Assembly (NCBI RefSeq): GCF_023208015.1
Contig: NZ_CP051627.1
Location: forward strand, 496,001-560,000
DNA length: 64,000 nucleotides
Source of the DNA: Thermobifida alba
GTDB taxonomy: Bacteria > Actinomycetota > Actinomycetes > Streptosporangiales > Streptosporangiaceae
Reading direction: 5' to 3'
The position numbers were made by a program, and so were the translations under genes. Shown piece after piece: positions 1 to 64,000 of the stretch; position 1 is the first letter of the stretch, and each line of letters opens with the position of its first letter. Under the pieces are notes generated by a model that worked only from the letters and a program-made list of their open reading frames with translations, ran no database searches and was not told the DNA's origin.

Positions 1-452
1 GCATCAGCACCGAGGAGACCTTCGACACCGACGTCCACGACCCCGAGCAGATCCGCCGGGAACTGCTGCGGCTGGCCGAGAGGGTCGCGCGCCGGCTCCG
101 CGCCGCGGGGCAGGCCGGACGCACGGTGGGGGTCAAGCTGCGCCGGGCCGACTTCAGCACGGTCACCCGCTCCCGGACCCTGTCCGAACCCACCGACGTG
201 GCCAGGCGGATCGCCGCGGTCGCCCGGGAACTCTACGCGGCCTCCGGGCTGCTCGGAACCCCGCTGCGGCTGGTGGGCGTCAGAGTGGAGGGACTGGTGC
301 CCGCGGACCGCGTCCACCACCAGTTGGCGCTGGACGAGGACGGGCCGAGCTGGCGCACGGTCGAGAAGCTCCAGGACGAGGTGGTGCGCCGTTTCGGGGA
401 CGGAGCGCTCAGACCAGCGTCGTTGGCTTTCTGTGACGAAGATGACGTATGA
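1..452 (+). CDS. dinB: DNA polymerase IV, C-terminal part (5' end outside window)
   Basis: The reading frame is open from the first base and encodes about 149 residues before a TGA. The visible part begins ISTEETFDTDV and matches the little-finger (DNA-clamping) domain of Y-family polymerases, with VGVKLRRADFSTVTRSRTL as its most typical stretch. The catalytic palm is outside the window. The protein would perform error-prone translesion synthesis. It is followed by a DUF3040 gene on the same strand, 272 bases away. Family assignment is firm; dinB rather than another Y-family paralogue is inferred from the little-finger sequence alone. Confidence 0.85.
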   Translation, partial: ISTEETFDTDVHDPEQIRRELLRLAERVARRLRAAGQAGRTVGVKLRRADFSTVTRSRTLSEPTDVARRIAAVARELYAASGLLGTPLRLVGVRVEGLVPADRVHHQLALDEDGPSWRTVEKLQDEVVRRFGDGALRPASLAFCDEDDV

Positions 453-724
453 TACGGCAACTTTTTCGTTCCGCGAGTGTTGTATGTGATGGGGCCGGCC
501 GGAGCGGGCCGGACCGAGGACACGATTCCCCGGAACGATGGGGAGAGGGGGCGGGCTGGTGAAAGCCAGCGTGGTCGAGGGTACTGTGGTCGATGGAAGG
601 GGCCAGAGCGCGTATCTTTTCTTTTCACAGAGCGCTAAGTCCCCTTATTCTGGGCATATCACTGGCCATCAGATAGTTGTTCAGCACCCGTTGCCCCACC
701 CGGGGACTGCTTTTGGGAGGCGCC

Positions 725-1099
725 GTGCCGCTCTCTGAACACGAGCAGCGCATGCTCGAACAGATCGAGCGGGCGCTGTATGCGGAGGACCCGAAGTTCG
801 CCAACACCGTGCGGCAGACGAACCCGCAGGTCCACTACAAGCGTCGGCTCGTCAAGGCGTCGTTCGGCTTCGTGGCCGGCATCGGCCTCCTCCTGGGAGG
901 CATGGTCTTTCAGGCGGTACCGGTCAGCGTCGTCGGTTTCGTCATCATGCTGGTGTGTGCGCTGTGGGGGTTGTCCGGGTGGCGGCGCGCCGCCGGGAGC
1001 GCCTCCGTCGGTGCCGACAGGGGGCCGAAGCGTCAGCGCCCCGGGATGATGGACCGCTTCGAGGAGCGCTGGCGCCGCCGCCAGGAAGGCGAACACTAG
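725..1099 (+). CDS. DUF3040 membrane protein
   Basis: This 124-residue protein begins VPLSEHEQRMLEQIERALYAEDP, the hallmark N-terminus of the actinobacterial DUF3040 family. Two hydrophobic segments follow at about residues 45-65 and 68-85, then a basic, Arg-rich tail. I chose the GTG at 725 because GGGAGG ends four bases upstream; an upstream ATG at 677 would add residues unlike the family. Function is unknown. In actinobacteria such genes often sit near the division cluster, as here. A strong hairpin lies beyond the stop. Confidence 0.85.
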   Translation: MPLSEHEQRMLEQIERALYAEDPKFANTVRQTNPQVHYKRRLVKASFGFVAGIGLLLGGMVFQAVPVSVVGFVIMLVCALWGLSGWRRAAGSASVGADRGPKRQRPGMMDRFEERWRRRQEGEH

Positions 1100-1134
1100 G
1101 AGGGGCCCGCCGGGTGCGGGCTGGTTGACTTCCG

Positions 1135-3522
1135 TCACGCGTGGGGGTCGCGGTGGGCACCGCGACCCCCACGCGTTTGCATCCCCCGTGCGTCCACGCG
1201 CCGCGGCCGCGACGCCCACAGCGACCGGGGCAGCAGGACCGCGCGGACGCGGGACAGCGGCGGGGACGACGCGGCCAGCGCCCGCCGCACGGTGCGGCAG
1301 TCCTCGGCCAGGTCCGGGACGGCGGGGGTGTGCGGGGCGTAACGCACCGCCTCCTCCGCAGCCACGATCCGGTGCAGTGCCGCACGGGCCCGGTCGGCCA
1401 CCGGCCCCCGGGCGAGCAGCAGGCGCTCCACGGTGCGCGGACTGTGCGCCGGGTTCCACTCCCAGCCCAGGTCGACCAGGTCGTCGCGGAGTTCCGACCA
1501 GGCGGCCCGCGCCGACTCGGCCGCGCCCCGGCTCCGCTGCCACCGCAGCGCGCGGACCAGGTGCCGAACCAGCGCGGGCACGGCCAGGAGAGCGGCGGCC
1601 ACGGCCGCGGCGGCCGCGAACGCGGCGGCCCCCCACCCGCCGTCGACGGAGTCCGCGTCCGCGGCGGGGTCGGCGCTGAACCGCTCCCCGTCCCGGGAGT
1701 CCTCCCCCGCGGCGGTCTCCTGCGGTTCCCCGGCGGGCGTCCGCTCCGGCGCGGTGGACGGTTCGGGCCCGGCGGTCTCCCGCGGTTCCCCGGCGGGCGT
1801 CCGCTCCGGCGCGGCCGCGGCGTAGTCGGGAGGCGCGGCGTTCGGCTGGCCCGCCCCGGGGGTCGGCTCGAACCGCAGCCAGCCGTACCCCGCGAAGTAC
1901 AGTTCGGGCCAGGCGTGGGCGTCGCTCTCCCGCACCGTCCACCGGTCGGAGCCGACGTGTTCGCCCGCGGTGTAGCCCACCGCGACCCGCGCGGGGATGC
2001 CCAGGTGCCGGGCCATGACGGCCATCGCCGAGGCGAAGTGCTGGCAGTAGCCGGTCCTGCTGTCCAGCAGGAAGTGGGCGAGCGGGTCGGTGCCGCCGGG
2101 GACCCGGGGCGGGTCCAGGTCGTAGGTGAAGTCGCCGCCGGTGAACCAGTCCTGCAGGGCGAGCGCCTGGTCGAAGGGGGAGGCGGCGTCGGCGGTGATG
2201 TCCTCGGTCAGCCGGGCCACCTCCGCCGACAGCGGCGGGAGGTCCAGGTAGCGCTGGTCGACCCGCAGGGACGCCGCGGAGGCGGCCGAGCGCAGGGCGT
2301 CCCCGTCCGGCGTCGAGGCGGTGCTGGTCACCCGGTAGGTCAGTCCGGCGGCCTCCCCGTCGGGGGAGAACACCATGAGCGTGTCGGGGTCGACGTACCA
2401 CTCGCCGGTCACCTGCACGTCGCTGCTGGGGTAGGGCAACGGCAGGAAGTCCATGCCGCGGACCTCGGCGGAGACGGTGACGTCCGTGGTCACCGAGGTG
2501 CCGGCGGAGCCGCCGGAAAGCCCCGGGGAGCGGGGGATCGTCCCGTTGAGCCGGTCCTCCGCAGCAGCCTCGACCGGCGACATCGTCCAGGTCTCGCCGT
2601 CGAAGGTGTCGAGCACGTGCGTGCGCAGGTACTCGGGGTCGGGGTCGCTGGTGTGGTACTCCAGGACCCGGCGGTTGCCGTGCGAGGACAGGGAGCCGCG
2701 CAGACTGGTCAGCGGGTCCACCGTGGTCACCGTCCGTCCGCCCGCCCGCAACTGCTCGACCAGGGAGAACACCGAGCCGCTGGCCAGTCCGGGCACGAGG
2801 GCGGGCACCAGCAGGGCCAGCACCACGCAGACCGCGGCGGTCCCCGCGGCCCCGAGCCCCCACAGCCCCGCCGCGACGGCCGCCCGGCCCCGGGCCTCCC
2901 GGCCGCCCCGCGGGGTCGTGCGGGGCCCCCAGGCCGCCGCCCGGACCGCCGAGTCGACGGCGAACAGCAGCAGGAACCCCGCGGCGGCGGTGGCGAACGC
3001 GCTCCGGCCCACCCCCTCGTGGTGCACCGTCAGCGGGACGGCGACCAGGGACAGCAGGGCGGCGCCGGCCACCCCCGGCACGCGCAGCGCCACCGCCATC
3101 AGGTGGGCGGAGACGGTGAGCACCCCCAGCAGCAGGGTCACCAGCAGGACGATCCCGTCCGTGGCGGGAACCGGGATGACGTTGGTCCGGATGTCGAGGA
3201 CACCGGCGAGGACGAGGCCGATCAGCCGCTTCGCCGCCGCCGGCGTGGGCAGGACCCCCAGCAGTGCGGCGTCGGGCGCGTGACGGGCGGTCACCGCCGC
3301 GGTCAGCGCGACCAGCTGCAGGACGGGGGCCACCGCGGCGGGCAGGCGGACCCACTGCGCGGCCGCGCCCACGACGGCCAGGAGGACCACCGCCGAGGCC
3401 GGTCCCCGCCACCAGTCGGCGTCCGCGAAGAGCGGACCCAGCAGAGGAAGCGCGCACAGTGCCGCGACCGCCGTGGCCAGGGACAGCAGGCAGGCCGGGA
3501 GGGCCTGGGCGACGGGCCTCAC
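1135..3522 (-). CDS. TgpA-like transglutaminase domain membrane protein
   Basis: The protein has 795 residues. The N-terminal part (about 1-240) has several hydrophobic helices, as in DUF3488/TgpA. A periplasmic-type transglutaminase core follows with Cys493 in GYCQHFASAMAVMARHLG and His536 in DAHAW; Glu552 in FEPTPG occupies the usual Asp position. A Pro/Glu/Thr linker holds a 20-residue tandem repeat, then comes one membrane helix and a DUF4129-like tail. The GTG start overlaps the DUF58 stop as GTGA and follows GGGGGAGG. MoxR-DUF58-transglutaminase operons are widespread; their substrate is unknown, and a cell-envelope role is inferred. Confidence 0.88.
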   Translation of the reverse strand: MRPVAQALPACLLSLATAVAALCALPLLGPLFADADWWRGPASAVVLLAVVGAAAQWVRLPAAVAPVLQLVALTAAVTARHAPDAALLGVLPTPAAAKRLIGLVLAGVLDIRTNVIPVPATDGIVLLVTLLLGVLTVSAHLMAVALRVPGVAGAALLSLVAVPLTVHHEGVGRSAFATAAAGFLLLFAVDSAVRAAAWGPRTTPRGGREARGRAAVAAGLWGLGAAGTAAVCVVLALLVPALVPGLASGSVFSLVEQLRAGGRTVTTVDPLTSLRGSLSSHGNRRVLEYHTSDPDPEYLRTHVLDTFDGETWTMSPVEAAAEDRLNGTIPRSPGLSGGSAGTSVTTDVTVSAEVRGMDFLPLPYPSSDVQVTGEWYVDPDTLMVFSPDGEAAGLTYRVTSTASTPDGDALRSAASAASLRVDQRYLDLPPLSAEVARLTEDITADAASPFDQALALQDWFTGGDFTYDLDPPRVPGGTDPLAHFLLDSRTGYCQHFASAMAVMARHLGIPARVAVGYTAGEHVGSDRWTVRESDAHAWPELYFAGYGWLRFEPTPGAGQPNAAPPDYAAAAPERTPAGEPRETAGPEPSTAPERTPAGEPQETAAGEDSRDGERFSADPAADADSVDGGWGAAAFAAAAAVAAALLAVPALVRHLVRALRWQRSRGAAESARAAWSELRDDLVDLGWEWNPAHSPRTVERLLLARGPVADRARAALHRIVAAEEAVRYAPHTPAVPDLAEDCRTVRRALAASSPPLSRVRAVLLPRSLWASRPRRVDARGMQTRGGRGAHRDPHA
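1137..1176. terminator. Bidirectional hairpin between convergent genes
   Basis: A perfect 18-bp inverted repeat (ACGCGTGGGGGTCGCGGT and its complement) has a four-base loop. It lies between the DUF3040 gene and the minus-strand transglutaminase gene. It overlaps the last codons of the transglutaminase reading frame, so that stop codon is at the base of the stem. No U-tract follows on either strand, as is common for GC-rich actinomycete terminators. Confidence 0.8.
1711..1814. repeat. 60-bp tandem duplication in the transglutaminase linker
   Basis: A 44-base block starting at 1711 recurs exactly 60 bases later with one difference (T versus C). It encodes two copies of PERTPAGEP(R/Q)ETA in the low-complexity linker after the transglutaminase core. 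It keeps the frame and looks like a recent slippage duplication in a disordered segment. Confidence 0.8.
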
Positions 3523-4730
3523 CGGGCCTCCCCCGCGCTCCGCCACAGCTCGGGCAGGTCGGCGACACGGTCGGGGCACAGCACCCGCCAACCGGCCTCC
3601 GCCAGCCGGTGGACGGCCCACCGGCGTGCCTCCTCCGGCCACGGGGCCTGCGGCACCAGGATCGCGATCCGCCTGCCCGACCGGCCGCTGCGGCAGGCCG
3701 CCAGGGCGGCCGACTCCTCGGGGGTGAGCGCCCCCAGCACCGCCACCAGCGTTCCGCGGCCGCTCACCGGGCTGCGCGACAGTCGGGCGACGTCCTCCAG
3801 CAGGGAGGGCGCCGCGACGGGACGGGCCAGCGCGAACGCCTCCAGGACCGTGTCGCGGTGGCGCGCCTCCACGGCCGGCCCGACGCCCCCGCCCAGCAGG
3901 CCCAGCCGGTGCCCCCGGTCGGCGAGGTGCACGGCGACCGACGCGGCCAGGACGACCGCGTCCTCCACCGAGGAGGCGGTGTGCGCGGCCGGGCGCAGGT
4001 CCACCAGGACGGTGCTGCGGTCGAGCCGCCGCTGCTCCTCGCTGCGCACCATGAGGTGGCCGCGTCGTGCGGTGGAGCGCCAGTGCACCCGGCGCACGTC
4101 GTCGCCGGGACGGTAGGGGCGCGGCGTGGTCCCCCCGTCGACGCCGGCGGGCACGGGGCTGGGACGCGGTCCGTCCGCGGCCGTCGCGCCGAGGCGTGCC
4201 ACGACGGGAAGCTCCACGGTCCGGGGGAACACCAGGAGCGACGTCTCCGGGCCGAGGGGGCGCTCCAGGCGGGCGCAGCCCAGCGGGTCGGTGACGACCA
4301 GCACCAGCGGGCCGATCGGGTAGCGGCCGCGCGCGTGCGAGCGCAGCCGGTAGGAGAACGTCCGCTTCTCCCCGGGGCGCAGCGGCCCCAGGGAGAAGCG
4401 GGGCGGACTGCCGAGCGCGAACGGCAGCCGGTCCTCCGCCAGCAGCGGCCCGACCGGAAGCGGCCGCGCCGCCTCGGCGGGCGACAGCGTGAGCGTCACC
4501 CGGCAGTCGGCGCCCACGGGGATGCGCGACGCGGACAGCACCCGCGTGTGCTCCAGGGACCGGGGCGCGCACACGGCCAGCAGTCCCGCGCTGACCAGCG
4601 GGACCGTCGTCACGAGAACCGCGAGGCGCAGCAGGTCGCGCTCACCGAGCAGCAGCGCGCCGACACCGATCGCCACCCCCGCTCCCAGCAGGGCCCAGCC
4701 GCGCGGGGTAAGAGATCGCAGTACGTTCAC
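3519..4730 (-). CDS. DUF58 domain protein
   Basis: This 403-residue protein has two N-terminal hydrophobic segments (about residues 11-27 and 37-52), then a beta-rich stretch and the DUF58 core with PYRPGDDVRRVHWRSTAR, the family's most conserved motif. A vWA-like fold follows (TVLVDLRPA). It lies 24 bases after the MoxR stop and overlaps the next gene by four bases. DUF58 proteins are known partners of MoxR AAA+ ATPases; the complex is thought to act as a chaperone or metal-insertion-like machine, but no substrate can be deduced here. Confidence 0.88.
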   Translation of the reverse strand: MNVLRSLTPRGWALLGAGVAIGVGALLLGERDLLRLAVLVTTVPLVSAGLLAVCAPRSLEHTRVLSASRIPVGADCRVTLTLSPAEAARPLPVGPLLAEDRLPFALGSPPRFSLGPLRPGEKRTFSYRLRSHARGRYPIGPLVLVVTDPLGCARLERPLGPETSLLVFPRTVELPVVARLGATAADGPRPSPVPAGVDGGTTPRPYRPGDDVRRVHWRSTARRGHLMVRSEEQRRLDRSTVLVDLRPAAHTASSVEDAVVLAASVAVHLADRGHRLGLLGGGVGPAVEARHRDTVLEAFALARPVAAPSLLEDVARLSRSPVSGRGTLVAVLGALTPEESAALAACRSGRSGRRIAILVPQAPWPEEARRWAVHRLAEAGWRVLCPDRVADLPELWRSAGEAR

Positions 4731-4754
4731 CGTCCCGGTTCCTCGCCTCGGAGG

Positions 4755-5741
4755 TCAGCCGTGGGTGGGGATGGGGACGTCGGCCACCAGTTCGCCGACC
4801 ACGTCGGCGGGGGACCGGTGGGCCGCGGCGCCGGGCAGCAGACGGTGCGCCAGCACCGGCACGGCCAGCGCCTGGAGGTCGTCGGGCAGGACGTAGTCGC
4901 GGCCGTCCAGGGCGGCGTAGGCGCGGGCGGCGCGCACCAGGTGCAGGGTGGCGCGGGGGGAGGCGCCCAGCAGCAGGGCCGGGGTGGTCCGGGTGGCCGT
5001 GACCAGGTCCAGGGCGTAGCGCTTGATCACGGGGGCGACGTGGACCCGGCGGACCCGCTCGATCATCGAGTTGACCTCGGCGACGGTGGTCACCGGGGCG
5101 AGCCGGTCCAGCGGGGAGCGCACCGAGTGCGCGTCGATCATGTCGAGTTCGGCGCGGGGGTCGGGGTAGCCCACGGAGACCCGCGCCATGAAGCGGTCCC
5201 GCTGCGCCTCGGGCAGCGGATAGGTGCCCTCCACCTCGGTGTCGACGGGGTTCTGGGTGGCGATCACCATGAAGGGCCGCTCCAGGCGCCGGGTGACGCC
5301 GTCGACGCTGACCTGACCCTCCTCCATGCACTCCAGCAGCGCGGACTGCGTCTTGGGGGAGGCCCGGTTGATCTCGTCGCCCAGCACGATGTTGGCGAAC
5401 ACCGGCCCGGGACGGAACTCGAACTCGCGCCGCTGCTGGTGGTAGACGCTGACGCCGGTGATGTCGCTGGGGAGCAGGTCGGGGGTGAACTGCACGCGGC
5501 TGACCGCGCAGTCGACGGCCCGTCCCAGCGCCTTGGCCAGCATGGTCTTGCCGACACCGGGGACGTCCTCGATGAGCAGGTGCCCCTCGGCCAGCAGGAC
5601 GGTCAGCGCGATCCGGACGACCTCGGGCTTGCCCGTGATCACGGTCTCGATCGCCGACCGGATCCGGTGGGCGGGGGCCAGCAGGCCGCTGACGCCGACG
5701 GGACTGTCGGCGGGGCCGTCCACCCGGGTGTCGAGCGACAC
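4755..5741 (-). CDS. MoxR-family AAA+ ATPase
   Basis: This 328-residue ATPase shows Walker A GVGKT (residues 62-66), Walker B VLGDEINRA, sensor 1 ATQNPVD and the arginine-containing ERPFM/PEAQRDRF region, all typical of MoxR. It is the first gene of a three-gene minus-strand operon with DUF58 and transglutaminase genes. The start is GTG preceded by a GAGGGGGA ribosome site. Its promoter must lie in the 315-base gap shared with the divergent mraZ. Confidence 0.92.
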   Translation of the reverse strand: MSLDTRVDGPADSPVGVSGLLAPAHRIRSAIETVITGKPEVVRIALTVLLAEGHLLIEDVPGVGKTMLAKALGRAVDCAVSRVQFTPDLLPSDITGVSVYHQQRREFEFRPGPVFANIVLGDEINRASPKTQSALLECMEEGQVSVDGVTRRLERPFMVIATQNPVDTEVEGTYPLPEAQRDRFMARVSVGYPDPRAELDMIDAHSVRSPLDRLAPVTTVAEVNSMIERVRRVHVAPVIKRYALDLVTATRTTPALLLGASPRATLHLVRAARAYAALDGRDYVLPDDLQALAVPVLAHRLLPGAAAHRSPADVVGELVADVPIPTHG

Positions 5742-6056
5742 GTGTCCCCCTCGTCATGTGTCGTGGCTGGTCCATCACGAGGCTAGGGCCAAAGCGGGGG
5801 TTTGCAAACAAGGACGGGGGTGGGGACACGCCGGCCGGCGTGTCCCCGCGCCGCGGCGGAGCGGGCGGGGAACGCACCGGGACGCCTCCGTCGCGCCGCG
5901 CCCGCTCCACCTTCCACCACCCCTGTCCGAACTGCTGTTTCGCCGGTGTGGCAGGGGCTCGGGGACGCTCCTGGCTGTTGACGGTGGAGGAAAGTGGAGT
6001 ACAGTGGAGCCAAGTGGAGGAAGAGGTCATGGCGGCAGCCCGGGAGGTGAGAGGCG
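5742..6056. other. Divergent intergenic region moxR / mraZ
   Basis: The gap carries the start regions of two divergent operons. A perfect 26-base palindrome, centred between 5834 and 5835 (GGGGACACGCCGG and its complement, 5822-5847), could be a protein-binding site or a cruciform. No gene end points toward it, so a terminator role is unlikely. The mraZ promoter and MraZ repeats occupy 5978-6019. The rest shows nothing I recognise. Confidence 0.6.
5978..6023 (+). promoter_or_regulatory. mraZ promoter overlapped by a four-repeat MraZ operator
   Basis: A -35 element TTGACG (5978-5983), a 16-base spacer and TACAGT (6000-6005) make a sigma-A-like promoter. Overlapping it are four copies of GTGGAG at exact 10-base spacing, starting at 5984, 5994, 6004 and 6014. 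MraZ is known to bind short direct repeats spaced by one helical turn ahead of its own gene and to repress the cluster. This layout fits autoregulation by steric blocking of the -10 and start region. Confidence 0.78.
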
Positions 6057-6488
6057 GTGTTTCTCGGCACCCACGCGCCGCGTCTCGACGAGAAGGGACG
6101 CATGTTCCTCCCGGCGAAGTACCGCGACGAACTGGCGGGGGGACTCGTGGTCACGAAGGGCCAGGAGCGCTGCCTCTACGTCTTCCCGGTGCGCGAGTTC
6201 GAACGCATCACCCAGGTCCTCCGCGCCGCGCCGGTCACCGCCAAGGCGGTACGCGACTACAGCCGTGTCTTCTTCGCCAGCGCCTCCGACGAACTCCCCG
6301 ACCGGCAGGGCCGGGTGACCATACCGGCGAACCTGCGCGCCTACGCGGGGCTCGACCGGGACTGCGTGGTCATCGGGGCCAACACGCGCCTGGAGATCTG
6401 GGACGCCCGGACCTGGGCCGACTACGAGGCCGAACAGGAGCAGGTATTCGCGGAACTGGCGGAGGAGGTGTTGCCGGGGGTGCTGTGA
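6057..6488 (+). CDS. mraZ: Transcriptional regulator MraZ
   Basis: This 143-residue protein carries two MraZ/SpoVT-AbrB half-domains, with [16 protein letters not shown] near residue 10 and [18 protein letters not shown] near residue 86. The GTG start sits six bases after GGAGGTGA. It is the first gene of the division cluster. Known family members form ring-shaped oligomers, bind repeats upstream of themselves and control division-gene expression; matching repeats lie just upstream here. Confidence 0.95.
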
Positions 6489-6738
6489 CCCCGCAGCACC
6501 GCAGCGCCGCCGCGGGGCGGCACCGCGGGCCGTGACAGGGGTCACCGACCGTCAATCCCTGTCGGGTCCAGGCCTCCAGACGTGGCCGACCAGGGGTCAG
6601 CTGGCGCATCTTCCCCGGCGCCAGGTGACCGACGGGACACAGGGCAAGCGCGCCCGACGGGCGCGTCTGGAGGTCCGGCCGCGCCCGCTCCGGGAGCGAC
6701 GGCCACGGGAAACGGGGACGGCGAGGACAGGGGGGCCA

Positions 6739-7731
6739 GTGACAGGCGACGCGTCCGAGGGCGCACCACGACACCGCGACCACCCCGCCCCAGCACACGT
6801 ACCGGTCATGCTGGAGCGGGTCCTGGAACTGCTCGCGCCGGCGCTGGACCGGCCGGACGCCGTCGTCGTGGACGGCACACTCGGCCTCGGCGGCCACGCC
6901 GCGGCGCTGCTCGCCGCCCACCCCGGCCTGCGCCTGGTGGGCGTGGACCGCGACACCACCGCACTGGAACGCAGCCGGCGGCGGCTCGCCCCCTTCGCCG
7001 ACCGCGTCGACCTGGCGCACGCCGTCTACTCCGACATCCCCCGCGTCCTGGACGGCCTCGGCCTCGACCGGGTCCACGGCGTCCTGCTCGACCTGGGCGT
7101 GTCCTCGCCCCAACTGGACGAGGCCGACCGGGGCTTCGCCTACTCCTACGACGCCCCGCTGGACATGCGCATGGACCGCACCCAGGAGCGCACCGCGGCC
7201 GACGTCGTCAACACCTACTCCGCCGGCGAGCTCACCCGGATCCTCCGGGTCTACGGCGAGGAGCGCTTCGCCTCCCGGGTGGCCCAGGCCATCGTGCGGC
7301 GGCGCGCCAAGGAGCCGGTGCGGACCACCGGGGTCCTCGCCGACCTGGTCCGCGAGGCCATCCCCGCACCGGCCCGCCGCACCGGGGGCAACCCCGCCAA
7401 ACGGACCTTCCAGGCCCTGCGCATCGAGGTCAACTCCGAACTGACCATCCTGGAACGCGCCCTGCCCGCGGCGATCTCCCGCCTCGCCGTGGGGGGACGC
7501 GTCGTGGTGCTGTCCTACCACTCCCTGGAGGACCGCATCACCAAACGCGTCCTGGCCGAGCTGAGCACCGACACCACCCCGCCCGGACTGCCGGTGCCCC
7601 TGCCGGACCGGCAGCCGGAACTGCGCCTGCTCACCCGGAGGGCCGAAGCCCCCACCGAGCAGGAGACCGCACGCAACCCCCGCGCGGCGTCGGCCCGGCT
7701 GCGGGCCGCCGAGAGGACGCGGGAGCCGTGA
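6739..7731 (+). CDS. rsmH: 16S rRNA (cytosine1402-N4)-methyltransferase RsmH
   Basis: RsmH (MraW) methylates N4 of C1402 in 16S rRNA using SAM. The SAM-binding loop [11 protein letters not shown], the [16 protein letters not shown] motif and the C-terminal [12 protein letters not shown] motif are present. I chose the GTG at 6739, after a purine-rich GGACAGGGGGG, which gives 330 residues as is usual for the family. The open frame extends upstream to 6532, but the extra sequence is unlike the family. Confidence 0.93.
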
Positions 7732-7809
7732 ACGCCGGCCCCGCCACACAGCACGAGTGCGCTTCCGGCCCGCGCCGGGAGCCGTCGACGGCGTCCGGGA
7801 GAACCCACA

Positions 7810-8229
7810 GTGGAGACCAGCACCGAAGAACGCACCACGACCGCACGCAGCAGGACCCGCCCGGCGCCGCGCCGACCGCGCGGCGTGCGCCCCGGTGCCG
7901 CGCGCCGCGGCGCCGCGGCCCGGACCTCCGCACCACGCCTGCCGTTCGTGCTGCTCATCCTGGGACTGCTCGGCGGGGCGATGGTCACCCTGCTGATGCT
8001 GCACGCGGTCCTCGCCGAGGACACCTTCGAGATCGCGACGCTGCAGCAGCAGAACCGCGAACTCAGCCAGCAGGAGCAGGCGCTGCGGGAGCGGGTCGTG
8101 CAGGCCGAGTCGCCCGAGGCGATCGCCGAGGCGGCCGAGGAGCTGGGCATGCGCCCCGGAGCCGAACCCCAGTTCCTCGACCTGGAGAGCGGCCGGATCA
8201 CCGGTGACCCGGACGGGACGGGCGAATGA
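7810..8229 (+). CDS. ftsL: Cell division protein FtsL
   Basis: This 139-residue bitopic protein has an Arg/Pro/Ala-rich cytoplasmic N-terminus (about residues 1-40), one membrane helix (about 44-67) and an extracytoplasmic coiled coil rich in Gln/Glu (about 75-110). FtsL sequences are poorly conserved; the call rests on topology and on its place between rsmH and ftsI. It would join FtsB/DivIC-type and FtsQ proteins to activate FtsWI. The start is GTG with a weak ribosome site. Confidence 0.82.
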   Translation: METSTEERTTTARSRTRPAPRRPRGVRPGAARRGAAARTSAPRLPFVLLILGLLGGAMVTLLMLHAVLAEDTFEIATLQQQNRELSQQEQALRERVVQAESPEAIAEAAEELGMRPGAEPQFLDLESGRITGDPDGTGE

Positions 8230-8290
8230 CCGGCACGGCACCGGTCCGCACCACCGCGACAGGGCACCGCACAGGGGGGAACGTCCACCG

Positions 8291-10249
8291 TTGAGCACAC
8301 CGCGCGACCGCAGTCCCAAAGATCCGCGTCGGCCGTCGGCCGCGGCGCGCAGGGGGCGCGGACAACGGCCGCGCTCCGCGGAGGCCGCGCGGCGTTCCAC
8401 CCGGCAGGCCGGGGCCGCGCGGCGCCGTGCCGCACCGGGGAACGGAACCGGCGCGGCGGCTGCGCGCGGAGCACGGCCGGCCGGGGGCGTCCGCTCACCG
8501 CTGCGCCGCCGGTTCCGCCGCAGGGCCCCCCAGCCGCGCATCCGGGCCATGGGCGCCATCCTCGGCACCGTGCTGCTGATCTTCGCCGCACGGCTGGTGC
8601 AGATCCAGGGCATCGACGCCGACGACTACGCCGAGGCGGCCGCCGACCTGCGCCTGACCACCATCGAGATCCCCACCGTCCGCGGCGACATCACCGACGC
8701 CTCGGGGCGGCCCTTCGCCATGTCGGTGGAGGTCCGCACCGTCTTCGTCGACCCGGCCGAGGTGCGTGCGGACCAGCGGGACGAGATCATCCGGGAGCTG
8801 TCCCAGCGGTTCGGCCTGTCCCCCGAGGAGGTCGCCGCCAAGCTCGACGCCCGGGTCGACGGCCGCCCCAGCCGCTACGAGGTCGTCCAGCGGGGCGTGC
8901 CGATCGAGGAGTGGAAGGAGATCGACGCGCTCGACCTGCACGGGGTCTCGGCCGAACGCGCCTACAAGCGCGTCTACCCCGGTGAGACGGGCGCGGCCAA
9001 CCTGGTCGGCTTCGTCGGGGCGGAGGGCCACGGCCTGGAGGGCCTGGAGGCCGTGCTGGACTCGACCCTCGCCGGACAGGCCGGACAGCAGCAGGTCGAG
9101 GTGGGCGGCGGCGGCACCCAGATCCCGATGGCGGGCGGACTGGTCCAGGAACCGGTCCCCGGCCGCACCGTCCGGCTCACCCTCGACCTGGACCTGCAGT
9201 GGTACGCCCAGCAGGCCCTCACCGAACGCGCCGAGGAGCTGCGCGCCGAGGCGGGCTCCGTGATCGTGATGACCCGCGAGGGCCGGATCAGGGCGATGGC
9301 CAACTACCCCACCTACGATCCGAGCGACTTCTCCTCGGTCAGCGCCGAACAGCGCCGCAACAGCGCGGTCGCCGACGCGTTCGAGCCGGGCAGCACCGTC
9401 AAGGCCGTCACCGTCGCCGCGGCCCTGGAGGAAGGGCTGGCCACCCCCGACACCGTCTACCTGGTCCCCGACTCCATCACCCGCTACGACCGGGTCTTCC
9501 GCGACTCCAGCCCCCACCCGCCGCAGCGGCTCACCGTCAACGGGATCATGGCCACCTCCAGCAACGTCGGGGCCATCAAGATCGGCGAGGAGGTGGGCGC
9601 CGAGCGGATGTACGACTACCTGCACCGGTTCGGGATCGGCCGGCCCACGGGCCTGGACCTGCCCGGGGAGAACGCGGGGCTCCTCGCCGAGCCCCGGAAC
9701 TGGTCCGGCACCGACCTGCCGTCCGTCTCCTTCGGGCACAGCGTCTCGGTCAACGCCGTGCAGCTGGCCAGCGTCTACGCCACCATCGCCAACGACGGCG
9801 TCCGGGTGGAGCCCACGCTCGTGGCGGGGACGACGGACGCCGACGGCGAGTTCGAGGCCGCGCCGGACCCCGCGAGCGAACGGGTGATCAGCGCCGAGAC
9901 CGCCGCCGACCTCAGACTGATGCTGGAGGCCGTCACCGGGGAGATGGGCACCGCCCAGCGGGCCCGCATCGACGGCTACCGGATCGGCGGCAAGACCGGC
10001 ACCGCCAACCGGATCAACCCCGACACCGGCAGGTACGAGGGCGGCGGCTACGTCAGCTCCTTCGTCGGCCTCGCCCCGGTCGACGACCCCGAACTGGTCG
10101 TCCTGGTGGTGCTGCACGGCCCCGAGGACGAGTACTACGGCGGTGAGGCGGCCACCCCCGTCTTCGCCGACGTGATGTCGTTCGCACTCAAGACGGCGCG
10201 GGTGCCGCCGACCGGGACCGAGCCGCCCGCACTGCGCCTGGTGGAGTGA
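8291..10249 (+). CDS. ftsI: Septal peptidoglycan transpeptidase FtsI (PBP3)
   Basis: A class B penicillin-binding protein. It has a long basic N-terminal tail, one membrane helix near MGAILGTVLLIFAARLV, a dimerisation domain, and a transpeptidase domain with Ser368 in FEPGSTVKA, the SSN motif at 423-425 and KTGT at 568-571. It cross-links septal wall with FtsW. The start is uncertain: TTG at 8291 (AGGGGGG eleven bases upstream) gives 652 residues, while an ATG at 8204 inside ftsL would add 29 residues. A 245-base gap with a new promoter separates it from murE. Confidence 0.93.
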   Translation: MSTPRDRSPKDPRRPSAAARRGRGQRPRSAEAARRSTRQAGAARRRAAPGNGTGAAAARGARPAGGVRSPLRRRFRRRAPQPRIRAMGAILGTVLLIFAARLVQIQGIDADDYAEAAADLRLTTIEIPTVRGDITDASGRPFAMSVEVRTVFVDPAEVRADQRDEIIRELSQRFGLSPEEVAAKLDARVDGRPSRYEVVQRGVPIEEWKEIDALDLHGVSAERAYKRVYPGETGAANLVGFVGAEGHGLEGLEAVLDSTLAGQAGQQQVEVGGGGTQIPMAGGLVQEPVPGRTVRLTLDLDLQWYAQQALTERAEELRAEAGSVIVMTREGRIRAMANYPTYDPSDFSSVSAEQRRNSAVADAFEPGSTVKAVTVAAALEEGLATPDTVYLVPDSITRYDRVFRDSSPHPPQRLTVNGIMATSSNVGAIKIGEEVGAERMYDYLHRFGIGRPTGLDLPGENAGLLAEPRNWSGTDLPSVSFGHSVSVNAVQLASVYATIANDGVRVEPTLVAGTTDADGEFEAAPDPASERVISAETAADLRLMLEAVTGEMGTAQRARIDGYRIGGKTGTANRINPDTGRYEGGGYVSSFVGLAPVDDPELVVLVVLHGPEDEYYGGEAATPVFADVMSFALKTARVPPTGTEPPALRLVE

Positions 10250-10445
10250 GCGGGACCGCACCGCGGAGCGAAACCGGACACACCGGTCGGATGCGCTTGC
10301 CAGGCGGCGGCGTGGTACCCGATGCTTTCGGACATCCGCCGACGCCCGACACCGCCGTCCCCGCCGCGGAGCCAGCCGCACCACCACCCGCGACGGGGCC
10401 GGGCGGACACCGAAGCGTCCCGGCCCGACCGTCTCCGCGGAGAAA

Positions 10446-10483
10446 TTGACCTCCACCAGCGGTGAACCGATAACCTCACGAGG
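10446..10483 (+). promoter_or_regulatory. Promoter giving a probably leaderless murE mRNA
   Basis: TTGACC (10446-10451) and a -10 match TAACCT (10471-10476, the TANNNT pattern) precede the murE GTG by exactly six bases. This is the usual -10 to start-site distance, so transcription would begin on the start codon. An alternative reading of the -10 as GATAAC gives a 17-base spacer and a start two bases earlier. Confidence 0.6.
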
Positions 10484-12099
10484 TGTCACCCGTCATGCGA
10501 CCCGAACACGTCCAGCCACGTCCGCTCTCCGAACTCGTCCCGCTGCTGGGACCGGACGCCTTCGTCACGTGCGTCGACCCCGCCGAGCCCCCGCTGGGCA
10601 CCGCGGCGGCCGCCGAACCCGCCGAGTCCGAGCAGGTCCGCGACGTCGACTCCGTCACCGTCACCGGCGTCACGCACGACTCCCGCGCGGTGCGCCCCGG
10701 AGACCTGTACGTGGCGCTGCCGGGACAGCGCGTCCACGGAGCCAAGTTCGCCGAACAGGCGGCCCGGGCCGGGGCCGCGGCCGTGCTCACCGATCCCGCC
10801 GGGTACGACCGCGCCGCGGCCACCCGGCTGCCGGTGATCACCGTCCCGGACCCGCGCGCCCGGCTCGGGGACGTGGCCGCCTGGATCCACGGCCACCCGG
10901 CCGGGGAGCTGCTGCTGGTCGGCACCACCGGCACCAGCGGCAAGACCACGGTCAGCTACCTGGTGGAGTCGGGGCTGCGCGCCGCGGGGATGCGCACCGG
11001 ACTGGTGGGCACCGTGGAGATCCGGGTGGACGACGAGCGCGTCGACTCCTCCCTGACCACCCCCGAGGCCACGGACCTGCACGGCCTGTTCGCCCTCATG
11101 CGCGAACGCGAGGTCGACGGGGCCGCCATGGAGGTCTCCAGCCACGCCCTGGCGCTGGGACGGGTCGACGGGGTGCGCTACGACGTCGCCGTGTTCACCA
11201 ACCTCTCCCAGGACCACCTGGACTTCCACTCCGACCTCAACGACTACTTCGACACCAAGGCGCGGCTGTTCACGCCCGAGTTCGCCAAGGTCGCCGTGGT
11301 CAACCGGGACGACGCGTTCGGGCGGGCGCTCGTCGACAGGATCACCGGGCAGGGCGCGATCCCGGTCACCACGTTCTCCGCCGAGGGCGACACCGAGGCG
11401 GACTGGTACGCCACCGACGTCGTCCTCGAACCGCAGGGCAGCCGGTTCCGGGTGGTCGGCCCCGGCGGCATGGAGATGGACGCCTCGGTGCGGCTGCCCG
11501 GCCCCTTCAACGTCTCCAACGCCATGGCCGCGATCGTCGCCCTCATCGAGGCGGGGGTGCCGCTGCCCACCGCCCTGGAGGGGGTCGCGGCGGCGCGGGG
11601 CGTGCCCGGCCGGATGGAGCGGGTCGACGAGGGGCAGAACTTCACCGCCGTCGTCGACTACTCGCACAAACCCGGGGCGATCGAGGCGGTCCTCACCGCG
11701 CTGCGGTCCGTCACCGAGGGCAGCCTGACCATCGTCGTCGGCTGCGGCGGCGACCGAGACCGGGGCAAACGCCCCCTCATGGGGGAGGCCGCGGCCCGTC
11801 TCGCCGACGCGGTCATCCTCACCGACGACAACCCCCGCAGCGAGGACCCGATCACGATCGTCACCAGCATGCTGGAGGGAGTGGCGAAGGTTCCCGTGGA
11901 GCAGCGCGCCCGTATCACGGTCGAACCCGACCGGCGCAGTGCGATCGAGTTGGCGGTGGAGCGCGCCGGGGCCGGCGACGTGGTGGTCGTGGCCGGAAAG
12001 GGACACGAACGCGGCCAGCAGGTGGGGGAGCGCGTCCTGCCGTTCGACGACCGCGAGGTGCTGCGCGACGCGCTGCGCTGGCAGATGGACGGGGACTGA
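10483..12099 (+). CDS. murE: UDP-MurNAc-tripeptide synthetase MurE
   Basis: This ATP-dependent ligase adds the third residue, expected to be meso-diaminopimelate, to UDP-MurNAc-L-Ala-D-Glu. Seen are HDSRAVRPGDLYVAL in the N-terminal domain, the P-loop GTTGTSGKTT (147-156), TTPEATDLHGL, and DDNPRSEDP near the C-terminus. The DNPR motif is the known signature for diaminopimelate rather than lysine specificity. The GTG at 10483 suits the leaderless promoter; an ATG at 10495 with GAGGTG nine bases upstream is the alternative and would remove four residues. Confidence 0.94.
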   Translation: MSPVMRPEHVQPRPLSELVPLLGPDAFVTCVDPAEPPLGTAAAAEPAESEQVRDVDSVTVTGVTHDSRAVRPGDLYVALPGQRVHGAKFAEQAARAGAAAVLTDPAGYDRAAATRLPVITVPDPRARLGDVAAWIHGHPAGELLLVGTTGTSGKTTVSYLVESGLRAAGMRTGLVGTVEIRVDDERVDSSLTTPEATDLHGLFALMREREVDGAAMEVSSHALALGRVDGVRYDVAVFTNLSQDHLDFHSDLNDYFDTKARLFTPEFAKVAVVNRDDAFGRALVDRITGQGAIPVTTFSAEGDTEADWYATDVVLEPQGSRFRVVGPGGMEMDASVRLPGPFNVSNAMAAIVALIEAGVPLPTALEGVAAARGVPGRMERVDEGQNFTAVVDYSHKPGAIEAVLTALRSVTEGSLTIVVGCGGDRDRGKRPLMGEAAARLADAVILTDDNPRSEDPITIVTSMLEGVAKVPVEQRARITVEPDRRSAIELAVERAGAGDVVVVAGKGHERGQQVGERVLPFDDREVLRDALRWQMDGD

Positions 12100-12493
12100 C
12101 CGGCCGTCCGCGCCCGGGAGGGCGGCCCCCGGCGACCGGCGCCCTCCGGTGCGCCGCGAGCACGGGGGGCGGCGGCCGCGGCGCCGGGTGCGGCACGGGC
12201 CGAACCGCCTGTTCGGCGGCGGTTCGCCGCGGACGTTTCCCCGCACACCGCCCGACCACCCGGTTTTCGGGCGCCGGGCCCGAAACGGGTCTCACTCGTG
12301 CCACATTCGGGTCTGAGCGCAACCCGGGCCGTCGATCTTGTTCTAAGGTTAGGTGCGGCAATCTCAGCCCGGCACCGTGGCGTCCGCACGCCGCTTCGCG
12401 GCTTTTGTACAGCATCCCCGTTTCTCGCACGCTGTTCACTGTCAATCACGGCGCTTCGAGCGTGGTGGACCGGGCCCGACATGAGGAGTGGAT
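12100..12493. other. Intergenic region murE-murF, no gene seen
   Basis: This is the widest gap within the division cluster. Its first half is extremely GC-rich and its second half less so. It contains TAAGGT (12344-12349) and TTAGGT-like hexamers that could be -10 elements, without a convincing -35. Open frames here are short or antisense to murE and have no recognisable product. A separate murF promoter is plausible but not demonstrated. Confidence 0.5.
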
Positions 12494-13906
12494 TTGATCG
12501 CGCTGACGCTCGATCGGATCGCCGAGATCACCCGATCACGACTACGCGGATCGGCGCAGCCCACGGACACTGTTGACGGCCCGGTGGTCATCGACTCGCG
12601 GGAGGCCGCTCCCGGTTCGCTGTTCGTCGCCCTGCGCGGCGCCCGGGTCGACGGCCACGACTTCGCCGAGGCCGCGGTCGCGGCCGGAGCGGCAGCCGTC
12701 CTGTGCTCCCGCCCGGTGGACGCACCCCACCTGCTGGTCGAGGGCGGCGACGACGAGGTCGTGGCGGCCCTGGCCAGGCTGGCGCGTGCGGTCGTGGCAC
12801 AACTCCCCGGCGCCGACGTCATCGGCGTCACCGGCTCGTCGGGGAAGACCACGACGAAGGACCTGCTGGCCCAGGTGCTGCGGCGGATCGGCCCCACCGT
12901 CGCGCCCCCGGGGTCGTTCAACAACGAGATCGGCCATCCGCTCACCGTCCTGCGCGCGGACGAGACCACCCGCTTCATCGCGCTGGAGGTCGCCGCGCGC
13001 GGTGTGGGACACATCGCGCACCTGTGCCGGATCGCGCCGCCGCGCATCGGGGTCGTGCTCAACGTCGGCAGCGCCCACATGGGCGAGTTCGGCGACCGGG
13101 CGGCCATCGTCCGGGCCAAGGGCGAACTCGTCGAGGCCCTGCCCCCGGCAGAGCAGGGCGGCGTGGCCGTCCTCAACGCCGACGACGACGCGGTGATCGG
13201 CATGGCCGCGCGCACCCCGGCCCGGGTGCTCAGCTACGGCCTGGCCGAGAGTGCCGACGTGCGGGCCGACGAGGTCGAACTCGACGAACAGGGGCGCCCC
13301 CGCTTCACCCTCGCCGTCGGCGGGGACACCGCCCCGGTGCGGCTGCGGCTGGTCGGCGTCCACCAGGTGCACAACGCCCTGGCCGTCGCCGCGGTCCTGC
13401 ACGAACTGGGCCGGGACGCCACCGACATCGCCGCGGCCCTGGGCGAGGCCGGGCCGGTGAGCCGCTGGCGCATGGAGGTCACCGAACGGCCGGACGGGGT
13501 GACCATCGTCAATGACGCCTACAACGCCAACCCCGAATCCATGAGCGCGGCCCTGCGCACGCTGGCCACACTGGCCGCGAGCCGCCGATCCTTCGCGGTG
13601 CTGGGACACATGGCCGAACTCGGCTCCGCCCACCGGAGCGAGCACGAGCGGGTCGGGCGGCTGGCGGCCGAGAGCGGAGTCGACGTCCTCGTCACCGTCG
13701 GCGAGCAGGCCGCCGGTATCGCGGACGGGGCCGCCTCCGTCGCCGACTGGACAGGGCAGACCGTGGCGGTCGCCGACGTGGCCGAGGCGGTCGCGGTGCT
13801 CAGGGAGCGTCTGAGACCCAAGGACATCGTCATGCTGAAGGGATCACGAGTGGCCGGGCTGGAGCAGGTAGCCGAGCAGCTGATCGGTGTGGAGGCCGCC
13901 GAATGA
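12494..13906 (+). CDS. murF: UDP-MurNAc-tripeptide D-alanyl-D-alanine ligase MurF
   Basis: MurF adds D-Ala-D-Ala to complete the UDP-MurNAc-pentapeptide. Seen are DSREAAPGSLFVALRG, the P-loop VTGSSGKTTTK, GSFNNEIGHPLTVL and NDAYNANPESM, all typical of MurF. I chose TTG at 12494, which gives MIALTLDRIAEI as expected for the family, with GAGGAG ending five bases upstream. A GTG six bases earlier would overlap that ribosome site. The stop overlaps the mraY start as ATGA. Confidence 0.95.
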   Translation: MIALTLDRIAEITRSRLRGSAQPTDTVDGPVVIDSREAAPGSLFVALRGARVDGHDFAEAAVAAGAAAVLCSRPVDAPHLLVEGGDDEVVAALARLARAVVAQLPGADVIGVTGSSGKTTTKDLLAQVLRRIGPTVAPPGSFNNEIGHPLTVLRADETTRFIALEVAARGVGHIAHLCRIAPPRIGVVLNVGSAHMGEFGDRAAIVRAKGELVEALPPAEQGGVAVLNADDDAVIGMAARTPARVLSYGLAESADVRADEVELDEQGRPRFTLAVGGDTAPVRLRLVGVHQVHNALAVAAVLHELGRDATDIAAALGEAGPVSRWRMEVTERPDGVTIVNDAYNANPESMSAALRTLATLAASRRSFAVLGHMAELGSAHRSEHERVGRLAAESGVDVLVTVGEQAAGIADGAASVADWTGQTVAVADVAEAVAVLRERLRPKDIVMLKGSRVAGLEQVAEQLIGVEAAE

Positions 13907-14958
13907 CCGGCATCATCGCGGCCGCGGGGATCTCCCTGCTGGTCTCCTTCGCCCTCATGCCCCCGCTGATCAAGATCCTGTACCGGTTCAAGTTCGGGCA
14001 GGAGATCCGCGACGACGGCCCGCAGGGCCACAAGACCAAGCAGGGCACGCCCACCATGGGCGGCATCGCCATCATCTTCGGGTCGGTCGTCGGCTACTTC
14101 GGCGCGCACGCGGTGACGATGACGCCCCCGACCGTCTCCGGCGTGCTGGTGATCTTCCTGTTCGTCGGACTGGGCTGCGTCGGCTTCCTCGACGACTTCA
14201 TCAAGATCTACAAGCGCCGCAGCCTGGGCCTGCGCAGCGGCGCGAAGATGCTCGGCCAGGTCATCGTGGGCGTGGGCTTCGCCATCGGCGTCACGATGTT
14301 CCCCAACTCCTACACCTACACGCCGGGCTCCACCCACCTGTCGCTGCTGCGCGACTTCGGCCCGCCCATGGCGGTGTGGCTGTTCGTCATCTGGGCGCTG
14401 CTGCTGATCGTGGCCACCTCCAACGCGGTCAACCTCACCGACGGACTCGACGGGCTCGCCACCGGGGCGACCATCCTCTCCCTCGTCGCCTACGTCATCA
14501 TCGGCAACTGGCAGCTGCGGCAGAGCTGCGTCAACGCGCTGGAGCCCAACTGCTACACCGTGCGCGACCCCCTGGACCTGGCCGTCGTGGCCGCGGCCGC
14601 GCTCGGCGGCTGCATCGCCTTCCTCTGGTTCAACGCACCCCCCGCCAAGATCTTCATGGGCGACACCGGCTCCCTGGCCCTGGGCGGCCTGCTGGTGGGC
14701 CTGGCCATCACCACGCGCACCCAGCTGCTGCTGCTGGTCATCGGCGGACTGTTCGTCCTCATCACCGCATCGGTGATCATCCAGGTCGGCTCGTTCCGCC
14801 TCACCGGCAAGCGGGTGTTCCGCATGGCCCCCCTGCAGCACCACTTCGAGCTGAAAGGGTGGGCCGAGACCACCATCGTGATCCGCTTCTGGATCATCCA
14901 GGGGCTGTTCGTGGCCGCCGCGATCGCCCTGTTCTACCTGGAATGGATGCCTCGATAA
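13903..14958 (+). CDS. mraY: Phospho-N-acetylmuramoyl-pentapeptide transferase MraY
   Basis: This 351-residue polytopic enzyme transfers phospho-MurNAc-pentapeptide to undecaprenyl phosphate, making lipid I at the inner face of the membrane. Ten hydrophobic segments are visible. Motifs include GTPTMGGIAI, FLDDFIKIYKRRSLGL, NAVNLTDGLDGLATG and FMGDTGSLALGGLL, which carry the conserved catalytic Asp residues, and LQHHFELKGWAE near the end. It overlaps murF by four bases. Confidence 0.96.
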   Translation: MTGIIAAAGISLLVSFALMPPLIKILYRFKFGQEIRDDGPQGHKTKQGTPTMGGIAIIFGSVVGYFGAHAVTMTPPTVSGVLVIFLFVGLGCVGFLDDFIKIYKRRSLGLRSGAKMLGQVIVGVGFAIGVTMFPNSYTYTPGSTHLSLLRDFGPPMAVWLFVIWALLLIVATSNAVNLTDGLDGLATGATILSLVAYVIIGNWQLRQSCVNALEPNCYTVRDPLDLAVVAAAALGGCIAFLWFNAPPAKIFMGDTGSLALGGLLVGLAITTRTQLLLLVIGGLFVLITASVIIQVGSFRLTGKRVFRMAPLQHHFELKGWAETTIVIRFWIIQGLFVAAAIALFYLEWMPR

Positions 14959-14961
14959 GCG

Positions 14962-16371
14962 ATGAGTGACACCGCGACGGAGCTGAGCGGACGCCGGGTC
15001 TGCGTGACCGGGCTGGGGGTCTCCGGGCCCCCGGTCGCGCGGGCGCTGCTGGAGCGGGGAGCCCGCGTCACGGTCGTGGAGGGCCGCGACGACGAGGCGA
15101 ACCGGGAACGCGCCCGGCGGCTGCGGGACCTCGGCGCCACCGTGGAGCTCGGCGAGGCCGGTCTGCCCGCGGGCACCGAACTCGTGGTCACCTCCCCCGG
15201 CTGGCGGCCCGACGCGCCCGTGCTGGCCGCGGCGGCCGACGCCGGGATCGAGGTGATCGGCGACGTCGAGCTGGCCTGGCGGCTGCGGCCCGCCGACCAG
15301 GTCTGGCTGGCCGTCACCGGCACCAACGGCAAGACCACCACGGTGCGCATGCTGGAGGCGATGCTGCGCGCCGACGGCCGCCGCGCCCTGGCCGTGGGCA
15401 ACGTGGGAACCCCCGTCATCGACGCGGCGCTCGCCGACGGCCCCGACCGCTACGACGTGCTCGCCGTGGAACTGTCCAGCTTCCAACTGCACTGGTCGGC
15501 CACGCTGCGCCCGCACGCCGCCGCGATCGTCAACATCGCCCCCGACCACCTGGACTGGCACGGCGGCATGGCCCCCTACGCCGCCGCCAAGGCCCGTGTC
15601 TACGGCGCCGGGACCATCCGGGTGGTCAACGCCGCGGACCCGTTCATCCGGGAACTCGCCGAGACCCACGGCGACCCCGCGGCCCCGCTGGTCGGCTTCG
15701 GCCTGGGCGTTCCGCGCGCGGGCGAACTCGGCGTGGTCGAGGACCTGCTGGTGGACCGCGCGTTCGTGGCCGACCCGCGCACCGGGGCGGTGGAGCTGGC
15801 CTCGCTGGCCGACGTCACCCCGGCCGCGCCGCACAACGTCGCCAACGCGCTGGCCGCCGCCGCGCTGGCCCGGTCGGTCGGCGCGGCCCCCGAGGCGGTG
15901 CGCGCCGGACTGCGCGACTTCCGCCCCGAACCGCACCGCATCGCCCACGTGGCCACCGTCGACGGGGTCGACTACGTCGACGACTCCAAGGCCACCAACG
16001 CGCACGCCGCCGCCGCGTCCCTGGCCGCCTACCCCTCGGTGGTGTGGGTGGCCGGCGGACTGCTCAAGGGAGCCGACGTCACCGACCTGGTGCGCAGCGC
16101 CGCCGACCGGCTGCGCGGGGTGGTGCTGCTGGGGGCGGACCGGCAGCACCTGCGCGAGGCGCTGGAGGAGTACGCGCCGCACGTCCCCGTCGTCGACGTG
16201 GCCCGGACCGACGAGGCGGCGATGGCCGAGGTCGTCGCCGAGGCCGCGCGGCTCGCCCAGAAGGGCGACACCGTGCTGCTCGCCCCGGCGGCGGCCTCCA
16301 TGGACATGTTCACCAACTACGTCGAGCGCGGGGAGGCGTTCGCCCGGGAGGTCCGCGCCCTGCTCGCCTGA
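14962..16371 (+). CDS. murD: UDP-MurNAc-L-alanine:D-glutamate ligase MurD
   Basis: This 469-residue ligase adds D-glutamate to UDP-MurNAc-L-Ala. The N-terminal Rossmann-like domain starts VCVTGLGVSGPPVARALLE. The P-loop is AVTGTNGKTTT (about residues 115-125), followed by AVELSSFQL, NIAPDHLDWHG and DDSKATNAHAA. It begins three bases after the mraY stop. Confidence 0.95.
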   Translation: MSDTATELSGRRVCVTGLGVSGPPVARALLERGARVTVVEGRDDEANRERARRLRDLGATVELGEAGLPAGTELVVTSPGWRPDAPVLAAAADAGIEVIGDVELAWRLRPADQVWLAVTGTNGKTTTVRMLEAMLRADGRRALAVGNVGTPVIDAALADGPDRYDVLAVELSSFQLHWSATLRPHAAAIVNIAPDHLDWHGGMAPYAAAKARVYGAGTIRVVNAADPFIRELAETHGDPAAPLVGFGLGVPRAGELGVVEDLLVDRAFVADPRTGAVELASLADVTPAAPHNVANALAAAALARSVGAAPEAVRAGLRDFRPEPHRIAHVATVDGVDYVDDSKATNAHAAAASLAAYPSVVWVAGGLLKGADVTDLVRSAADRLRGVVLLGADRQHLREALEEYAPHVPVVDVARTDEAAMAEVVAEAARLAQKGDTVLLAPAAASMDMFTNYVERGEAFAREVRALLA

Positions 16372-16582
16372 CCCGAACCGCGACCGAACCGCGTCCGTAT
16401 CGACACCGGGGGCGGGTGAACCTTTCGGCGAGTTGTGCGTCCCCGGCGTCGCGGTGTCAGAAAAAACCCCAACACGCCGGTTATGTGCGGGGCCCGGGCC
16501 CCTCCCAACCGCCAGACTGGTGCAGCACCGGTGGAGTCGTCCACCGGAGAGGTTCCCAGGAGGCGTGAGCGGGAGGAAGGAC

Positions 16583-17959
16583 ATGGCGGCCACCACATCG
16601 GTCTCCCCGGTTTCCGGGGGAGGTGCCGCCCGCGCGCGGCGAGGAGCACGTCCCCGGACGGCCCGCGGCGCCGCGCTCGACCGCGTCCGCGAGTTCGCCC
16701 GGCTGCTGGACCGTCCGCTGACCTCCTACTACCTGCTGTTCGGCAGCAGCATCCTGCTCATCGTGCTCGGCCTGGTCATGGTGCTGTCCTCCTCCATGGT
16801 CGACTCCTACACCGAGACCGGGTCGGCGTTCTCCCTCTTCCTCAAACAGGCGGTCGCCGCGCTCATCGGGGTCCCGCTGATGCTGCTCGCCTCCCGGCTG
16901 CCGCTGCGGGTGCTGCGGCTGCTGGGCGGACCGCTGCTGCTGCTCTCCGTCCTGCTGCTGGTCCTGACCGTCTTCCGGGGGGTGGAGTACTACGGCGCCA
17001 CCCGGTGGCTGGAGATCGGCGGCCTCACGGTCCAGGCCTCCGAACCCGCCAAGCTCGCCTTCGCGCTGTGGGGCGCGGGCGTGCTCGCCCGCAAGGAGGA
17101 GCTGCGGGAGCTGACCGAGTGGCGGCACCTGCTGGTGCCGCTGCTGCCCGGCTGCGGCATCCTGGTGCTGCTGGTCCTGGTCGGCAGCGACCTGGGCACC
17201 TCGTTCGTCCTGATGGCGGTCCTGGTGGCGCTGCTGTGGATCATCGGCGCCCCCGGACGCCTGTTCCTCGGCGTGGTCGGCCTGGTCGGGCTGCTCGTCG
17301 CCATCATGATCGCGGTCGAGCCCTACCGGCTCAAGCGCCTGACCGCCTTCCTCAACCCCGAGGAGGACCCGCTCAACAGCGGCTACCAGCTGCTGCACGG
17401 CCTCTACGCGCTGGGCACCGGCGGACTGCTGGGCGTCGGCATCGGCGCCAGCCGGGAGAAGTGGGGGCACCTGCCGCACCCGGAGAGCGACTTCATCTTC
17501 GCCATCATCGGCGAGGAGTTCGGACTGCTCGGCACACTCCTGGTGATCGGGCTCTTCGGCGTCCTCGGCTACTCTGGGCTGCGTGTGGCGGCCCGGGCCG
17601 CCGACCCGTTCGTGCGGCTGGCCGCGGTGGCGATCACCACATGGATCTGCGTCCAGGCGATGGTCAACATCGGCACCGTCATCGGGGTGCTGCCCGTCAC
17701 GGGCATCCCGCTGCCCTTCGTCTCCGCGGGGGGTTCCTCACTCATCCCCACGATGCTGGGCATGGGCGTCCTGCTGGCGTTGGCCAGGAACGAGCCGGCC
17801 GCGCGCACCGCGCTGGCGGCTCGGGGTCCTACATCTACGCAAAGGGCTCTAAGCTGGCTGGGCCTGGGTAACGACGCGGGCCGTGGATCCGCACGCGCCA
17901 ACCGGGCTCCCAAGACACGCCCGACGCAGGTTCAAGCGAGGAGGAATCGGCGACGATGA
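16583..17959 (+). CDS. ftsW: Septal peptidoglycan polymerase FtsW (SEDS family)
   Basis: This 458-residue SEDS protein has about ten membrane helices and a basic N-terminal tail. Signature stretches are LVMVLSSSMVDSY, WLEIGGLTVQASEPAKLA, GSDLGTSFVLM, HPESDFIFAIIGEEFGLLG and GIPLPFVSAGGSSL. The family polymerises lipid II into glycan strands with its partner FtsI. The ATG at 16583 follows GGGAGGAAGG. The stop overlaps the murG start as ATGA. A 211-base gap separates it from murD. Confidence 0.95.
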   Translation: MAATTSVSPVSGGGAARARRGARPRTARGAALDRVREFARLLDRPLTSYYLLFGSSILLIVLGLVMVLSSSMVDSYTETGSAFSLFLKQAVAALIGVPLMLLASRLPLRVLRLLGGPLLLLSVLLLVLTVFRGVEYYGATRWLEIGGLTVQASEPAKLAFALWGAGVLARKEELRELTEWRHLLVPLLPGCGILVLLVLVGSDLGTSFVLMAVLVALLWIIGAPGRLFLGVVGLVGLLVAIMIAVEPYRLKRLTAFLNPEEDPLNSGYQLLHGLYALGTGGLLGVGIGASREKWGHLPHPESDFIFAIIGEEFGLLGTLLVIGLFGVLGYSGLRVAARAADPFVRLAAVAITTWICVQAMVNIGTVIGVLPVTGIPLPFVSAGGSSLIPTMLGMGVLLALARNEPAARTALAARGPTSTQRALSWLGLGNDAGRGSARANRAPKTRPTQVQARRNRRR

Positions 17960-19095
17960 GGGTAGTCCTCGCCGGCGGCGGCACGGCCGGACACGTGGAA
18001 CCCGCACTGGCTCTGGCCGATGCGCTGCGGCGAATCAACCCCGACACCCAGGTGCTGTGCCTGGGCACCGCGCGGGGACTGGAGCAGCGGCTCGTCCCCA
18101 TGCGGGGATACGAGCTGGGAGAGATCCCCGCGGTGCCGCTGCCGCGCAAGCTCACCCCCCAGTTGCTGTCGGTTCCCGGCAGGCTGGCCAACGCGATCAG
18201 CACCACGGCCAAGCACCTGGAACGCATCCAGGCCGACGTCCTGGTCGGCTTCGGCGGCTACGTGGCCACCCCCGGATACCTGGCCGCGCGCAGCCGCCGC
18301 ATCCCGATCGTGGTGCACGAGGCCAACCCGCTGCCCGGCCTGGCCAACCGGCTCGGCGCACGGCTCACCCCGCACGTGTTCACCGGCCACCCGCACACCG
18401 AGATCCGCAACGGCCGCTACATCGGCATCCCCCTGCGCACCCGGATCTCCAGCCTGGACCGGCTGGCCGTGGGCGACAAGGCCCGCGCCAAGTTCGGGCT
18501 CCGCCCCGATCTGCCGACCCTGCTGATCTTCGGCGGCTCGCAGGGCGCCCAGGTCATCAACCAGACCGCCTTCGACAGCGCCGAGGACTTCCACCAGGCG
18601 GGCATCCAGGTGCTGCACGTGGTCGGCCCCAAGAACGCCGACGGCCCCGAGGACCGCACCCGCGGCGGCGTGCCCTACGTGGTGGTGCCCTACGTCGACG
18701 AGATGGAACTGGCCTACGCGGCGGCCGACGTGGCCATGTGCCGCTCCGGCGCGCTCACCTGCGCCGAGCTGACCGCGGTGGGCCTGCCCGGCGCGTTCGT
18801 CCCGCTGGCCATCGGCAACGGCGAGCAGCGGCTCAACGCCGAGCCGATCGTGCAGGCCGGGGGTGGCCTCATGGTGGCCAACTCGGAACTGAACCGGCAG
18901 TGGATCCGCGAGCAGCTCATCCCCCTGCTCACCGACACCGACCGGATCGTGGCGATGTCGGAGGCCGCGGCGCGGCTGGGACGCCGGGACGCCGACATGG
19001 CGCTGGCCCGGGAGGTCATCGCCGTCGCCACCGGCGACCGCTCCGGGGTGGACATGCCCATCGACTACTCGGAGGAACCGGGAGACACCCGATGA
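17956..19095 (+). CDS. murG: N-acetylglucosaminyltransferase MurG
   Basis: This GT28 glycosyltransferase of 379 residues converts lipid I to lipid II at the inner membrane face. Seen are the N-terminal GGGTAGHVEPALALAD loop, VGFGGYVATPGYLAA, VVHEANPLPGLANR, the second glycine-rich loop FGGSQGAQVIN and the donor-binding CRSGALTCAELTAVGLPG. It overlaps both neighbours by four bases, so it is probably translationally coupled. Confidence 0.96.
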   Translation: MRVVLAGGGTAGHVEPALALADALRRINPDTQVLCLGTARGLEQRLVPMRGYELGEIPAVPLPRKLTPQLLSVPGRLANAISTTAKHLERIQADVLVGFGGYVATPGYLAARSRRIPIVVHEANPLPGLANRLGARLTPHVFTGHPHTEIRNGRYIGIPLRTRISSLDRLAVGDKARAKFGLRPDLPTLLIFGGSQGAQVINQTAFDSAEDFHQAGIQVLHVVGPKNADGPEDRTRGGVPYVVVPYVDEMELAYAAADVAMCRSGALTCAELTAVGLPGAFVPLAIGNGEQRLNAEPIVQAGGGLMVANSELNRQWIREQLIPLLTDTDRIVAMSEAAARLGRRDADMALAREVIAVATGDRSGVDMPIDYSEEPGDTR

Positions 19096-20510
19096 GCCTG
19101 GTCGAACCGACCGAGCCGGTCGAGGTCGACAAACTGGGGCGGGTCCACTTCGTCGGGATCGGCGGGGCCGGCATGTCCGGCATCGCGCGGGTGCTGCTGC
19201 AGCGCGGGGTCGAGGTGTCCGGCAGCGACGCGCGCGACAGCGCCCTGCTGCAGGAGCTGGCCGAGCTGGGCGCGACCGTGCACGTCGGCCACGCCGCCGA
19301 GCACGTGGACACCGCCGACACGGTCGTGGTCTCCTCCGCCATCCGCGACACCAACCCGGAACTGGCCGAGGCGCGCTCCCGCGGGCTGCGCGTGCTGCCG
19401 CGCGCCGCCGCACTCGGCGCGCTGCTGCTGGACCGGCGCGGGGTGGCGGTCGCGGGCACCCACGGCAAGACCACCACCACGTCCATGATCACCGTGGTGC
19501 TGCAGCACCTGGGCGCCGCCCCCGGCTACGTCATCGGCGGACAGCTGGTGACGACCGGGCTGGGGGCCGACGCGGGCGCCGACGACGTCATCGTGGTGGA
19601 GGCCGACGAGAGCGACGGCTCCTTCCTGATGCTGTCGCCCAGGATCGCGGTGGTCACCAACGTCGAGGCCGACCACCTGGACAACTACGGCGGCCTGGAG
19701 GAGATCCACGCCAACTTCGCCGCGTTCGTCGACCGGGTGACCGAGACCCTGGTGGTGGGCGCAGACGACCCGGGCGCGCGCCGGGTCGCCGCCGTCGCCC
19801 GCGAACGCGGCCGCAGGGTGCTCACCTACGGCGAGGCCGCGGAGGCCGACTACCGGGTCAGCGGCATCGAGGCGGCCGGGTTCACCACGGCCTTCGTCCT
19901 GACCCCGCCCTCCGGCGACCCGGTGCACTGCACCCTCGCCGTGCCCGGCCGGCACAACGTGCTCAACGCCGCGGCGGCGATCGCGGTCGCCGACGAACTC
20001 GGCCACGACCCCGAGGTCGCGGCCGAGGGGCTCGCCGAGTTCGCGGGCACGGCGCGCCGCTTCGAGTTCAAGGGCGAGGCCAACGGGGTGCGCGTCTACG
20101 ACAGCTACGCCCACCACCCCACCGAGATCGCGGCGGACCTGGACGCCGTCCGCGCCGCACTGGACTCGCAGGCCGCGGACGGCGGTGCGGCCGGGCGGAT
20201 CGTGGTGCTGTTCCAGCCCCACCTGTTCAGCCGCACCCGGATCTTCGCCGCCGAGTTCGCCGCGGCGCTCACCAAGGCCGACGAGGTCGTCGTCCTGGGG
20301 ATCTACGCCGCCCGCGAGGACCCCGAGCCGGGGGTCACCGCCGAGTTGATCACCGACCGCGTCGGCCACGACCGGGTCTACCACCGGCCCGACCGGGAGG
20401 CCGCGGTCGAGTGCGTGGCGCAGGTGGCGCGGCCGGGCGACATCGTGCTGACGATGGGCGCCGGAGACGTCACCGAACTCGGCCCGGCGATCCTCGCCGC
20501 GTTGGGATGA
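19092..20510 (+). CDS. murC: UDP-N-acetylmuramate-L-alanine ligase MurC
   Basis: This 472-residue ligase adds the first residue, L-Ala, to UDP-MurNAc. HFVGIGGAGMSGIARVL forms the nucleotide-sugar binding loop, GTHGKT (122-127) is the P-loop, and EADESDGSF, NVEADHLDNYG and DSYAHHPTEI follow. The ATG overlaps the murG stop as ATGA. No murB or ddl follows, so the cluster goes directly to ftsQ. Confidence 0.96.
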   Translation: MSLVEPTEPVEVDKLGRVHFVGIGGAGMSGIARVLLQRGVEVSGSDARDSALLQELAELGATVHVGHAAEHVDTADTVVVSSAIRDTNPELAEARSRGLRVLPRAAALGALLLDRRGVAVAGTHGKTTTTSMITVVLQHLGAAPGYVIGGQLVTTGLGADAGADDVIVVEADESDGSFLMLSPRIAVVTNVEADHLDNYGGLEEIHANFAAFVDRVTETLVVGADDPGARRVAAVARERGRRVLTYGEAAEADYRVSGIEAAGFTTAFVLTPPSGDPVHCTLAVPGRHNVLNAAAAIAVADELGHDPEVAAEGLAEFAGTARRFEFKGEANGVRVYDSYAHHPTEIAADLDAVRAALDSQAADGGAAGRIVVLFQPHLFSRTRIFAAEFAAALTKADEVVVLGIYAAREDPEPGVTAELITDRVGHDRVYHRPDREAAVECVAQVARPGDIVLTMGAGDVTELGPAILAALG

Positions 20511-20568
20511 GGCCGCCCGCGGCAGGCCCCGCGGACCGCGGCCGACCGCCGGTGCCGGGAGGAGGAGG

Positions 20569-21300
20569 GTGACGGTCGAGGAACGGCGGGAGACAGACGA
20601 CCACTCCGTCGGCTCCCGCCAGTCCGACCCGTGGCGGGCCGCCTTCGTCGTCCTGCTCCTGGTGGGGCTGGCCGGGGCGGTGCTCTGGGTGCTGTTCGGC
20701 TCGCGGCTGCTCGCCGTCCGCCAGATCGAGGTCACCGGTCTGGACCGGCTCGCCGAGGCCGAGGTGCTGGCCGCCGCGGACGTGGCCGTCGGCACCCCGC
20801 TGGCCCGGGTGGACACCGACGCCGTCGCGGCGCGCGTGGCCGAACTGCGCCTCGTCGAGTCCGTCGAGGTCCGCCGCGGCTGGCCCACCACGCTCCACCT
20901 GGAGGTGGCCGAACGCGTCCCCGTGCTCGCCCTCGCCGAGGAGGGCGGCTACCTCCTGGTGGACCGGGAGGGGGTGGCGGTGACGCGGACCGACACCCGC
21001 CCCGAGGACCATCCCCTGGTCCGGGTCTCGGGCGAGGTCGAGGGGAACCCCGCCGTGGCCGAGAGCTGCCTGGTCGTCGAAGCGCTGCCGGACCCGTTGG
21101 CGGCCGCGGTCGACACGGTCGTGGCGACCGACCGCGCCCGCATCACACTGGAACTCGCCGACGGCTCCACCGTGATGTGGGGGGACGCCGGGCGGGCGGC
21201 CGACAAGGCCCGGGCGTTGGAGGTGCTCATGGAGCAGCACCCCCCCGAACCGGGACGCCACTACGACGTCAGCGCGGAGGGCGTGGCGGTCGTGCGGTGA
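20569..21300 (+). CDS. ftsQ: Cell division protein FtsQ
   Basis: This 243-residue bitopic protein has a short cytoplasmic tail, one membrane helix (about residues 24-46), a POTRA domain beginning LLAVRQIEVTGLDRL, and the FtsQ beta domain. FtsQ links early and late divisome proteins. The GTG start is preceded by the very strong GGGAGGAGGAGG. The call rests on domain order and location before ftsZ. Confidence 0.93.
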   Translation: MTVEERRETDDHSVGSRQSDPWRAAFVVLLLVGLAGAVLWVLFGSRLLAVRQIEVTGLDRLAEAEVLAAADVAVGTPLARVDTDAVAARVAELRLVESVEVRRGWPTTLHLEVAERVPVLALAEEGGYLLVDREGVAVTRTDTRPEDHPLVRVSGEVEGNPAVAESCLVVEALPDPLAAAVDTVVATDRARITLELADGSTVMWGDAGRAADKARALEVLMEQHPPEPGRHYDVSAEGVAVVR

Positions 21301-21627
21301 CCCGTCCGCGCGACACGCCGATAGGCTGAAGTCGGTGGTTAGTTGCCCGTTACCAGGGTGGCGGCTTACTGTCGGAAAGCACAGTCTTTAGTTGACATAA
21401 CTACGAGCACCCCCGTGCCACCGTGTGGCGCGGACGGGGACACGGACGTGCCCGCACGGTCCGCACCCCCGGCTCCCGGGCGGCTCCACGGAGACGCCCG
21501 GAACCACCGAAGCAAGCAGAACCGGACAGCTTTCGCGCCGATCCGGATCCGGGAGGGACGCCCCCCACGGCCGCTCCTCCCGGAGGGTCGGCGGAGTTGG
21601 CAAGAGCGAGCGGAAAGGCCCCTCGTC
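21301..21627. promoter_or_regulatory. ftsQ-ftsZ intergenic region with probable ftsZ promoter
   Basis: The region includes a short AT-rich island around TTTAGTTGACATAACTA (21387-21403), set in otherwise very GC-rich sequence. TTGACA at 21392-21397 is a perfect -35, but a -10 at the normal distance is not convincing. TTTAGT just upstream could instead be a -10. Streptomyces and mycobacteria have several ftsZ promoters in the same gap, so a dedicated promoter is expected. No gene is seen. Confidence 0.5.
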
Positions 21628-23022
21628 GTGGCAGCACCGCAGAACTACCTCGCGGTCATCAAAGTCGTCGGAATCGGCGGCGGCGGTGTCAACGCCGTCA
21701 ATCGCATGATCGAAGAGGGTCTCAAGGGCGTCGAATTCATCGCCATCAACACCGACGCTCAGGCGCTGCTCATGAGCGACGCCGACGTCAAGCTCGACGT
21801 CGGCCGGGAACTCACCCGAGGTCTGGGAGCGGGCGCCAACCCCGATGTGGGACGCAAGGCGGCCGAGGACCACCGCGAGGAGATCGAGGAGGTCCTCAAG
21901 GGCGCCGACATGGTCTTCGTGACCGCGGGAGAGGGCGGCGGCACGGGAACCGGGGGCGCCCCGGTGGTCGCCAACATCGCCCGCTCCCTGGGGGCGCTCA
22001 CCATCGGCGTGGTCACCCGCCCCTTCGGCTTCGAGGGCAAACGGCGCGCCACCCAGGCCGAGGCGGGCATCGCGATGCTGCGGGAGGAGGTCGACACGCT
22101 CATCGTCATCCCCAACGACCGGCTCCTGTCGATCTCGGACCGGCAGGTCAGCGTCCTGGACGCGTTCAAGGCCGCCGACCAGGTGCTGCTGTCGGGCGTG
22201 CAGGGCATCACCGACCTGATCACCACGCCCGGCCTGATCAACCTGGACTTCGCCGACGTCAAGTCGGTCATGTCGGGGGCCGGGTCGGCGCTCATGGGCA
22301 TCGGTTCGGCGCGCGGGGACGACCGCGCCGTCGCCGCGGCCGAGATGGCGATCTCCTCGCCCCTGCTGGAGGCCAGCATCGACGGCGCCCACGGGGTGCT
22401 GCTGTCCATCCAGGGAGGTTCGGACCTGGGGCTGTTCGAGATCAACGAGGCGGCCCAGCTGGTGGCGAACTCCGCGGCCCCGGAGGCCAACATCATCTTC
22501 GGCGCGGTCATCGACGACGCGCTCGGCGACGAGGTGCGGGTCACGGTCATAGCGGCCGGGTTCGACGAACCCCAGGTAGAGGCGGCGCCCCCGCCCCGGG
22601 CGGCGAGCGTGCCCGCACCGCCGTCGCGGGAGCGGCGACCGGAGCCGCCCGCCCCGGTGGCTCCGCCCGCCGCGCCCCGCGCGGCGGAACCCCCCCGCTC
22701 CAGCCGGCCGTCCCTGCCCGAGTCCACCGTCCGTCCCGCCCCCGAACCGGTCCGCGAGGTCGAGGCGGCGCCCGAGCCGCCCAAGGCGGAGGAGCCGCCG
22801 GCCGACGCCGCGCCGACCGCCGAGGACGGGGACAACCGGGAGAACCGGGAGGAGGAGCGGCCCTACCGGCCGGGGAGCATCCACCCGCTGGGGGACAGCG
22901 GGTACAGCCGCCCCCGCGCCTCCGACAGCCCGTTCTCCCGGACCGGCGAGATCCCCACGCCGCGGCGCCGCGTGGTCTTCGACGAGGGGGACGACCTCGA
23001 CGTCCCCGACTTCCTCAAGTAG
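21628..23022 (+). CDS. ftsZ: Cell division GTPase FtsZ
   Basis: This 464-residue tubulin homologue forms the Z ring. The N-terminus [20 protein letters not shown] and the tubulin signature GGGTGTGG (103-110) bind [14 protein letters not shown] contains the T7 catalytic Asp. A long Pro/Ala/Glu-rich linker (about 320-440) ends in [10 protein letters not shown], the conserved tail that binds SepF and other partners. The start is GTG, nine bases after GGAAAGG; the open frame continues upstream, but only this start gives the conserved N-terminus. Confidence 0.97.
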
Positions 23023-23099
23023 TCGTGCTTCCGGCCGGCCCGCCCGGGGCCGGCCGCGCCGTTCGCTCCCCCACGAATCGGATAGGAGGTGCTCGCGGG

Positions 23100-23822
23100 A
23101 TGAGCACCGTGGTCGAGTTGGCCCCCGGAGTGCGTGCCGGGTTCACCGGCCGCGCCGGCGGAGTCAGCCGGGAGCCGTACGCGACCCTGAACCTGGGCGG
23201 CCACGTCGGGGACGACCCCGAGGCGGTGGCCGAGAACCGGAGGCGGGCCGCGCGCGGTTTCGGGCTCTCCCCGGACCGCGTGGTGTGGATGAACCAGGTG
23301 CACGGTGCCGACGCGGTGACCGTCACCGGTCCCGGCCACGCCGGGGACGTGGACGCGGTCGTCACCGCCGAGGCGGGGCTGGCCCTCGCCGTCCTGGTGG
23401 CCGACTGCCTGCCGCTGCTGGTCGCCGACGCCGAGGCGGGAGTCGTCGGCGCGGCGCACTCGGGACGTCCGGGCATGGCGGCGGGGGTGGTGAGCGCGCT
23501 GCTCGCGGAGATGGCGCGGCACGGTGCGCGTCCCGAGCGGTGCGCCGCACTGCTGGGACCGGTCATCTGCGGACGCTGCTACGAGGTGCCCCGGCCGATG
23601 CAGGACGAGGTGGCCCGCGCCGTTCCGGAGGCCCGGTGCACCACCGGGGCGGGCACCCCGGGGGTGGACATCCGGGCGGGAGTCACCGCACAGCTGAAGA
23701 ATCTGGGCGTGGCGAACATCACTCATGACGCCCGGTGCACCAGGGAGAGCCCCGACCTGTTCTCGTACCGGAGGGAGTCGACCACCGGCCGGTTCGCCGG
23801 ATACGTCTGGAGGGTCCCATGA
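23100..23822 (+). CDS. pgeF: Polyphenol oxidase / peptidoglycan editing factor family (YfiH, PgeF)
   Basis: This 240-residue DUF152 protein shows NQVHGADAV, TAEAGLALAVLVADCLPLL, AAHSGRPGMAAG and a C-terminal HDARCTRESPDLFSYRRE, which together hold the conserved His/Cys metal site. In other bacteria PgeF removes misincorporated amino acids from muropeptide precursors, and laccase or adenosine-handling activities are also reported. AGGAGGT lies nine bases before the ATG. The stop overlaps yggS as ATGA. Confidence 0.9.
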   Translation: MSTVVELAPGVRAGFTGRAGGVSREPYATLNLGGHVGDDPEAVAENRRRAARGFGLSPDRVVWMNQVHGADAVTVTGPGHAGDVDAVVTAEAGLALAVLVADCLPLLVADAEAGVVGAAHSGRPGMAAGVVSALLAEMARHGARPERCAALLGPVICGRCYEVPRPMQDEVARAVPEARCTTGAGTPGVDIRAGVTAQLKNLGVANITHDARCTRESPDLFSYRRESTTGRFAGYVWRVP

Positions 23823-24541
23823 GCGGGGAAGCGCGACGCACGCAGCTCGCCGCGAACCTGCAGCAGGTGCGGGAGCGGGTGGCCGCCGCCTGCACGGCGG
23901 CCGGACGCAGGCCCGAGGAGGTCCGCGTCATCGCGGTGACGAAGCAGTATCCCGCCTCCGACGTGCGCATCCTGGCCGAACTGGGCGTGCGCGACGTGGG
24001 CGAGAACCGCGACCAGGAGGCTGCGCCGAAGGCCACAGAATGCCGTGATCTCGATCTCGTCTGGCACTTCGTCGGACAGTTGCAGACGAACAAGGCCCGC
24101 TCGGTGGTGCGCTACGCCGACGTGGTCCACTCGGTGGACCGGCTCCGGCTGGTCACGGAGCTGGGACGCCGGGTCCGCGCCGCGGGGCGGACCCTGACCT
24201 GCCTGGTGCAGGTCAACCTGGATCCCGAGTCGGAGCAGGGAGTGCTCGGCCCCCGGGGCGGCGCCGATCCGGCGGACGTGCCGGGCCTGGCCGAGGCGAT
24301 CGAGGCCGAGGAGGGGCTGTCCCTGGGGGGTGTGATGGCCGTCGCACCGCGGCAGGGCGATCCGCGGGCGGCCTTCGACCGGCTCAAAGCGGTCGCCGAC
24401 GATCTGCAGGCTCGCTACCCTCATGCCACGGTGGTCTCCGCGGGGATGAGCGGGGATCTGGAAGCCGCGGTGGAACGGGGCGCGACACATCTGAGAATCG
24501 GTACGGCGTTGCTTGGCAATCGGGGGTTGATCGTGGGGTAA
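23819..24541 (+). CDS. PLP homeostasis protein YggS/PipY
   Basis: This 240-residue protein has the alanine racemase-like TIM-barrel fold. The PLP lysine lies in [15 protein letters not shown], and [32 protein letters not shown] and [22 protein letters not shown] follow. The family binds PLP without known enzymatic activity and maintains vitamin B6 and amino-acid balance. It is normally found between ftsZ/pgeF and sepF in Gram-positive bacteria, as here. Confidence 0.93.
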
Positions 24542-24544
24542 TGT

Positions 24545-24562
24545 CCCCAGATGACTCTGGGG
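24545..24562 (+). terminator. Small hairpin between yggS and sepF
   Basis: CCCCAG and CTGGGG are separated by six bases right after the yggS stop. The short stem has no U-tract, so it may be a weak terminator, an mRNA-processing site or incidental. Confidence 0.3.
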
Positions 24563-24657
24563 CACACGCTGTTCCCGCCGCTCAGGGGTGGATGGGGACC
24601 GAATCCATCGACAAGTCATCTGCGGTGAATCACCACAGGGACGACGGAGGACAAGAG

Positions 24658-25173
24658 ATGGCCGGCGCGATGCGCAAGATGGCGGTCTACCTCGGCCTCG
24701 TGGAGGACGACCGTTACGATCACCGTTATGCGGACGAATACGATGACTTCGAGGACTTCGACGAGGCCGCCGACGAGCGGCCCGGTCGGGAGCGCGGTCC
24801 CCGTGACGACGCCCGGGGCGACTCCGTGAAGGATTCGGTCGATCACTCCTCGTCACGCAACGAGCGGCGTTCTCCAGCCCCCGCCACCGCAGACCTCGCC
24901 CGGATCACGACACTCCATCCCCGGACCTACAACGAAGCGCGTACTATCGGAGAGCATTTCCGTGAGGGCATTCCGGTGATCATGAACCTCACCGAGATGG
25001 TCGACAGTGACGCCAAGCGACTGGTCGACTTCGCGGCGGGGCTGATCTTCGGCCTGCACGGAAGCATCGAACGCGTGACCAACAAGGTGTTCCTGTTGTC
25101 TCCGGCTAATGTTGAGGTGACCGCTGAAGACAAAGCACGTATCGCTGAGCGAGGGTTCTTCAATCAGAGTTAG
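24658..25173 (+). CDS. sepF: Cell division protein SepF
   Basis: This 171-residue protein has an N-terminal amphipathic membrane anchor ([18 protein letters not shown]), an acidic linker and the SepF/YlmF domain ([20 protein letters not shown] through [14 protein letters not shown]). In actinobacteria, which lack FtsA, SepF is the membrane tether of FtsZ. The ATG at 24658 follows GGAGG by seven bases; the longer open frame from 24541 lacks family similarity. Confidence 0.94.
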
Positions 25174-25212
25174 CGCAGCACACACATCCAGCGAGGCAGC
25201 CGGAGTACGGGA

Positions 25213-25521
25213 GTGAACATCGTCCAAGTCGTGCTCGGCAACGTTCTGATCTTCGTCCTGTACCTCTTCCTGTTCGCCCTGATCGGGCGGCTGGTGTTCG
25301 ACCTGGTTCAGATGTATGCCAGATCATGGCGGCCCGCCGGATTGGTACTGGTCCTGGCCGAGACGGTGTACACGGTCACGGACCCGCCGCTCAAGTTCCT
25401 GCGTCGCTTCATCAAACCCATCCGGTTGGGGAGTGTCGCGCTCGACTTGAGCTTCATGATCCTGTTCCTTGTGGTGTCGATCCTCCTCCAGGTCGTGACG
25501 TCTGTTGTCGTGACCATGTAG
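25213..25521 (+). CDS. YggT family membrane protein
   Basis: This 102-residue protein has two YggT helices, one near each end, around a TDPPLKFLRRFIKPIRLG motif typical of the family. Its place between sepF and divIVA is conserved in Gram-positive bacteria. The exact role is unknown; links to division and osmotic tolerance have been proposed. The start is GTG with GGAG upstream. Confidence 0.9.
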   Translation: MNIVQVVLGNVLIFVLYLFLFALIGRLVFDLVQMYARSWRPAGLVLVLAETVYTVTDPPLKFLRRFIKPIRLGSVALDLSFMILFLVVSILLQVVTSVVVTM

Positions 25522-25570
25522 CGAGACCCGAGACGGCAGAAAGGTAGGCTCCGGTTCCGATACATGAGTC

Positions 25571-25598
25571 TTGGTCATGATCTGGAGTGCCATAAGGT
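25571..25598 (+). promoter_or_regulatory. divIVA promoter
   Basis: TTGGTC and TAAGGT are separated by 16 bases. They lie about 55 bases upstream of the divIVA ATG, which itself has AAGGAG six bases before it. Confidence 0.55.
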
Positions 25599-25652
25599 CA
25601 CGATCAGGTAGCGTCCCTACGGACAGAGTCCAAGCGCGCCAAGGAGACGAAC

Positions 25653-26519
25653 ATGCCGCTGACACCTGCGGATGTACGCAATAAACAGTTCAGTACGACC
25701 CGGCTGCGGCCGGGATACGACGAAGAAGAGGTCGACGCCTTCCTCGACGAGGTCGAAGCCGAACTCGATCGTCTGATCCAGGAGAACGAGGAGCTGCGCG
25801 GCAAGCTCGCCGAGTGCCTGCGTGGCAAGGTTCCCCCCGCGGGAATGAACGACTTCCAGCCCCAGGAACCCCCTGTTCCCCAGGAGGCCCCCCAGGCCGA
25901 GATGCCGATGCGGCAGCCCGAGCCGATGCGGCCGCCCGAGCCCGCCCCGGCTCCCGCCCAGGCCATGGGACTGCCCGGCGGTGAGGACAACATGGACACC
26001 GCCGCACGGGTTCTGGCCCTCGCCCAGCAGACCGCCGACCAGGCCATCTCCGACGCCCGTCGGGAGGCCGACGAGACGCTGGGCCGTGCCCGCCACGAGG
26101 CCGAGGACATTCTCGGCAAGGCCCGCCGCCAGGCCGAGCAGATCATCAACGAGGCCCGCGCCCGGTCGGAGAACCTGGACCGCGACGCCCAGGAGCGGCA
26201 CCGCCAGGTCATGGGGTCGCTCGTGCAGCAGCGCGACGAGCTGGAGCACAAGGTCGCCGTGCTCAAGGACTTCGAGCGCGAGTACCGCAGCCGCCTCAAG
26301 GACTACTTCGAACGGCAGCTGAGGGAGCTCAACGAGGGGGCACCCGGCTACGACAGCAACCCGAACACCACGGGTGGTTTCCAGACGATGTCGCCTCCCA
26401 CCGGAGGCAGCCCGTCGCTGCAGCACACCAGTCCGGGAGGGGGCGCCACGAACCCGTTCGCCTCACCCGAACCGGCACCGCACGGCTACCACCCGAACGA
26501 CCCGCACGACCGTCACTGA
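25653..26519 (+). CDS. divIVA: Polar growth protein DivIVA / Wag31
   Basis: This 288-residue protein starts MPLTPADVRNKQFSTTRL, the conserved membrane-curvature-sensing domain of DivIVA. A first coiled coil, a Pro/Met-rich linker (about residues 65-110), a long second coiled coil (about 115-225) and a disordered tail follow. In actinobacteria the family marks growing poles and recruits wall synthesis. The size and linker are normal for the group. Confidence 0.95.
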   Translation: MPLTPADVRNKQFSTTRLRPGYDEEEVDAFLDEVEAELDRLIQENEELRGKLAECLRGKVPPAGMNDFQPQEPPVPQEAPQAEMPMRQPEPMRPPEPAPAPAQAMGLPGGEDNMDTAARVLALAQQTADQAISDARREADETLGRARHEAEDILGKARRQAEQIINEARARSENLDRDAQERHRQVMGSLVQQRDELEHKVAVLKDFEREYRSRLKDYFERQLRELNEGAPGYDSNPNTTGGFQTMSPPTGGSPSLQHTSPGGGATNPFASPEPAPHGYHPNDPHDRH

Positions 26520-26581
26520 CCGACGGTCCACGGGACGCACGGTCCAATCCGATCCCTGACCCCTGAGAAGGCGTTCACCCG

Positions 26582-27991
26582 GTGATCATCGTCTGCCTGG
26601 TGCTGGTCGTAGCGGCGTTCGTCGTGATCGGCGTGGCACTGGCGCTCGCAGAGCTGACTCTGGTCAACATCGCGCTCGGGCTCGGCGGCCTGGCCGCCGT
26701 GCTGCTCGCGGTGGAGTTCGTCCGCAACAGGAGAACCCTGTTCGGGCAGGGCCGTGCGGAGTCGCCGCCCGATCACCGGACTCCCGGACTCCACGGGGCC
26801 GTGACGGGACAGGTGCGGACGGACGATTTGGGGAAGGCGTCCGTCCAGTCTCCGAGCACGGTTGCGACCACCGGCCGGGCGGTCCCGACCGCCGATGTCG
26901 GCGGTCCTCCCGTGGCCGTCCAGGACGCCGGGGACAGGATCGTGGTGGCCGAGCCCTCCGTCCCCGCGCCGGTTTCCGGACCGGTGCGGGCGGCTTCCGC
27001 CCCGTCCCCCGCCGTCGAGACCGAGGTCTCCGGCGCGGGCGGGTCCCGGGCGGAGCCGCACGGGCCGACCCCGGTCGACAGCCCGGAGGAGGAGGCCGAG
27101 ACCGTCCGCACGGAGTCGGAGACCGCCTCCGAGGAGGCCGCCTCCGACGACACGGACGGCGAAGGGACAGCAGGGGACGGCGGCCCCGACGAGGTCGCCG
27201 CCTCCGACACGAACGCCGCCCCCGAGGAGGGCGACGACCCTGACGAGAGCGCCGCCCCCGAGGAGGCGGACGCAGACCTTCCCCCGGACGGGAGCGGCAC
27301 CGACGACGCCGCAGCGGACCCCGGGACCGCTCGGACCCCGGACGCCGGCGCCACCCAGGTCCTGCCGGTCCTCACCGGTGAACCGCACGGGTCCACCGCG
27401 GTGGAGGACCGCGACCCCGCCGACACAACGACCGGGGACGGGGACGCCCCCGAGGAGACCCCCGAAACCCGTTCCGAGGACGACGCCGCAGCGGACACCG
27501 GTCCCCGCGACAGCGACGACCCCGAAGCCCCTGCCGAGGAGACCCCGGAGGCCGACCCCGACGCCGCAGCGGACACCGGCTCCCGCGACGCTGCCGTGGC
27601 CGGCACCGCCGTCGACGAACCCGAGGCCCGCACCACCGGACACGACGGCTCCGACGACGCGGACACCGCGGACGGACCGGACACCGACCCCGCCGGGACG
27701 GAGACCGACGAGACGGACGCGATCGCGTTCCGCGAGCCGGCCGAGTGGGACCCGCCCTTCACCCTGCCCTCCAGGGAGCAGCGGGAGAACAAGAACGTCT
27801 CCGCCGCGGCCATCGCCGCGCTCGCCGCCCGGTGGACCCCCACCGGCGACGACCTGGCCTCCGACACCGGGACCACCGAAACGGAGCGGACCGGCTCCGA
27901 CGACGGTGCCCCTCCCGGCTCCGACGGGGACGCCCCCGCGGCCGACGCGCCCCGCGGCAGCACGGCCGCGCCCAAGGACCCCGAGGACTGA
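26582..27991 (+). CDS. Membrane-anchored acidic disordered protein, function unknown
   Basis: I do not recognise this 469-residue protein. It begins with two adjacent hydrophobic segments (residues 1-23 and 27-43), a short basic stretch RNRRTLFG, and then about 370 residues dominated by Asp, Glu, Ala, Thr and Pro, with loosely repeated blocks such as DDAAADTG. A short, better-structured patch (FREPAEWDPPFTLPSREQRENKNVSAAAIAALAARW) lies near the end. High third-position GC and the strong anchor argue that it is real. It follows divIVA by 62 bases, so a cell-envelope or polar role is conceivable but unproven. Confidence 0.72.
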   Translation: MIIVCLVLVVAAFVVIGVALALAELTLVNIALGLGGLAAVLLAVEFVRNRRTLFGQGRAESPPDHRTPGLHGAVTGQVRTDDLGKASVQSPSTVATTGRAVPTADVGGPPVAVQDAGDRIVVAEPSVPAPVSGPVRAASAPSPAVETEVSGAGGSRAEPHGPTPVDSPEEEAETVRTESETASEEAASDDTDGEGTAGDGGPDEVAASDTNAAPEEGDDPDESAAPEEADADLPPDGSGTDDAAADPGTARTPDAGATQVLPVLTGEPHGSTAVEDRDPADTTTGDGDAPEETPETRSEDDAAADTGPRDSDDPEAPAEETPEADPDAAADTGSRDAAVAGTAVDEPEARTTGHDGSDDADTADGPDTDPAGTETDETDAIAFREPAEWDPPFTLPSREQRENKNVSAAAIAALAARWTPTGDDLASDTGTTETERTGSDDGAPPGSDGDAPAADAPRGSTAAPKDPED

Positions 27992-28083
27992 CCCCGCGCC
28001 TTCCAGCCCTTCCCGACCGCTCCCGACCCCCGCAGAAGGCGGAGAGGAGAGCGACCGTACCGACGTCCCCGACTCCGCGGACA

Positions 28084-28124
28084 GCGGCGGGGCCGCGGAC
28101 CCGGTCGGTCCGCGGCCCCGCCGC
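28084..28124. terminator. Bidirectional hairpin, acidic protein / ileS
   Basis: A perfect 18-bp inverted repeat (GCGGCGGGGCCGCGGACC and its complement) with a five-base loop separates the ends of two convergent genes. The stem is exceptionally GC-rich and has no U-tract. Confidence 0.85.
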
Positions 28125-28133
28125 CGGTTCCGG

Positions 28134-31100
28134 TCAGGCCCTGCGCAGCCGCAGGGTGATGCCGAACTCCTCCGAGACCACCTCGTGGGCGTCCGCCGCA
28201 CCGGGCCCCTCGGTGAAGGACACCGCCAGCACCTCGCCGCTGATCGTCTCCGCGTGCTCGACCATCGCCTGCGCGGTCGTCGCGTCGGTGGCCGACCACC
28301 ACAGGTCGATGCGGTCGGAGATGTCCAGGCCGCTGGACTTGCGGGCGTCCTGCACCAGCCGGACCACCTCGCGGGCCAGACCGGCGCGGCGCAGCTCCGG
28401 CGTCAGCTCCAGGTCCAGCGCCACCGTCTCACCGGCCTCCGAGGCCACCGCCCAGCCCTCCCGCGGCTGCTCGGTGACCAGCACCTCCTCGGCGGAGAGC
28501 GCGACCTGCTCGCCGTCGACGTCCACGGTGGCCGAGCCCTCGGCGCGCAGCCGCTCCACCAGCGCCTTGGCGTCGGCGGCCTGGAGGGCCTTGGCGACCC
28601 GCGGGGTGCCCTTGCCGAACCGCTTGCCCAGCGCCCGGAAGTTCGGCTTGACCGAGTAGTCCACCAGGTCGCCGCCGACCACCGACAGCGGGTCGAGCTG
28701 CAGCACGTTCAGCTCCTCGGAGATCTGCGCCCGCAGCTGCTCGGGCAGCCCCTCGAAGCCCCGGGCGCCCACGACGGCCCGCGCCAGCGGCTGCCGGACC
28801 CGCTGCCCGGAGTCCACCCGCGCGGCCCGCCCCAGCTCCACCAGGCGGCGCACCAGCGCCATCTGCTCCGACAGCTCCGGGTCGATCAGCGACTCCTCGG
28901 CCTTCGGCCACGACGCCAGGTGCACCGACTCCGGCGCGTCGGGACGGCGCAGCGCCTGCCACACGTGGTCGGTGATGAACGGCACGATCGGAGCCATCAG
29001 CAGGGTGACGGTCTCCAGGCACTCGAACAGCGTCGCGAACGCCGACGCCCCCTCGGGCGTGTCCGCGCCCGCCCAGAAGCGGCGGCGCGACCGGCGCACG
29101 TACCAGTTGGACAGGTCGTCGACGAACGCGGTCAGCGCGCGGCCCGCGACCGCCGTGTCGAACCGCTCCAGCGCCTCGTCGACCGTCTTGACCAGCGAGT
29201 GCAGCTCCGACAGCAGCCAGCGGTCCAGCAGCGGCCGCTCGGCGGGAGGAGGCGCCTCGGCGAGCCGCTCGTGGCTCCACCCCTCGCCCGCGCCCGCGTA
29301 CAGGGTGAAGAAGGACGCCGAGTTGTAGTAGGTCAGCAGGACCTTGCGGACGATCTCCTCCAGCACGGTGTGGCCCACCCGGCGCGGCATCCACGGCGAG
29401 CCGCTGGCCGCCATGAACCAGCGCAGCGCGTCGGCACCGTGCCGGTCCATCACCGGCATCGGCTCCAGGATGTTGCCGAGGTGCTTGCTCATCTTGCGGC
29501 CGTCCTCGGCGAGGATGTGGCCCAGGCAGACCACGTTCTCGTAGGAGGAGTGGCCGAACACCAGCGTGCTGACCGCCATCATCGAGTAGAACCAGCCGCG
29601 GGTCTGGTCGATGGCCTCGCAGATGTACTGGCCGGGGAAGTTCGCCTGGAACTTCTCCAGGTTGCGGTGCGGGGCGCCCCACTGTGCGAACGGCATCGCG
29701 CCGGAGTCGAACCACACGTCGATGACCTCCGGCACCCGGCGGGCCACCCGCTGCTCCAGCGGCAGCGACGGGTCGGCGTCGGGGTCGGGGATGACGATGT
29801 CGTCCACGTAGGGGCGGTGCGGGTCGAGGTCGGACAGGTCCTGCCCGCTCAGCTCGCTCAGCTCCGCCAGGGAGCCCACGCAGATCTGCCGCCCGTCGGG
29901 GAACTCCCAGATCGGCAGCGGGGTGCCCCAGTAGCGGCTGCGGGACAGCGCCCAGTCGACGTTGTTGCGCAGCCACTCGCCGTAGCGGCCGTCCTTGACG
30001 TTGGCCGGCACCCAGTTGGTCTTCGCGTTCTCCGCGAGCAGCTGCTCCTTGATCGCGGTGGTCTTGATGTACCAGGACGGCACCGCGTAGTACAGCAGCG
30101 CGGTGTGGCAGCGCCAGCAGTGCGGATAGCTGTGCTCGTACGACAGGTGCGCGAACAGCAGGCCGCGCTCGTCCAGGTCGGCGACGAGCGCCCGGTCGGC
30201 GGTCTTGAAGAACACGCCGCCCACCAGGGCCAGGTGCTCCTCGAAGGTGCCGTCGGCGCGCACCGGGTTGACCACGGGCAGCCCGTAGGCGCGGCAGACC
30301 TGCATGTCGTCGGCGCCGAAGGCGGGCGCCTGGTGGACCAGGCCGGTGCCGTCCTCGACGGTGACGTAGTCGCCGAGCACCACGAAGTGCGCGGGCGTGT
30401 CGAACTCCACCAGCTCGAACGGGCGCTGGTAGGTCCAGCGTTCCATCTCGGCGCCCTTGAACCGCTGCCCGGTGGGCTCCCAGCCCTCGCCGAGCGCCGC
30501 ACCGACCAGCGGCTCGGCCACGACCAGCCGTTCGGAGCCGTTGGTGGCCACCACGTAGTCCACCTCGGGGTGCACCGCCACGGCGGTGTTGGACACCAGG
30601 GTCCACGGGGTGGTGGTCCACACCAGCAGCGCCGCCTCGCCGGCCAGCGGTCCGGAGGTCAGCGGGAAGCGCACGTACACCGACGGGTCGGTGACGGTCT
30701 CATAGCCCTGCGCCAGCTCGTGGTCGGACAGCGTGGTGCCGCAGCGCGGACAGTACGGGCTGATCCGGTAGTCCTGCACCAGCAGGCCCTTGTCCCAGAT
30801 CTGCTTGAGCGCCCACCACACCGACTCCACGTACTCGCGGTCCATGGTGCGGTAGGCCTCGTCCATGTTGACCCAGTAGCCCATGCGCCGCGTCATCTCG
30901 GTGAACGCGTCCACGTTGCGCAGCACCGACTCGCGGCAGCGGGCGTTGAACTCGGCGACGCCGAACGCCTCGATGTCCTTCTTGCCGGAGATCCCCAGTT
31001 CCTTCTCCACGGCGACCTCGACGGGCAGGCCGTGGCAGTCCCAGCCGGCCTTGCGCTCGACGTGGAAGCCCTTCATCGTCTTGAACCGGGGGAAGAGGTC

Positions 31101-31316
31101 CTTGAACACGCGCGCCTCGACGTGGTGCACGCCGGGGGTGCCGTTCGCGGTGGGGGGACCCTCGAAGAACACCCAGTTCGGGCCGCCCTGTGTCTGCTCC
31201 AGGGACCGTTCGAAGATCTTGTGCTCCGCCCAGCGCCGCAGCACCTCGTGCTCCATCGAGGGCAGGTCGATCTGGGCGGGCAGCGCGGGGAACGGTCGGG
31301 TCGACTCTTTCGACAC
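28134..31316 (-). CDS. ileS: Isoleucyl-tRNA synthetase, type 2 with GXHH motif
   Basis: This 1,060-residue class I synthetase charges tRNA-Ile. The start is GTG, eight bases after GGAAAGG; it gives the normal N-terminus and lies below a T-box. The catalytic domain has PPTANGTPGVHHVEAR; residues 62-65 read GVHH where the canonical signature is HXGH. KMSK is at 608-611. An editing domain is present, and CPRCG appears at about residue 180. The length and HHVEAR context fit the eukaryote-like IleS2 type, known for mupirocin resistance. The C-terminal tRNA-binding part ends in EEFGITLRLRRA. Confidence 0.95.
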   Translation of the reverse strand: MSKESTRPFPALPAQIDLPSMEHEVLRRWAEHKIFERSLEQTQGGPNWVFFEGPPTANGTPGVHHVEARVFKDLFPRFKTMKGFHVERKAGWDCHGLPVEVAVEKELGISGKKDIEAFGVAEFNARCRESVLRNVDAFTEMTRRMGYWVNMDEAYRTMDREYVESVWWALKQIWDKGLLVQDYRISPYCPRCGTTLSDHELAQGYETVTDPSVYVRFPLTSGPLAGEAALLVWTTTPWTLVSNTAVAVHPEVDYVVATNGSERLVVAEPLVGAALGEGWEPTGQRFKGAEMERWTYQRPFELVEFDTPAHFVVLGDYVTVEDGTGLVHQAPAFGADDMQVCRAYGLPVVNPVRADGTFEEHLALVGGVFFKTADRALVADLDERGLLFAHLSYEHSYPHCWRCHTALLYYAVPSWYIKTTAIKEQLLAENAKTNWVPANVKDGRYGEWLRNNVDWALSRSRYWGTPLPIWEFPDGRQICVGSLAELSELSGQDLSDLDPHRPYVDDIVIPDPDADPSLPLEQRVARRVPEVIDVWFDSGAMPFAQWGAPHRNLEKFQANFPGQYICEAIDQTRGWFYSMMAVSTLVFGHSSYENVVCLGHILAEDGRKMSKHLGNILEPMPVMDRHGADALRWFMAASGSPWMPRRVGHTVLEEIVRKVLLTYYNSASFFTLYAGAGEGWSHERLAEAPPPAERPLLDRWLLSELHSLVKTVDEALERFDTAVAGRALTAFVDDLSNWYVRRSRRRFWAGADTPEGASAFATLFECLETVTLLMAPIVPFITDHVWQALRRPDAPESVHLASWPKAEESLIDPELSEQMALVRRLVELGRAARVDSGQRVRQPLARAVVGARGFEGLPEQLRAQISEELNVLQLDPLSVVGGDLVDYSVKPNFRALGKRFGKGTPRVAKALQAADAKALVERLRAEGSATVDVDGEQVALSAEEVLVTEQPREGWAVASEAGETVALDLELTPELRRAGLAREVVRLVQDARKSSGLDISDRIDLWWSATDATTAQAMVEHAETISGEVLAVSFTEGPGAADAHEVVSEEFGITLRLRRA

Positions 31317-31590
31317 GTGGCGTACCTTTCCATCAGGGGTGCTGTCACCTGACGGAGGGACGAGGCGGCGAGGCCCCGCGGTACCACCCTCCTTGGCCGC
31401 GCGGCCGACGCGCCGCGCGTCCCACTTCGTTCCTGACGCTGCCGGGTCTACTGGGCGCCTACGCGGGACGCCGTTCTTCCGGCGGCTCCGGGGTGATCTT
31501 CCCGTGCGGGCATGCCCCCGGGCTTCCACCGTCCCCGGGTCGCTCGCGGCTGTGTCCGCCGGTACTCGTCCCCATCAACGCCTTGCTGGC
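31317..31590 (-). ncRNA. T-box riboswitch (tRNA-Ile sensing) upstream of ileS
   Basis: On the minus strand, AGGGTGGTACCGCGG (31390-31376) is the near-invariant T-box antiterminator/antisequestrator core that binds the tRNA acceptor end. About 190 bases upstream lies GATGGGGACGAGTA (31576-31563), the S-turn end of stem I, and CCGGCGG further on pairs with CCGCCGG. Just before ileS, TCCGTCAGG can pair with CCTGATGGA, which covers part of the GGAAAGG ribosome site. This indicates control of translation, as known for actinobacterial ileS T-boxes. An ATC triplet in a GGGG-CCCC hairpin loop near 31490-31500 is a possible specifier, unproven. Confidence 0.9.
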
Positions 31591-31691
31591 TTGAGGATAA
31601 CCCACCGCGGGACGCCGGAACGCGCTGTTTTCCGGCCGTGACGTGGTGGGGGCATACTTGCGCCGGAATCCGCGAGACCGAGGAGAGACAG

Positions 31692-31958
31692 GTGACACGA
31701 CAGACCCACGAGGGCGCCGTGCTGGTGACCCTGGCGGAGCGCGACGCCGCCGAGGAACTGGCCGAACAACTGCTGGAGCAGGGCTACGCGCCGTGCACGG
31801 TGCACCGGGACATGTACGCGGGCGAGGACGACGACGAGGACGTCGACTGGGTGGTGGAGGTGCGCACCGGACCGGGCGGCGCCCCCGCCGTCATGGACGA
31901 GGACGGCCTGTCCGCGCTGGCCGAGGAGTACGGCGGGTTCACCCACGTCGAGGAGTAG
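31692..31958 (+). CDS. Small acidic protein, function unknown
   Basis: This 88-residue protein begins VTRQTHEGAVLVTLAERDAAEELAEQLLEQGYAPCTVHRDMY. It continues with an acidic DDDEDVDWVVEV strand and ends EEYGGFTHVEE. The alternating strand/helix pattern suggests a small alpha-beta fold, perhaps SPOR- or ferredoxin-like. The start is GTG after AGGAGAG. It is divergent from ileS and precedes lspA on the same strand. I do not recognise the family. Confidence 0.7.
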   Translation: MTRQTHEGAVLVTLAERDAAEELAEQLLEQGYAPCTVHRDMYAGEDDDEDVDWVVEVRTGPGGAPAVMDEDGLSALAEEYGGFTHVEE

Positions 31959-32092
31959 CGGCGGTTCGCACGGCCCTGGAAGGAGGAGCCGTGCGGGCGC
32001 ATACAATGAGGCTGGCCCGCACGCCGCGCGGACGGGACAGCCGCGAGAGTACAGAAGCGGCGGTGCGCCGCACCCCACGTTGAGGAGTTCCG

Positions 32093-32749
32093 CTGAGCGA
32101 CGTCGACCCCGCCCGGGGCACCGAGGAGACCGAGAACGCTTCCCCGCCGGTCCGGCCGCGCCGGACCGGTGTGCTGCTGGCCGTGGCCGCCGTGCCCCTG
32201 GTCGCCGACTTCGCCACCAAGGAGATCGCGCTGGCGTCCTTCTCGCCGTACGATCCGGTGGTGCTGCTGGGCGGCCTGCTCAAACTGACCCTGGTGTTCA
32301 ACCCGGGGGCGGCGTTCTCCATCGGCACCGGCATGACCTGGGTGTTCAGCCTGATCATGGTGGGTGTCATCAGTTACATCCTGTGGACCGCGCCCCGGCT
32401 GCGCAGCGTCGGGTGGGCGGTGTCGCTCGGCCTGATCCTCAGCGGGGCCGCCGGCAACCTCATCGACCGCGTCTGGCGGCCCGACACCCGCGAGGTGCCG
32501 GCGGCACTGGTCGGTCCGGACGCGCCGGGCACGTGGGCGGAACGGCTGTTCAGCCCGCCGTCCCCGCTGCACGGCCACGTGGTGGACTGGATCCAGGTGC
32601 CCTACTGGCCGGTGTTCAACATCGCCGACTCCGCGATCGTGTGCGGCGGCGCGCTCGCCGTGCTGCTGGCCTTCCGCGGGATCAACATCGACGGCACCCG
32701 CGAGGCGGACCGGTCCGGGAGTGCGACGCGAGGAGGCGAAGGTGAGTGA
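32093..32749 (+). CDS. lspA: Lipoprotein signal peptidase LspA (possible CTG start)
   Basis: LspA cleaves prolipoprotein signal peptides in the membrane. Four hydrophobic segments and the two catalytic Asp motifs are clear: GNLIDR (Asp125) and FNIADS (Asp179). An unusually long loop of about 45 residues between them contains [18 protein letters not shown]. The start is uncertain. CTG at 32093 has GAGGAG exactly five bases upstream and gives a basic N-terminal tail before the first helix; GTG at 32171 has no ribosome site and would begin inside that helix. A TGA lies in frame just before the CTG. Confidence 0.88.
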
Positions 32750-33671
32750 CCACCGGAGCATGCCGGTGCCCGACGGGCTGGAGGGCGACCGGCTCGACGC
32801 GGCGATCGCCCGCCTGTTCGGCCTGTCGCGGACCCGCGCGGCCGAACTGATCGCCGAGGGCAACGTGCTGGTCGACGGCGCGGCCGCGGCCAAGTCCGAC
32901 CGGGTGAGCGCGGGGGCGTGGCTGGACGTCACCCTGCCCCCGCCGCCGAGCGCGCCGGCGCCGCGCCCCGAACCGGTGCCGGGCCTGGCCGTCGTGTACG
33001 AGGACGCCGACATCGTCGTGGTGGACAAGCCGGTCGGCGTGGTCGCGCACCCCACCCTCGGCTGGACCGGGCCGACGGTGCTGGACGGCCTGCTGGCGGC
33101 GGGCGTCACGGTCGCCACCAGCGGCGCGGCCGAGCGGCAGGGCATCGTGCACCGCCTGGACGCCAACACCACCGGCCTGATGGTGGTGGCCAAGAGCGAG
33201 GTCGCCTACAGCGTCCTCAAACGCGCCTTCAAGGAACGCACGGTCGACAAGACCTACCACGCGCTGGTGCAGGGGCACCCCGACCCGCTGCGCGGCACGA
33301 TCGACGCGCCCATCGACCGGCACCCCTCCGGCGACGGCCGCTTCGCGGTGGTGGCGGGCGGACGCCCGTCGGTCACCCACTACGACACGCTGGAGGCGTT
33401 CCGCGCGGCCAGCCTGCTGGAGATCGACCTGGAGACGGGGCGCACCCACCAGATCCGCGTGCACATGGCGGCCACCCGCCACCCGTGCGTGGGCGACCTG
33501 CTGTACGGGGCGGACCCGACCCTGGCGCAGCGCCTGGGCGTGCGCCGCCAGTGGCTGCACGCGGTCCGGCTGGCCTTCGAGCACCCCACCGAGCACCGCC
33601 CGGTGGAGTTCGAGAGCCCCTACCCCGAGGACCTGGACAAGTCCCTGGAGATCCTGCGCGCCGAGTCCTGA
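32742..33671 (+). CDS. 23S rRNA pseudouridine synthase, RluD-type
   Basis: This 309-residue enzyme has an N-terminal S4 RNA-binding domain ([20 protein letters not shown]) and a RluA/RluD catalytic domain with [13 protein letters not shown]. Asp140 is the catalytic residue, and [10 protein letters not shown] follows. GAGGAGG precedes the GTG, and the gene overlaps lspA by eight bases. The lspA-rluD pairing is conserved in many bacteria. The precise uridines modified cannot be read from sequence. Confidence 0.92.
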
Positions 33672-33677
33672 CGTCCT

Positions 33678-33739
33678 GATGATCTTGACGCCAGTGGGCG
33701 CCGTCCCATGGAAAGCGGCCCACCGGCGTCGAGATCATC
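33678..33739. terminator. Bidirectional hairpin, rluD / helicase operon
   Basis: Arms of 22 bases (33678-33699 and 33718-33739) are complementary except for two positions and enclose an 18-base loop. They lie between the ends of convergent rluD and the helicase gene. Confidence 0.8.
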
Positions 33740-33748
33740 GGAGGGGCC

Positions 33749-36700
33749 TCAGACGAGCAGCCGCAGCGCCTCCAGGGCCGCACCGCGCACCAGCAGCTCG
33801 TGGCGGGTCTGGTTGCGGTAGGTGCGCAGACAGCCGTAGCAGGAGGTCTCCGCGCCGCAGTCGCAGCCGTCCACCCGTTTCACGGCTGCCAGCAGCACCT
33901 CGGGGAAGTGCTCGGCGATCCGGGTGGCCCCGCCCGCGCCGCCGGGCACCGTGTCGAACAGCACCAGGCTGGTGCTGCCCCCGTGGCGGTGGTACAGGGT
34001 GCCGTCGATGTCGTCGCGGCTGATCTCCAGCGCGGCCGACGCCCCCTCCAGCAGCGCGTACAGCAGCGAGTAGCGGGTCGCGGGCGAGGCGCTGTCGAGG
34101 TGGAACCCGCCGTTGACGACGACGTCGACGAGGTCGGTCTCGTACTTGTGCCCCAGCGTCAGCCGGGTGAGCGGCCCGGTGCAGGAGCCGCCGCCGAGCG
34201 GCTTGGGGTGCTCCTCGGGCCTGCGCCGGGCCACGCTGCCGCCCCAGCCGCACCACTCGCAGATCCAGAACCCGCGCCCGGACGGCCCCTCGGACAGCGC
34301 CACCAGTTCGCCGCGGCTTCCCGCCAGGCAGTGCACCTCGCCGCCGCCCGGCAGCGGCCACCGGTGCTCGACGGGGTCCGTGGCCAGGCGCAGTACGTGG
34401 GTGGTGCCGTGCCAGGAGCGCTGCGGCGGGACCAGGCCCGCCGACTCGGGTTTGGCGTCGGCCGCGAACCCGAACTCCGGGACGCAGTACACGGTGGGGG
34501 TGCGCCCCTCCACCGTCCCGCAGGCCGCGCAGGCCGCGTCGAGGCGTTCCGCCGCCTCCTCGTAGTACCCGCAGGAGCCGCACACCCGGTAGTGGAAGCG
34601 GCGCAGCTCCCGCCCGGGCAGCCGGTAAACGCCGCGCGACGTCCACTTCCTGCCGCCCGCGACGACCTCGCCGCCCGGCGCGTACTCGTAGATCGCGGAG
34701 GTGAGGTCGCGGGCCAGCTCCAGACGGCCGCCCACCTGGTCCTCGGCGTGGTGGGTGCGCAGCTCCACGGTGTCCACGGGGAAGCCGTACTTGGGCAGCA
34801 CGTTGCGGGTGGCCAGGAAGCCGAGCAGGGAGCGGCGCACGATGGTGTTGACGGTCTTGCCGAACCGCGCGGCCAGGGAGTCCTTGCGCTGCTCGAACGC
34901 CTCCCGGCGGCGCTGCTCGAAGTAGGCCACGTCCTGGGTGACCTCCTCGCGGAGCTGTTCCAGGAGTCCGCACAGCTCCGCGGCCCACCGGCCGCGGTCC
35001 ACGCCGAGCTCGTCGGCCACCGCCTCGGGCAGGACGCGCCGCAGTGCCGCGCTGACCTCCTCGGGCACCGGGGTGAGGAAGGCGGGCACCCGGGTGACCG
35101 GCGCGGGGGAGCCGTCGTCGCCGGGCAGGAAGAACGCGCCGACGGTGGCCCAGGTCTCCCCGGTGGCGCGGTGCCAGTGCCGGAAGAACGCGGCCAGCGC
35201 CACCGAGTGGGCGTGGCGCCGGGCGATGCGCTCGTTGGCGAGCGGCACGTAGGGGGCGCGCACCTGCCCGGCGATCATCTGCTCGGGCTCCTGGTAGCGG
35301 AACAGGTCGTGGGAGCGGCGCTGGGCGTGCGTGACCACCAGCGCGGCCGAGTCGGTGCGCCGCCCGGCGCGTCCGGCGCGCTGCACGTAGTTGGCGGTGG
35401 TGGGCGGCATGTTGCGCAGCAGCACCGCCTGGAGCTCGCCCACGTCCACGCCGAGCTCGAAAGTGGTGGAGCAGGACAGCATGTTGACGCGGCCCTCGAC
35501 GAAGTCCTCCTGGATGCGGGCGGCCTCCTCGGTGGACCACTGCGCGGTGTGCTCCTGGGCGCGCAGCACCACCGGGTTGAGGCTGCGGTAGAGGCGCCGG
35601 TAGTGGTCGTCGTCCTCCTCGGGGGCGGGCGGCGTGAACGGGTGGAGCGTGCCGGGGCAGTTGAGGGTGGGGCACACCCCGCGCACCGACACCGGGTGCA
35701 GGCGGCGGCAGCTGTCGCACTGGTGGAGCGGGGCGTGCGCGCCCACGGGGGCCAGCAGCAGGGCAGTGTGGTCGACCCGCCACACCGTGCCGAGGACGCG
35801 GTCGCTGTCCGAGCACAGCCACCCCTCGCCCTCGCGCCCGCCGCCCAGCCCGGTGAGCAGCTTCCAGGCGCCGCGCAGCAGGTCCTCGGGGGTGAGCGAG
35901 GGGCCGGTGACGCCGAGCCGGTCCAGCAGCCGCCGCAGGTAGTCGACGCGGCGGTTGCTGCCCTGGCCGGGCAGCCAGGAGATCACCTTCCGCTTGGGGT
36001 CGGGGCCGCTCTCCCGCACGTAGACGGGGCCGCGCCGGGGCGCGAACGCCTCGTCGTCGGGGGCCACCCCCTCGGGCATGGTCAGCGCGCCCTGCTGGCG
36101 CAGGGTGCGCACGAGCTCGCCGAGCAGGTCCCACGCCTCGTCCTCGTCCAGCCCGAGCATCCGGGTCAGCGCCGGGGGCAGCCGCACGCCCTCGGGGTGC
36201 TCCAGGCGGACGCGCAGCAGGCCGCGCCCCTCCAGGGACTGCCGGTCGTCGGTGGCGACGAGCTCCCGCATCACCCACAGGCCGGCGGCGTGCTCCCGGC
36301 GCTGGCGGGAGACGCGCCGCTCGAAGCTCCCGGCGCGCGCGGCCCGCCGCGCGGTGTGGCCGATCAGGTCGTCGACCCGGAAGTCGTCGTCGGCGTCGAA
36401 GCCGTGCTCCAGCCCTTCGAGGATGAGCCGCCGCTGCTGCAGCAGCGAGTAGCTGTGCTCCAGGTAGGGCGCGAAGAACGCGGCGGCCTGGCGGCTGTCG
36501 CTGAACGTGAGCAGTTTGCGGCCCCCGCCGGGGCGGTCGGCGCGCCCGGCGTCGGCGTCCTCGGGCAGCGCCTGGTAGAGCGCGGTCGCCACCACGGCCG
36601 CCGCGGCCTCGTTGCCGCTCTCCAGGCGGCGCACCGTGTCGAGGCCGCGTGCCCCGCAGGACAGGCAGCCGCTGGGGCGGCTGTTCCTGCTGCGCAGCTT

Positions 36701-38434
36701 CCGCACCGCGCGCACGGCACGGCCCGGGCAGGTGGGGACGCAGGCGCGCGCCGCGGTGCCGAGCGCGCCGCAGCCGACGCACAGGCGGTCGTCCTCGGGG
36801 GTGGTCTGCGCGGCGGATTCCTCCAGGGTGTCGTCATCGTCGTCGACGGCGATCGGGGAGTTGCCCAGATGCAGCCACAGGACCTGGTCCTGGGGGCGGC
36901 GCTGGGGCAGGAAGCGGACCGCCGCGTCCTCGGCCGCCGTGGTGCCCACCAGGTAGGCGTCGCCGCAGCGTTTGCAGGCGGCGAGCTCGAACGCGGGCGC
37001 GTGGCAGTCGGGGCAGTGCTCGTGGCGGGAGAGGAAGACGTGCGGCCCGCTGGCGGACAGGCAGGTGAACGCGCCCTCGGTGGCGCGGGTGAACAGGTGG
37101 TAGCGCGCCGAAAGCAGCGGGTTGCCGTCGGAGTCGCGGACCCGGTTGCCCAGGGCGACCAGGGCGGCCAGCGCGGCGGCGGGCCGCACGGTGCCGTCGT
37201 GCTCTCCGGCGAAGACCCGCACGGCCAGGTCCTCCAGCGGCTGCGGGCCGCCGTCGGCGAGCAGGGCACGCAGTTTCCGCACGCGCTGTTCGGCGGCGAG
37301 CACCCGGTAGGCGTCGCCGTCGGGGACGCCGTGCCGCCGGGCGGCGGCGACGAGCTCGGCCCCGGGGTCGGCGGCGCGGCCGATCGCCGCGTAGTCGGCG
37401 GCCGACAGCGGCCCCCACGGCCGGCCCGGGGCATCGGTGCGGCGGGCGGCGGTCACCAGGTCCTGCCGGTCGGGGTCGGTCGCGTCCCACTCGAACGGCG
37501 CGTCGAAGAACAGCCGGGACGCGAACGTCATCACCGCCTGCGGGTCGTCGCCGACGGTGGCGCTGGTGGCGATGCACTGCAGGCGGCGGCCGGGGGCGAC
37601 CCGGTCGCGCAGGCGGCGCAGCAGCATCGCCAGTTCGGCGGCCTTGGCCCCGTCGTAGACGTGCGCCTCGTCCAGGGCGACGAACCGCCAGTGCCCGGCG
37701 TGCTCGCCCTCGAACAGGTCGAGGTCGGCGGGGCGCAGCAGCAGGTACTCCAGCATCGCGTAGTTGGTGAGCAGCAGGTGCGGCGGCCTGCGCCGCATCT
37801 GCTCGCGGCTGATGAGCTCGTTGGGCAGCGGGTCGCGCTGGCCGTGCAGGCGGTGGTAGGAGTCGAGGGCCTGCCGGTCGCTGTCCTTGGTTTCGCCGGT
37901 GTAGCGGCCGAAGGTAATGTGCGGGCTGCCGGAGAGCAGCTCCCGCAGCCGCTTCAACTGGTCGTTGGCGAGCGCGTTCATCGGGTACAGCAGCAGCGCG
38001 CGCACGCCCGGCCCGAGCTCGCCGCGCCGGTGCTGCTCCTCCAGCTCGTTGAGGATGGGCAGCAGGAAGCTCTCGGTCTTGCCCGACCCGGTGCCGGTGG
38101 CCACCACCAGGTTGCGTCCGGCACGGGCCTTGCGGATCGCCTGCTCCTGGTGCAGGTAGAGGGGCCGGTCCAGGTGGATCGCGGGGCCGCCGGGCGCGGC
38201 GAAGGAGGGCGACAGCACGCCTTCGCCGACCAGTTGGCGCGGGGTGGCGCCGGTCCGGTAGGGCGGGGTGGCCTCCAGCAGCGGCCCCTTGGTCAGCAGT
38301 GGGCTGCCGCTGATCTGCTCCTCCAGGGCGTGGGCGAGGGTGCGGTCGCGCAGCGGCAGCAGGGAGCGCAGGTAGCGGCGGTAGCTGTCGCTGATCAGGG
38401 CGCTGACGCCGATGGGGTCCAGGGTGGTGGTCAC
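33749..38434 (-). CDS. DEAH-box helicase with DUF1998 domain (DruE-like)
   Basis: This 1,561-residue SF2 helicase has a Q-like RPLYLHQEQAI segment, Walker A ATGTGSGKTE (112-121), DEAH at 255-258, SAT at 291-293 and QRAGRAGR at 1018-1025. At least five Cys-rich zinc-ribbon pairs follow (for example CPDC/CKRC, CVGC/CVPTC, CDSC, CGSC/CAAC, CEWC). The C-terminal DUF1998 region ends CDCGAETSCYGCLRTYRNQ. The GTG start overlaps the upstream gene by four bases (GTGA) with AAGGAG upstream. The architecture matches Druantia DruE and, more distantly, DISARM DrmA/DrmB. An anti-phage role is inferred from architecture and the two-gene context. Confidence 0.85.
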   Translation of the reverse strand: MTTTLDPIGVSALISDSYRRYLRSLLPLRDRTLAHALEEQISGSPLLTKGPLLEATPPYRTGATPRQLVGEGVLSPSFAAPGGPAIHLDRPLYLHQEQAIRKARAGRNLVVATGTGSGKTESFLLPILNELEEQHRRGELGPGVRALLLYPMNALANDQLKRLRELLSGSPHITFGRYTGETKDSDRQALDSYHRLHGQRDPLPNELISREQMRRRPPHLLLTNYAMLEYLLLRPADLDLFEGEHAGHWRFVALDEAHVYDGAKAAELAMLLRRLRDRVAPGRRLQCIATSATVGDDPQAVMTFASRLFFDAPFEWDATDPDRQDLVTAARRTDAPGRPWGPLSAADYAAIGRAADPGAELVAAARRHGVPDGDAYRVLAAEQRVRKLRALLADGGPQPLEDLAVRVFAGEHDGTVRPAAALAALVALGNRVRDSDGNPLLSARYHLFTRATEGAFTCLSASGPHVFLSRHEHCPDCHAPAFELAACKRCGDAYLVGTTAAEDAAVRFLPQRRPQDQVLWLHLGNSPIAVDDDDDTLEESAAQTTPEDDRLCVGCGALGTAARACVPTCPGRAVRAVRKLRSRNSRPSGCLSCGARGLDTVRRLESGNEAAAAVVATALYQALPEDADAGRADRPGGGRKLLTFSDSRQAAAFFAPYLEHSYSLLQQRRLILEGLEHGFDADDDFRVDDLIGHTARRAARAGSFERRVSRQRREHAAGLWVMRELVATDDRQSLEGRGLLRVRLEHPEGVRLPPALTRMLGLDEDEAWDLLGELVRTLRQQGALTMPEGVAPDDEAFAPRRGPVYVRESGPDPKRKVISWLPGQGSNRRVDYLRRLLDRLGVTGPSLTPEDLLRGAWKLLTGLGGGREGEGWLCSDSDRVLGTVWRVDHTALLLAPVGAHAPLHQCDSCRRLHPVSVRGVCPTLNCPGTLHPFTPPAPEEDDDHYRRLYRSLNPVVLRAQEHTAQWSTEEAARIQEDFVEGRVNMLSCSTTFELGVDVGELQAVLLRNMPPTTANYVQRAGRAGRRTDSAALVVTHAQRRSHDLFRYQEPEQMIAGQVRAPYVPLANERIARRHAHSVALAAFFRHWHRATGETWATVGAFFLPGDDGSPAPVTRVPAFLTPVPEEVSAALRRVLPEAVADELGVDRGRWAAELCGLLEQLREEVTQDVAYFEQRRREAFEQRKDSLAARFGKTVNTIVRRSLLGFLATRNVLPKYGFPVDTVELRTHHAEDQVGGRLELARDLTSAIYEYAPGGEVVAGGRKWTSRGVYRLPGRELRRFHYRVCGSCGYYEEAAERLDAACAACGTVEGRTPTVYCVPEFGFAADAKPESAGLVPPQRSWHGTTHVLRLATDPVEHRWPLPGGGEVHCLAGSRGELVALSEGPSGRGFWICEWCGWGGSVARRRPEEHPKPLGGGSCTGPLTRLTLGHKYETDLVDVVVNGGFHLDSASPATRYSLLYALLEGASAALEISRDDIDGTLYHRHGGSTSLVLFDTVPGGAGGATRIAEHFPEVLLAAVKRVDGCDCGAETSCYGCLRTYRNQTRHELLVRGAALEALRLLV

Positions 38435-41400
38435 GCGGTCGGCTCCTTGAACAGTCGGGCGCGTTCGGTTCCGGCGAGGGTGAGTTCGGCGAGGACGAGG
38501 TCGACGGCGGCGAGGTCGGGGGCCGCGGCGGCCAGTTCCGCCCACGTCTGCCGGTAGCGGTCCACCAGCCGTCGGCAGTCGTCCACGTCCCGGGCGGCCA
38601 GGCGGGCGGCGGTGGCCAGCGCGGCGGACAGGGCGGGCAGGTCGCGCCAGGACCCGGGTCGGTCGGGGCGGCGGCTGTCGATCAGGGCGCGTGCCGCCGT
38701 CCGGTAGGCCTCGGGGAGCCGGCCGCACACCGCGGCGGTCAGCTTCAGGACGGTGGCCGCCCGAGAGCGCACCCCGTGCAGCGCAGTGTCGTTGCGCACC
38801 CCGAACAGGGCGAGGGCGGCCTGGGAGCGGTTGTCGGCGTCCAGCAGCGCCCGGGGCACCACTCCAGCGGCTCGCCACGCGGCCTTGACCTGAGCCTCGG
38901 GCATGCGGGCGAGGTGTTCGGCGGAGGCGTCGAAGCGGCCGACGCGGGCGTGCGGGTCTGCCCGGCCCGCCAGCAGTTGCGCGGCGGCGGGCCCGCAGCT
39001 GTGCTCCAGCTCCTCCAGCAGTTCGGCGTGCTCGGGCCGCTGCCGGGCGGGGTCGGTGGGGATGCGGGGCAGCAGGTCGCTGGTGGCCAGGGCGGCCGCG
39101 GCGGGCAGCCGCTGCCACAGCCGGACCGCCTCGTCCACGGTGACCCGGTCGTGCTGGGGTGCGGCGGCCAGGCCGCTGGCGATGAGGGTGCGGACGCTGT
39201 CGGCGGGGGCCAGCCCGGCGGAGCCGTGGGCGAGCAGCGCGGTGACGGGGTGTGCGCCGAGGGCGCGGGCGCAGGCGTCGACGGCGGCGCGGTCCACGCC
39301 GACGGCGGTGAGCCGGTCGGCCAGGCCCACGACCCGCCACAGCCGGGCGGCGGTCTCGTCGGTGCCGCGCAGCCGGGCGGCGTCGGCCTCCCCGGCGAGG
39401 ACCCGGGAGAGCAGCACCTCCTCGGGGTCGTCGGAGTCGGGGACGCCGGGCGCGGGGCAGGTGAGCCGGTTGGCGTCGCGCCGGTCGGGCCAGTCGGGCC
39501 ACTCCGCCGCCGACCACGGGTCGTCCACGGCCAGCAGCACCTCCAGCGGGCCGCCGTCGCGCAGGTCCTCGGGCAGGGCGATGCGGCCGTCCTTGGACAC
39601 CGGCACCACCCGGGGCGGCCGCCACGGCGCGTGGTGCGGGTAGAGGGCGGCGTCGACCCCGGGCAGGCCGGGGAAGTCCGCCAGGACGACGGTGCCGTCC
39701 TCCTGGTGCGCCCCGGTGGCCAGGCGGCGCGGGCTGACCACGGCGACGTGCAGGACCCGGTCCCGGTAGGGGGCGACGATCCGCAGGTGCCGGTGGGCGG
39801 CGGCGGTGTCGCCGAGCTGGGCGATCGGGTAGCGGACGGTGGCGCCGCCCCGGTGCGCCGCGGGCTCCACCCGCTGCACCACGTCCTCACCGGAGATCAC
39901 CGACAGCGGCCCGGGCAGCCCGCTGTCCTCCTCGCCTTCGGGGAGGCGCAGCAGCAGGTCGCCGACCCCGGTCACGGTCTCGGTGGCCAGCCGCAGCGGC
40001 TGGGGCCGCCACTGGGGGCTGGGGTCGCCGGTGCACAGTACGGCCAGGTGCGGCGGGCGGACGGTGACGGCCAGCTCGGCGGCGGCGGTGCGCAGCCGCG
40101 CCGCGAGCGTCGCCTCGCCGGAGCCGAGCCGCTGCGCCTCCGGTTCGACGTCCAGCCCGGCGGGGCCGGCCAGGACGGCCTCCACCGGTTCCAGCCCGGT
40201 GGGGGTGAGCGCCCGGAAGGCGGGCTCGTAGCGGGCGGTGAGCCCTTCGGCGACGGTGAGGTGGCGGCGCAGGCCGCGGCCGAGAGGGCCGCGCACGGTG
40301 ACCAGGAACGAGCCCAGCACCGGGCGGGGCAGGCCCTCCAGCGGGCTGACGCGCTGCCCGCTGCGGCCGGTGGCGCCGGCCAGCAGCCGTCCGGTGTCGG
40401 CGTGCAGCACGTCGATGTGCCAGTCCACGGCCTCGCCCTCGGCGTCGGGCAGCACCACCACGGGCAGGTCGGCGTGGACGGGGGAGCCCGCCGCGGTGGC
40501 CACGCCCCGCACGGGAGCGGACTGGTCGAGGTGGGGGCGGGCGCGGCCGTGCACGAGGCGCTCGGGGCAGCCCTCCAGGCCGATCCGGTCGCCGCGGCGC
40601 AGGCTCACCCGCAGCAGCGTCCACCCCTCCCAGCCGTAGGGGGTGTCGCCGACCAGGTCGTCGCCGGTGTCGCCGCCGGAGCGCAGCAGGGCCCGGTCGG
40701 CGGGGTGCAGCAGCCACAGGCGGCCGGGCGGCAGCGCGAGCCGGGGGTCGAGCGGGTCGCCGTCGTCGGTGAAGACGAGCAGCGGGTCCTCGGGGTCGAC
40801 CAGCGGCAGGTGTTCGGTGAAGCCGGTGTCGCCGAGTTCCACGCGGACGGTGCGGCTGGGGGCGGGCAGCGGGAACAGGGTGGGGGAGGCGGTGCCCGCG
40901 GCGGCGGCCCACCGGCCGTGGCCGCGCACCTGGTACGTGCCGCTGTCGGTGGTGATGCGCCAGCGCACGATGTGGTCGTCGCTGTCGCCGATGACGGGCA
41001 GCGCGACGTGCACGCCGTGCGCGTAGGGGTCGAGGCGCAGCCGGGGCCGGGCGCCCTGCTGCCGCCGGGGGCCGCCGGTGGCGGGGCGCGCGACCGGGGT
41101 CCCCGACGCGGCGGCCCGTTCCAGGGCCTCGCGGGCGGGGGCGAGGAAGCGCGGCGGCAGGCCCACGGACCGGCAGTCGGCGTCGGGGTCGTCACGGAGC
41201 CGGTCGAGCAGGTCCAGGCAGCGGTCGACGACCTCCAGGGCGTAGTCGCCGCCCTCGGTGATGAACCGCCGCGCGGGCACGTCGAGGCTGTTGAGGCGGT
41301 GCCGTCCGGACACGGCCCAGTGGTGGAAGGCGGGGGCGTCCAGGCCGGGGGTGCGCACGCTGCGTTCCAGCAGCAGGGTGAACACGTCGCCCAGGCAGTA

Positions 41401-41838
41401 GGTGGGGATGCCCGCGTGCATGAGGATCGGCGTGACGTAGGGGAAGTGCTCGTCGGGGAAGGGGTCCAGGCCCAGCCGGTCCAGGGCGCCCAGGAACGCC
41501 TTCCCCCAGGTGTCGGCGTCCTGCCGGGCGGCGGGCACGCGGGCGGTCTCCCACAGTGCGGGCCAGAACGCGCCCTGGGAGTAGCGGGCGGTGGCGATGC
41601 CGGCGGTGACGGCGGCCACGCAGGCGGGCCAGCGGAGCAGGCGGGGCTCGCGTCCCCGGTCGAGGGCCTGGGTGAGGACGCGGCCGAGCGCGATCGCGGC
41701 CTGGTCCAGGTGTTTCTGGGGCAGCGCGGTCTCGCTGACGAGGGAGCGCGACTCCAGGCGGGGCCGCCACTCGGTTTCGCGGATGTCGAGGAGTTGGGTG
41801 GAGGTGACCCTGCGGGGCTGCCGGTCGGGGGAGGGCAT
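38431..41838 (-). CDS. Large protein of unknown function, partner of the DUF1998 helicase (DruH-like candidate)
   Basis: This 1,135-residue protein has no catalytic motif I recognise. Residues 1-260 are mostly helical and include RYSQGAFWPALWE and HAGIPTYCLGDVFTLLLE. The middle (about 270-800) is beta-rich, with repeated Ig-like strands. The last third is helical (WSAAEWPDWPDRRDANRL onward). I chose ATG at 41838 with TTGGAG seven bases upstream; a GTG fifteen bases earlier is possible. It is the first gene of a two-gene operon with the helicase. Position, size and lack of known domains fit DruH of Druantia type III, but this is unverified. Confidence 0.7.
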   Translation of the reverse strand: MPSPDRQPRRVTSTQLLDIRETEWRPRLESRSLVSETALPQKHLDQAAIALGRVLTQALDRGREPRLLRWPACVAAVTAGIATARYSQGAFWPALWETARVPAARQDADTWGKAFLGALDRLGLDPFPDEHFPYVTPILMHAGIPTYCLGDVFTLLLERSVRTPGLDAPAFHHWAVSGRHRLNSLDVPARRFITEGGDYALEVVDRCLDLLDRLRDDPDADCRSVGLPPRFLAPAREALERAAASGTPVARPATGGPRRQQGARPRLRLDPYAHGVHVALPVIGDSDDHIVRWRITTDSGTYQVRGHGRWAAAAGTASPTLFPLPAPSRTVRVELGDTGFTEHLPLVDPEDPLLVFTDDGDPLDPRLALPPGRLWLLHPADRALLRSGGDTGDDLVGDTPYGWEGWTLLRVSLRRGDRIGLEGCPERLVHGRARPHLDQSAPVRGVATAAGSPVHADLPVVVLPDAEGEAVDWHIDVLHADTGRLLAGATGRSGQRVSPLEGLPRPVLGSFLVTVRGPLGRGLRRHLTVAEGLTARYEPAFRALTPTGLEPVEAVLAGPAGLDVEPEAQRLGSGEATLAARLRTAAAELAVTVRPPHLAVLCTGDPSPQWRPQPLRLATETVTGVGDLLLRLPEGEEDSGLPGPLSVISGEDVVQRVEPAAHRGGATVRYPIAQLGDTAAAHRHLRIVAPYRDRVLHVAVVSPRRLATGAHQEDGTVVLADFPGLPGVDAALYPHHAPWRPPRVVPVSKDGRIALPEDLRDGGPLEVLLAVDDPWSAAEWPDWPDRRDANRLTCPAPGVPDSDDPEEVLLSRVLAGEADAARLRGTDETAARLWRVVGLADRLTAVGVDRAAVDACARALGAHPVTALLAHGSAGLAPADSVRTLIASGLAAAPQHDRVTVDEAVRLWQRLPAAAALATSDLLPRIPTDPARQRPEHAELLEELEHSCGPAAAQLLAGRADPHARVGRFDASAEHLARMPEAQVKAAWRAAGVVPRALLDADNRSQAALALFGVRNDTALHGVRSRAATVLKLTAAVCGRLPEAYRTAARALIDSRRPDRPGSWRDLPALSAALATAARLAARDVDDCRRLVDRYRQTWAELAAAAPDLAAVDLVLAELTLAGTERARLFKEPTA

Positions 41839-42381
41839 GGCGGGCTCCAACACGCGGGGGCGGACGCGAGCGGGGATGCGGACGGCGGGGCCGGGAGCGG
41901 GGGCTTCGCCGTTCCGATGGTGTGAACATAGGCGAAAAACGAAAACTCCGTCAACTTACTTATGAGTTGTTGGGGTGTTTGCTGCTTGGTGTGTACGGAG
42001 CGGTCGGGACGTGCCGCCGTGTCCGGTTCTCCTTCGCCGAGGACCGGAGAACACCGCCGGACCAGGGGGACAATCCCCGGTCCGGCGGCGTGGTCCGCAC
42101 TGTCCCAGGGGGTGCACAGAGGGCAGCGGGGGTGGCGGGAGTGAGGCAGGCGTAGCCGCCGAGGACGGCGCCGAACAGCGCGGCCGGGCACGATCAGGCG
42201 GCGGTGTCCGGGGCGGGGTCCGCGGTCGCGCCGGTGGCGGGCGCGGGCCGCGGCGGCCGGGGCGCGGACCTGCGCGCCGGTCAGTTCGGCGCCGCCATGC
42301 CAGACCCGGTCGCCGCGCACCAGGTGGACGTGCTCGGCGGACTCCCCGGCGGGGCGGTGGTGCGAACGGTGCGGTTGCGGT
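41839..42381. other. Intergenic region upstream of the helicase operon
   Basis: The left end holds the operon leader and promoter. The middle and right part carry a possible frame-broken small gene on the minus strand, described separately. Long plus-strand frames here have no recognisable product. Confidence 0.5.
41925..41969 (-). promoter_or_regulatory. Promoter and possible operator of the helicase operon
   Basis: On the minus strand TTGACG (41954-41949) and TATGTT (41930-41925) are 18 bases apart, inside the only AT-rich stretch for kilobases. The predicted transcript has a leader of about 80 bases before the ATG at 41838. An inverted repeat CAACT(N)8AGTTG (41952-41969) overlaps the -35 box and could be an operator. 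Confidence 0.65.
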
Positions 42382-42385
42382 TCAC
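42050..42385 (-). pseudogene. Possible frameshifted remnant of a small gene
   Basis: A GTG at 42385 overlaps the stop of the preceding 80-residue gene as GTGA, and its frame gives only 34 residues. A neighbouring frame on the same strand reads HVHLVRGDRVWHGGAELTG, then RHPRCPLCTPWDSADH, which look like real protein. That frame has no suitable start and no stop before the helicase-partner gene. A one-base frameshift near 42350 would join the two. The family is not recognised, and the boundaries are approximate. Confidence 0.25.
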
Positions 42386-42624
42386 GCGGTCTCCTCCGGG
42401 GGTGTCGGCGGCTGCTCGGGCGTGTCCAGCAGGCGCGGGGTGGCGTAGACCCACCGGCCGCGGACCTCCTGGTAGAGGCCGGAGACACCGCGGTTGGCGA
42501 GGAAGCAGAGGCGTTCGGCGCCGTAGTCCTGCACCAGGGCGGCGAGGGCGGCGGTGGTGAGCACCAGCCCGTCCAGGGGACCTGCGTACAGGGTCACGAA
42601 ACCGTCGGCGGTGTCGTCGTCCAT
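42382..42624 (-). CDS. Small protein, function unknown
   Basis: This 80-residue protein starts MDDDTADGFVTLYAGPLDGLVLTTAALAALVQDYGAERLCFLANRG and ends in a Pro/Glu/Thr-rich tail. The start is ATG with only a weak GAAAG upstream; the open frame continues 204 bases further without family-like sequence. It is downstream of the HATPase gene on the same strand, separated by a strong hairpin. Small acidic genes of this sort accompany actinomycete WhiJ-type regulators, but I cannot assign a function. Confidence 0.6.
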   Translation of the reverse strand: MDDDTADGFVTLYAGPLDGLVLTTAALAALVQDYGAERLCFLANRGVSGLYQEVRGRWVYATPRLLDTPEQPPTPPEETA

Positions 42625-42668
42625 GCGGGTGGCTGCTTTCTGCGTGGAGAAACAGAGATCGGAAGAGC

Positions 42669-42701
42669 GGGGCGGGGCCGGGGAAGGAGCAGCCCCGCCC
42701 C
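42669..42701 (-). terminator. Hairpin between the HATPase gene and the 80-residue gene
   Basis: GGGGCGGGGC and GCCCCGCCCC form a perfect ten-base stem with a 13-base loop. It follows the HATPase stop by about 200 bases and could act as a terminator or attenuator. The rest of the 273-base gap shows nothing recognisable. Confidence 0.5.
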
Positions 42702-42897
42702 TGACCGGGGAGGCGGGAGGGGAGAAGAAGCCGGGCCGCGCGGCCGCAACGGGTACGGCCGTCGCCAGGCCCCGGAGCGGACCCGCGGGCCCGCGTCGGC
42801 CGCGAGACGCGGCAGCCCTGTCCGCCACCGGGCTGCGGGAGGGCCCGGACCATGCGGGCGGGGACGCCTGCGGGAGACGCGCCCACCCACGCGGCGG

Positions 42898-43335
42898 CTA
42901 TCCGACGAGTCTGCCGAGGGGGGCGTCGTTCCAGGTGAGGTGGAAGTAGACGCCGTGCCGGTGGGGGGCGAGGGGGCCCCACGTGGTGGCGAGCTGGTCG
43001 ACGAGGTACAGGCCGCGGCCGTGTGCGGCGAACGGGACGTCGGGGGCGACCACGTGCGGAAGGGAGTTCCAGCGGCGTGGGGCGCGGGTGTGCACCTCGG
43101 CCTGCACACTGCGGGCGTCGGTGCGGACCCGGACGGTGAACGTCTCACCGGGGTCGCCGGAGTGGGTGTGGCGCAGGGCGTTGGTGGCCAGTTCCGAGGT
43201 GATCAGGACGGCCCGGTCCACCACCTCGTCCGGGGCGGTGGCCTGCGGGCACAGGCGGATCGCCGCGGCGACGAACCGGCGGGCGGCGGCCACGCTGTCG
43301 GGGATGCCGGGAAAGGACGTGAACGCGACGGTCAC
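42898..43335 (-). CDS. Anti-sigma-factor-like HATPase_c protein
   Basis: This 145-residue protein is a stand-alone GHKL ATPase domain. The N-box lies in LITSELATNALRHTH, and a glycine-containing ATP lid in HGRGLYLVDQLATTWG. Such small kinase-like proteins (RsbW/SCO-type) in actinomycetes are usually paired with XRE/DUF397 regulators, as here across a divergent promoter region. They may phosphorylate anti-sigma antagonists or bind sigma factors. I chose the GTG at 43335; the ribosome site is weak, and a start a few codons upstream is possible. Confidence 0.85.
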   Translation of the reverse strand: MTVAFTSFPGIPDSVAAARRFVAAAIRLCPQATAPDEVVDRAVLITSELATNALRHTHSGDPGETFTVRVRTDARSVQAEVHTRAPRRWNSLPHVVAPDVPFAAHGRGLYLVDQLATTWGPLAPHRHGVYFHLTWNDAPLGRLVG

Positions 43336-43656
43336 CGGGCCGTCCCCGGAACACGGCACGGCACGTGGGCGCGTCCCCGGGAGGTACGCCGGGGTGGGGG
43401 AGTGGGGCGGGCAGTAGCCTGGGGCATGAGTCCTTGACCTGCTTTCTCCAGGTTGGGGGCTAAGGCCCTGATCCGGTGCGGGAACACCGGTTTGGGGTCG
43501 CCTGTGTTGCAGCTTCGGGGGTCGCGTGCACCAAGGAACCGCAGACCCGTCATTACGCTCCCACCGCACAGAAGGCCCTGTCAGGGGTTCCACCTGTCTG
43601 AACTTTTCGGTCGGAACCGGTGGCCAACCCGGTTGGCTTGTGTTGTTCTGTAGAAA
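43336..43656. other. Divergent intergenic region, HATPase / XRE remnant
   Basis: The gap is less GC-rich than its surroundings. It includes a perfect inverted repeat CCGGTG-CGGGAA-CACCGG near 43475, and TTGGCT followed by TGTAGAAAATG just ahead of the XRE remnant, which could be the old promoter. No gene is seen. Confidence 0.45.
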
Positions 43657-44091
43657 ATGGTGGAGAAACCGCACCCGGTATGGACCAGGTTCGGCTCCGA
43701 GGTTCAACGCTTCCGGCAGTCGGCTGGGCTGCCGCAGGCTCAGTCGGCCAAGAACACCAACATTTCCCTCTCCGTGTTCAGTGCTGTTGAGCGCGGAACA
43801 CGCGTCCCCGAAAAGGACTTCGCGGAAGCACCGGACTCCCTTCCCGACACGGGAAGATCGTTCACGCGGCTACGGGGCAACCTCGCCGACAAAGAAGAGA
43901 TTCCTGACCGGCGCGCCGACATCCCCGTCCCCGAACAGTCGGCGACAGAGACCCGGGAGTACCGGACGGTCCTCATACCTGGACTGATTCAGGTGGAGGG
44001 CTGTGCGAGGTCGGTCATCACTGGGACTTCGCTCCGGTTGGATGGACCGCCTTTCTCACCGACTTCAGGAACGACCGGCTGTGGTCAGTAG
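43657..44091 (+). pseudogene. Truncated XRE / DUF5753 regulator fused to a DUF397 remnant
   Basis: The frame starts HPVWTRFGSEVQRFRQSAGL, a helix-turn-helix domain typical of WhiJ/AbaA-type regulators, and reaches YRTVLIPGLIQVEGCARSVI, the start of DUF5753. It then departs into unrelated residues and stops at 144 residues, about half the normal length. From 44016 another frame encodes HHWDFAPVGWTAFLTDFRNDRL, the C-terminal end of a DUF397 protein. A deletion has therefore joined the first half of an XRE gene to the last quarter of a DUF397 gene. Some helix-turn-helix positions also look degenerate (SLSVFSAVERG). Confidence 0.75.
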
Positions 44092-44177
44092 GTTCTCACC
44101 GCTGTGGCCGCCACGGTCGGGCCCGTTCACGGGCATGACTATGGCGGCACGGTCGTCGAAGCGGTGAGGAGCTATCG

Positions 44178-44423
44178 GTGGGCGCTCTCGAAGACACCTG
44201 GCACGAATCCAGCCACAGCGGCGATGCGGGCAACGGCGTCGAGGCCGCCGTCCCCTGGCACAAGTCGTCCCACTCGATCGGGGTGTCCAACTGTGTCGAG
44301 GTGGCCGGGACCCCCGGCTCGGTCCTGGTGCGTGACACCCAGCACCGTCACCTCGGCCACCTGGACTTCACTGCGGCCGAGTGGGTGGCGTTCCTCGCCG
44401 GCCTCAGGAACGGCCGACTGTAG
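44178..44423 (+). CDS. DUF397 protein with duplicated N-terminal motif
   Basis: This 81-residue protein ends with the DUF397 signature VRDTQHRHLGHLDFTAAEW. The N-terminal half has the family motif twice in tandem: WHESSHSGDAGNGVEAA and then WHKSSHSIGVSNCVEVA. The second copy has the conserved Cys and is the normal one. DUF397 proteins are small partners of XRE/DUF5753 regulators in actinomycetes; the adjacent XRE gene here is broken, so this one may be orphaned. Confidence 0.8.
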   Translation: MGALEDTWHESSHSGDAGNGVEAAVPWHKSSHSIGVSNCVEVAGTPGSVLVRDTQHRHLGHLDFTAAEWVAFLAGLRNGRL

Positions 44424-44481
44424 CCGGACTGCGGGACGTCCGTCGGGCTGTGGCTCAGCGGATGCTTCTCCTGTCCGTCCA

Positions 44482-44508
44482 GCTTCGGCCGGGAGGCCCG
44501 GCCGAAGC
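44482..44508. terminator. Bidirectional hairpin, DUF397 / NUDIX
   Basis: GCTTCGGCCGGG and its exact complement form a 12-base stem with a three-base loop between two convergent genes. Confidence 0.8.
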
Positions 44509-44639
44509 AGCCCCGTACCCCGACAGCTCTGCCCATCCAGCAGGTAAGCCCTTCGACGGGAAGACCAGCGCTCCTGAACCCAACCACGGGTGCGGACCCG
44601 CCAGTGCAGGGACGCGTTCACGGCGACGGCGCCGGGAGG

Positions 44640-45194
44640 TCATCCGGTGATCGTCGTGAGTTTGGTGACCAGCCGCGGTGAGGGAAGCTCTGCCGGGCCG
44701 CGCCACGCGTGGCCGGTGACCTCCTCCGCTTGGAGACGCACCCCGTGAGCGGAGGCGCGGTGCAGGTAGCGGAAGTCGAAGTGCCAGTGTGCGGGCTCAC
44801 CCTTGGCAGGGTTGGCGGGAATCTGGTGGATGTCGAGGTCGATCGGGACCGGGTCCGCTCCGCCGAGCGGTTCGACGTGCTCGCGGTGCAGGCCGGTCTC
44901 CTCAGCCAGTTCACGCAGGGACGCGGCCAGCAGGTCGGCGTCCTCGGGCTCCAGGTGCCCGCCGGGCAGCAGCCAGGTGTCCAGCGCTTTGTGTCGGATC
45001 ATCAGCACCCGACCGTCGGAAGCGACCACCGCCGCCCCGGCGGTGACGTGGCCGATGCGGAATTCCTTGCGTGAGGACAGGTCGTGGCGCTCGGTCAGGG
45101 CCTGACGCAACAGCCCGACCTGGTCGTACTCGTCGGGGAAACGCACGAGGTAGCGGTCCAGGGTGATGCGGATCTGGTCATTGGTGACGGTCAT
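44640..45194 (-). CDS. NUDIX hydrolase
   Basis: This 184-residue protein contains a NUDIX box, GGHLEPEDADLLAASLRELA continuing into EETGL; it is one residue longer than the strict consensus, as is common in actinobacteria. The substrate would be a nucleoside diphosphate linked to another group, unidentified. The ATG overlaps the stop of the AdoHcy-hydrolase-like gene as ATGA, so the two are probably translated together. It is the last gene of the UTRA/GntR/AdoHcy-like group. Confidence 0.88.
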   Translation of the reverse strand: MTVTNDQIRITLDRYLVRFPDEYDQVGLLRQALTERHDLSSRKEFRIGHVTAGAAVVASDGRVLMIRHKALDTWLLPGGHLEPEDADLLAASLRELAEETGLHREHVEPLGGADPVPIDLDIHQIPANPAKGEPAHWHFDFRYLHRASAHGVRLQAEEVTGHAWRGPAELPSPRLVTKLTTITG

Positions 45195-46360
45195 GGTGCT
45201 CCAGTGAAGTGGTCCAGCCAGGTGGCCGCAATCGATTCGCGGATATCCGTGGGAAGTTCGTGGTGCCCGGGCTCGTGCTCCCGATCGGCCAGCAGCGCGG
45301 CGGCAGCGAGTATCTCGGCCTGAACCAGGAAGATGAAGGCGCCCACGCTGGCGCCGTGCAGGAAGTTGACGGCGTTGCCGTTGTTGAGGACGTAGAAGTA
45401 GTGACCGGTGCGGGAGTAGCGAGTGATATGGGGAGTGACATGCTCGCGGGTGTAGCTCCGGTTGAGTACGTCAAGTTCCAGTTCGTCGTCGGACGAAGTG
45501 ACTGATGCGATATAGGCGCCGTTGGCGACACGGTTGAAATCCCCGTGCTTGAGCGCCAGGTTGCCGGTCGCGCACACGATGATGCCGGCATCAATGAGTG
45601 CTTCCCGCAGGGAACAGGTCGTGCGAAACCCCTGGGCGAGTGCGTGTGTACGTTTGACCGGGTCGGTGTCGAACACCGTGACCTGTACGTTCCTGGCGTG
45701 CAGCATGTGAGCCACCGAGGAACCCAGCTTCCCGAACCCAATGACTGTCGCGCTGCGGCCGTAGAGGATTTCGCCCCGGGAACGGATCAGCGCTTCGGTG
45801 GAGAACACGACTGACTGGCCCACGAGGTAGTCCTCGGGGATCTTGAGCGGGGAACGGGCCACGCTGTACACCGGGCACGGTGGTTTGTCGTGGGCCAGGT
45901 AGCGGCGGTGCCCATTCTCGGTGTCCTCAACCACGCCCAGGAGCTGTCCGGAAAACCTGTCGCAGATCTGCGGGAGAGTTGGCGCGAAGTACCCGCCGAC
46001 GTCCAGCAGGACCAGACGTTGCCCGGGCGCTCGCTCCTCCAGGTAGGACACGGCTTGTTCGGGACAGGCGAAGCGGTCCCGGTCGAGTCGGTCGCACCTC
46101 CAGTGCCGGGAGGCTTCCCGGTGCGCTGTGGGATCGATGCTCTTGGGTTTGGGAAGCAACGCGCACACCTGTGTCAGTTGGGCGAGTGCGTGTAGGAAGA
46201 GTGGGCGTTCCGCGAGCAAGTGGGTGACCGCGATGGAGGACGCGCGTCGAGTGGGGACGAATTGGCTGGTGACTCTGGTGAAGTAAGCGGTGATCCGGTC
46301 GCGCTCGAAGTCTTCCAGCACGAAGGGCTCCTGGCTGAGATGAGGAGGTTGAAACGCCAC
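45191..46360 (-). CDS. S-adenosylhomocysteine hydrolase-like NAD-binding protein
   Basis: This 389-residue protein has a C-terminal Rossmann domain of the AdoHcyase type: EILYGRSATVIGFGKLGSS, then VTVFDTDPVKR and DAGIIVCATGN. The N-terminal half is divergent and lacks the usual AdoHcyase substrate motifs, and the protein is shorter than true AdoHcy hydrolases (about 430-490). It may use NAD on a different thioether or nucleoside. I chose GTG at 46360 (AAGTAAGG just upstream); a TTG at 46387 would add nine residues. It overlaps the NUDIX gene by four bases. Confidence 0.75.
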   Translation of the reverse strand: MAFQPPHLSQEPFVLEDFERDRITAYFTRVTSQFVPTRRASSIAVTHLLAERPLFLHALAQLTQVCALLPKPKSIDPTAHREASRHWRCDRLDRDRFACPEQAVSYLEERAPGQRLVLLDVGGYFAPTLPQICDRFSGQLLGVVEDTENGHRRYLAHDKPPCPVYSVARSPLKIPEDYLVGQSVVFSTEALIRSRGEILYGRSATVIGFGKLGSSVAHMLHARNVQVTVFDTDPVKRTHALAQGFRTTCSLREALIDAGIIVCATGNLALKHGDFNRVANGAYIASVTSSDDELELDVLNRSYTREHVTPHITRYSRTGHYFYVLNNGNAVNFLHGASVGAFIFLVQAEILAAAALLADREHEPGHHELPTDIRESIAATWLDHFTGAP

Positions 46361-46376
46361 AACCTTACTTCTTTGA

Positions 46377-46390
46377 TGATTAAGCAATCA
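46377..46390. promoter_or_regulatory. Palindrome upstream of the AdoHcy-hydrolase-like gene
   Basis: TGATT-AAGC-AATCA is a perfect five-base inverted repeat in a short AT-rich island, 17 bases upstream of the chosen start and 46 bases after the GntR stop. It is a reasonable operator for the adjacent GntR/UTRA regulators, though unlike the usual GT-N-TA-N-AC pattern. Confidence 0.35.
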
Positions 46391-46435
46391 AGGTAAAGAT
46401 TGTGTTCCCCCCGCCAAGTACAGGTGTTCCGGTGG

Positions 46436-47197
46436 TTACCCGATGACGTCCCGGTACAGCAGTTCGTACCGGTGGGCGCCCTTGATGAGGATGGACACCT
46501 CGACGGGGCGGGCCCGGTCGGTGTAGACAGTGCGCAGAGTACGCAACACGGGGACGTCGTCGGGCAGTTCCAGTGCCTCGAACTCCTCGGTGGTGGCCAA
46601 GCGGGCAGACACCCGGTCGACGTGTTCGCGCGCCGGATACCCCAGGTCGGCGAGGAGGCGCGGGGAGCCGCCGCGGATCTTCTTCCTCTCCAGCAGGGGG
46701 GTGCCGCGCGCGATCTCCATCGGAAAGTAGTTCCACACCAGTTCGGCGGGTTCGTCGTCCAGAAGCAGCACCTGGTGGCGCAGTGCCGCACGCTGCCCCG
46801 CCTCGATTCCCAACTCCCGAGCCACCTCGGGCGGAGGAACGGCCTCACCCACGGTGACCAGGCGTGTGGAGCCTCGCTGGGAGCGGCGCTCCGCCTCACT
46901 GATCCACCGGTAGGGCTGCTGCTCACCGGCCGGAGGGAAGTAGGAGGCAGGCTGAAGAGTCAGAGGTGTCTCGTCCCGCACATACACTCCGACCCCGGCC
47001 CGGCCGACGATGAACCCCTCCTCTTTGAGGACCTTCAGGGTGCGCTGCACGGTCTGCCCGGTCACCTGGTAGCGCGATGCCAGTTCCTGTGTGGTGGGCA
47101 ACCGCTGGCCGGGGGCCAGCACCCCGGACATGATGGCGGCGCGGAGTTCGGCCGCGATCTGCTGGTGTCGGGGACGGGAGTCCTTCTTACGCGCCAC
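46436..47197 (-). CDS. GntR-family regulator with UTRA domain (HutC type)
   Basis: This 253-residue protein has a winged helix-turn-helix (HQQIAAELRAAIMSGVLAPG, LPTTQELASRYQVTGQTVQ, GVGVYVRDE) and a C-terminal UTRA effector domain with ALRHQVLLLDDEPAELVWNY and DRVSARLATTEE. The HutC subfamily senses small metabolites. It starts three bases after the UTRA-only gene and precedes the AdoHcy-hydrolase-like gene on the same strand, which is its likely target. Confidence 0.9.
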   Translation of the reverse strand: MARKKDSRPRHQQIAAELRAAIMSGVLAPGQRLPTTQELASRYQVTGQTVQRTLKVLKEEGFIVGRAGVGVYVRDETPLTLQPASYFPPAGEQQPYRWISEAERRSQRGSTRLVTVGEAVPPPEVARELGIEAGQRAALRHQVLLLDDEPAELVWNYFPMEIARGTPLLERKKIRGGSPRLLADLGYPAREHVDRVSARLATTEEFEALELPDDVPVLRTLRTVYTDRARPVEVSILIKGAHRYELLYRDVIG

Positions 47198-47200
47198 CGT

Positions 47201-47734
47201 TCAGCCCACCACGATCCGGTAGCGCAGATGGCGGCCTTCCGGACGCATAACCATCACTGACACCTCGAAAGGGGTGCCGTCGGAGGTGCGGGTGACCCGA
47301 AACAGGACGAGTACGGGGTGCCCTTCCGCGATCTCCAGTTCGGCGGCCTCGGCAGCCGTGGCCGGGCGGACACTGACATCTTCGATCACCTCGTGGGGTG
47401 GATATCCCAGTCGGGCCAGCAGTGTGGGCGCGCCCCCGGGGATCTTGCGCGGTTCGGCCAGGCCAGTGCCCGACGCGATCGGTACCGGGTAGTAGGAGTG
47501 GGTCAACTCCACCGGTCGACCGTCGAACAGCATGGTCCGGCGGCGCAGTACGACCGGGCTGCCCTCCGCAAGAGCAAACGCCTCGGCTACCGGCCTGGGA
47601 GCGGGGACCTCGGCCACCTCGGCCAGACGTTGCGAAGTCTTTCCACCACCCTGTGCCGACCACGGGTCAGCCATTCCCCTGGCACGGGGAGTCACGTAGT
47701 CCACGGAGTCGTCGTTCACACGCGACAGATCCAC
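47201..47734 (-). CDS. UTRA-domain protein lacking a DNA-binding domain
   Basis: This 177-residue protein begins MDLSRVNDDSVDYVTPRARG and continues with a complete UTRA domain (VVLRRRTMLFDGRPVELTHS, IEDVSVRPATAAEAAEL). It has no helix-turn-helix. The GTG at 47734 follows GGGGAGGAAAC. A -10 match TACCGT (47771-47766 on the minus strand) gives a short leader. Such UTRA-only proteins are common in actinobacteria and may sense a ligand and pair with a GntR partner; one is encoded immediately downstream. Confidence 0.85.
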   Translation of the reverse strand: MDLSRVNDDSVDYVTPRARGMADPWSAQGGGKTSQRLAEVAEVPAPRPVAEAFALAEGSPVVLRRRTMLFDGRPVELTHSYYPVPIASGTGLAEPRKIPGGAPTLLARLGYPPHEVIEDVSVRPATAAEAAELEIAEGHPVLVLFRVTRTSDGTPFEVSVMVMRPEGRHLRYRIVVG

Positions 47735-47876
47735 GTTTCCTCCCCGGTGTGCTGGTTGTGGTGACACGGTAGCAAGCACCGCCTCCCCCTGTGTTCGGCC
47801 CGCAGCACCGGAACCTGGACGACTCCGGTCCCGGTGGCGTCGGTTGTGGGAGGGAACGGAAAGCTCCGCATGCGTC

Positions 47877-47933
47877 TCCGTGATGGCGCCAGGGCCATGA
47901 TCGACGTGTCGGTTGACTCTGGGAACAAGATCA
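47877..47933. repeat. 57-bp direct repeat, copy 1
   Basis: The block starting TCCGTGATGGCGCCAGGGCC matches the copy at 48366-48422 with only four differences. It lies between the UTRA-only and NIPSNAP genes and contains a small inverted repeat ATGGC-GCCAGG-GCCAT. It is not part of any recognised gene. Confidence 0.8.
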
Positions 47934-47947
47934 AGCAGTTCGGAAGG

Positions 47948-48247
47948 TCAGTAGACCCGGGTGACCACGGTCTTCTCGGTGGAGACCAGGTAGTCCTCGG
48001 GGTCGAGCTGCATCGCCGCGCGTTCGGGGGAGGCCCAGTAGCGGCGGTTGGCCTCGGCGAAGCCCTCGGGCCCGTCGTAGCCGAGCGTCCAGATGAACCG
48101 GTTGTTCTCCCGGTCGACCCACGCTCCCCCGATGGTGAACCCGAGTTCCAGGCGCAGCGGGACGATTTCCTCGCGCCAGCGCCGTACCCATTCGTCCAGC
48201 AGTCCTTCACGGACCGTGTAGACGCGGTGTTCGACCGTACCGGCCAT
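47948..48247 (-). CDS. NIPSNAP-family protein
   Basis: This 99-residue protein reads VEHRVYTVREGLLDEWVRRW, then GFTIGGAWVDRENNRFIWTL and a C-terminal strand VVTRVY, which is the ferredoxin-like dimeric alpha-beta barrel fold of NIPSNAP domains. Function is unknown. I chose ATG at 48247 with TGGAG nine bases upstream. The gene is bracketed by the two copies of a 57-bp direct repeat, suggesting that the segment was inserted or duplicated. Confidence 0.82.
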   Translation of the reverse strand: MAGTVEHRVYTVREGLLDEWVRRWREEIVPLRLELGFTIGGAWVDRENNRFIWTLGYDGPEGFAEANRRYWASPERAAMQLDPEDYLVSTEKTVVTRVY

Positions 48248-48365
48248 GGAACCGACTCCATTCTCGACGGGGGAGCGCCTGCTGGCTGTGTGCGTCACTG
48301 TAACCCGCGTGCCGCCCACTGCGCCGCCCGTTCCGCTGTGCGGTCCACGTTCTTGCGGGCCCCGA

Positions 48366-48422
48366 TCCGTGATGGCGCCAGGGCCATGAACGACGTGTCA
48401 GTTGGCTCTGGGGACAAGATCA
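48366..48422. repeat. 57-bp direct repeat, copy 2
   Basis: Second copy, in the same orientation and 489 bases from the first. Differences are at four scattered positions (for example GATC versus GAAC after the first ATG), so the duplication is not brand new. Confidence 0.8.
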
Positions 48423-48501
48423 CTGTGGGGGAACGGCGCACGCCCCCGTCCAGCCCCGTCGGGGGAGGAGCCGGGTGGCCGGAACCGGCCACCGCGCGGG
48501 G

Positions 48502-48530
48502 GTGGGGCGGGGCCGGAGAGGGCCCCGCCC
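48502..48530. terminator. GC-rich hairpin
   Basis: GGGGCGGGGCC and GGGCCCCGCCC around a short loop form a stem of about ten pairs. It closely resembles the hairpin at 42669-42701. It may isolate the methyltransferase gene from upstream transcription. Confidence 0.45.
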
Positions 48531-48739
48531 GCCGCCCGAGTGCGCCGTACCCCGCACACCCAGCCCTTTCGCAGGAAACACGTCAGATGTCCACAAAAGT
48601 CATCCCCGGCACATTCCCCCCGGAGGCACTCAACGGTCGCGAATCGGTTCCGGCAAAAGGGCCGTCGAGCTTTCCCTCAGCGATTAGTATCGTTACGCCC
48701 GCGAACTAGTGACAGTCCCCCGCGAGGAGTGTGCGCCAG

Positions 48740-49591
48740 GTGTCCTCATCGGCTTCGTCCTTTCCCCCCGACATCCGCACCGACCAGCCCACCGTCGCGC
48801 GCATCTACGACTACGGGATGGGGGGCAAGGACAACTTCGAGGTCGACCGGCAGGCCGCGCTCCTCCTGGCCCGGACCTCGCCCGAAATGCTCGACGTCGC
48901 CCGGGAGAACCGCCTCTTCCTCTACCGGGCCGTGCGGTACCTGGCCCGCGACGCCGGGATCCGCCAGTTCATCGACATGGGCAGCGGCATGCCCACCCGG
49001 AACAACGTGCACCAGGTCGCCCAGGAGTTCCAGCCGGACGCCAGCGTCGTCTACGTCGACATCGACCCCATCGTGCTGACGCACGGGCGCGCACTCCTCG
49101 CCGACAACGACACCACCACGGTGATCACGGCCGACATGGCCCAACCCGAGGAGATCCTCGCCCACGAGGACCTGCGCTCCCTCATCGACTTCGACCAGCC
49201 GGTCGCCCTGCTGTACTTCTCCGTGCTGCACTGCCTGCCGGACAGCGCCGACCCCGGCGGAGTGCTGCGGACCATGCTGGACGCGGTGCCGTCCGGCAGC
49301 CACCTCGCCGTCTCCCACCTGTGCAGCGACGACGTGGCGGCGGGGGACGCCTTCACCGAGGAGATGCTCGCCCTGGGACCGTGGGGGCGGGTGCGCCGCC
49401 CGGAGGAACTGCACGCGTTCGTCGCCGGCCTGGAGCCCGTCGACCCCGGCATCGTCGACGTCTCCCAGTGGCGGCCCGACCCCGACCAGCCGCCGCTCAG
49501 CCCCGTCCCCGCCCCGCTGCGGCCCTACGTCGGCCGCGCGGCGGAGGGCAAGAAGATCTGGGAGCTCGGCGGCGTCCTGCGCAAGCCCTGA
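48740..49591 (+). CDS. SAM-dependent methyltransferase, DUF574/PF04672 family
   Basis: This 283-residue protein starts SASSFPPDIRTDQPTVARIY and contains YDYGMGGKDNFEVDR, FIDMGSGMPTRNNVHQVA (the SAM loop), VVYVDIDPIVLTHGRALL and a C-terminal KKIWELGGVLRKP. All are marks of the actinomycete PF04672 family, often found near XRE/DUF397 regulators. The substrate is unknown. Two GTG starts are possible: 48740 with GAGGAG ten bases away, and 48731 almost touching it. I chose 48740. Confidence 0.9.
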   Translation: MSSSASSFPPDIRTDQPTVARIYDYGMGGKDNFEVDRQAALLLARTSPEMLDVARENRLFLYRAVRYLARDAGIRQFIDMGSGMPTRNNVHQVAQEFQPDASVVYVDIDPIVLTHGRALLADNDTTTVITADMAQPEEILAHEDLRSLIDFDQPVALLYFSVLHCLPDSADPGGVLRTMLDAVPSGSHLAVSHLCSDDVAAGDAFTEEMLALGPWGRVRRPEELHAFVAGLEPVDPGIVDVSQWRPDPDQPPLSPVPAPLRPYVGRAAEGKKIWELGGVLRKP

Positions 49592-49637
49592 CGGGTCACT
49601 CTCCACAGACAGCGGGGCACAGGACACAGGAGAGGAC

Positions 49638-50354
49638 TCACCACCGGCCCGTCCCGTGCTCCGCACGCAGCCGCCGCTCGGCGACCGCCGCGCGCTCGAC
49701 CGCCTCCGGCGGCGGGGCCAGGCGGATGCCGGCGTCGGTGAGCATGCTCAGGTCCAGCGTCCACACCACCTGTGACCGCGCCTCCCACACGGCGAAAGCG
49801 TCCTCGACGTGGCGGCGGGCCTGCGCCTCGGTCATGCCGGTGACCTCCCGCAGGTGCGCGAGCGCCCGTGCGCCCAGGCCGCGCACCTGCGCGTAGCCGA
49901 AGTGGGTGACGGTGTGGCAGTCGGTGCACAGGCAGATCAGGCGGCGCAGCGTCTGCACGCGGGACCGTTCGTCGTAGACCCAGCGCTCGTGCGCCTCCAG
50001 CCACCGCCGCACCGTGCGGTCCTCCGGTGCCCCGCAGATCTCGCAGCGCCGCTGCGCCCGGCGGGTCACCATCCGCCGCAGCCGCTCCCAGTCGCGGGCG
50101 TCCACGCACGAGCGGACGTTGGTGAACCAGCAGGTGCTGGGCACCAGGTCGACGAAGAGCCCCGACCCCAGCGACCGGTCCTCCCCGGGCAGCAGATCGG
50201 GCACCTCGGGGGCGGCGGCCCACCGCTGCAGCGCGGCCATGCCCGGCCGGGGCGCGTACCACCGCTTCGCGGCCGCGTCCCAGCGCGCGCCCGCCGCCTT
50301 GGCCTCGTCCTTCTCCGCGAACGGCACGTCCAGCCAGATCCGTCGGGCGGTCAT
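49638..50354 (-). CDS. DUF5710 and HNH-like domain protein
   Basis: This 238-residue protein has an N-terminal DUF5710 motif (RIWLDVPFAEKDEAKAAGA) with RWYAPRPG after it. Then come two Cys pairs, CEIC and LICLCTDC, with His residues between and after them (EAHERW, CHTVTHFG), as in HNH endonuclease-like zinc folds. DUF5710 is often joined to DNA-processing domains. The ATG follows GGAGGA. It may be a nuclease, but the catalytic residues are not certain. Confidence 0.75.
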   Translation of the reverse strand: MTARRIWLDVPFAEKDEAKAAGARWDAAAKRWYAPRPGMAALQRWAAAPEVPDLLPGEDRSLGSGLFVDLVPSTCWFTNVRSCVDARDWERLRRMVTRRAQRRCEICGAPEDRTVRRWLEAHERWVYDERSRVQTLRRLICLCTDCHTVTHFGYAQVRGLGARALAHLREVTGMTEAQARRHVEDAFAVWEARSQVVWTLDLSMLTDAGIRLAPPPEAVERAAVAERRLRAEHGTGRW

Positions 50355-50459
50355 GGGTGTCCTCCTCCGCCGGGCCTCCCGGCGTGTCCATTGTTTCCGG
50401 TGCCGGCGCACCGGGGAACCGGGACCCCGCGCCGGGGAACCGCTTCGCCGGAGGGCCGG

Positions 50460-50966
50460 CTACCGTCCCACCGCGCCGTCGATCCGCTCCCGCAGGATGT
50501 CGGCGTGGCCGGAGTGGCGGGCGGTCTCCTCCACCAGGTGGACCAGCACCCAGCGCAGTGACGGCGCGGGCTCGTGCTCCCGCAGCGACCGCACACCGGG
50601 GCGGTCCAGGCCGTCGCAGGCCAGCGCGATCTCGGTGGAGCGCCGCGCCGCCTCGCGGTAGGCGGCCAGCACGCTTTCCACGGTGTCCTCGCCGGTGACC
50701 CGGAGCCCGGGGTGGCGCTGCGGACCCGCGTCCCCGGCGTAGGCCCAGGCGAACCAGTCGTGCTCCACCGCCGCCAGGTGCTTGACGAGCCACAGCAGGC
50801 TGGTGCCGGACGGCACTCCCGGGGTGCGGGCCTGCTCCTCGGTCAGTCCCGCCAGTTTCAGGGAGATCGACTCGCGCAGGTAGTCGAGGAAGGCGAGCAG
50901 GGTGGTCCGCTCGTCGGCGCGGATCTTCGGCGGGCGTACGTCGCCGCGCGGTTCGGTGTTCGTCAC
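50460..50966 (-). CDS. DinB / DUF664 family protein
   Basis: This 168-residue four-helix-bundle protein has DERTTLLAFLDYLRESI, GTSLLWLVKHLAAVEHDWF and LVHLVEETARHSGHADILRE. The three His residues, in helices 2 and 4, are the usual metal site. The DinB-like superfamily includes thiol-dependent S-transferases that use mycothiol or bacillithiol. The start is GTG. The specific reaction is unknown. Confidence 0.88.
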   Translation of the reverse strand: MTNTEPRGDVRPPKIRADERTTLLAFLDYLRESISLKLAGLTEEQARTPGVPSGTSLLWLVKHLAAVEHDWFAWAYAGDAGPQRHPGLRVTGEDTVESVLAAYREAARRSTEIALACDGLDRPGVRSLREHEPAPSLRWVLVHLVEETARHSGHADILRERIDGAVGR

Positions 50967-51204
50967 GCGGCGAGACTACTCCCGCACTCCCGGAGAGGAG
51001 AGGGGGAGGCCCGAATCGGCGGTCTGCGCAGAACGGTTCACAACGACAGATCTACGCCATAAAGGTAATATTGCAGTATGTGAACGGATTATTGGTGCTG
51101 TCTCCGCTGTGCGGAGGGGCGGATGCCCGCTCCGGGATGGGGACTGCAGTGAACATCACACTCGGGGACGGGGTGAGCGCGTACTGTTCCCAACCGGAGT
51201 GGTC

Positions 51205-51225
51205 TAGATTGTGGGAGCGCTCCCA
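51205..51225 (+). promoter_or_regulatory. CelR/CebR-type operator at a promoter
   Basis: TGGGAGCGCTCCCA (51212-51225) is a perfect 14-base palindrome identical to the established target of the LacI-family regulators CelR (Thermobifida) and CebR (Streptomyces), which control cellulase and cellobiose genes. It begins one base after TAGATT, a good -10 (51205-51210), so the operator covers the transcription start. The downstream gene is a membrane protein with no obvious glycan role. The rest of the 291-base gap shows an AT-rich patch near 51060-51100 and nothing else. Confidence 0.8.
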
Positions 51226-51257
51226 ATCATCAGATTAGACGACTGGACTGCGAACCC

Positions 51258-52223
51258 ATGACCGCTTCCCTGTCCGAACGCCCCGGCCCTGCGACCGACA
51301 TCGGTGAACCCCCGCCGGTGGTGTGGTGGCATCGCGTCCTGGGGGCGCTGCTGTTCGCCGTCGCCTCCGCGGTGATGGCGGTGGCGGCGGTGGCGGCCGT
51401 CGCCGCACCGGTCGACCTGCTGCGGCCGGGCGGGCACACCATGCTGGCCCCCGGCGCCACCGCCGCCCTCGGCCTGGCCGGGCTCCTGACCCTGCTGGGG
51501 CTGTGGGCGGTGCTGGCACGGACCCTGCACGGCCTCGGCGTCCGGCGCGCCGCCGCGACCGCCTCGCTCGCCCTGGTGGTCCCGGTGGGACACGCGGCGG
51601 CTCAGGGGGCGCTGTACGGTCCGGTCGGCGTCCTGTGGTGGTCGATGGGACTCGCCGCACTCTCCGGCGCGCTGGTCTGCCTGGTCGCGACCGGGCTGCG
51701 CGGCCGCAGGGCGGTGACGGCGGCCGTCGCCGTACTCGCCCTCGCCGTGCTCGCCGGGGGAGTGGGCCTGGGCGGCACGGTGACGCGGATCGCGCCGCGC
51801 GCCGAGTTCGACCGGCACGCCGCCATCCCGGTGCTGCGCCACCCCGACTGGGACCTGGCGGAGGTCGAGGCGTCCCCGGACCAGGGAGAGGTGCTGGTGG
51901 AGTACCGCCACGTCAAGAGGGCGGACGCGGAGCCGCTCACCCTGTACGCCTACCGTCCCGAGGCGGCGGACTGGTGGTCGTGGGACGAGATCGAGGTGGG
52001 GGAGGGGGACGAGGCCCTCAGGGACGACGGGTTCGTCCTGCTGCGCGACCCCCGCAACGGCCCCACCCTCTACCTGGACCTCGCCCTGTCGACCCGGGTC
52101 CAGGTCGTCTGGCGCGGCGCCACGCAGGAGGAGCTGGCCGCCCTGGCCGGATACATCTGGGCCGCCACCGACATCGAACGGGCCGAACTGCGCCGCGAGG
52201 TCGGTCCGCCCCGCCGCGAGTAG
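51258..52223 (+). CDS. Membrane protein with extracytoplasmic domain, function unknown
   Basis: This 321-residue protein has about five hydrophobic segments (residues 25-50, 60-85, 97-118, 123-145, 150-172). An outward C-terminal domain follows, beginning AEFDRHAAIPVLRHPDWDL and rich in strands (GEVLVEYRHVKRADAEPLTL, GPTLYLDLALSTRVQVVW). I do not recognise the family. The ATG start lies 33 bases after the CelR-type box, and a hairpin follows the stop. Regulation by cellobiose is inferred from the operator only. Confidence 0.75.
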   Translation: MTASLSERPGPATDIGEPPPVVWWHRVLGALLFAVASAVMAVAAVAAVAAPVDLLRPGGHTMLAPGATAALGLAGLLTLLGLWAVLARTLHGLGVRRAAATASLALVVPVGHAAAQGALYGPVGVLWWSMGLAALSGALVCLVATGLRGRRAVTAAVAVLALAVLAGGVGLGGTVTRIAPRAEFDRHAAIPVLRHPDWDLAEVEASPDQGEVLVEYRHVKRADAEPLTLYAYRPEAADWWSWDEIEVGEGDEALRDDGFVLLRDPRNGPTLYLDLALSTRVQVVWRGATQEELAALAGYIWAATDIERAELRREVGPPRRE

Positions 52224-52260
52224 GCGGCGGCGGAGCGGTTCCCCTTCGGGGCCGCCGCCG
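52223..52260 (+). terminator. Hairpin after the membrane protein gene
   Basis: GGCGGCGGC and GCCGCCGCC form a nine-base stem that begins at the stop codon, with a smaller inner GC-rich fold. Confidence 0.65.
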
Positions 52261-52651
52261 TTTCCACGGCTTCGTCCCGGCCGCGGACGAAACGGATTCC
52301 CGCGGTGGCTCCGTTCCGCCGCCGGTCGCCGCCAAGGGACGCGCTCCGGCCGCGGGAGCGGAAATCGCAGAGGCGCACCGGGCACGCGGAACGCAATGGA
52401 ATCTCCCGGTGGCCGCCTCGGCCGCCCCGGGAACCCGTAGAGCGGGAACCCTGCCGGGACAGCGCGGTGCGCCCCCTCCCGGAGACGGTCCGGGCCGTTC
52501 CGTACCGCGGGCCGAATTCGCCGGGTGAAGGGTGGGAAAAAGGACGATATTCGTTTTCTGCTGTTGTCTCTCGGGATTGGCGCTGTTACTCTCTGAAAAA
52601 TTTTTGCTCTCCGGGCGAGAGCCACCGAGAGGGAAAGCGGTAAAGCTCACC
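52224..52651. other. Intergenic region before the 68-residue gene
   Basis: After the terminator the region is GC-rich without recognisable coding sequence. The last 110 bases contain an AT-rich patch with a run CTGAAAAATTTTTG near 52597-52610, which may be part of a promoter or an upstream activating element for the following small gene. Confidence 0.45.
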
Positions 52652-52858
52652 ATGCCTGACAGAGACGAGGAAATCGGTGGGGGCGGCGGTCAGGCCGTCT
52701 ACGTCGTCGACAGCGGTGAGACAGCGGTCCGGGGGGAGCTGCTGACCGCTGTGGAGGTGGGGGACCTGGACGGTCTGCTGGCGGGCGAGACCGAGGAGCA
52801 CGCCGCCCCGGAGGCGGTGCTCCGGGCGTTCGAGCTCTACCAGGAGAACCTGGGGTGA
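52652..52858 (+). CDS. Small acidic protein, function unknown
   Basis: This 68-residue protein begins MPDRDEEIGGGGGQAVYVVDSG and ends APEAVLRAFELYQENLG. I chose the ATG at 52652 after GAGAGGGAAAGCGG; an upstream ATG at 52532 would add 40 residues from an AT-rich stretch that looks like promoter DNA. No family is recognised, and it stands alone on the plus strand. Confidence 0.5.
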   Translation: MPDRDEEIGGGGGQAVYVVDSGETAVRGELLTAVEVGDLDGLLAGETEEHAAPEAVLRAFELYQENLG

Positions 52859-52936
52859 CGTCCGCCGGGGAGACGGGTCCGCGGCGAGCCCGGCGGGGCG
52901 GACCTCCGGGCTCCGGTATCGGTCGGCGCGGCCCGC

Positions 52937-53248
52937 TCAGCCCACTCCGAGCGCCCGCAGGCCCGCCGTGGTCGCCGCGGCCACCACGAGCACCAGCAGG
53001 AAGGGAGCACGCAGCAGCAGGGCCACCACCGCGGCGGCCATACCGCCCAGCCGGGGCAGGTCGACGACCAGGTGGTTGCCCTCGGCCACGCTCTGCAGGG
53101 CGATGAGCGCGGCCAGCAGCGCCACCGGGACCGCCGTCGCGAAACGGCGCACCAGCGGTCGTTCCAGCAGGGCGCGCGGAGCGGCCAGGCCCGCGTACTT
53201 GAGCAGGTAGCAGCCGAGTCCGGTGACCAGGACGGCGAGCCACAGCAT
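52937..53248 (-). CDS. azlD: AzlD-like branched-chain amino acid exporter subunit
   Basis: This 103-residue protein has four hydrophobic segments, beginning MLWLAVLVTGLGCYLLKYAG, and matches AzlD. It overlaps azlC by one base (TGATG). AzlCD pairs export branched-chain amino acids and toxic analogues. A GTG directly before the ATG is an alternative start. Confidence 0.85.
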   Translation of the reverse strand: MLWLAVLVTGLGCYLLKYAGLAAPRALLERPLVRRFATAVPVALLAALIALQSVAEGNHLVVDLPRLGGMAAAVVALLLRAPFLLVLVVAAATTAGLRALGVG

Positions 53249-53970
53249 CACGCCCCGCTCCCCTCCGACCCGGTCTTCTCCCCGTCCTCGCCCAGCGCGA
53301 CCAGGGCCGCGATCGACGCCAGCAGCACCGGCACGCCCGGCGGCAGCAGCGGGGTGGCGGCCAGCGCGATCGCCGCGCCCAGCAGCGCCACGACCAGGGT
53401 GCGGCCGCCCTCTTTCAGCCGCGGCCACAGCAGGGCCAGGAAGGTCGCCGGACCCACCACGTCCAGGCCGAACGTGGTGGGGTCGCCGATGCTCTCGGTG
53501 GCGACCGCGCCGAGCAGCGTGGTGGCGTTCCACAGGACGAACAGGGTGACGAAGGTGGTGGTGAACCCCGCGCGGACGTCCGAGCGTCCGTGCTGGGCCA
53601 GCGCCACCGCGGTGGTCTCGTCGATCACCCCCTGCGCGGCGAGCGCCCGCCCGGGGCCGCGCCAGCCGAGCAGTTCGCTCAGCCGCAGCCCGTAGAGCGT
53701 GTTGCGGAAGCCGAGCAGCAGCGCGCCCACCGCCCCCGCGATGAGGTTGCCGCCGCCCGCGACCACGCCGACCAGGGCGAACTGGGAGGCCCCGGTGAAC
53801 GCCACCAGGCTGAGCACGCACGCCTGCGCCACCGACAGGCCGGAGGTGACCGCGGTGGTGCCGAAGGCGAGTCCGGAGAATCCGACGGCGAGGCCCACAC
53901 CGAATCCGTCACGGACGGGCGGCCTGCGGGCCAGGGAGGACAGACGGGGAAGCAGGGCTGGACGGTTCAC
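53248..53970 (-). CDS. azlC: AzlC-like branched-chain amino acid exporter
   Basis: This 240-residue membrane protein has the AzlC pattern: FGVGLAVGFSGLAFGTTAV, FTGASQFALVGVVAGGGN, LLGFRNTLYGLRLSEL and GVIDETTAVALA. The GTG start is preceded at seven bases by TAGGTT (53983-53978 on the minus strand), a -10-like element, so the mRNA may be leaderless. It forms an operon with azlD and is divergent from a GNAT gene. Confidence 0.88.
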   Translation of the reverse strand: MNRPALLPRLSSLARRPPVRDGFGVGLAVGFSGLAFGTTAVTSGLSVAQACVLSLVAFTGASQFALVGVVAGGGNLIAGAVGALLLGFRNTLYGLRLSELLGWRGPGRALAAQGVIDETTAVALAQHGRSDVRAGFTTTFVTLFVLWNATTLLGAVATESIGDPTTFGLDVVGPATFLALLWPRLKEGGRTLVVALLGAAIALAATPLLPPGVPVLLASIAALVALGEDGEKTGSEGSGA

Positions 53971-53977
53971 GTCAGCG

Positions 53978-54025
53978 AACCTAGCCGATCCGCTGTCCCG
54001 ATCGGGAAGCGGACCGGACTATCGT
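53978..54025. promoter_or_regulatory. Divergent promoter pair, azlC and GNAT
   Basis: TAGGTT on the minus strand (53983-53978) and TATCGT on the plus strand (54020-54025) each sit six to seven bases before a GTG start codon. Neither gene has a ribosome site at the right place. Both transcripts are predicted to be leaderless. No clear -35 elements are visible. Confidence 0.5.
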
Positions 54026-54031
54026 CGTGGC

Positions 54032-54472
54032 GTGCTGGACATCGTTGTGGCCCGGAGTGAGCGGGAGCGTGCGGCGGTCTTCGTCCTGCGGGGCGCGGTC
54101 TTCGTCGCCGAGCAGGGCGTGCCCGTCGAGGAGGAGTGGGACGAGCGCGACGCCGTGGCCGACCACTTCCTGGCACTGCGGGACGGTGTCCCGGCGGGGA
54201 CCGGGCGGCTGGTCGTCCACGGTGACGAGGGGGTGCTGGGGCGGCTGGCGGTGCTGCGCCGGTTCCGCGGGGCGGGCGTGGGGGCGGCGCTGGTGGCCGC
54301 CATCGAGGAGCGGGCCGTGCGGCGGGGGCTGGTCGCGGTGGAGCTGCACGCCCAGACCCACGCGCTGGGGTTCTACGAGCGCCTGGGGTACACCGCCTAC
54401 GGGCCGGAGTTCGAGGAGGCGGGCATCGCGCACCGGAGCATGCGCAAGGAGTTGGCGCGGCGCGGCGGGTGA
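54032..54472 (+). CDS. GNAT family N-acetyltransferase
   Basis: This 146-residue protein has the GNAT acetyl-CoA motif in LAVLRRFRGAGVGAALVAAI and the C-terminal HALGFYERLGYTAYGPEFEE. RGAVFVAEQGVPVEEEWDERD near the start is typical of the YjcF/ElaA-like group. The substrate is unknown. GTG at 54032 is six bases after a -10 match. Confidence 0.88.
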   Translation: MLDIVVARSERERAAVFVLRGAVFVAEQGVPVEEEWDERDAVADHFLALRDGVPAGTGRLVVHGDEGVLGRLAVLRRFRGAGVGAALVAAIEERAVRRGLVAVELHAQTHALGFYERLGYTAYGPEFEEAGIAHRSMRKELARRGG

Positions 54473-54623
54473 CGCGGGGCCGGGCAGCGTGGCCAAGATA
54501 ACCCGAATTTCGCTCGGTTTTCCGGCGGTCGAGGTGGCCCGTCCACTTACTGACAAGTAACATTTCGGGTGGTCGCGGCACCCCGCGCCGAGTTGATCTT
54601 CACGAAGGGCTGACGACATTCCC

Positions 54624-55286
54624 ATGACGGTCGATGCACACCCGATCGCGGAGCTGCCCAACCCGGCCGACTACGGGTTCACCGTGGTCGACCCCCACGA
54701 GCTTCCCGCCGAGCTGCTGACCCTGGTCGACCGGGTGCGCGAACTGGTCGACGCCGTCGCGCACACCGACGCCGACCCCGCCGAACTGGCCGCCGCGAGC
54801 CGCACGGTCGACGAGCTCACCGAACGCCTCGGCGCCCGGCGCCGCCCCGTCGGCGCCATGGTGCGCCAGACCTGGGAGGGCGGCCGCGTCGACTACAACA
54901 CGCTCGCCAACGTGGTGAGCGGCCCGGCCAACCCGGTCGCGCCGCTGCGGAACCTGCGCGCGACGGACGACGGCCTGTACGGCGAGGTCACCCTCGACAG
55001 CTTCTACGAGGGGCCGCCCGGATTCGTGCACGGCGGATGGGTCGCGGCCCTGCTCGACCAGGTGCTCGGCGAGGCCACCGCGGTCTTCGGCCGCGTCTGC
55101 ATGACCGGCAACCTCACCGTCGACTACCGCCGGCCCACCCCCCTCAACACCCCGCTGACCGTCTCCTCCCGCATCACCGGCGTGGAGCGCCGCAAGGTGT
55201 TCGTCTCCGGGGAGATCCGCTGCGACGGGAAGGTCACCGCCGAGGGCAGCGCGATCATGGTGCAGCTGGAGGCTCCCCCGGCGTAG
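54624..55286 (+). CDS. PaaI-type hotdog thioesterase
   Basis: This 220-residue protein has an N-terminal helical extension (LVDRVRELVDAVAHTDADPAE) and a hotdog-fold core with GFVHGGWVAALLDQVLGEA, the PaaI/YdiI active-site motif, followed by TGNLTVDYRRPTPLN. It would hydrolyse an acyl-CoA of unknown identity. The start is ATG with AAGGG upstream. Confidence 0.87.
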   Translation: MTVDAHPIAELPNPADYGFTVVDPHELPAELLTLVDRVRELVDAVAHTDADPAELAAASRTVDELTERLGARRRPVGAMVRQTWEGGRVDYNTLANVVSGPANPVAPLRNLRATDDGLYGEVTLDSFYEGPPGFVHGGWVAALLDQVLGEATAVFGRVCMTGNLTVDYRRPTPLNTPLTVSSRITGVERRKVFVSGEIRCDGKVTAEGSAIMVQLEAPPA

Positions 55287-55917
55287 CGGAGGGAGCCGCA
55301 CCGGGTCCGGTGACCGCGTAGCGCAGGATGGTGCGCAGTCGCTCCGGCGCCGTCCGCGCCGGGTTCGACAGGTAGATCTCGTGGTGCCGGCCGCAGATCC
55401 GGTAGCCGTGCGCGTCGGCGAAGGACAGCAGCCGCTCGACCGCGGGCCACTCCTGCGCGTACGGTCCGGTGTGCAGGACCTGGACGCTGGGGCCCTCGGC
55501 GAACTCCCGCAACTCGACCCGGTCCACGGCGGTGGAGGGCCTCCTGCGGGCCGCCACGGCCAGGGCGTCGGCGACCCGTCCGGCGTCCGCCTGGGGCGGC
55601 TGCATGATCATCATGGTCCAGTGCCACGCGTCCCGGTCCTCCATGGGCAGGTCGTGGCGTCCCGGGGCCCACCACAGCCCCTCCAGGGGCATGACGGGGT
55701 ACTCCACCACCGCGTCGTGCTTCAACGCGAACCGCAGCGCGTAGGAGGTCGCGTACAGCGCCTCGACGGCCCTGCGGTAGGCCGGCCCCGAGGGGTCGCC
55801 GACCCCGTCGACCGCGAGGAACCGCAGCGGGGGCACGTCCACGACCGCGGGGGCCGCGGTGGCCGAGTACAGGTTCCGGTACTGCTTCTTGAAGTCGGTC
55901 CTCGGCACGGTGGTCAA
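55255..55917 (-). CDS. GyrI-like small-molecule-binding protein
   Basis: This 220-residue protein starts TTVPRTDFKKQYRNLYSATA and contains FLAVDGVGDPSG, HDAVVEYPVMPLEGLWW and RHHEIYLSNPARTAPERLRT, as in the stand-alone GyrI-like domain family (YdeE/SbmC type). TTG at 55917 lies seven bases after AGGAGG. A GTG at 55923 overlaps the MerR stop as GTGA but is almost on top of the ribosome site. Convergent with the thioesterase gene, it overlaps that gene's 3' end by 32 bases. Paired with a MerR regulator carrying a related effector domain. Confidence 0.83.
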   Translation of the reverse strand: MTTVPRTDFKKQYRNLYSATAAPAVVDVPPLRFLAVDGVGDPSGPAYRRAVEALYATSYALRFALKHDAVVEYPVMPLEGLWWAPGRHDLPMEDRDAWHWTMMIMQPPQADAGRVADALAVAARRRPSTAVDRVELREFAEGPSVQVLHTGPYAQEWPAVERLLSFADAHGYRICGRHHEIYLSNPARTAPERLRTILRYAVTGPGAAPSATPGEPPAAP

Positions 55918-55919
55918 TG

Positions 55920-56717
55920 TCACTCCTCCTCGTGCAGTGGGACGACGATCCGGGTCCGCAGCCGGGCCGGGTCGCTCGTCGCGGGATCGTCCAGGTACGC
56001 CTCGTAGACCGTGCCGCGGGGGCGCAGCGCGCGCTCGTGGATCCAGGCGAACACCGCCTGGTAGGTCAGGGTCAGCTGTTCGTAGGGGCCGGTGTGCACC
56101 GCGGTCGCGGCGAGCCCGGGCGGCAGGTGCTCCACCCGGGTGCCGGGGACCGGGGCGGCGGTCGGCGCCTCCACCCCGGCGGCCACGGTCATCCGCTCCC
56201 GCAGGTCGACGGGGAAACACCCCCACAGCGGCGGGGTCCAGGAGAGGTCCGCCGCGGCCGACGTCACCTGGGCGACGCAGCGGCTCACGGCCGCGCCGAT
56301 CTCCTCCGGCGCGCACTCGGCCGCGCTGACGAGCAGGCGCCGGGCGGGTTCCCGGGACAGCGCGACCTCCTGGTGCAGCAGGCCGTCGCTCACCAGCCGC
56401 TCCAGCGCCTGCCAGGCCCGCCGCTGGGCCGCCATGCGCTCCTCCAGCCGGCGCTGCTCGGCGCGCAGCGCGGCCTCCCGGGCGTCCCGGTCGCTGGCGA
56501 GGACCCGGGTGATCACCGGGAGCGGGATGTCGAACCCGCGCAGCAGGGCGATGGTCATCGCGTCGCGGACCTGGTCGCGACCGTAGTACCGGTAGCCGGT
56601 GGCGGGGTCGACGTGCCGGGGCGGCAGCAGCCCCAGTTCGTCGTAGTGGCGCAGCCGCTTGACGCTCAACCGGCACAGCCGGGCGAAGGCGCCGATCGAC
56701 ATCAGCTCTTCGGACAT
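55920..56717 (-). CDS. MerR-family regulator with GyrI-like effector domain
   Basis: This 265-residue protein has a MerR winged helix (MSIGAFARLCRLSVKRLRHY, YDELGLLPPRHVDPATGYRY), a coiled-coil dimerisation helix (about 85-120) and a C-terminal GyrI-like ligand domain (VEHLPPGLAATAVHTGPYEQ), as in BltR/BmrR-type regulators. I chose ATG at 56717; the ribosome site is weak. It probably controls its operon partner and may sense cationic drugs or other hydrophobic compounds. Confidence 0.88.
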   Translation of the reverse strand: MSEELMSIGAFARLCRLSVKRLRHYDELGLLPPRHVDPATGYRYYGRDQVRDAMTIALLRGFDIPLPVITRVLASDRDAREAALRAEQRRLEERMAAQRRAWQALERLVSDGLLHQEVALSREPARRLLVSAAECAPEEIGAAVSRCVAQVTSAAADLSWTPPLWGCFPVDLRERMTVAAGVEAPTAAPVPGTRVEHLPPGLAATAVHTGPYEQLTLTYQAVFAWIHERALRPRGTVYEAYLDDPATSDPARLRTRIVVPLHEEE

Positions 56718-56898
56718 GAGGCCATCCTGCCCCCTCCCCTCGTGGGAGAGTCCAGTGCCGCGGCCCCGGGGCGCACGGCGCACCGCCGCGGCGTGTCGTG
56801 CGCCAGGGCCGACAGGGGCGGCGGGACGGCCGTTCCGGTGCGGGCCGGGGCGCGCCCGCCCCGGAGGAGAACCGCTCGTCCCGGGCGGGCGGGGGCAC

Positions 56899-56940
56899 TA
56901 GGCTCTGACCGCCGACACAGGAGGTGGGACGAAATCCCAC
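56899..56940 (+). promoter_or_regulatory. Leader of the MFS/dehydrogenase operon
   Basis: TAGGCT (56899-56904) may be a -10 element. It is followed by an inverted repeat GTGGGA-CGAAA-TCCCAC (56924-56940), which lies just inside the transcript and could be an operator or an mRNA hairpin. Confidence 0.4.
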
Positions 56941-56961
56941 GGGAGCCCCGGGTGGTGGTTG

Positions 56962-58248
56962 ATGACGCAGACAGGAGAGCGGGCGGGTGGGACCGCTCCC
57001 GCCGACTCCCGGGTCCGCGGGATCCAACGGCGGGTCCTGACCGTGCTGGTGGCCGCCCAGGCCGTCGGCGGAATCGGGGTGGGGGCCTCGCTGACGGTCG
57101 GCGGAATCGTCGCCCGGGACATCACCGGGACCGAGGCCTGGGCCGGAACGGCCACCACCATGTTCACCCTGGGGGCGGCGGTGTTCGCGCTGCCGCTGGC
57201 CGGAGCGGCGGCCCGCCGGGGCCGGCGCGTCACCCTCGGCGCGGGCTGGCTGTTCGCGGCCGGAGGCGGGGCCGTCGCCGTGGCCGGCGCGCAAGCCGGA
57301 CTGTTTTCCGTCTTCCTGCTCGGCATGGTCCTGTTCGGCGCCGGGGGAGCCGTCAACCTGCAGTCCCGGTACGCCGCCGCCGACCTGGCCGCCGACCGCA
57401 CCCGGGGCCGTGACCTGTCGGTCGTGGTGTGGGCCACCACGATCGGCTCCGTCCTCGGCCCCAACCTCACCGAACCGGGAGCGGTCGTCGCCGGATGGCT
57501 CGGCCTGCGTCCGCTGCTGGGCGTCTTCGCCATCTCCGTGGCCGCGTTCACGGTCGCGGGCCTGCTGATCCTCGCCCTGATGCGCCCCGACCCGCTGCTG
57601 ACCGCCCGCGCCCTCGCCCCTTCCCCCGCTCCCGCCGCGGCCGCGCGCGGCCCACGGTCCGGCGCGCTGGCCGCGCTGAGGGGGGCGCCGCGGGCCGTGC
57701 TGGCGCTGGTCGCGGTCGCCAGCGGGCAGGCCGTCATGATCATGGTGATGACCATGACGCCGGTGCACATGGAGCGCGGCGGGGCCGACCTCACCACCGT
57801 CGGCCTCACCATCAGCCTGCACGTCGCGGGCATGTACGCGCTGTCCCCGCTGGTGGGCTGGCTCGCCGACCGCCTCGGCCGGGTTCCCGTGCTGCTGGCC
57901 GGCCAGGGGGTCCTGCTCGCCGCCGCGGCCGTGTCCGGCCTGGCCGGCCACGGCACCGCGATGATCACCGTCGGTCTGGTCCTGCTGGGGGTGGGCTGGT
58001 CCCTCGGACTGGTCTCCGGTTCCGCGCTGCTGGCCGAGTCGCTGCCGCCCGAACGGCGTCCCGCCGTGCAAGGGCTGTCCGACCTGCTGATGAACGCGAG
58101 CGGGGCCGCCAGCGGAGCCCTCTCCGGGATTCTGCTGGCGCACCTGGGGTACGGCGGCCTCAACGCGGTCGCCGCCGCACTCACCGCCCCGGTGCTCGGG
58201 TGGGCGGTGTTCGCCCTGCTGGGCACAGTCCGGAAGGAAGCCACGTGA
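56962..58248 (+). CDS. MFS transporter
   Basis: This 428-residue protein has twelve hydrophobic segments and a large central loop near residues 200-235. The GRRVTLGAGW stretch after helix 2 and GWLADRLGRVPVLLAGQ after helix 8 are the MFS loop motifs. The ATG at 56962 follows a TTG that could also be used. It overlaps the next gene by four bases. The substrate is unknown; export of a drug or sugar acid is possible given the downstream dehydrogenase. Confidence 0.87.
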   Translation: MTQTGERAGGTAPADSRVRGIQRRVLTVLVAAQAVGGIGVGASLTVGGIVARDITGTEAWAGTATTMFTLGAAVFALPLAGAAARRGRRVTLGAGWLFAAGGGAVAVAGAQAGLFSVFLLGMVLFGAGGAVNLQSRYAAADLAADRTRGRDLSVVVWATTIGSVLGPNLTEPGAVVAGWLGLRPLLGVFAISVAAFTVAGLLILALMRPDPLLTARALAPSPAPAAAARGPRSGALAALRGAPRAVLALVAVASGQAVMIMVMTMTPVHMERGGADLTTVGLTISLHVAGMYALSPLVGWLADRLGRVPVLLAGQGVLLAAAAVSGLAGHGTAMITVGLVLLGVGWSLGLVSGSALLAESLPPERRPAVQGLSDLLMNASGAASGALSGILLAHLGYGGLNAVAAALTAPVLGWAVFALLGTVRKEAT

Positions 58249-59063
58249 CCGAACGCATCCTCCTCACCGGCGCGGGGGGCCGGATCGGCACCCTGCTGCG
58301 CCCCCGGATGACCCGCCCCGGACGTGTCCTGCGGCTGCACGACCGGCGCCCCCTCGAACCGGGCCCGGGAGTGGAGGTCGTCACCGGCGACGCCACCGAC
58401 CTGGACGCCGTGACCGAGGCGATGGACGGGGTGGACGCCGTGGTCCACCTGGCCGCCCGCAGCACCGAGGCGGCCTGGGAGGAGATCCTGCACACCAACA
58501 TCCACGGCGGCTACGTCGTGCTGGAGGCGGCCCGGCGCGCCGGGGTCACGCGACTGGTGCTGGCCAGTTCCAACCACGCCGTGGGATTCCACCCCCGTTC
58601 CGCCGGGACCGCGCCCGACTACCTGTTCCCCCGCCCCGACACCTACTACGGGGTCAGCAAGGTCACCCTGGAGGCGCTGGGCAGCCTGTACGCCGACCGC
58701 TACGGCATGGACGTCGTGTGCCTGCGCATCGGCTACTGCGGTCCGCGCCCGCTCGGCCGGCACGGCCTGGGCACCTGGCTGTCCCCCGACGACTGCGCGA
58801 ACCTGGTGGAGTCCTGCCTGAGCGCCCCCGCCCCCGGATTCCGCGTGGTGTGGGGCGTCTCCGACAACACCCGGCGCTGGTGGTCCCTGGACGAGGCCCG
58901 CTCGCTGGGGTACACGCCGCGCGACGACGCCGAGGTGTTCGCCCCCGAGTGGGAGGCCGGCGTCCCCGCCGAGGAGCTGGACCCCGAGGGCCCCACCGTC
59001 GGCGGGAACTTCTGCGGCCCCCACCTGGACGCCGACCGCCTGCGCTGTGGGGGCGGAACGTGA
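58245..59063 (+). CDS. NAD-dependent epimerase/dehydratase, uronate-dehydrogenase-like
   Basis: This 272-residue extended SDR has the TGAGGRIG nucleotide loop, DGVDAVVHLAA, SSNHAVGFHP and the catalytic YYGVSK (Tyr-x3-Lys). SSNHAVGFH together with RIGYCGPRP is characteristic of uronate dehydrogenases, which oxidise galacturonate or glucuronate to the lactone. The GTG overlaps the MFS stop as GTGA, so transport and oxidation of a sugar acid may be linked. Confidence 0.82.
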   Translation: MTERILLTGAGGRIGTLLRPRMTRPGRVLRLHDRRPLEPGPGVEVVTGDATDLDAVTEAMDGVDAVVHLAARSTEAAWEEILHTNIHGGYVVLEAARRAGVTRLVLASSNHAVGFHPRSAGTAPDYLFPRPDTYYGVSKVTLEALGSLYADRYGMDVVCLRIGYCGPRPLGRHGLGTWLSPDDCANLVESCLSAPAPGFRVVWGVSDNTRRWWSLDEARSLGYTPRDDAEVFAPEWEAGVPAEELDPEGPTVGGNFCGPHLDADRLRCGGGT

Positions 59064-59187
59064 CCGTTTGACCCTCCACCGAGTGTTTGCCGGTTTTCTC
59101 CGAGCGCGCGTGTGAGAACAGTGGGCGGTTTGGGAAGTGGCGGCCGGTAGGTGAGCACCTGACTGCTTTGCGTTCGGGGGGACTTTC

Positions 59188-60102
59188 ATGGTGGTTTCCG
59201 GTGAGCTGGGCACGGTTCCCTACACCCTGGTGGAAGGCGCGGACGGCGCAGACGAACCCGAGGAGCCGACGCAGGTCGGAGGACACCGGATCGTCGAACG
59301 GATCGGAACCGGAGGTGCCGCGGCGGTCTACGCCGCACTCGACCCCGCGGGGCGGTGGACGGCGGTCAAGGTCCTGCACCCCGCGGTCGCCGCCGACGCG
59401 GCCTGCCGGAAGCGGTTCGCCCGGGAGGTCGCCCTGCTCGGCACGGTGGCCGGCGAGTACACCGCCCCGCTGCTCGACGCCGACGTCGGTGCGGCACGGC
59501 CCTGGCTGGCCATGCACTACATCGCGGGCCCCACCGTCGGCGGCCATGTCGACGCCGAGGGGCCGCTGGCCGGGGTGGCGCTGCTGGAGTTCGCCGCCGG
59601 ACTGGCCGAGGCGATCGCGGCCGTGCACCGCGGCGGCATCGTGCACCGCGACCTCAAACCCGGCAACGTGCTGCTGGCCGGGGACGGTCCCCGGATCATC
59701 GACTTCGGCATCGCCCGCAGGTGCGACGAGGACCTCGACGCCGGCTCCGGGGAGATCCTGGGGTCTCCCGGATGGATCAGCCCCGAGCAGTTCCACGACC
59801 GCGTTCCCGGCCCCGCCGCCGACGTCTTCGCCTGGGGCGGGCTGGTCGCCTACGCCGCGACCGGGCGGCGTCCCTTCGGGGCGGGCACGCTGCGGCAGAC
59901 CGCGGCGCGGGTCCTCAACGGCGAGGCCGACCTGCACGGCACCCCCGGCCTCCTGCGCCCCTGGGTGGAGGCGGCACTGCACACCGACCCCGACCGCCGG
60001 CCCGCGTCGGCGGAGCTGGCCGAGGCGATCGGCGGACTCGCCGGCCCGCGGCGCCGGCCGCCTCAGGCGTCCAGCAGTTGGGCCTGGATCAGCTCCCGGT
60101 AG
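59188..60102 (+). CDS. Soluble Hanks-type Ser/Thr protein kinase
   Basis: This 304-residue protein is a complete kinase domain with no membrane anchor or sensor. The Gly loop is IGTGGAAAVYA (39-49), with Lys61 in AVKVLHP, HRDLKPGN at 153-160, DFG at 172-174 and SPE at 198-200. The C-terminal codons overlap the convergent ABC exporter gene by 40 bases, so the last dozen residues are antisense-coded and probably non-functional. TTGACC at 59068 could be its -35. It is next to a lasso-peptide operon; a regulatory or modifying role there is only an inference. Confidence 0.87.
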   Translation: MVVSGELGTVPYTLVEGADGADEPEEPTQVGGHRIVERIGTGGAAAVYAALDPAGRWTAVKVLHPAVAADAACRKRFAREVALLGTVAGEYTAPLLDADVGAARPWLAMHYIAGPTVGGHVDAEGPLAGVALLEFAAGLAEAIAAVHRGGIVHRDLKPGNVLLAGDGPRIIDFGIARRCDEDLDAGSGEILGSPGWISPEQFHDRVPGPAADVFAWGGLVAYAATGRRPFGAGTLRQTAARVLNGEADLHGTPGLLRPWVEAALHTDPDRRPASAELAEAIGGLAGPRRRPPQASSSWAWISSR

Positions 60103-61799
60103 AGGTCGTCGCAGCGCAGCAGGTCGGCGTGGCGGCCCACCGCCCGGACCCGGCCGCCCTCGACGACCGCGATCTGGTCGGCGTCGACCACCGTCGACAG
60201 CCGGTGCGCAATGACCATGACCGTGGTGGTCCGCGCGACGTCGGCGATCACCTCGCGCAGCGCCGTCTCGTTGGCCGCGTCCAACTGCGAGGTGGCCTCG
60301 TCCAGCAGCAGCAGGCGGGGACGGCGCAGCAGGGCCCGGGCGACCGCCACCCGCTGGCGCTCGCCTCCCGACAGGGTGGTCCCGCGGTGGCCGACCTCGG
60401 TGTCCAGCCCGTCGGGCAGCCGCTCCACCAGGGCGGTCAGCCGGGTCAGCGCCACGACGCGGCGCACCTCCGCCTCGTCGGCGTCGGGAGCGGCGTAGCA
60501 GAGGTTGTCGCGCAGGGTGCCCGAGAGGATGGGGGCGTCCTGCTCCACGTAGCCGATCATGGACCGCAGGTGCGCCAGCGGCAGGTCACGCACGTCGACG
60601 CCGTCGAGCGAGACCGTGCCCTCCGCGGGGTCGTAGAACCGTTCCACCAGGGAGAACAGTGTGGTCTTGCCCGCACCGGAGGGGCCGACCAGCGCGGTCA
60701 GCCCTCCGGCGGGCACGTCCAGCGTCACGTCCCGCAGCACCGGGGGCGCGTCGTCGCGGTAGCGGAACGACACCCCGGTGAAGGACACCGACGCCGGAGC
60801 GGGAGCTTGGGCGCCGCGCCGGGGGGCCGCTCCGCGCCGCTCCACCGGCAGCCGCTCCACCTCGTCGATGCGGCGCATCGCGGCCAGCCCGCTCTGCAGT
60901 CCGCTGACGCCCTGCGCCAACTGCACGACGAAGCCGGTCAGCCGCATCAGGTAGAGCAGGAACGCGATCAGTCCGGAGACGTCGAGCGCGCCCGTGGCCA
61001 CACGGGCACCGCCCACGCCCAGCACCACCAGGAACGCCGCCTGGGAGGTCACGACCCCGGCGACGTGGGTGGCCGCCGTCCACGCGGCGGCGCGCACCCC
61101 GTCGCGCCAGGCGCGCCGCACCGCGGCCCGGGCCGAGACGGTCTCGCGCTGCTCGGCCCCGCTGGCCTTGAGCGTGCGGAACGCGCCCAGGGAGCGTTCC
61201 AGGAGCGCGCCGACCTCGCCCACCGCCCGCTGGGAGCGTTCGTTGGCCCGGCGGATCGGCGGCATCAGCAGCACCGAGCCCGCGCCGATCACCGCGATCA
61301 CCGCCAGGCAGACCAGCAGCAGCGGCAGGTCGATCCAGGCCATCAGCACGATCGAGCCGACCGCCACGAGCAGGGCGCTGCCGGAGTCGACCAGCGCCTG
61401 GCCGGCGGCCGACCGGATGTGGGCGGTGTCGGAGGTGACCCGGGACAGCAGGTCGCCGGGCTTGAGCCGGTCCAGTTCGGGGACGCGTAGCAGCAGGATG
61501 TGGGAGACCAGGCGGTCGCGGGCCGCGGCGACCATGCTCTCGGCGGTGCGCTGCAGCACGTAGGAGCTCAGCCCGGCGACCAGCGCCCCGCCGACCACCA
61601 GGGCGGTGAGCAGGGCCAGCAGCCCGCCCAGCGGGGAGCCGTCGGCGAGCGCGTCCACGACGGCCATGGCGGCCAGGGGCTCGGCGAGTGTGCCGACGCC
61701 GCCGAGCAGGCCCAGCAGCGCGCCGCAGCCGACGGCCCTGCGGTGCGGCCACAGGTGCGCGGCCAGCAGCCGCAGGGAACGGGGAGGGGAGGAGGACAC
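60063..61799 (-). CDS. ABC exporter (lasso peptide export/immunity, D protein)
   Basis: This 578-residue half-transporter has an N-terminal six-helix membrane domain (about 1-310). The ATPase has Walker A VGPSGAGKTT, a Q-loop in YVEQDAPI, signature LSGGERQ and Walker B LLLLDEATS, then the H-loop VIAHRLSTV. It is the last gene of the lasso operon, seven bases after the leader peptidase. Exporters in this position release the mature lasso peptide and give self-protection. Confidence 0.9.
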   Translation of the reverse strand: MSSSPPRSLRLLAAHLWPHRRAVGCGALLGLLGGVGTLAEPLAAMAVVDALADGSPLGGLLALLTALVVGGALVAGLSSYVLQRTAESMVAAARDRLVSHILLLRVPELDRLKPGDLLSRVTSDTAHIRSAAGQALVDSGSALLVAVGSIVLMAWIDLPLLLVCLAVIAVIGAGSVLLMPPIRRANERSQRAVGEVGALLERSLGAFRTLKASGAEQRETVSARAAVRRAWRDGVRAAAWTAATHVAGVVTSQAAFLVVLGVGGARVATGALDVSGLIAFLLYLMRLTGFVVQLAQGVSGLQSGLAAMRRIDEVERLPVERRGAAPRRGAQAPAPASVSFTGVSFRYRDDAPPVLRDVTLDVPAGGLTALVGPSGAGKTTLFSLVERFYDPAEGTVSLDGVDVRDLPLAHLRSMIGYVEQDAPILSGTLRDNLCYAAPDADEAEVRRVVALTRLTALVERLPDGLDTEVGHRGTTLSGGERQRVAVARALLRRPRLLLLDEATSQLDAANETALREVIADVARTTTVMVIAHRLSTVVDADQIAVVEGGRVRAVGRHADLLRCDDLYRELIQAQLLDA

Positions 61800-61806
61800 G
61801 GCGGGG

Positions 61807-62223
61807 TCAGTCCACGGTGATCAGGCGGCTGAAGTAGTCGTAACCGACTCCCTCCTCGACCAGGCGGCCCTCGGCCTCCACCCAGGCGTGTCCGGCGAAC
61901 GGCGGACGCCGGGGCACCCCCACGCACCAGACCGCCCAGGTGCCGCGCATCCGGCACAGCAGCGCCACGGCCAGGGAGCGCTGCAGGCATGCCCCCAGGC
62001 CGGAGCAGCGCAGGCTCACCGCGAGCACCGCGTCGCGGGCGGCCTTGGCCTCCGCGTAGGTCGCGGGGCGCGCCGAGCCCCGGATGCGCCGCAGGGTCGC
62101 GCTGATGCGCTCGGGGGACCTGCGCTCCAGCAGCCGGGCCAGTCCCACCGCGCAGCGCGCGGCCCACTTCTCCCGCACGGTGAGCCGGACGTCGCTGCGC
62201 TGCAGCACCACGTTCTCGCTCAT
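61807..62223 (-). CDS. Lasso peptide leader peptidase (transglutaminase-like B protein)
   Basis: This 138-residue cysteine protease has Cys79 in GLGACLQRSLA and His112 in FAGHAWVE, the catalytic pair of the lasso B2 family (Transglut_core3). An acidic residue at about 118 would complete the triad. It removes the leader from the precursor after recognition by the RRE protein. The ATG overlaps the preceding gene as ATGA. Confidence 0.92.
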   Translation of the reverse strand: MSENVVLQRSDVRLTVREKWAARCAVGLARLLERRSPERISATLRRIRGSARPATYAEAKAARDAVLAVSLRCSGLGACLQRSLAVALLCRMRGTWAVWCVGVPRRPPFAGHAWVEAEGRLVEEGVGYDYFSRLITVD

Positions 62224-62492
62224 CGCAGGACCATCCCGCTCTCCAGCAGGCCGGTGACGAGCGCGGCGACGTCGCGTTCGGCGGTGGCCTGCTCCACCTC
62301 GTACTCGCCGACCAGGAACTGGGCGACGTCGGCGGGCGCCTGCCCGTCCAGCAGCCGCTGGACGATCTGCGCCGCGGTGTCGTTGAGCTCCCAGTACTCG
62401 CCGCTGCGGCCGTCCAGCAGCACCATGCCGTAGTCGGTCTCGGCCGCCGAGACGTCCGGGCGCAGCCGGAACTCAGCTCCTGTTGTCTCCAC
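62220..62492 (-). CDS. Lasso peptide RRE protein (PqqD-like B1)
   Basis: This 90-residue protein has the PqqD-like winged helix: FRLRPDVSAAETDYGMVLLD, GEYWELNDTAAQIVQRLLDG and a C-terminal helix (VAALVTGLLESGMVL). It binds the precursor leader and hands it to the protease and cyclase. It overlaps the cyclase by 20 bases and the protease by four, so the operon is tightly coupled. Confidence 0.92.
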   Translation of the reverse strand: METTGAEFRLRPDVSAAETDYGMVLLDGRSGEYWELNDTAAQIVQRLLDGQAPADVAQFLVGEYEVEQATAERDVAALVTGLLESGMVLR

Positions 62493-64000
62493 CGTTTGCT
62501 CCCTGTAGGACTCGTTCGCGGGAACGCAGCCACAACTCGACGGTGAGGGTCAGTTCCATCCCCCAGTTCGGCCCGTGGAACGAGTACGGCCGCATGACCT
62601 GCTCCACCAGCGGCTCCGGGTCGATCAGGCCCAGTTCCGCGAGCCGGGACTCCCGCCATATCTGAACTATTCGGTCACGCTGTTCGGCGAACCCCTCCGC
62701 GGCGAGCGGAGTCCCGTCGGTCTTGGAGCGGCGGTGCAGGAACTCCTCGGGGAGGAGGTCGGACACGGCCGCCTTCATGAGGGGTTTGAACTCGAACGGG
62801 GTCGACCGCCCCTCGGGGCGCACCCGCAGGCAGGCCTCCACGACCCGGTCGTCGAGGAAGGGCGACTCCGCGCTCGGCAGGCCGTCGACGCTCATCTGGT
62901 GGATCAGCCGCAGGTCGCGGCCTGTGGAGCGGACCGTGGCCAGGTCGGCGTGGCGGCCGCGGGTGGGGGCGAGCGGCTCCAGCGTCTCGGCCGCCGCGTC
63001 GAAGCGGGCCAGGACGCGCTCCCTGGCCTCGGCGGTCAGCCAGGGGCCGCAGCTGGGCAGTGAGTCCCAGCCGAACAGGGCGTTGCGGGGCGCCTCCCCG
63101 GTGGCCACGAGGCGTCGGGTGGCGGCGAACCACGCGCGCAGGTCGCGGCGGTCGGCCAGGGAGGAGACGGTCTCCGACAGGGGCAGGCCCAGCAGCAGGC
63201 GGTGGCCGCGGACCAGCCGCAGCGCGGTGAGCGGACGGCTGCGCAGCAGGTCGTGGTAGAGGGTGGGGGTCCCGCACAGCAGCTGGTCGCCGCCCAGGCC
63301 GTCCATGTGCAGGCGGGCGCCGTGCCGGTGGGCCAGCCGCAGTCGGCCCAGCACCCGCGGGGCGCTCAGGACGGCCACCGACGGCTCGTCCAGCAGAGGC
63401 AGCTCCTCCCCGTCGAGACCGGCGTAGAAGTCGGGGAGGTCCCGGGTGGAGAACACGACGTGGTCGACCGAGGGGAAGGAGCGCAGGGCGATCCTCGCCC
63501 AGTGCAGGTCGTCGTCGGTGTCCAGGTCGCTGCTGAGGGTCAGGGCGACGACCTTCGCGGGACCGGAGGAGGCCAGCGCGCACAGCGGGGTGGAGTCGAG
63601 GCCGCCGGACAGGTCGGCGCTGACCACCTGTCCGCCGTGGGTGCGCGCGTCCACGGCGTCGGTCAGGGCCGCGCGCAGCAGCGGGGCCCCGGCCGCGATG
63701 TCCAGCTCCGGTTCGGGGGGCCGCCACCACCGGACCACCCGGTGGTCGCCGCCGTGCAGGCCGAGGTCGAGGTAGTGCCACGCGGGAACGGGGTCGACGC
63801 CGGGCCACACGGACGTCTCGGTGAGCGGGTGCGGCAGGCCGTTGAACAGCCGCAGGGCCAGGACGTCGGGGTCGGGGGAGACGCCGGACAGGCCGGCCAG
63901 GACGTCGGAGCGGTCCGCGGCGACGCGGGCCGCTCCGACCCGGGCGTGGAAGACCCGGCGCAGTCCCGAGGCACTGCCCTGCACGCGCATCCGGTCGCCC
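62473..64000 (-). CDS. Lasso peptide cyclase (asparagine synthetase-like C protein), 5' end outside window
   Basis: At least 509 residues are visible. The ATP-pyrophosphatase loop SADLSGGLDSTPLCALA is intact, with MDGLGGDQLLCGTPTLYHD and SPFLDDRVVEACLRV downstream. The cyclase adenylates an Asp or Glu side chain and closes the macrolactam around the tail. The frame stays open through the edge (residues GDR before the first internal Met), so the true start and the N-terminal glutaminase-like part lie beyond 64,000. The precursor gene is presumably also there. Confidence 0.93.
   Translation of the reverse strand, partial: GDRMRVQGSASGLRRVFHARVGAARVAADRSDVLAGLSGVSPDPDVLALRLFNGLPHPLTETSVWPGVDPVPAWHYLDLGLHGGDHRVVRWWRPPEPELDIAAGAPLLRAALTDAVDARTHGGQVVSADLSGGLDSTPLCALASSGPAKVVALTLSSDLDTDDDLHWARIALRSFPSVDHVVFSTRDLPDFYAGLDGEELPLLDEPSVAVLSAPRVLGRLRLAHRHGARLHMDGLGGDQLLCGTPTLYHDLLRSRPLTALRLVRGHRLLLGLPLSETVSSLADRRDLRAWFAATRRLVATGEAPRNALFGWDSLPSCGPWLTAEARERVLARFDAAAETLEPLAPTRGRHADLATVRSTGRDLRLIHQMSVDGLPSAESPFLDDRVVEACLRVRPEGRSTPFEFKPLMKAAVSDLLPEEFLHRRSKTDGTPLAAEGFAEQRDRIVQIWRESRLAELGLIDPEPLVEQVMRPYSFHGPNWGMELTLTVELWLRSRERVLQGANGGDNRS

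What the first reader, a model, noticed from the sequence alone, without database searches (positions are those of the whole stretch)
33749..41954. Two-gene DEAH/DUF1998 helicase operon resembling Druantia type III
Seen: a 1,135-residue protein without recognisable domains overlaps by four bases a 1,561-residue helicase with DEAH motifs, several zinc ribbons and a C-terminal DUF1998 region. Both sit behind a dedicated promoter in an AT-rich island. Known: DruE of Druantia carries a DUF1998 helicase architecture, and type III systems consist of DruH plus DruE. The partner here may be a DruH homologue or something new. No methyltransferase or PLD gene, as DISARM would need, is adjacent. This is the best candidate in the window for a poorly described defence system.
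Basis: partly seen in the sequence, partly recalled or inferred. Interest (0 to 1): 0.72.

Follow-up and report, generated by a model that had tools for sequence, protein, structure and literature searches.

The report
Divergent Druantia-type phage-defence gene pair
Two overlapping genes in a heat-loving actinomycete look like a slimmed-down version of the known Druantia type III virus-defence system of bacteria, with a helicase that lacks the usual DNA-cutting tail and a partner protein too diverged for the defence-gene catalogue used here to recognise.

Summary
The pair is real: a 1,135-aa protein (38431-41838, -) overlaps by 4 bases a 1,561-aa DEAH/MZB helicase (33749-38434, -), behind a sigma-70-like promoter. 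It is not in an AT-rich island. The helicase is a DruE relative (PADLOC DruE3, 607 bits) with 25 residues after the zinc domain where PLD-type DruE has about 400: the nuclease tail is absent. The partner matches nothing in PADLOC, Pfam or NCBIfam, but a 42-member profile aligns colinearly with DruH (score 51.7; controls at most 27.7). Both genes occur together on one strand in 20/20, 20/21 and 16/16 fetched relatives (seven contigs counted twice; three with 2-3 genes between). About half of those loci carry RM, GmrSD, Hma, DISARM-like or Wadjet genes nearby. This fits the 'Druantia III-like / III-B' branch (PMC12458937) and probably the tested M. smegmatis pair (PMC13316683); neither sequence was in hand. 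Verdict: new member of a known kind, unseen by PADLOC's DruH models. Most novel, in relatives only: all 8 loci with a C-terminally truncated partner and readable downstream DNA carry Wadjet jetABC right after druE; no full-length locus does. No structure was obtained.

The parts
38431..41838 (-). DruH-like partner, 1,135 aa (ATG at 41838; alternative GTG at 41853 gives 1,140)
   Evidence: no hit in PADLOC/Pfam/NCBIfam (7-9, 138); remote homology to DruH by hhalign (105, 106, 120)
33749..38434 (-). DruE-like YprA-family SF2 helicase, 1,561 aa, no C-terminal nuclease domain
41925..41954 (-). sigma-70-like promoter TTGACG-18-TATGTT upstream of the pair
   Evidence: 9 of 12 matches; mean 0.0 in shuffles; consensus match only
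38431..38434 (-). 4-base overlap of the two genes (translational coupling, inferred)
   Evidence: coordinates

Best explanation
A two-gene antiphage system of the Druantia type III-like (III-B) branch. Shown here: the helicase is a DruE homologue with the SF2 core residues and MZB zinc domain but no PLD tail; the partner is, by profile comparison, a very divergent full-length DruH homologue; the two occur as a unit, in about half of the fetched loci near known defence genes. Inferred from two experimental papers on homologues: the partner senses an infection-associated phage protein (a minor tail protein in M. smegmatis; perhaps a baseplate protein in E. coli) and licenses DruE, which loads on 3'-tailed or ssDNA-containing phage DNA and blocks circularisation or replication, ending in an abortive-type response. 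Because this DruE has no nuclease domain, any cutting would have to come from the partner (E. coli DruH has dimer-enhanced nuclease activity) or from host nucleases. Likelihood: membership in the DruE/DruH lineage about 0.85; antiphage role about 0.8; the sensor-then-helicase order about 0.45.
For: DruE profile hits; DEAD/Helicase_C/MZB; phmmer to a solved 2,108-aa DEAD/DEAH helicase, 9tu7-9tuc, 301 bits; the neighbouring entry 9tud is named DruH and matches E. coli P0003 over residues 3-1119 with 2,538 bits. Helicase residues of E. coli DruE (PMC13192584 section 9) map to P0001: K121->K119, R165->R162, D251/E252->D255/E256, R1135->R1022, R1139->R1026. Partner against DruH, hhalign: score 51.7, E 1.4e-4, columns 381-920 on 415-944, second segment 56-167 on 57-159 in register; 25 column-shuffled DruH profiles at most 24.1, reversed profiles at most 21.0, the DruE profile and ten unrelated single proteins at most 27.7; without mycobacteria 53.6, without Chloroflexota 48.5. 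Linkage: helicase on the same strand next to the partner in 20/20, 20/21 (the 21st contig ends), 16/16; in L047, L049 and L079 with 2-3 genes between. Flanks shared within Thermobifida only, but for one 36% match in L077. Defence neighbours.
Against: No PADLOC model sees the partner or any of 21 relatives (0 of 21), and BLASTP to two DruH proteins finds nothing. The hhalign E-value is for a single pair and its probability is only 52%; smaller profiles gave E 0.019 and 0.25; mycobacterial members alone give score 34.7. No fold comparison could be made. Several DNA-contact residues of E. coli DruE are not kept (K812->D729, K890->V804, R652->F653). In the window no defence gene was found next to the pair; 29 of 57 locus rows show none of the defence genes probed. 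Recognising MSMEG_1253 by residue numbers failed (at most 3 of 11). The cited papers disagree on a stable DruH-DruE complex. No phage assay exists for this locus.
Confidence: 0.77

Rival explanations
1. The partner is not a DruH homologue: a DruE-family helicase has paired with an unrelated sensor or effector, so the locus is a separate, unnamed two-gene defence system.
For: No PADLOC hit for it or 20 relatives, no BLASTP similarity, 0 hits of the 13-member profile in PDB sequences, which include DruH 9tud; only profile-profile comparison links them.
Against: Colinear alignment over 491 plus 97 columns, nearly twice the best control score, stable to dropping Chloroflexota or mycobacteria; similar size (1,135 against 1,119 aa) and same gene order.
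Confidence: 0.13
2. The pair defends against plasmids or other incoming DNA rather than phages.
For: Eight truncated-partner relatives sit directly before Wadjet jetABC, a system that acts on plasmids (recalled); type I RM and GmrSD neighbours act on DNA in general.
Against: DruH-DruE pairs in M. smegmatis and E. coli restrict phages (PMC13316683 sections 7, 8; PMC13192584 section 5).
Confidence: 0.12
3. A housekeeping repair helicase of the MrfA/YprA kind with an accessory protein.
For: MZB (MrfA zinc-binding) domain; constant chromosomal place in Thermobifida; mycobacterial SftH can replace DruE (PMC13316683 section 10).
Against: DruE models score far above others; NCBIfam equivalog cut-offs not approached; three other MZB proteins exist in the same genome; patchy distribution, 5 of 396 Actinomycetota genomes with its own counted. 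The tree held no housekeeping YprA rows, so it does not test this.
Confidence: 0.05
4. A remnant or incomplete DISARM or ARMADA locus.
For: DrmA profiles hit weakly (55.7 bits); DrmD and DrmMI stand near one relative (L075).
Against: No methylase, BrxHII-like helicase or PLD domain in the ten neighbours scanned; the two-gene unit recurs in dozens of relatives.
Confidence: 0.03

Closest known systems
Druantia type III-like / III-B branch (Bell et al. 2025 preprint, PMC12458937; representative GIH50614.1)
   Same: [quoted passage not shown] our helicase ends 25 residues after MZB.
   Different: GIH50614.1 could not be fetched, so that the branch is the same is inferred. The word DruH does not occur in that main text (0 occurrences).
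M. smegmatis type III Druantia MSMEG_1253/1254 (PMC13316683; abstract, sections 5, 7-10, 14, 15 and passages seen)
   Same: Two overlapping genes of 1,132 and 1,667 aa; DExD/H, Helicase_C, DUF1998; no canonical nuclease domain in either, by the authors' statement. A 1,668-aa relative (L109) has K119, A292, R823, A1016 and C1516 at the published numbers (5 of 9); four of these map to P0001 K119, A292, A1023, C1524.
   Different: The MSMEG sequences were not in hand. The published DruH numbers fitted no relative (at most 3 of 11). Overlap 17 bp there, 4 here; DruE 106 residues longer there.
E. coli Druantia III (III-A), DruH/DruE (PMC13192584; abstract, sections 5, 9, 13 and passages seen; PDB 9tud, 9tu7-9tuc)
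   Same: Gene order, helicase core residues, zinc module, remote DruH homology.
   Different: E. coli DruE carries two C-terminal PLD domains (413 residues after the MZB end column); its DruH is seen by PADLOC (P0003, 2,539 bits), our partner is not.
ARMADA, DISARM
   Same: YprA-family helicase with MZB/DUF1998 (PMC12458937 section 5 and passages).
   Different: They carry methylase with BrxHII-like helicase or PLD genes, not seen in the ten neighbours scanned.

Membership tests
Druantia type III (DruH + DruE) | DruE: SF2 DEAH helicase with Helicase_C and DUF1998/MZB | tested here: met
Druantia type III (DruH + DruE) | Gene directly upstream in the same operon that is homologous to known DruH | tested here: met
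   Order and overlap met. Homology only by profile-profile comparison: score 51.7 against controls of at most 27.7; moderate evidence, hhalign probability 52%
Druantia type III (DruH + DruE) | Partner recognised by existing PADLOC DruH models (a tool criterion, not part of the published definition) | tested here: not met
   0 families at E<=1 and 0 of 21 relatives at E<=0.01, while two proteobacterial DruH each hit 11 families
Druantia type III (DruH + DruE) | Fold of the partner matches the DruH structure 9tud | not tested
   Structure prediction answered busy at all 18 tries
Druantia type III-A (classical) | Two PLD-like domains after MZB in DruE | tested here: not met
   25 residues after the MZB end against 402-413 in E. 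coli, P. luteola, Methylocystis and Rhizobium DruE; Azotobacter DruE also has only 31
Druantia type III-like / III-B (PMC12458937) | Nuclease-free DruE on a branch separate from classical type III | tested here: met
   own tree: 17-row clade (100/100) apart from the proteobacterial DruE rows, deep order unsure because of long branches; no tail
Druantia type III-like / III-B (PMC12458937) | Groups with the published representative GIH50614.1 | not testable with these tools
   no tool here fetches a protein by accession
Druantia (any) | Protects against phage | not testable with these tools
   no assay for this locus
DISARM / ARMADA | Adjacent methyltransferase with PLD or BrxHII-like gene | tested here: not met
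   none among ten neighbouring ORFs scanned
MrfA/YprA housekeeping helicase | Equivalog-level match to a housekeeping helicase model | tested here: not met
   best NCBIfam hit 140 bits against a cut-off of 874

The most novel reading that the evidence does not exclude
The nuclease-free DruE branch is a modular chassis whose output step is exchangeable: full-length DruH-like partners supply the effector with their C-terminal third, while relatives that have lost that third have taken a Wadjet (jetABC) machine directly downstream of druE as replacement output, i.e. a composite Druantia-Wadjet system. The window's pair would be the stand-alone form of this chassis.
Probability: 0.2. Interest if true: 0.75.

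Novelty: new member of a known kind. Interest (0 to 1): 0.45.

Why it matters
DruH-type partners of this branch escape the defence catalogue used here: 0 of 21 members match any PADLOC family, and the one canonical DruH model searched in genomes (PDLC00039) found nothing in 396 Actinomycetota (its controls rang nowhere either, and the other DruH models were not searched). Yet the partner is found, the window's genome counted where it was searched, in 27 of 150 genomes of the family (single sequence), 16 of 248 of one genus and 5 of 396 of the phylum. The locus supplies a nuclease-free DruE from a thermophile genus, useful for asking where cutting comes from in Druantia III. The truncated-partner/Wadjet linkage in relatives gives a testable case of two defence systems merged into one operon.

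Tried and rejected
DISARM, BREX, Dpd and Cas3 hits of the helicase are SF2 matches far below DruE. A single-sequence search of plasmids and of viral contigs found no partner relative, nor did the profile in viral contigs. The 13-member profile of the partner hit nothing in PDB sequences. First profile-profile tests were weak; only the 42-member profile separated clearly from controls. Chryseobacterium and Roseomonas partners did not match our family; the Chryseobacterium one matches DruH. The attempt to identify MSMEG_1253 among mycobacterial relatives by residue numbers failed. No tRNA gene lies in the window; integrases and element ends were not searched for.

Full report
What is there. The window lies in a 4.9-Mb one-contig genome whose closest named relatives at this locus are Thermobifida fusca (partner 97% identical) and T. 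cellulosilytica (88%), so it is taken to be a Thermobifida. On the minus strand a 1,135-aa gene (38431-41838) overlaps by four bases a 1,561-aa helicase gene (33749-38434). Both have the codon-position GC of real genes. A promoter-like site TTGACG-18-TATGTT stands at 41954-41925. Beyond the helicase follow a pseudouridine synthase, a lipoprotein signal peptidase, a class I aminoacyl-tRNA synthetase and DivIVA, a housekeeping cluster. The 'AT-rich island' is not there: GC over the pair is 0.743-0.793; the lower-GC stretch is 43-49 kb.

The helicase. PADLOC gives DruE3 (607 bits) and DruE1 (580 bits) far above any other system. Pfam gives DEAD, Helicase_C and MZB, all over cut-off. NCBIfam gives no equivalog near its cut-off. 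Catalytic residues that PMC13192584 (section 9) names for E. coli DruE map onto P0001 (K121, R165, D251, E252, R1135, R1139), but several DNA-contact residues do not (K812->D729, K890->V804, R652->F653), and V92, Q1477 and E1343 fall in gaps; two letters of the paper (K97, N1536) also differ in the E. coli plasmid copy used here. After the MZB domain 25 residues remain, against 402-413 in four proteobacterial DruE; Azotobacter DruE, next to a DruH-annotated gene, has only 31, and three of the four mycobacterial rows have 128-140. In a 28-row tree the window's helicase sits in a 17-row Actinomycetota-Chloroflexota clade (100/100), then with a cyanobacterial plasmid protein (95/97), apart from the proteobacterial DruE rows and from two rows that I labelled ARMADA by their neighbours; the tool warns of long branches, so the deep order is unsure. 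Bell et al. (PMC12458937; [quoted passage not shown] That record was not available; equating the two is inference.

The partner. No PADLOC, Pfam or NCBIfam family matches at E<=1, and none of 21 members of its family matches PADLOC at E<=0.01, whereas two proteobacterial DruH each match 11 DruH models. BLASTP to these two finds nothing. A profile of 42 relatives compared with a profile of 7 DruH gives score 51.7, E 1.4e-4, over columns 381-920 on 415-944, plus an N-terminal segment 56-167 on 57-159 in register at score 34.1. Controls: 25 column-shuffled DruH profiles at most 24.1; seven reversed comparisons at most 21.0; the DruE profile and ten unrelated single proteins at most 27.7, the DruH profile against the same ten at most 27.1. 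Single proteins are a milder control than profiles. Dropping Chloroflexota gives 48.5, dropping mycobacteria 53.6, mycobacteria alone only 34.7. Smaller profiles had given E 0.019 and 0.25. I read this as real but very remote homology; a structure would settle it, and none could be obtained (18 busy answers).

They travel together. The partner occurs in 27 of 150 genomes of the family with the window's own counted, in 16 of 248 of one genus, presumably Mycobacterium, and in 5 of 396 of the phylum with its own counted. Of the 26 family relatives I fetched 20 first: the helicase lies on the same strand in 20 of 20, directly after the partner in 18 and 4.6 kb away in L047 and L049. In the mycobacterial loci 16 of 16. 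Of ten further stretches, five more of the family relatives among them (G085 was not fetched), both are seen in 7; in two (L137, L138) the contig ends, and in L141 the local HMM did not find the partner again. Flanking genes of the window recur in the Thermobifida loci; among the other loci tested only one gene matches, at 36%, in L077 (41 loci, mycobacteria and later ones not included). Two distant relatives are in Chloroflexota (L086, L087).

Defence context. I probed 57 locus rows (seven contigs twice) with genes first identified by PADLOC or Pfam: type I RM, GmrSD-like, HmaC, DrmD/DrmMI, JetA/B/C. 28 rows have at least one match at E<=1e-10, some of them weak (30-37% in mycobacteria), 29 have none. 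Type I RM genes stand upstream in Nocardiopsis loci and in T. cellulosilytica; GmrSD-like and HmaC genes in Planotetraspora and kin; DrmD/DrmMI near L075; Wadjet after truncated-partner loci. The window itself shows no such neighbour among the genes scanned, and PADLOC gave nothing for four of its neighbours.

Mechanism. Shown: domains, missing nuclease, linkage, remote DruH homology. From papers on homologues: in M. smegmatis both genes are needed for full protection, DruH alone is toxic and DruE neutralises it, the proteins interact, a phage minor tail protein triggers the system, and phage DNA circularisation and replication fail (PMC13316683, sections 7-10, 14, 15 and passages). In E. coli DruE unwinds 3'-tailed DNA, DruH looks like a sensor and shows nuclease activity enhanced in dimers, and no stable DruH-DruE complex was seen (PMC13192584, sections 9, 13); the two papers differ on the interaction. 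My best reading for the window: the DruH-like partner senses, DruE loads on phage DNA intermediates and stops their use, and any cutting is done by the partner or by host enzymes. Nothing of this was tested for this locus.

Link to M. smegmatis. The published DruE residue numbers fit a 1,668-aa relative (L109) at 5 of 9 positions (K119, A292, R823, A1016, C1516), while the DruH numbers fit no relative beyond 3 of 11. So the helicase link is plausible and the partner link open.

Variants seen in relatives. Truncated partners: L054 and L056 (714, 742 aa) lack all after about residue 805 of P0002; L057-L059 (496-526 aa) lack all after about 705 and most of 156-355. All five have jetA, jetB, jetC directly after druE on the same strand (jetD was not looked for). 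I then fetched the other short-partner relatives as a test: L134, L135 and L136 have the same, making 8 of 8 with readable downstream DNA; L053 and L133 end inside druE, L137 and L138 show no druE. Among 50 full-length rows (seven contigs twice; L081 left out as cut) none has jetA or jetB; L083 has a JetC-like match farther on and on the other strand; six rows (L047, L049, L079, L086, L087, L111) show under 2 kb downstream. Three full-length loci (L139, L140, L142) have none. The three truncated loci in the tree form one clade, so this may be one evolutionary event. A search for papers holding Druantia, Wadjet and JetA lists three, none of which by its title treats such a fusion (listing only).

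Verdict. A new member of the Druantia type III-like kind, invisible to the DruH models used: ordinary as a class, useful as a nuclease-free example from a thermophile genus; the truncated-partner/Wadjet loci deserve their own look.

Noticed in passing
L054, L056, L057, L058, L059, L134, L135, L136: Relatives with a C-terminally truncated DruH-like partner carry Wadjet jetA-jetB-jetC directly downstream of druE, same strand: 8 of 8 loci with readable downstream DNA; jetA and jetB in none of 50 full-length rows.
   Followed up: partly
L047, L049, L079 (between partner and druE); L075 (downstream); L050 (divergent upstream): A module of an unknown 421-525-aa protein, a further protein in four of the five, and an HSP70 protein with a Zc3h12a-like NYN RNase domain (domain shown for L047, L049, L079) recurs in or next to the operon.
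   Followed up: partly
   Followed up: partly
L051, L071, L072, L080 (L046, L048 are the same contigs as L071, L072); L074 (HmaC only): GmrSD-family gene and HmaC (Hma system) near the pair; the GmrSD gene is directly upstream in L051, L071, L072 and farther off in L080.
   Followed up: partly
L037 and L127: Cyanobacterial plasmids carry an 898- or 967-aa partner matching our family profile (E 8e-6), a 307-310-aa gene and a DruE-like helicase; that of L037 has 357 residues after MZB.
   Followed up: partly
L062: Azotobacter plasmid has a DruH-family gene (annotated STY4851/ECs_5259) but a DruE ending 31 residues after MZB, so loss of the tail also occurs near classical DruH.
   Followed up: no
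L085: In Nocardiopsis halotolerans the partner gene is split over three frames while the helicase frame is open.
   Followed up: no
G000:C1:4090394, 830416, 15770: Three further MZB-domain proteins in the same genome, not classified.
   Followed up: no
window 43000-49000: Lower-GC stretch (0.64-0.69) with histidine-kinase-like ATPase, NUDIX, NAD-binding and GntR genes upstream of the pair.
   Followed up: no
L068:18206-20681: T. cellulosilytica has two extra predicted genes, the larger with reductase and hydrolase domains, between druE and rluD.
   Followed up: no
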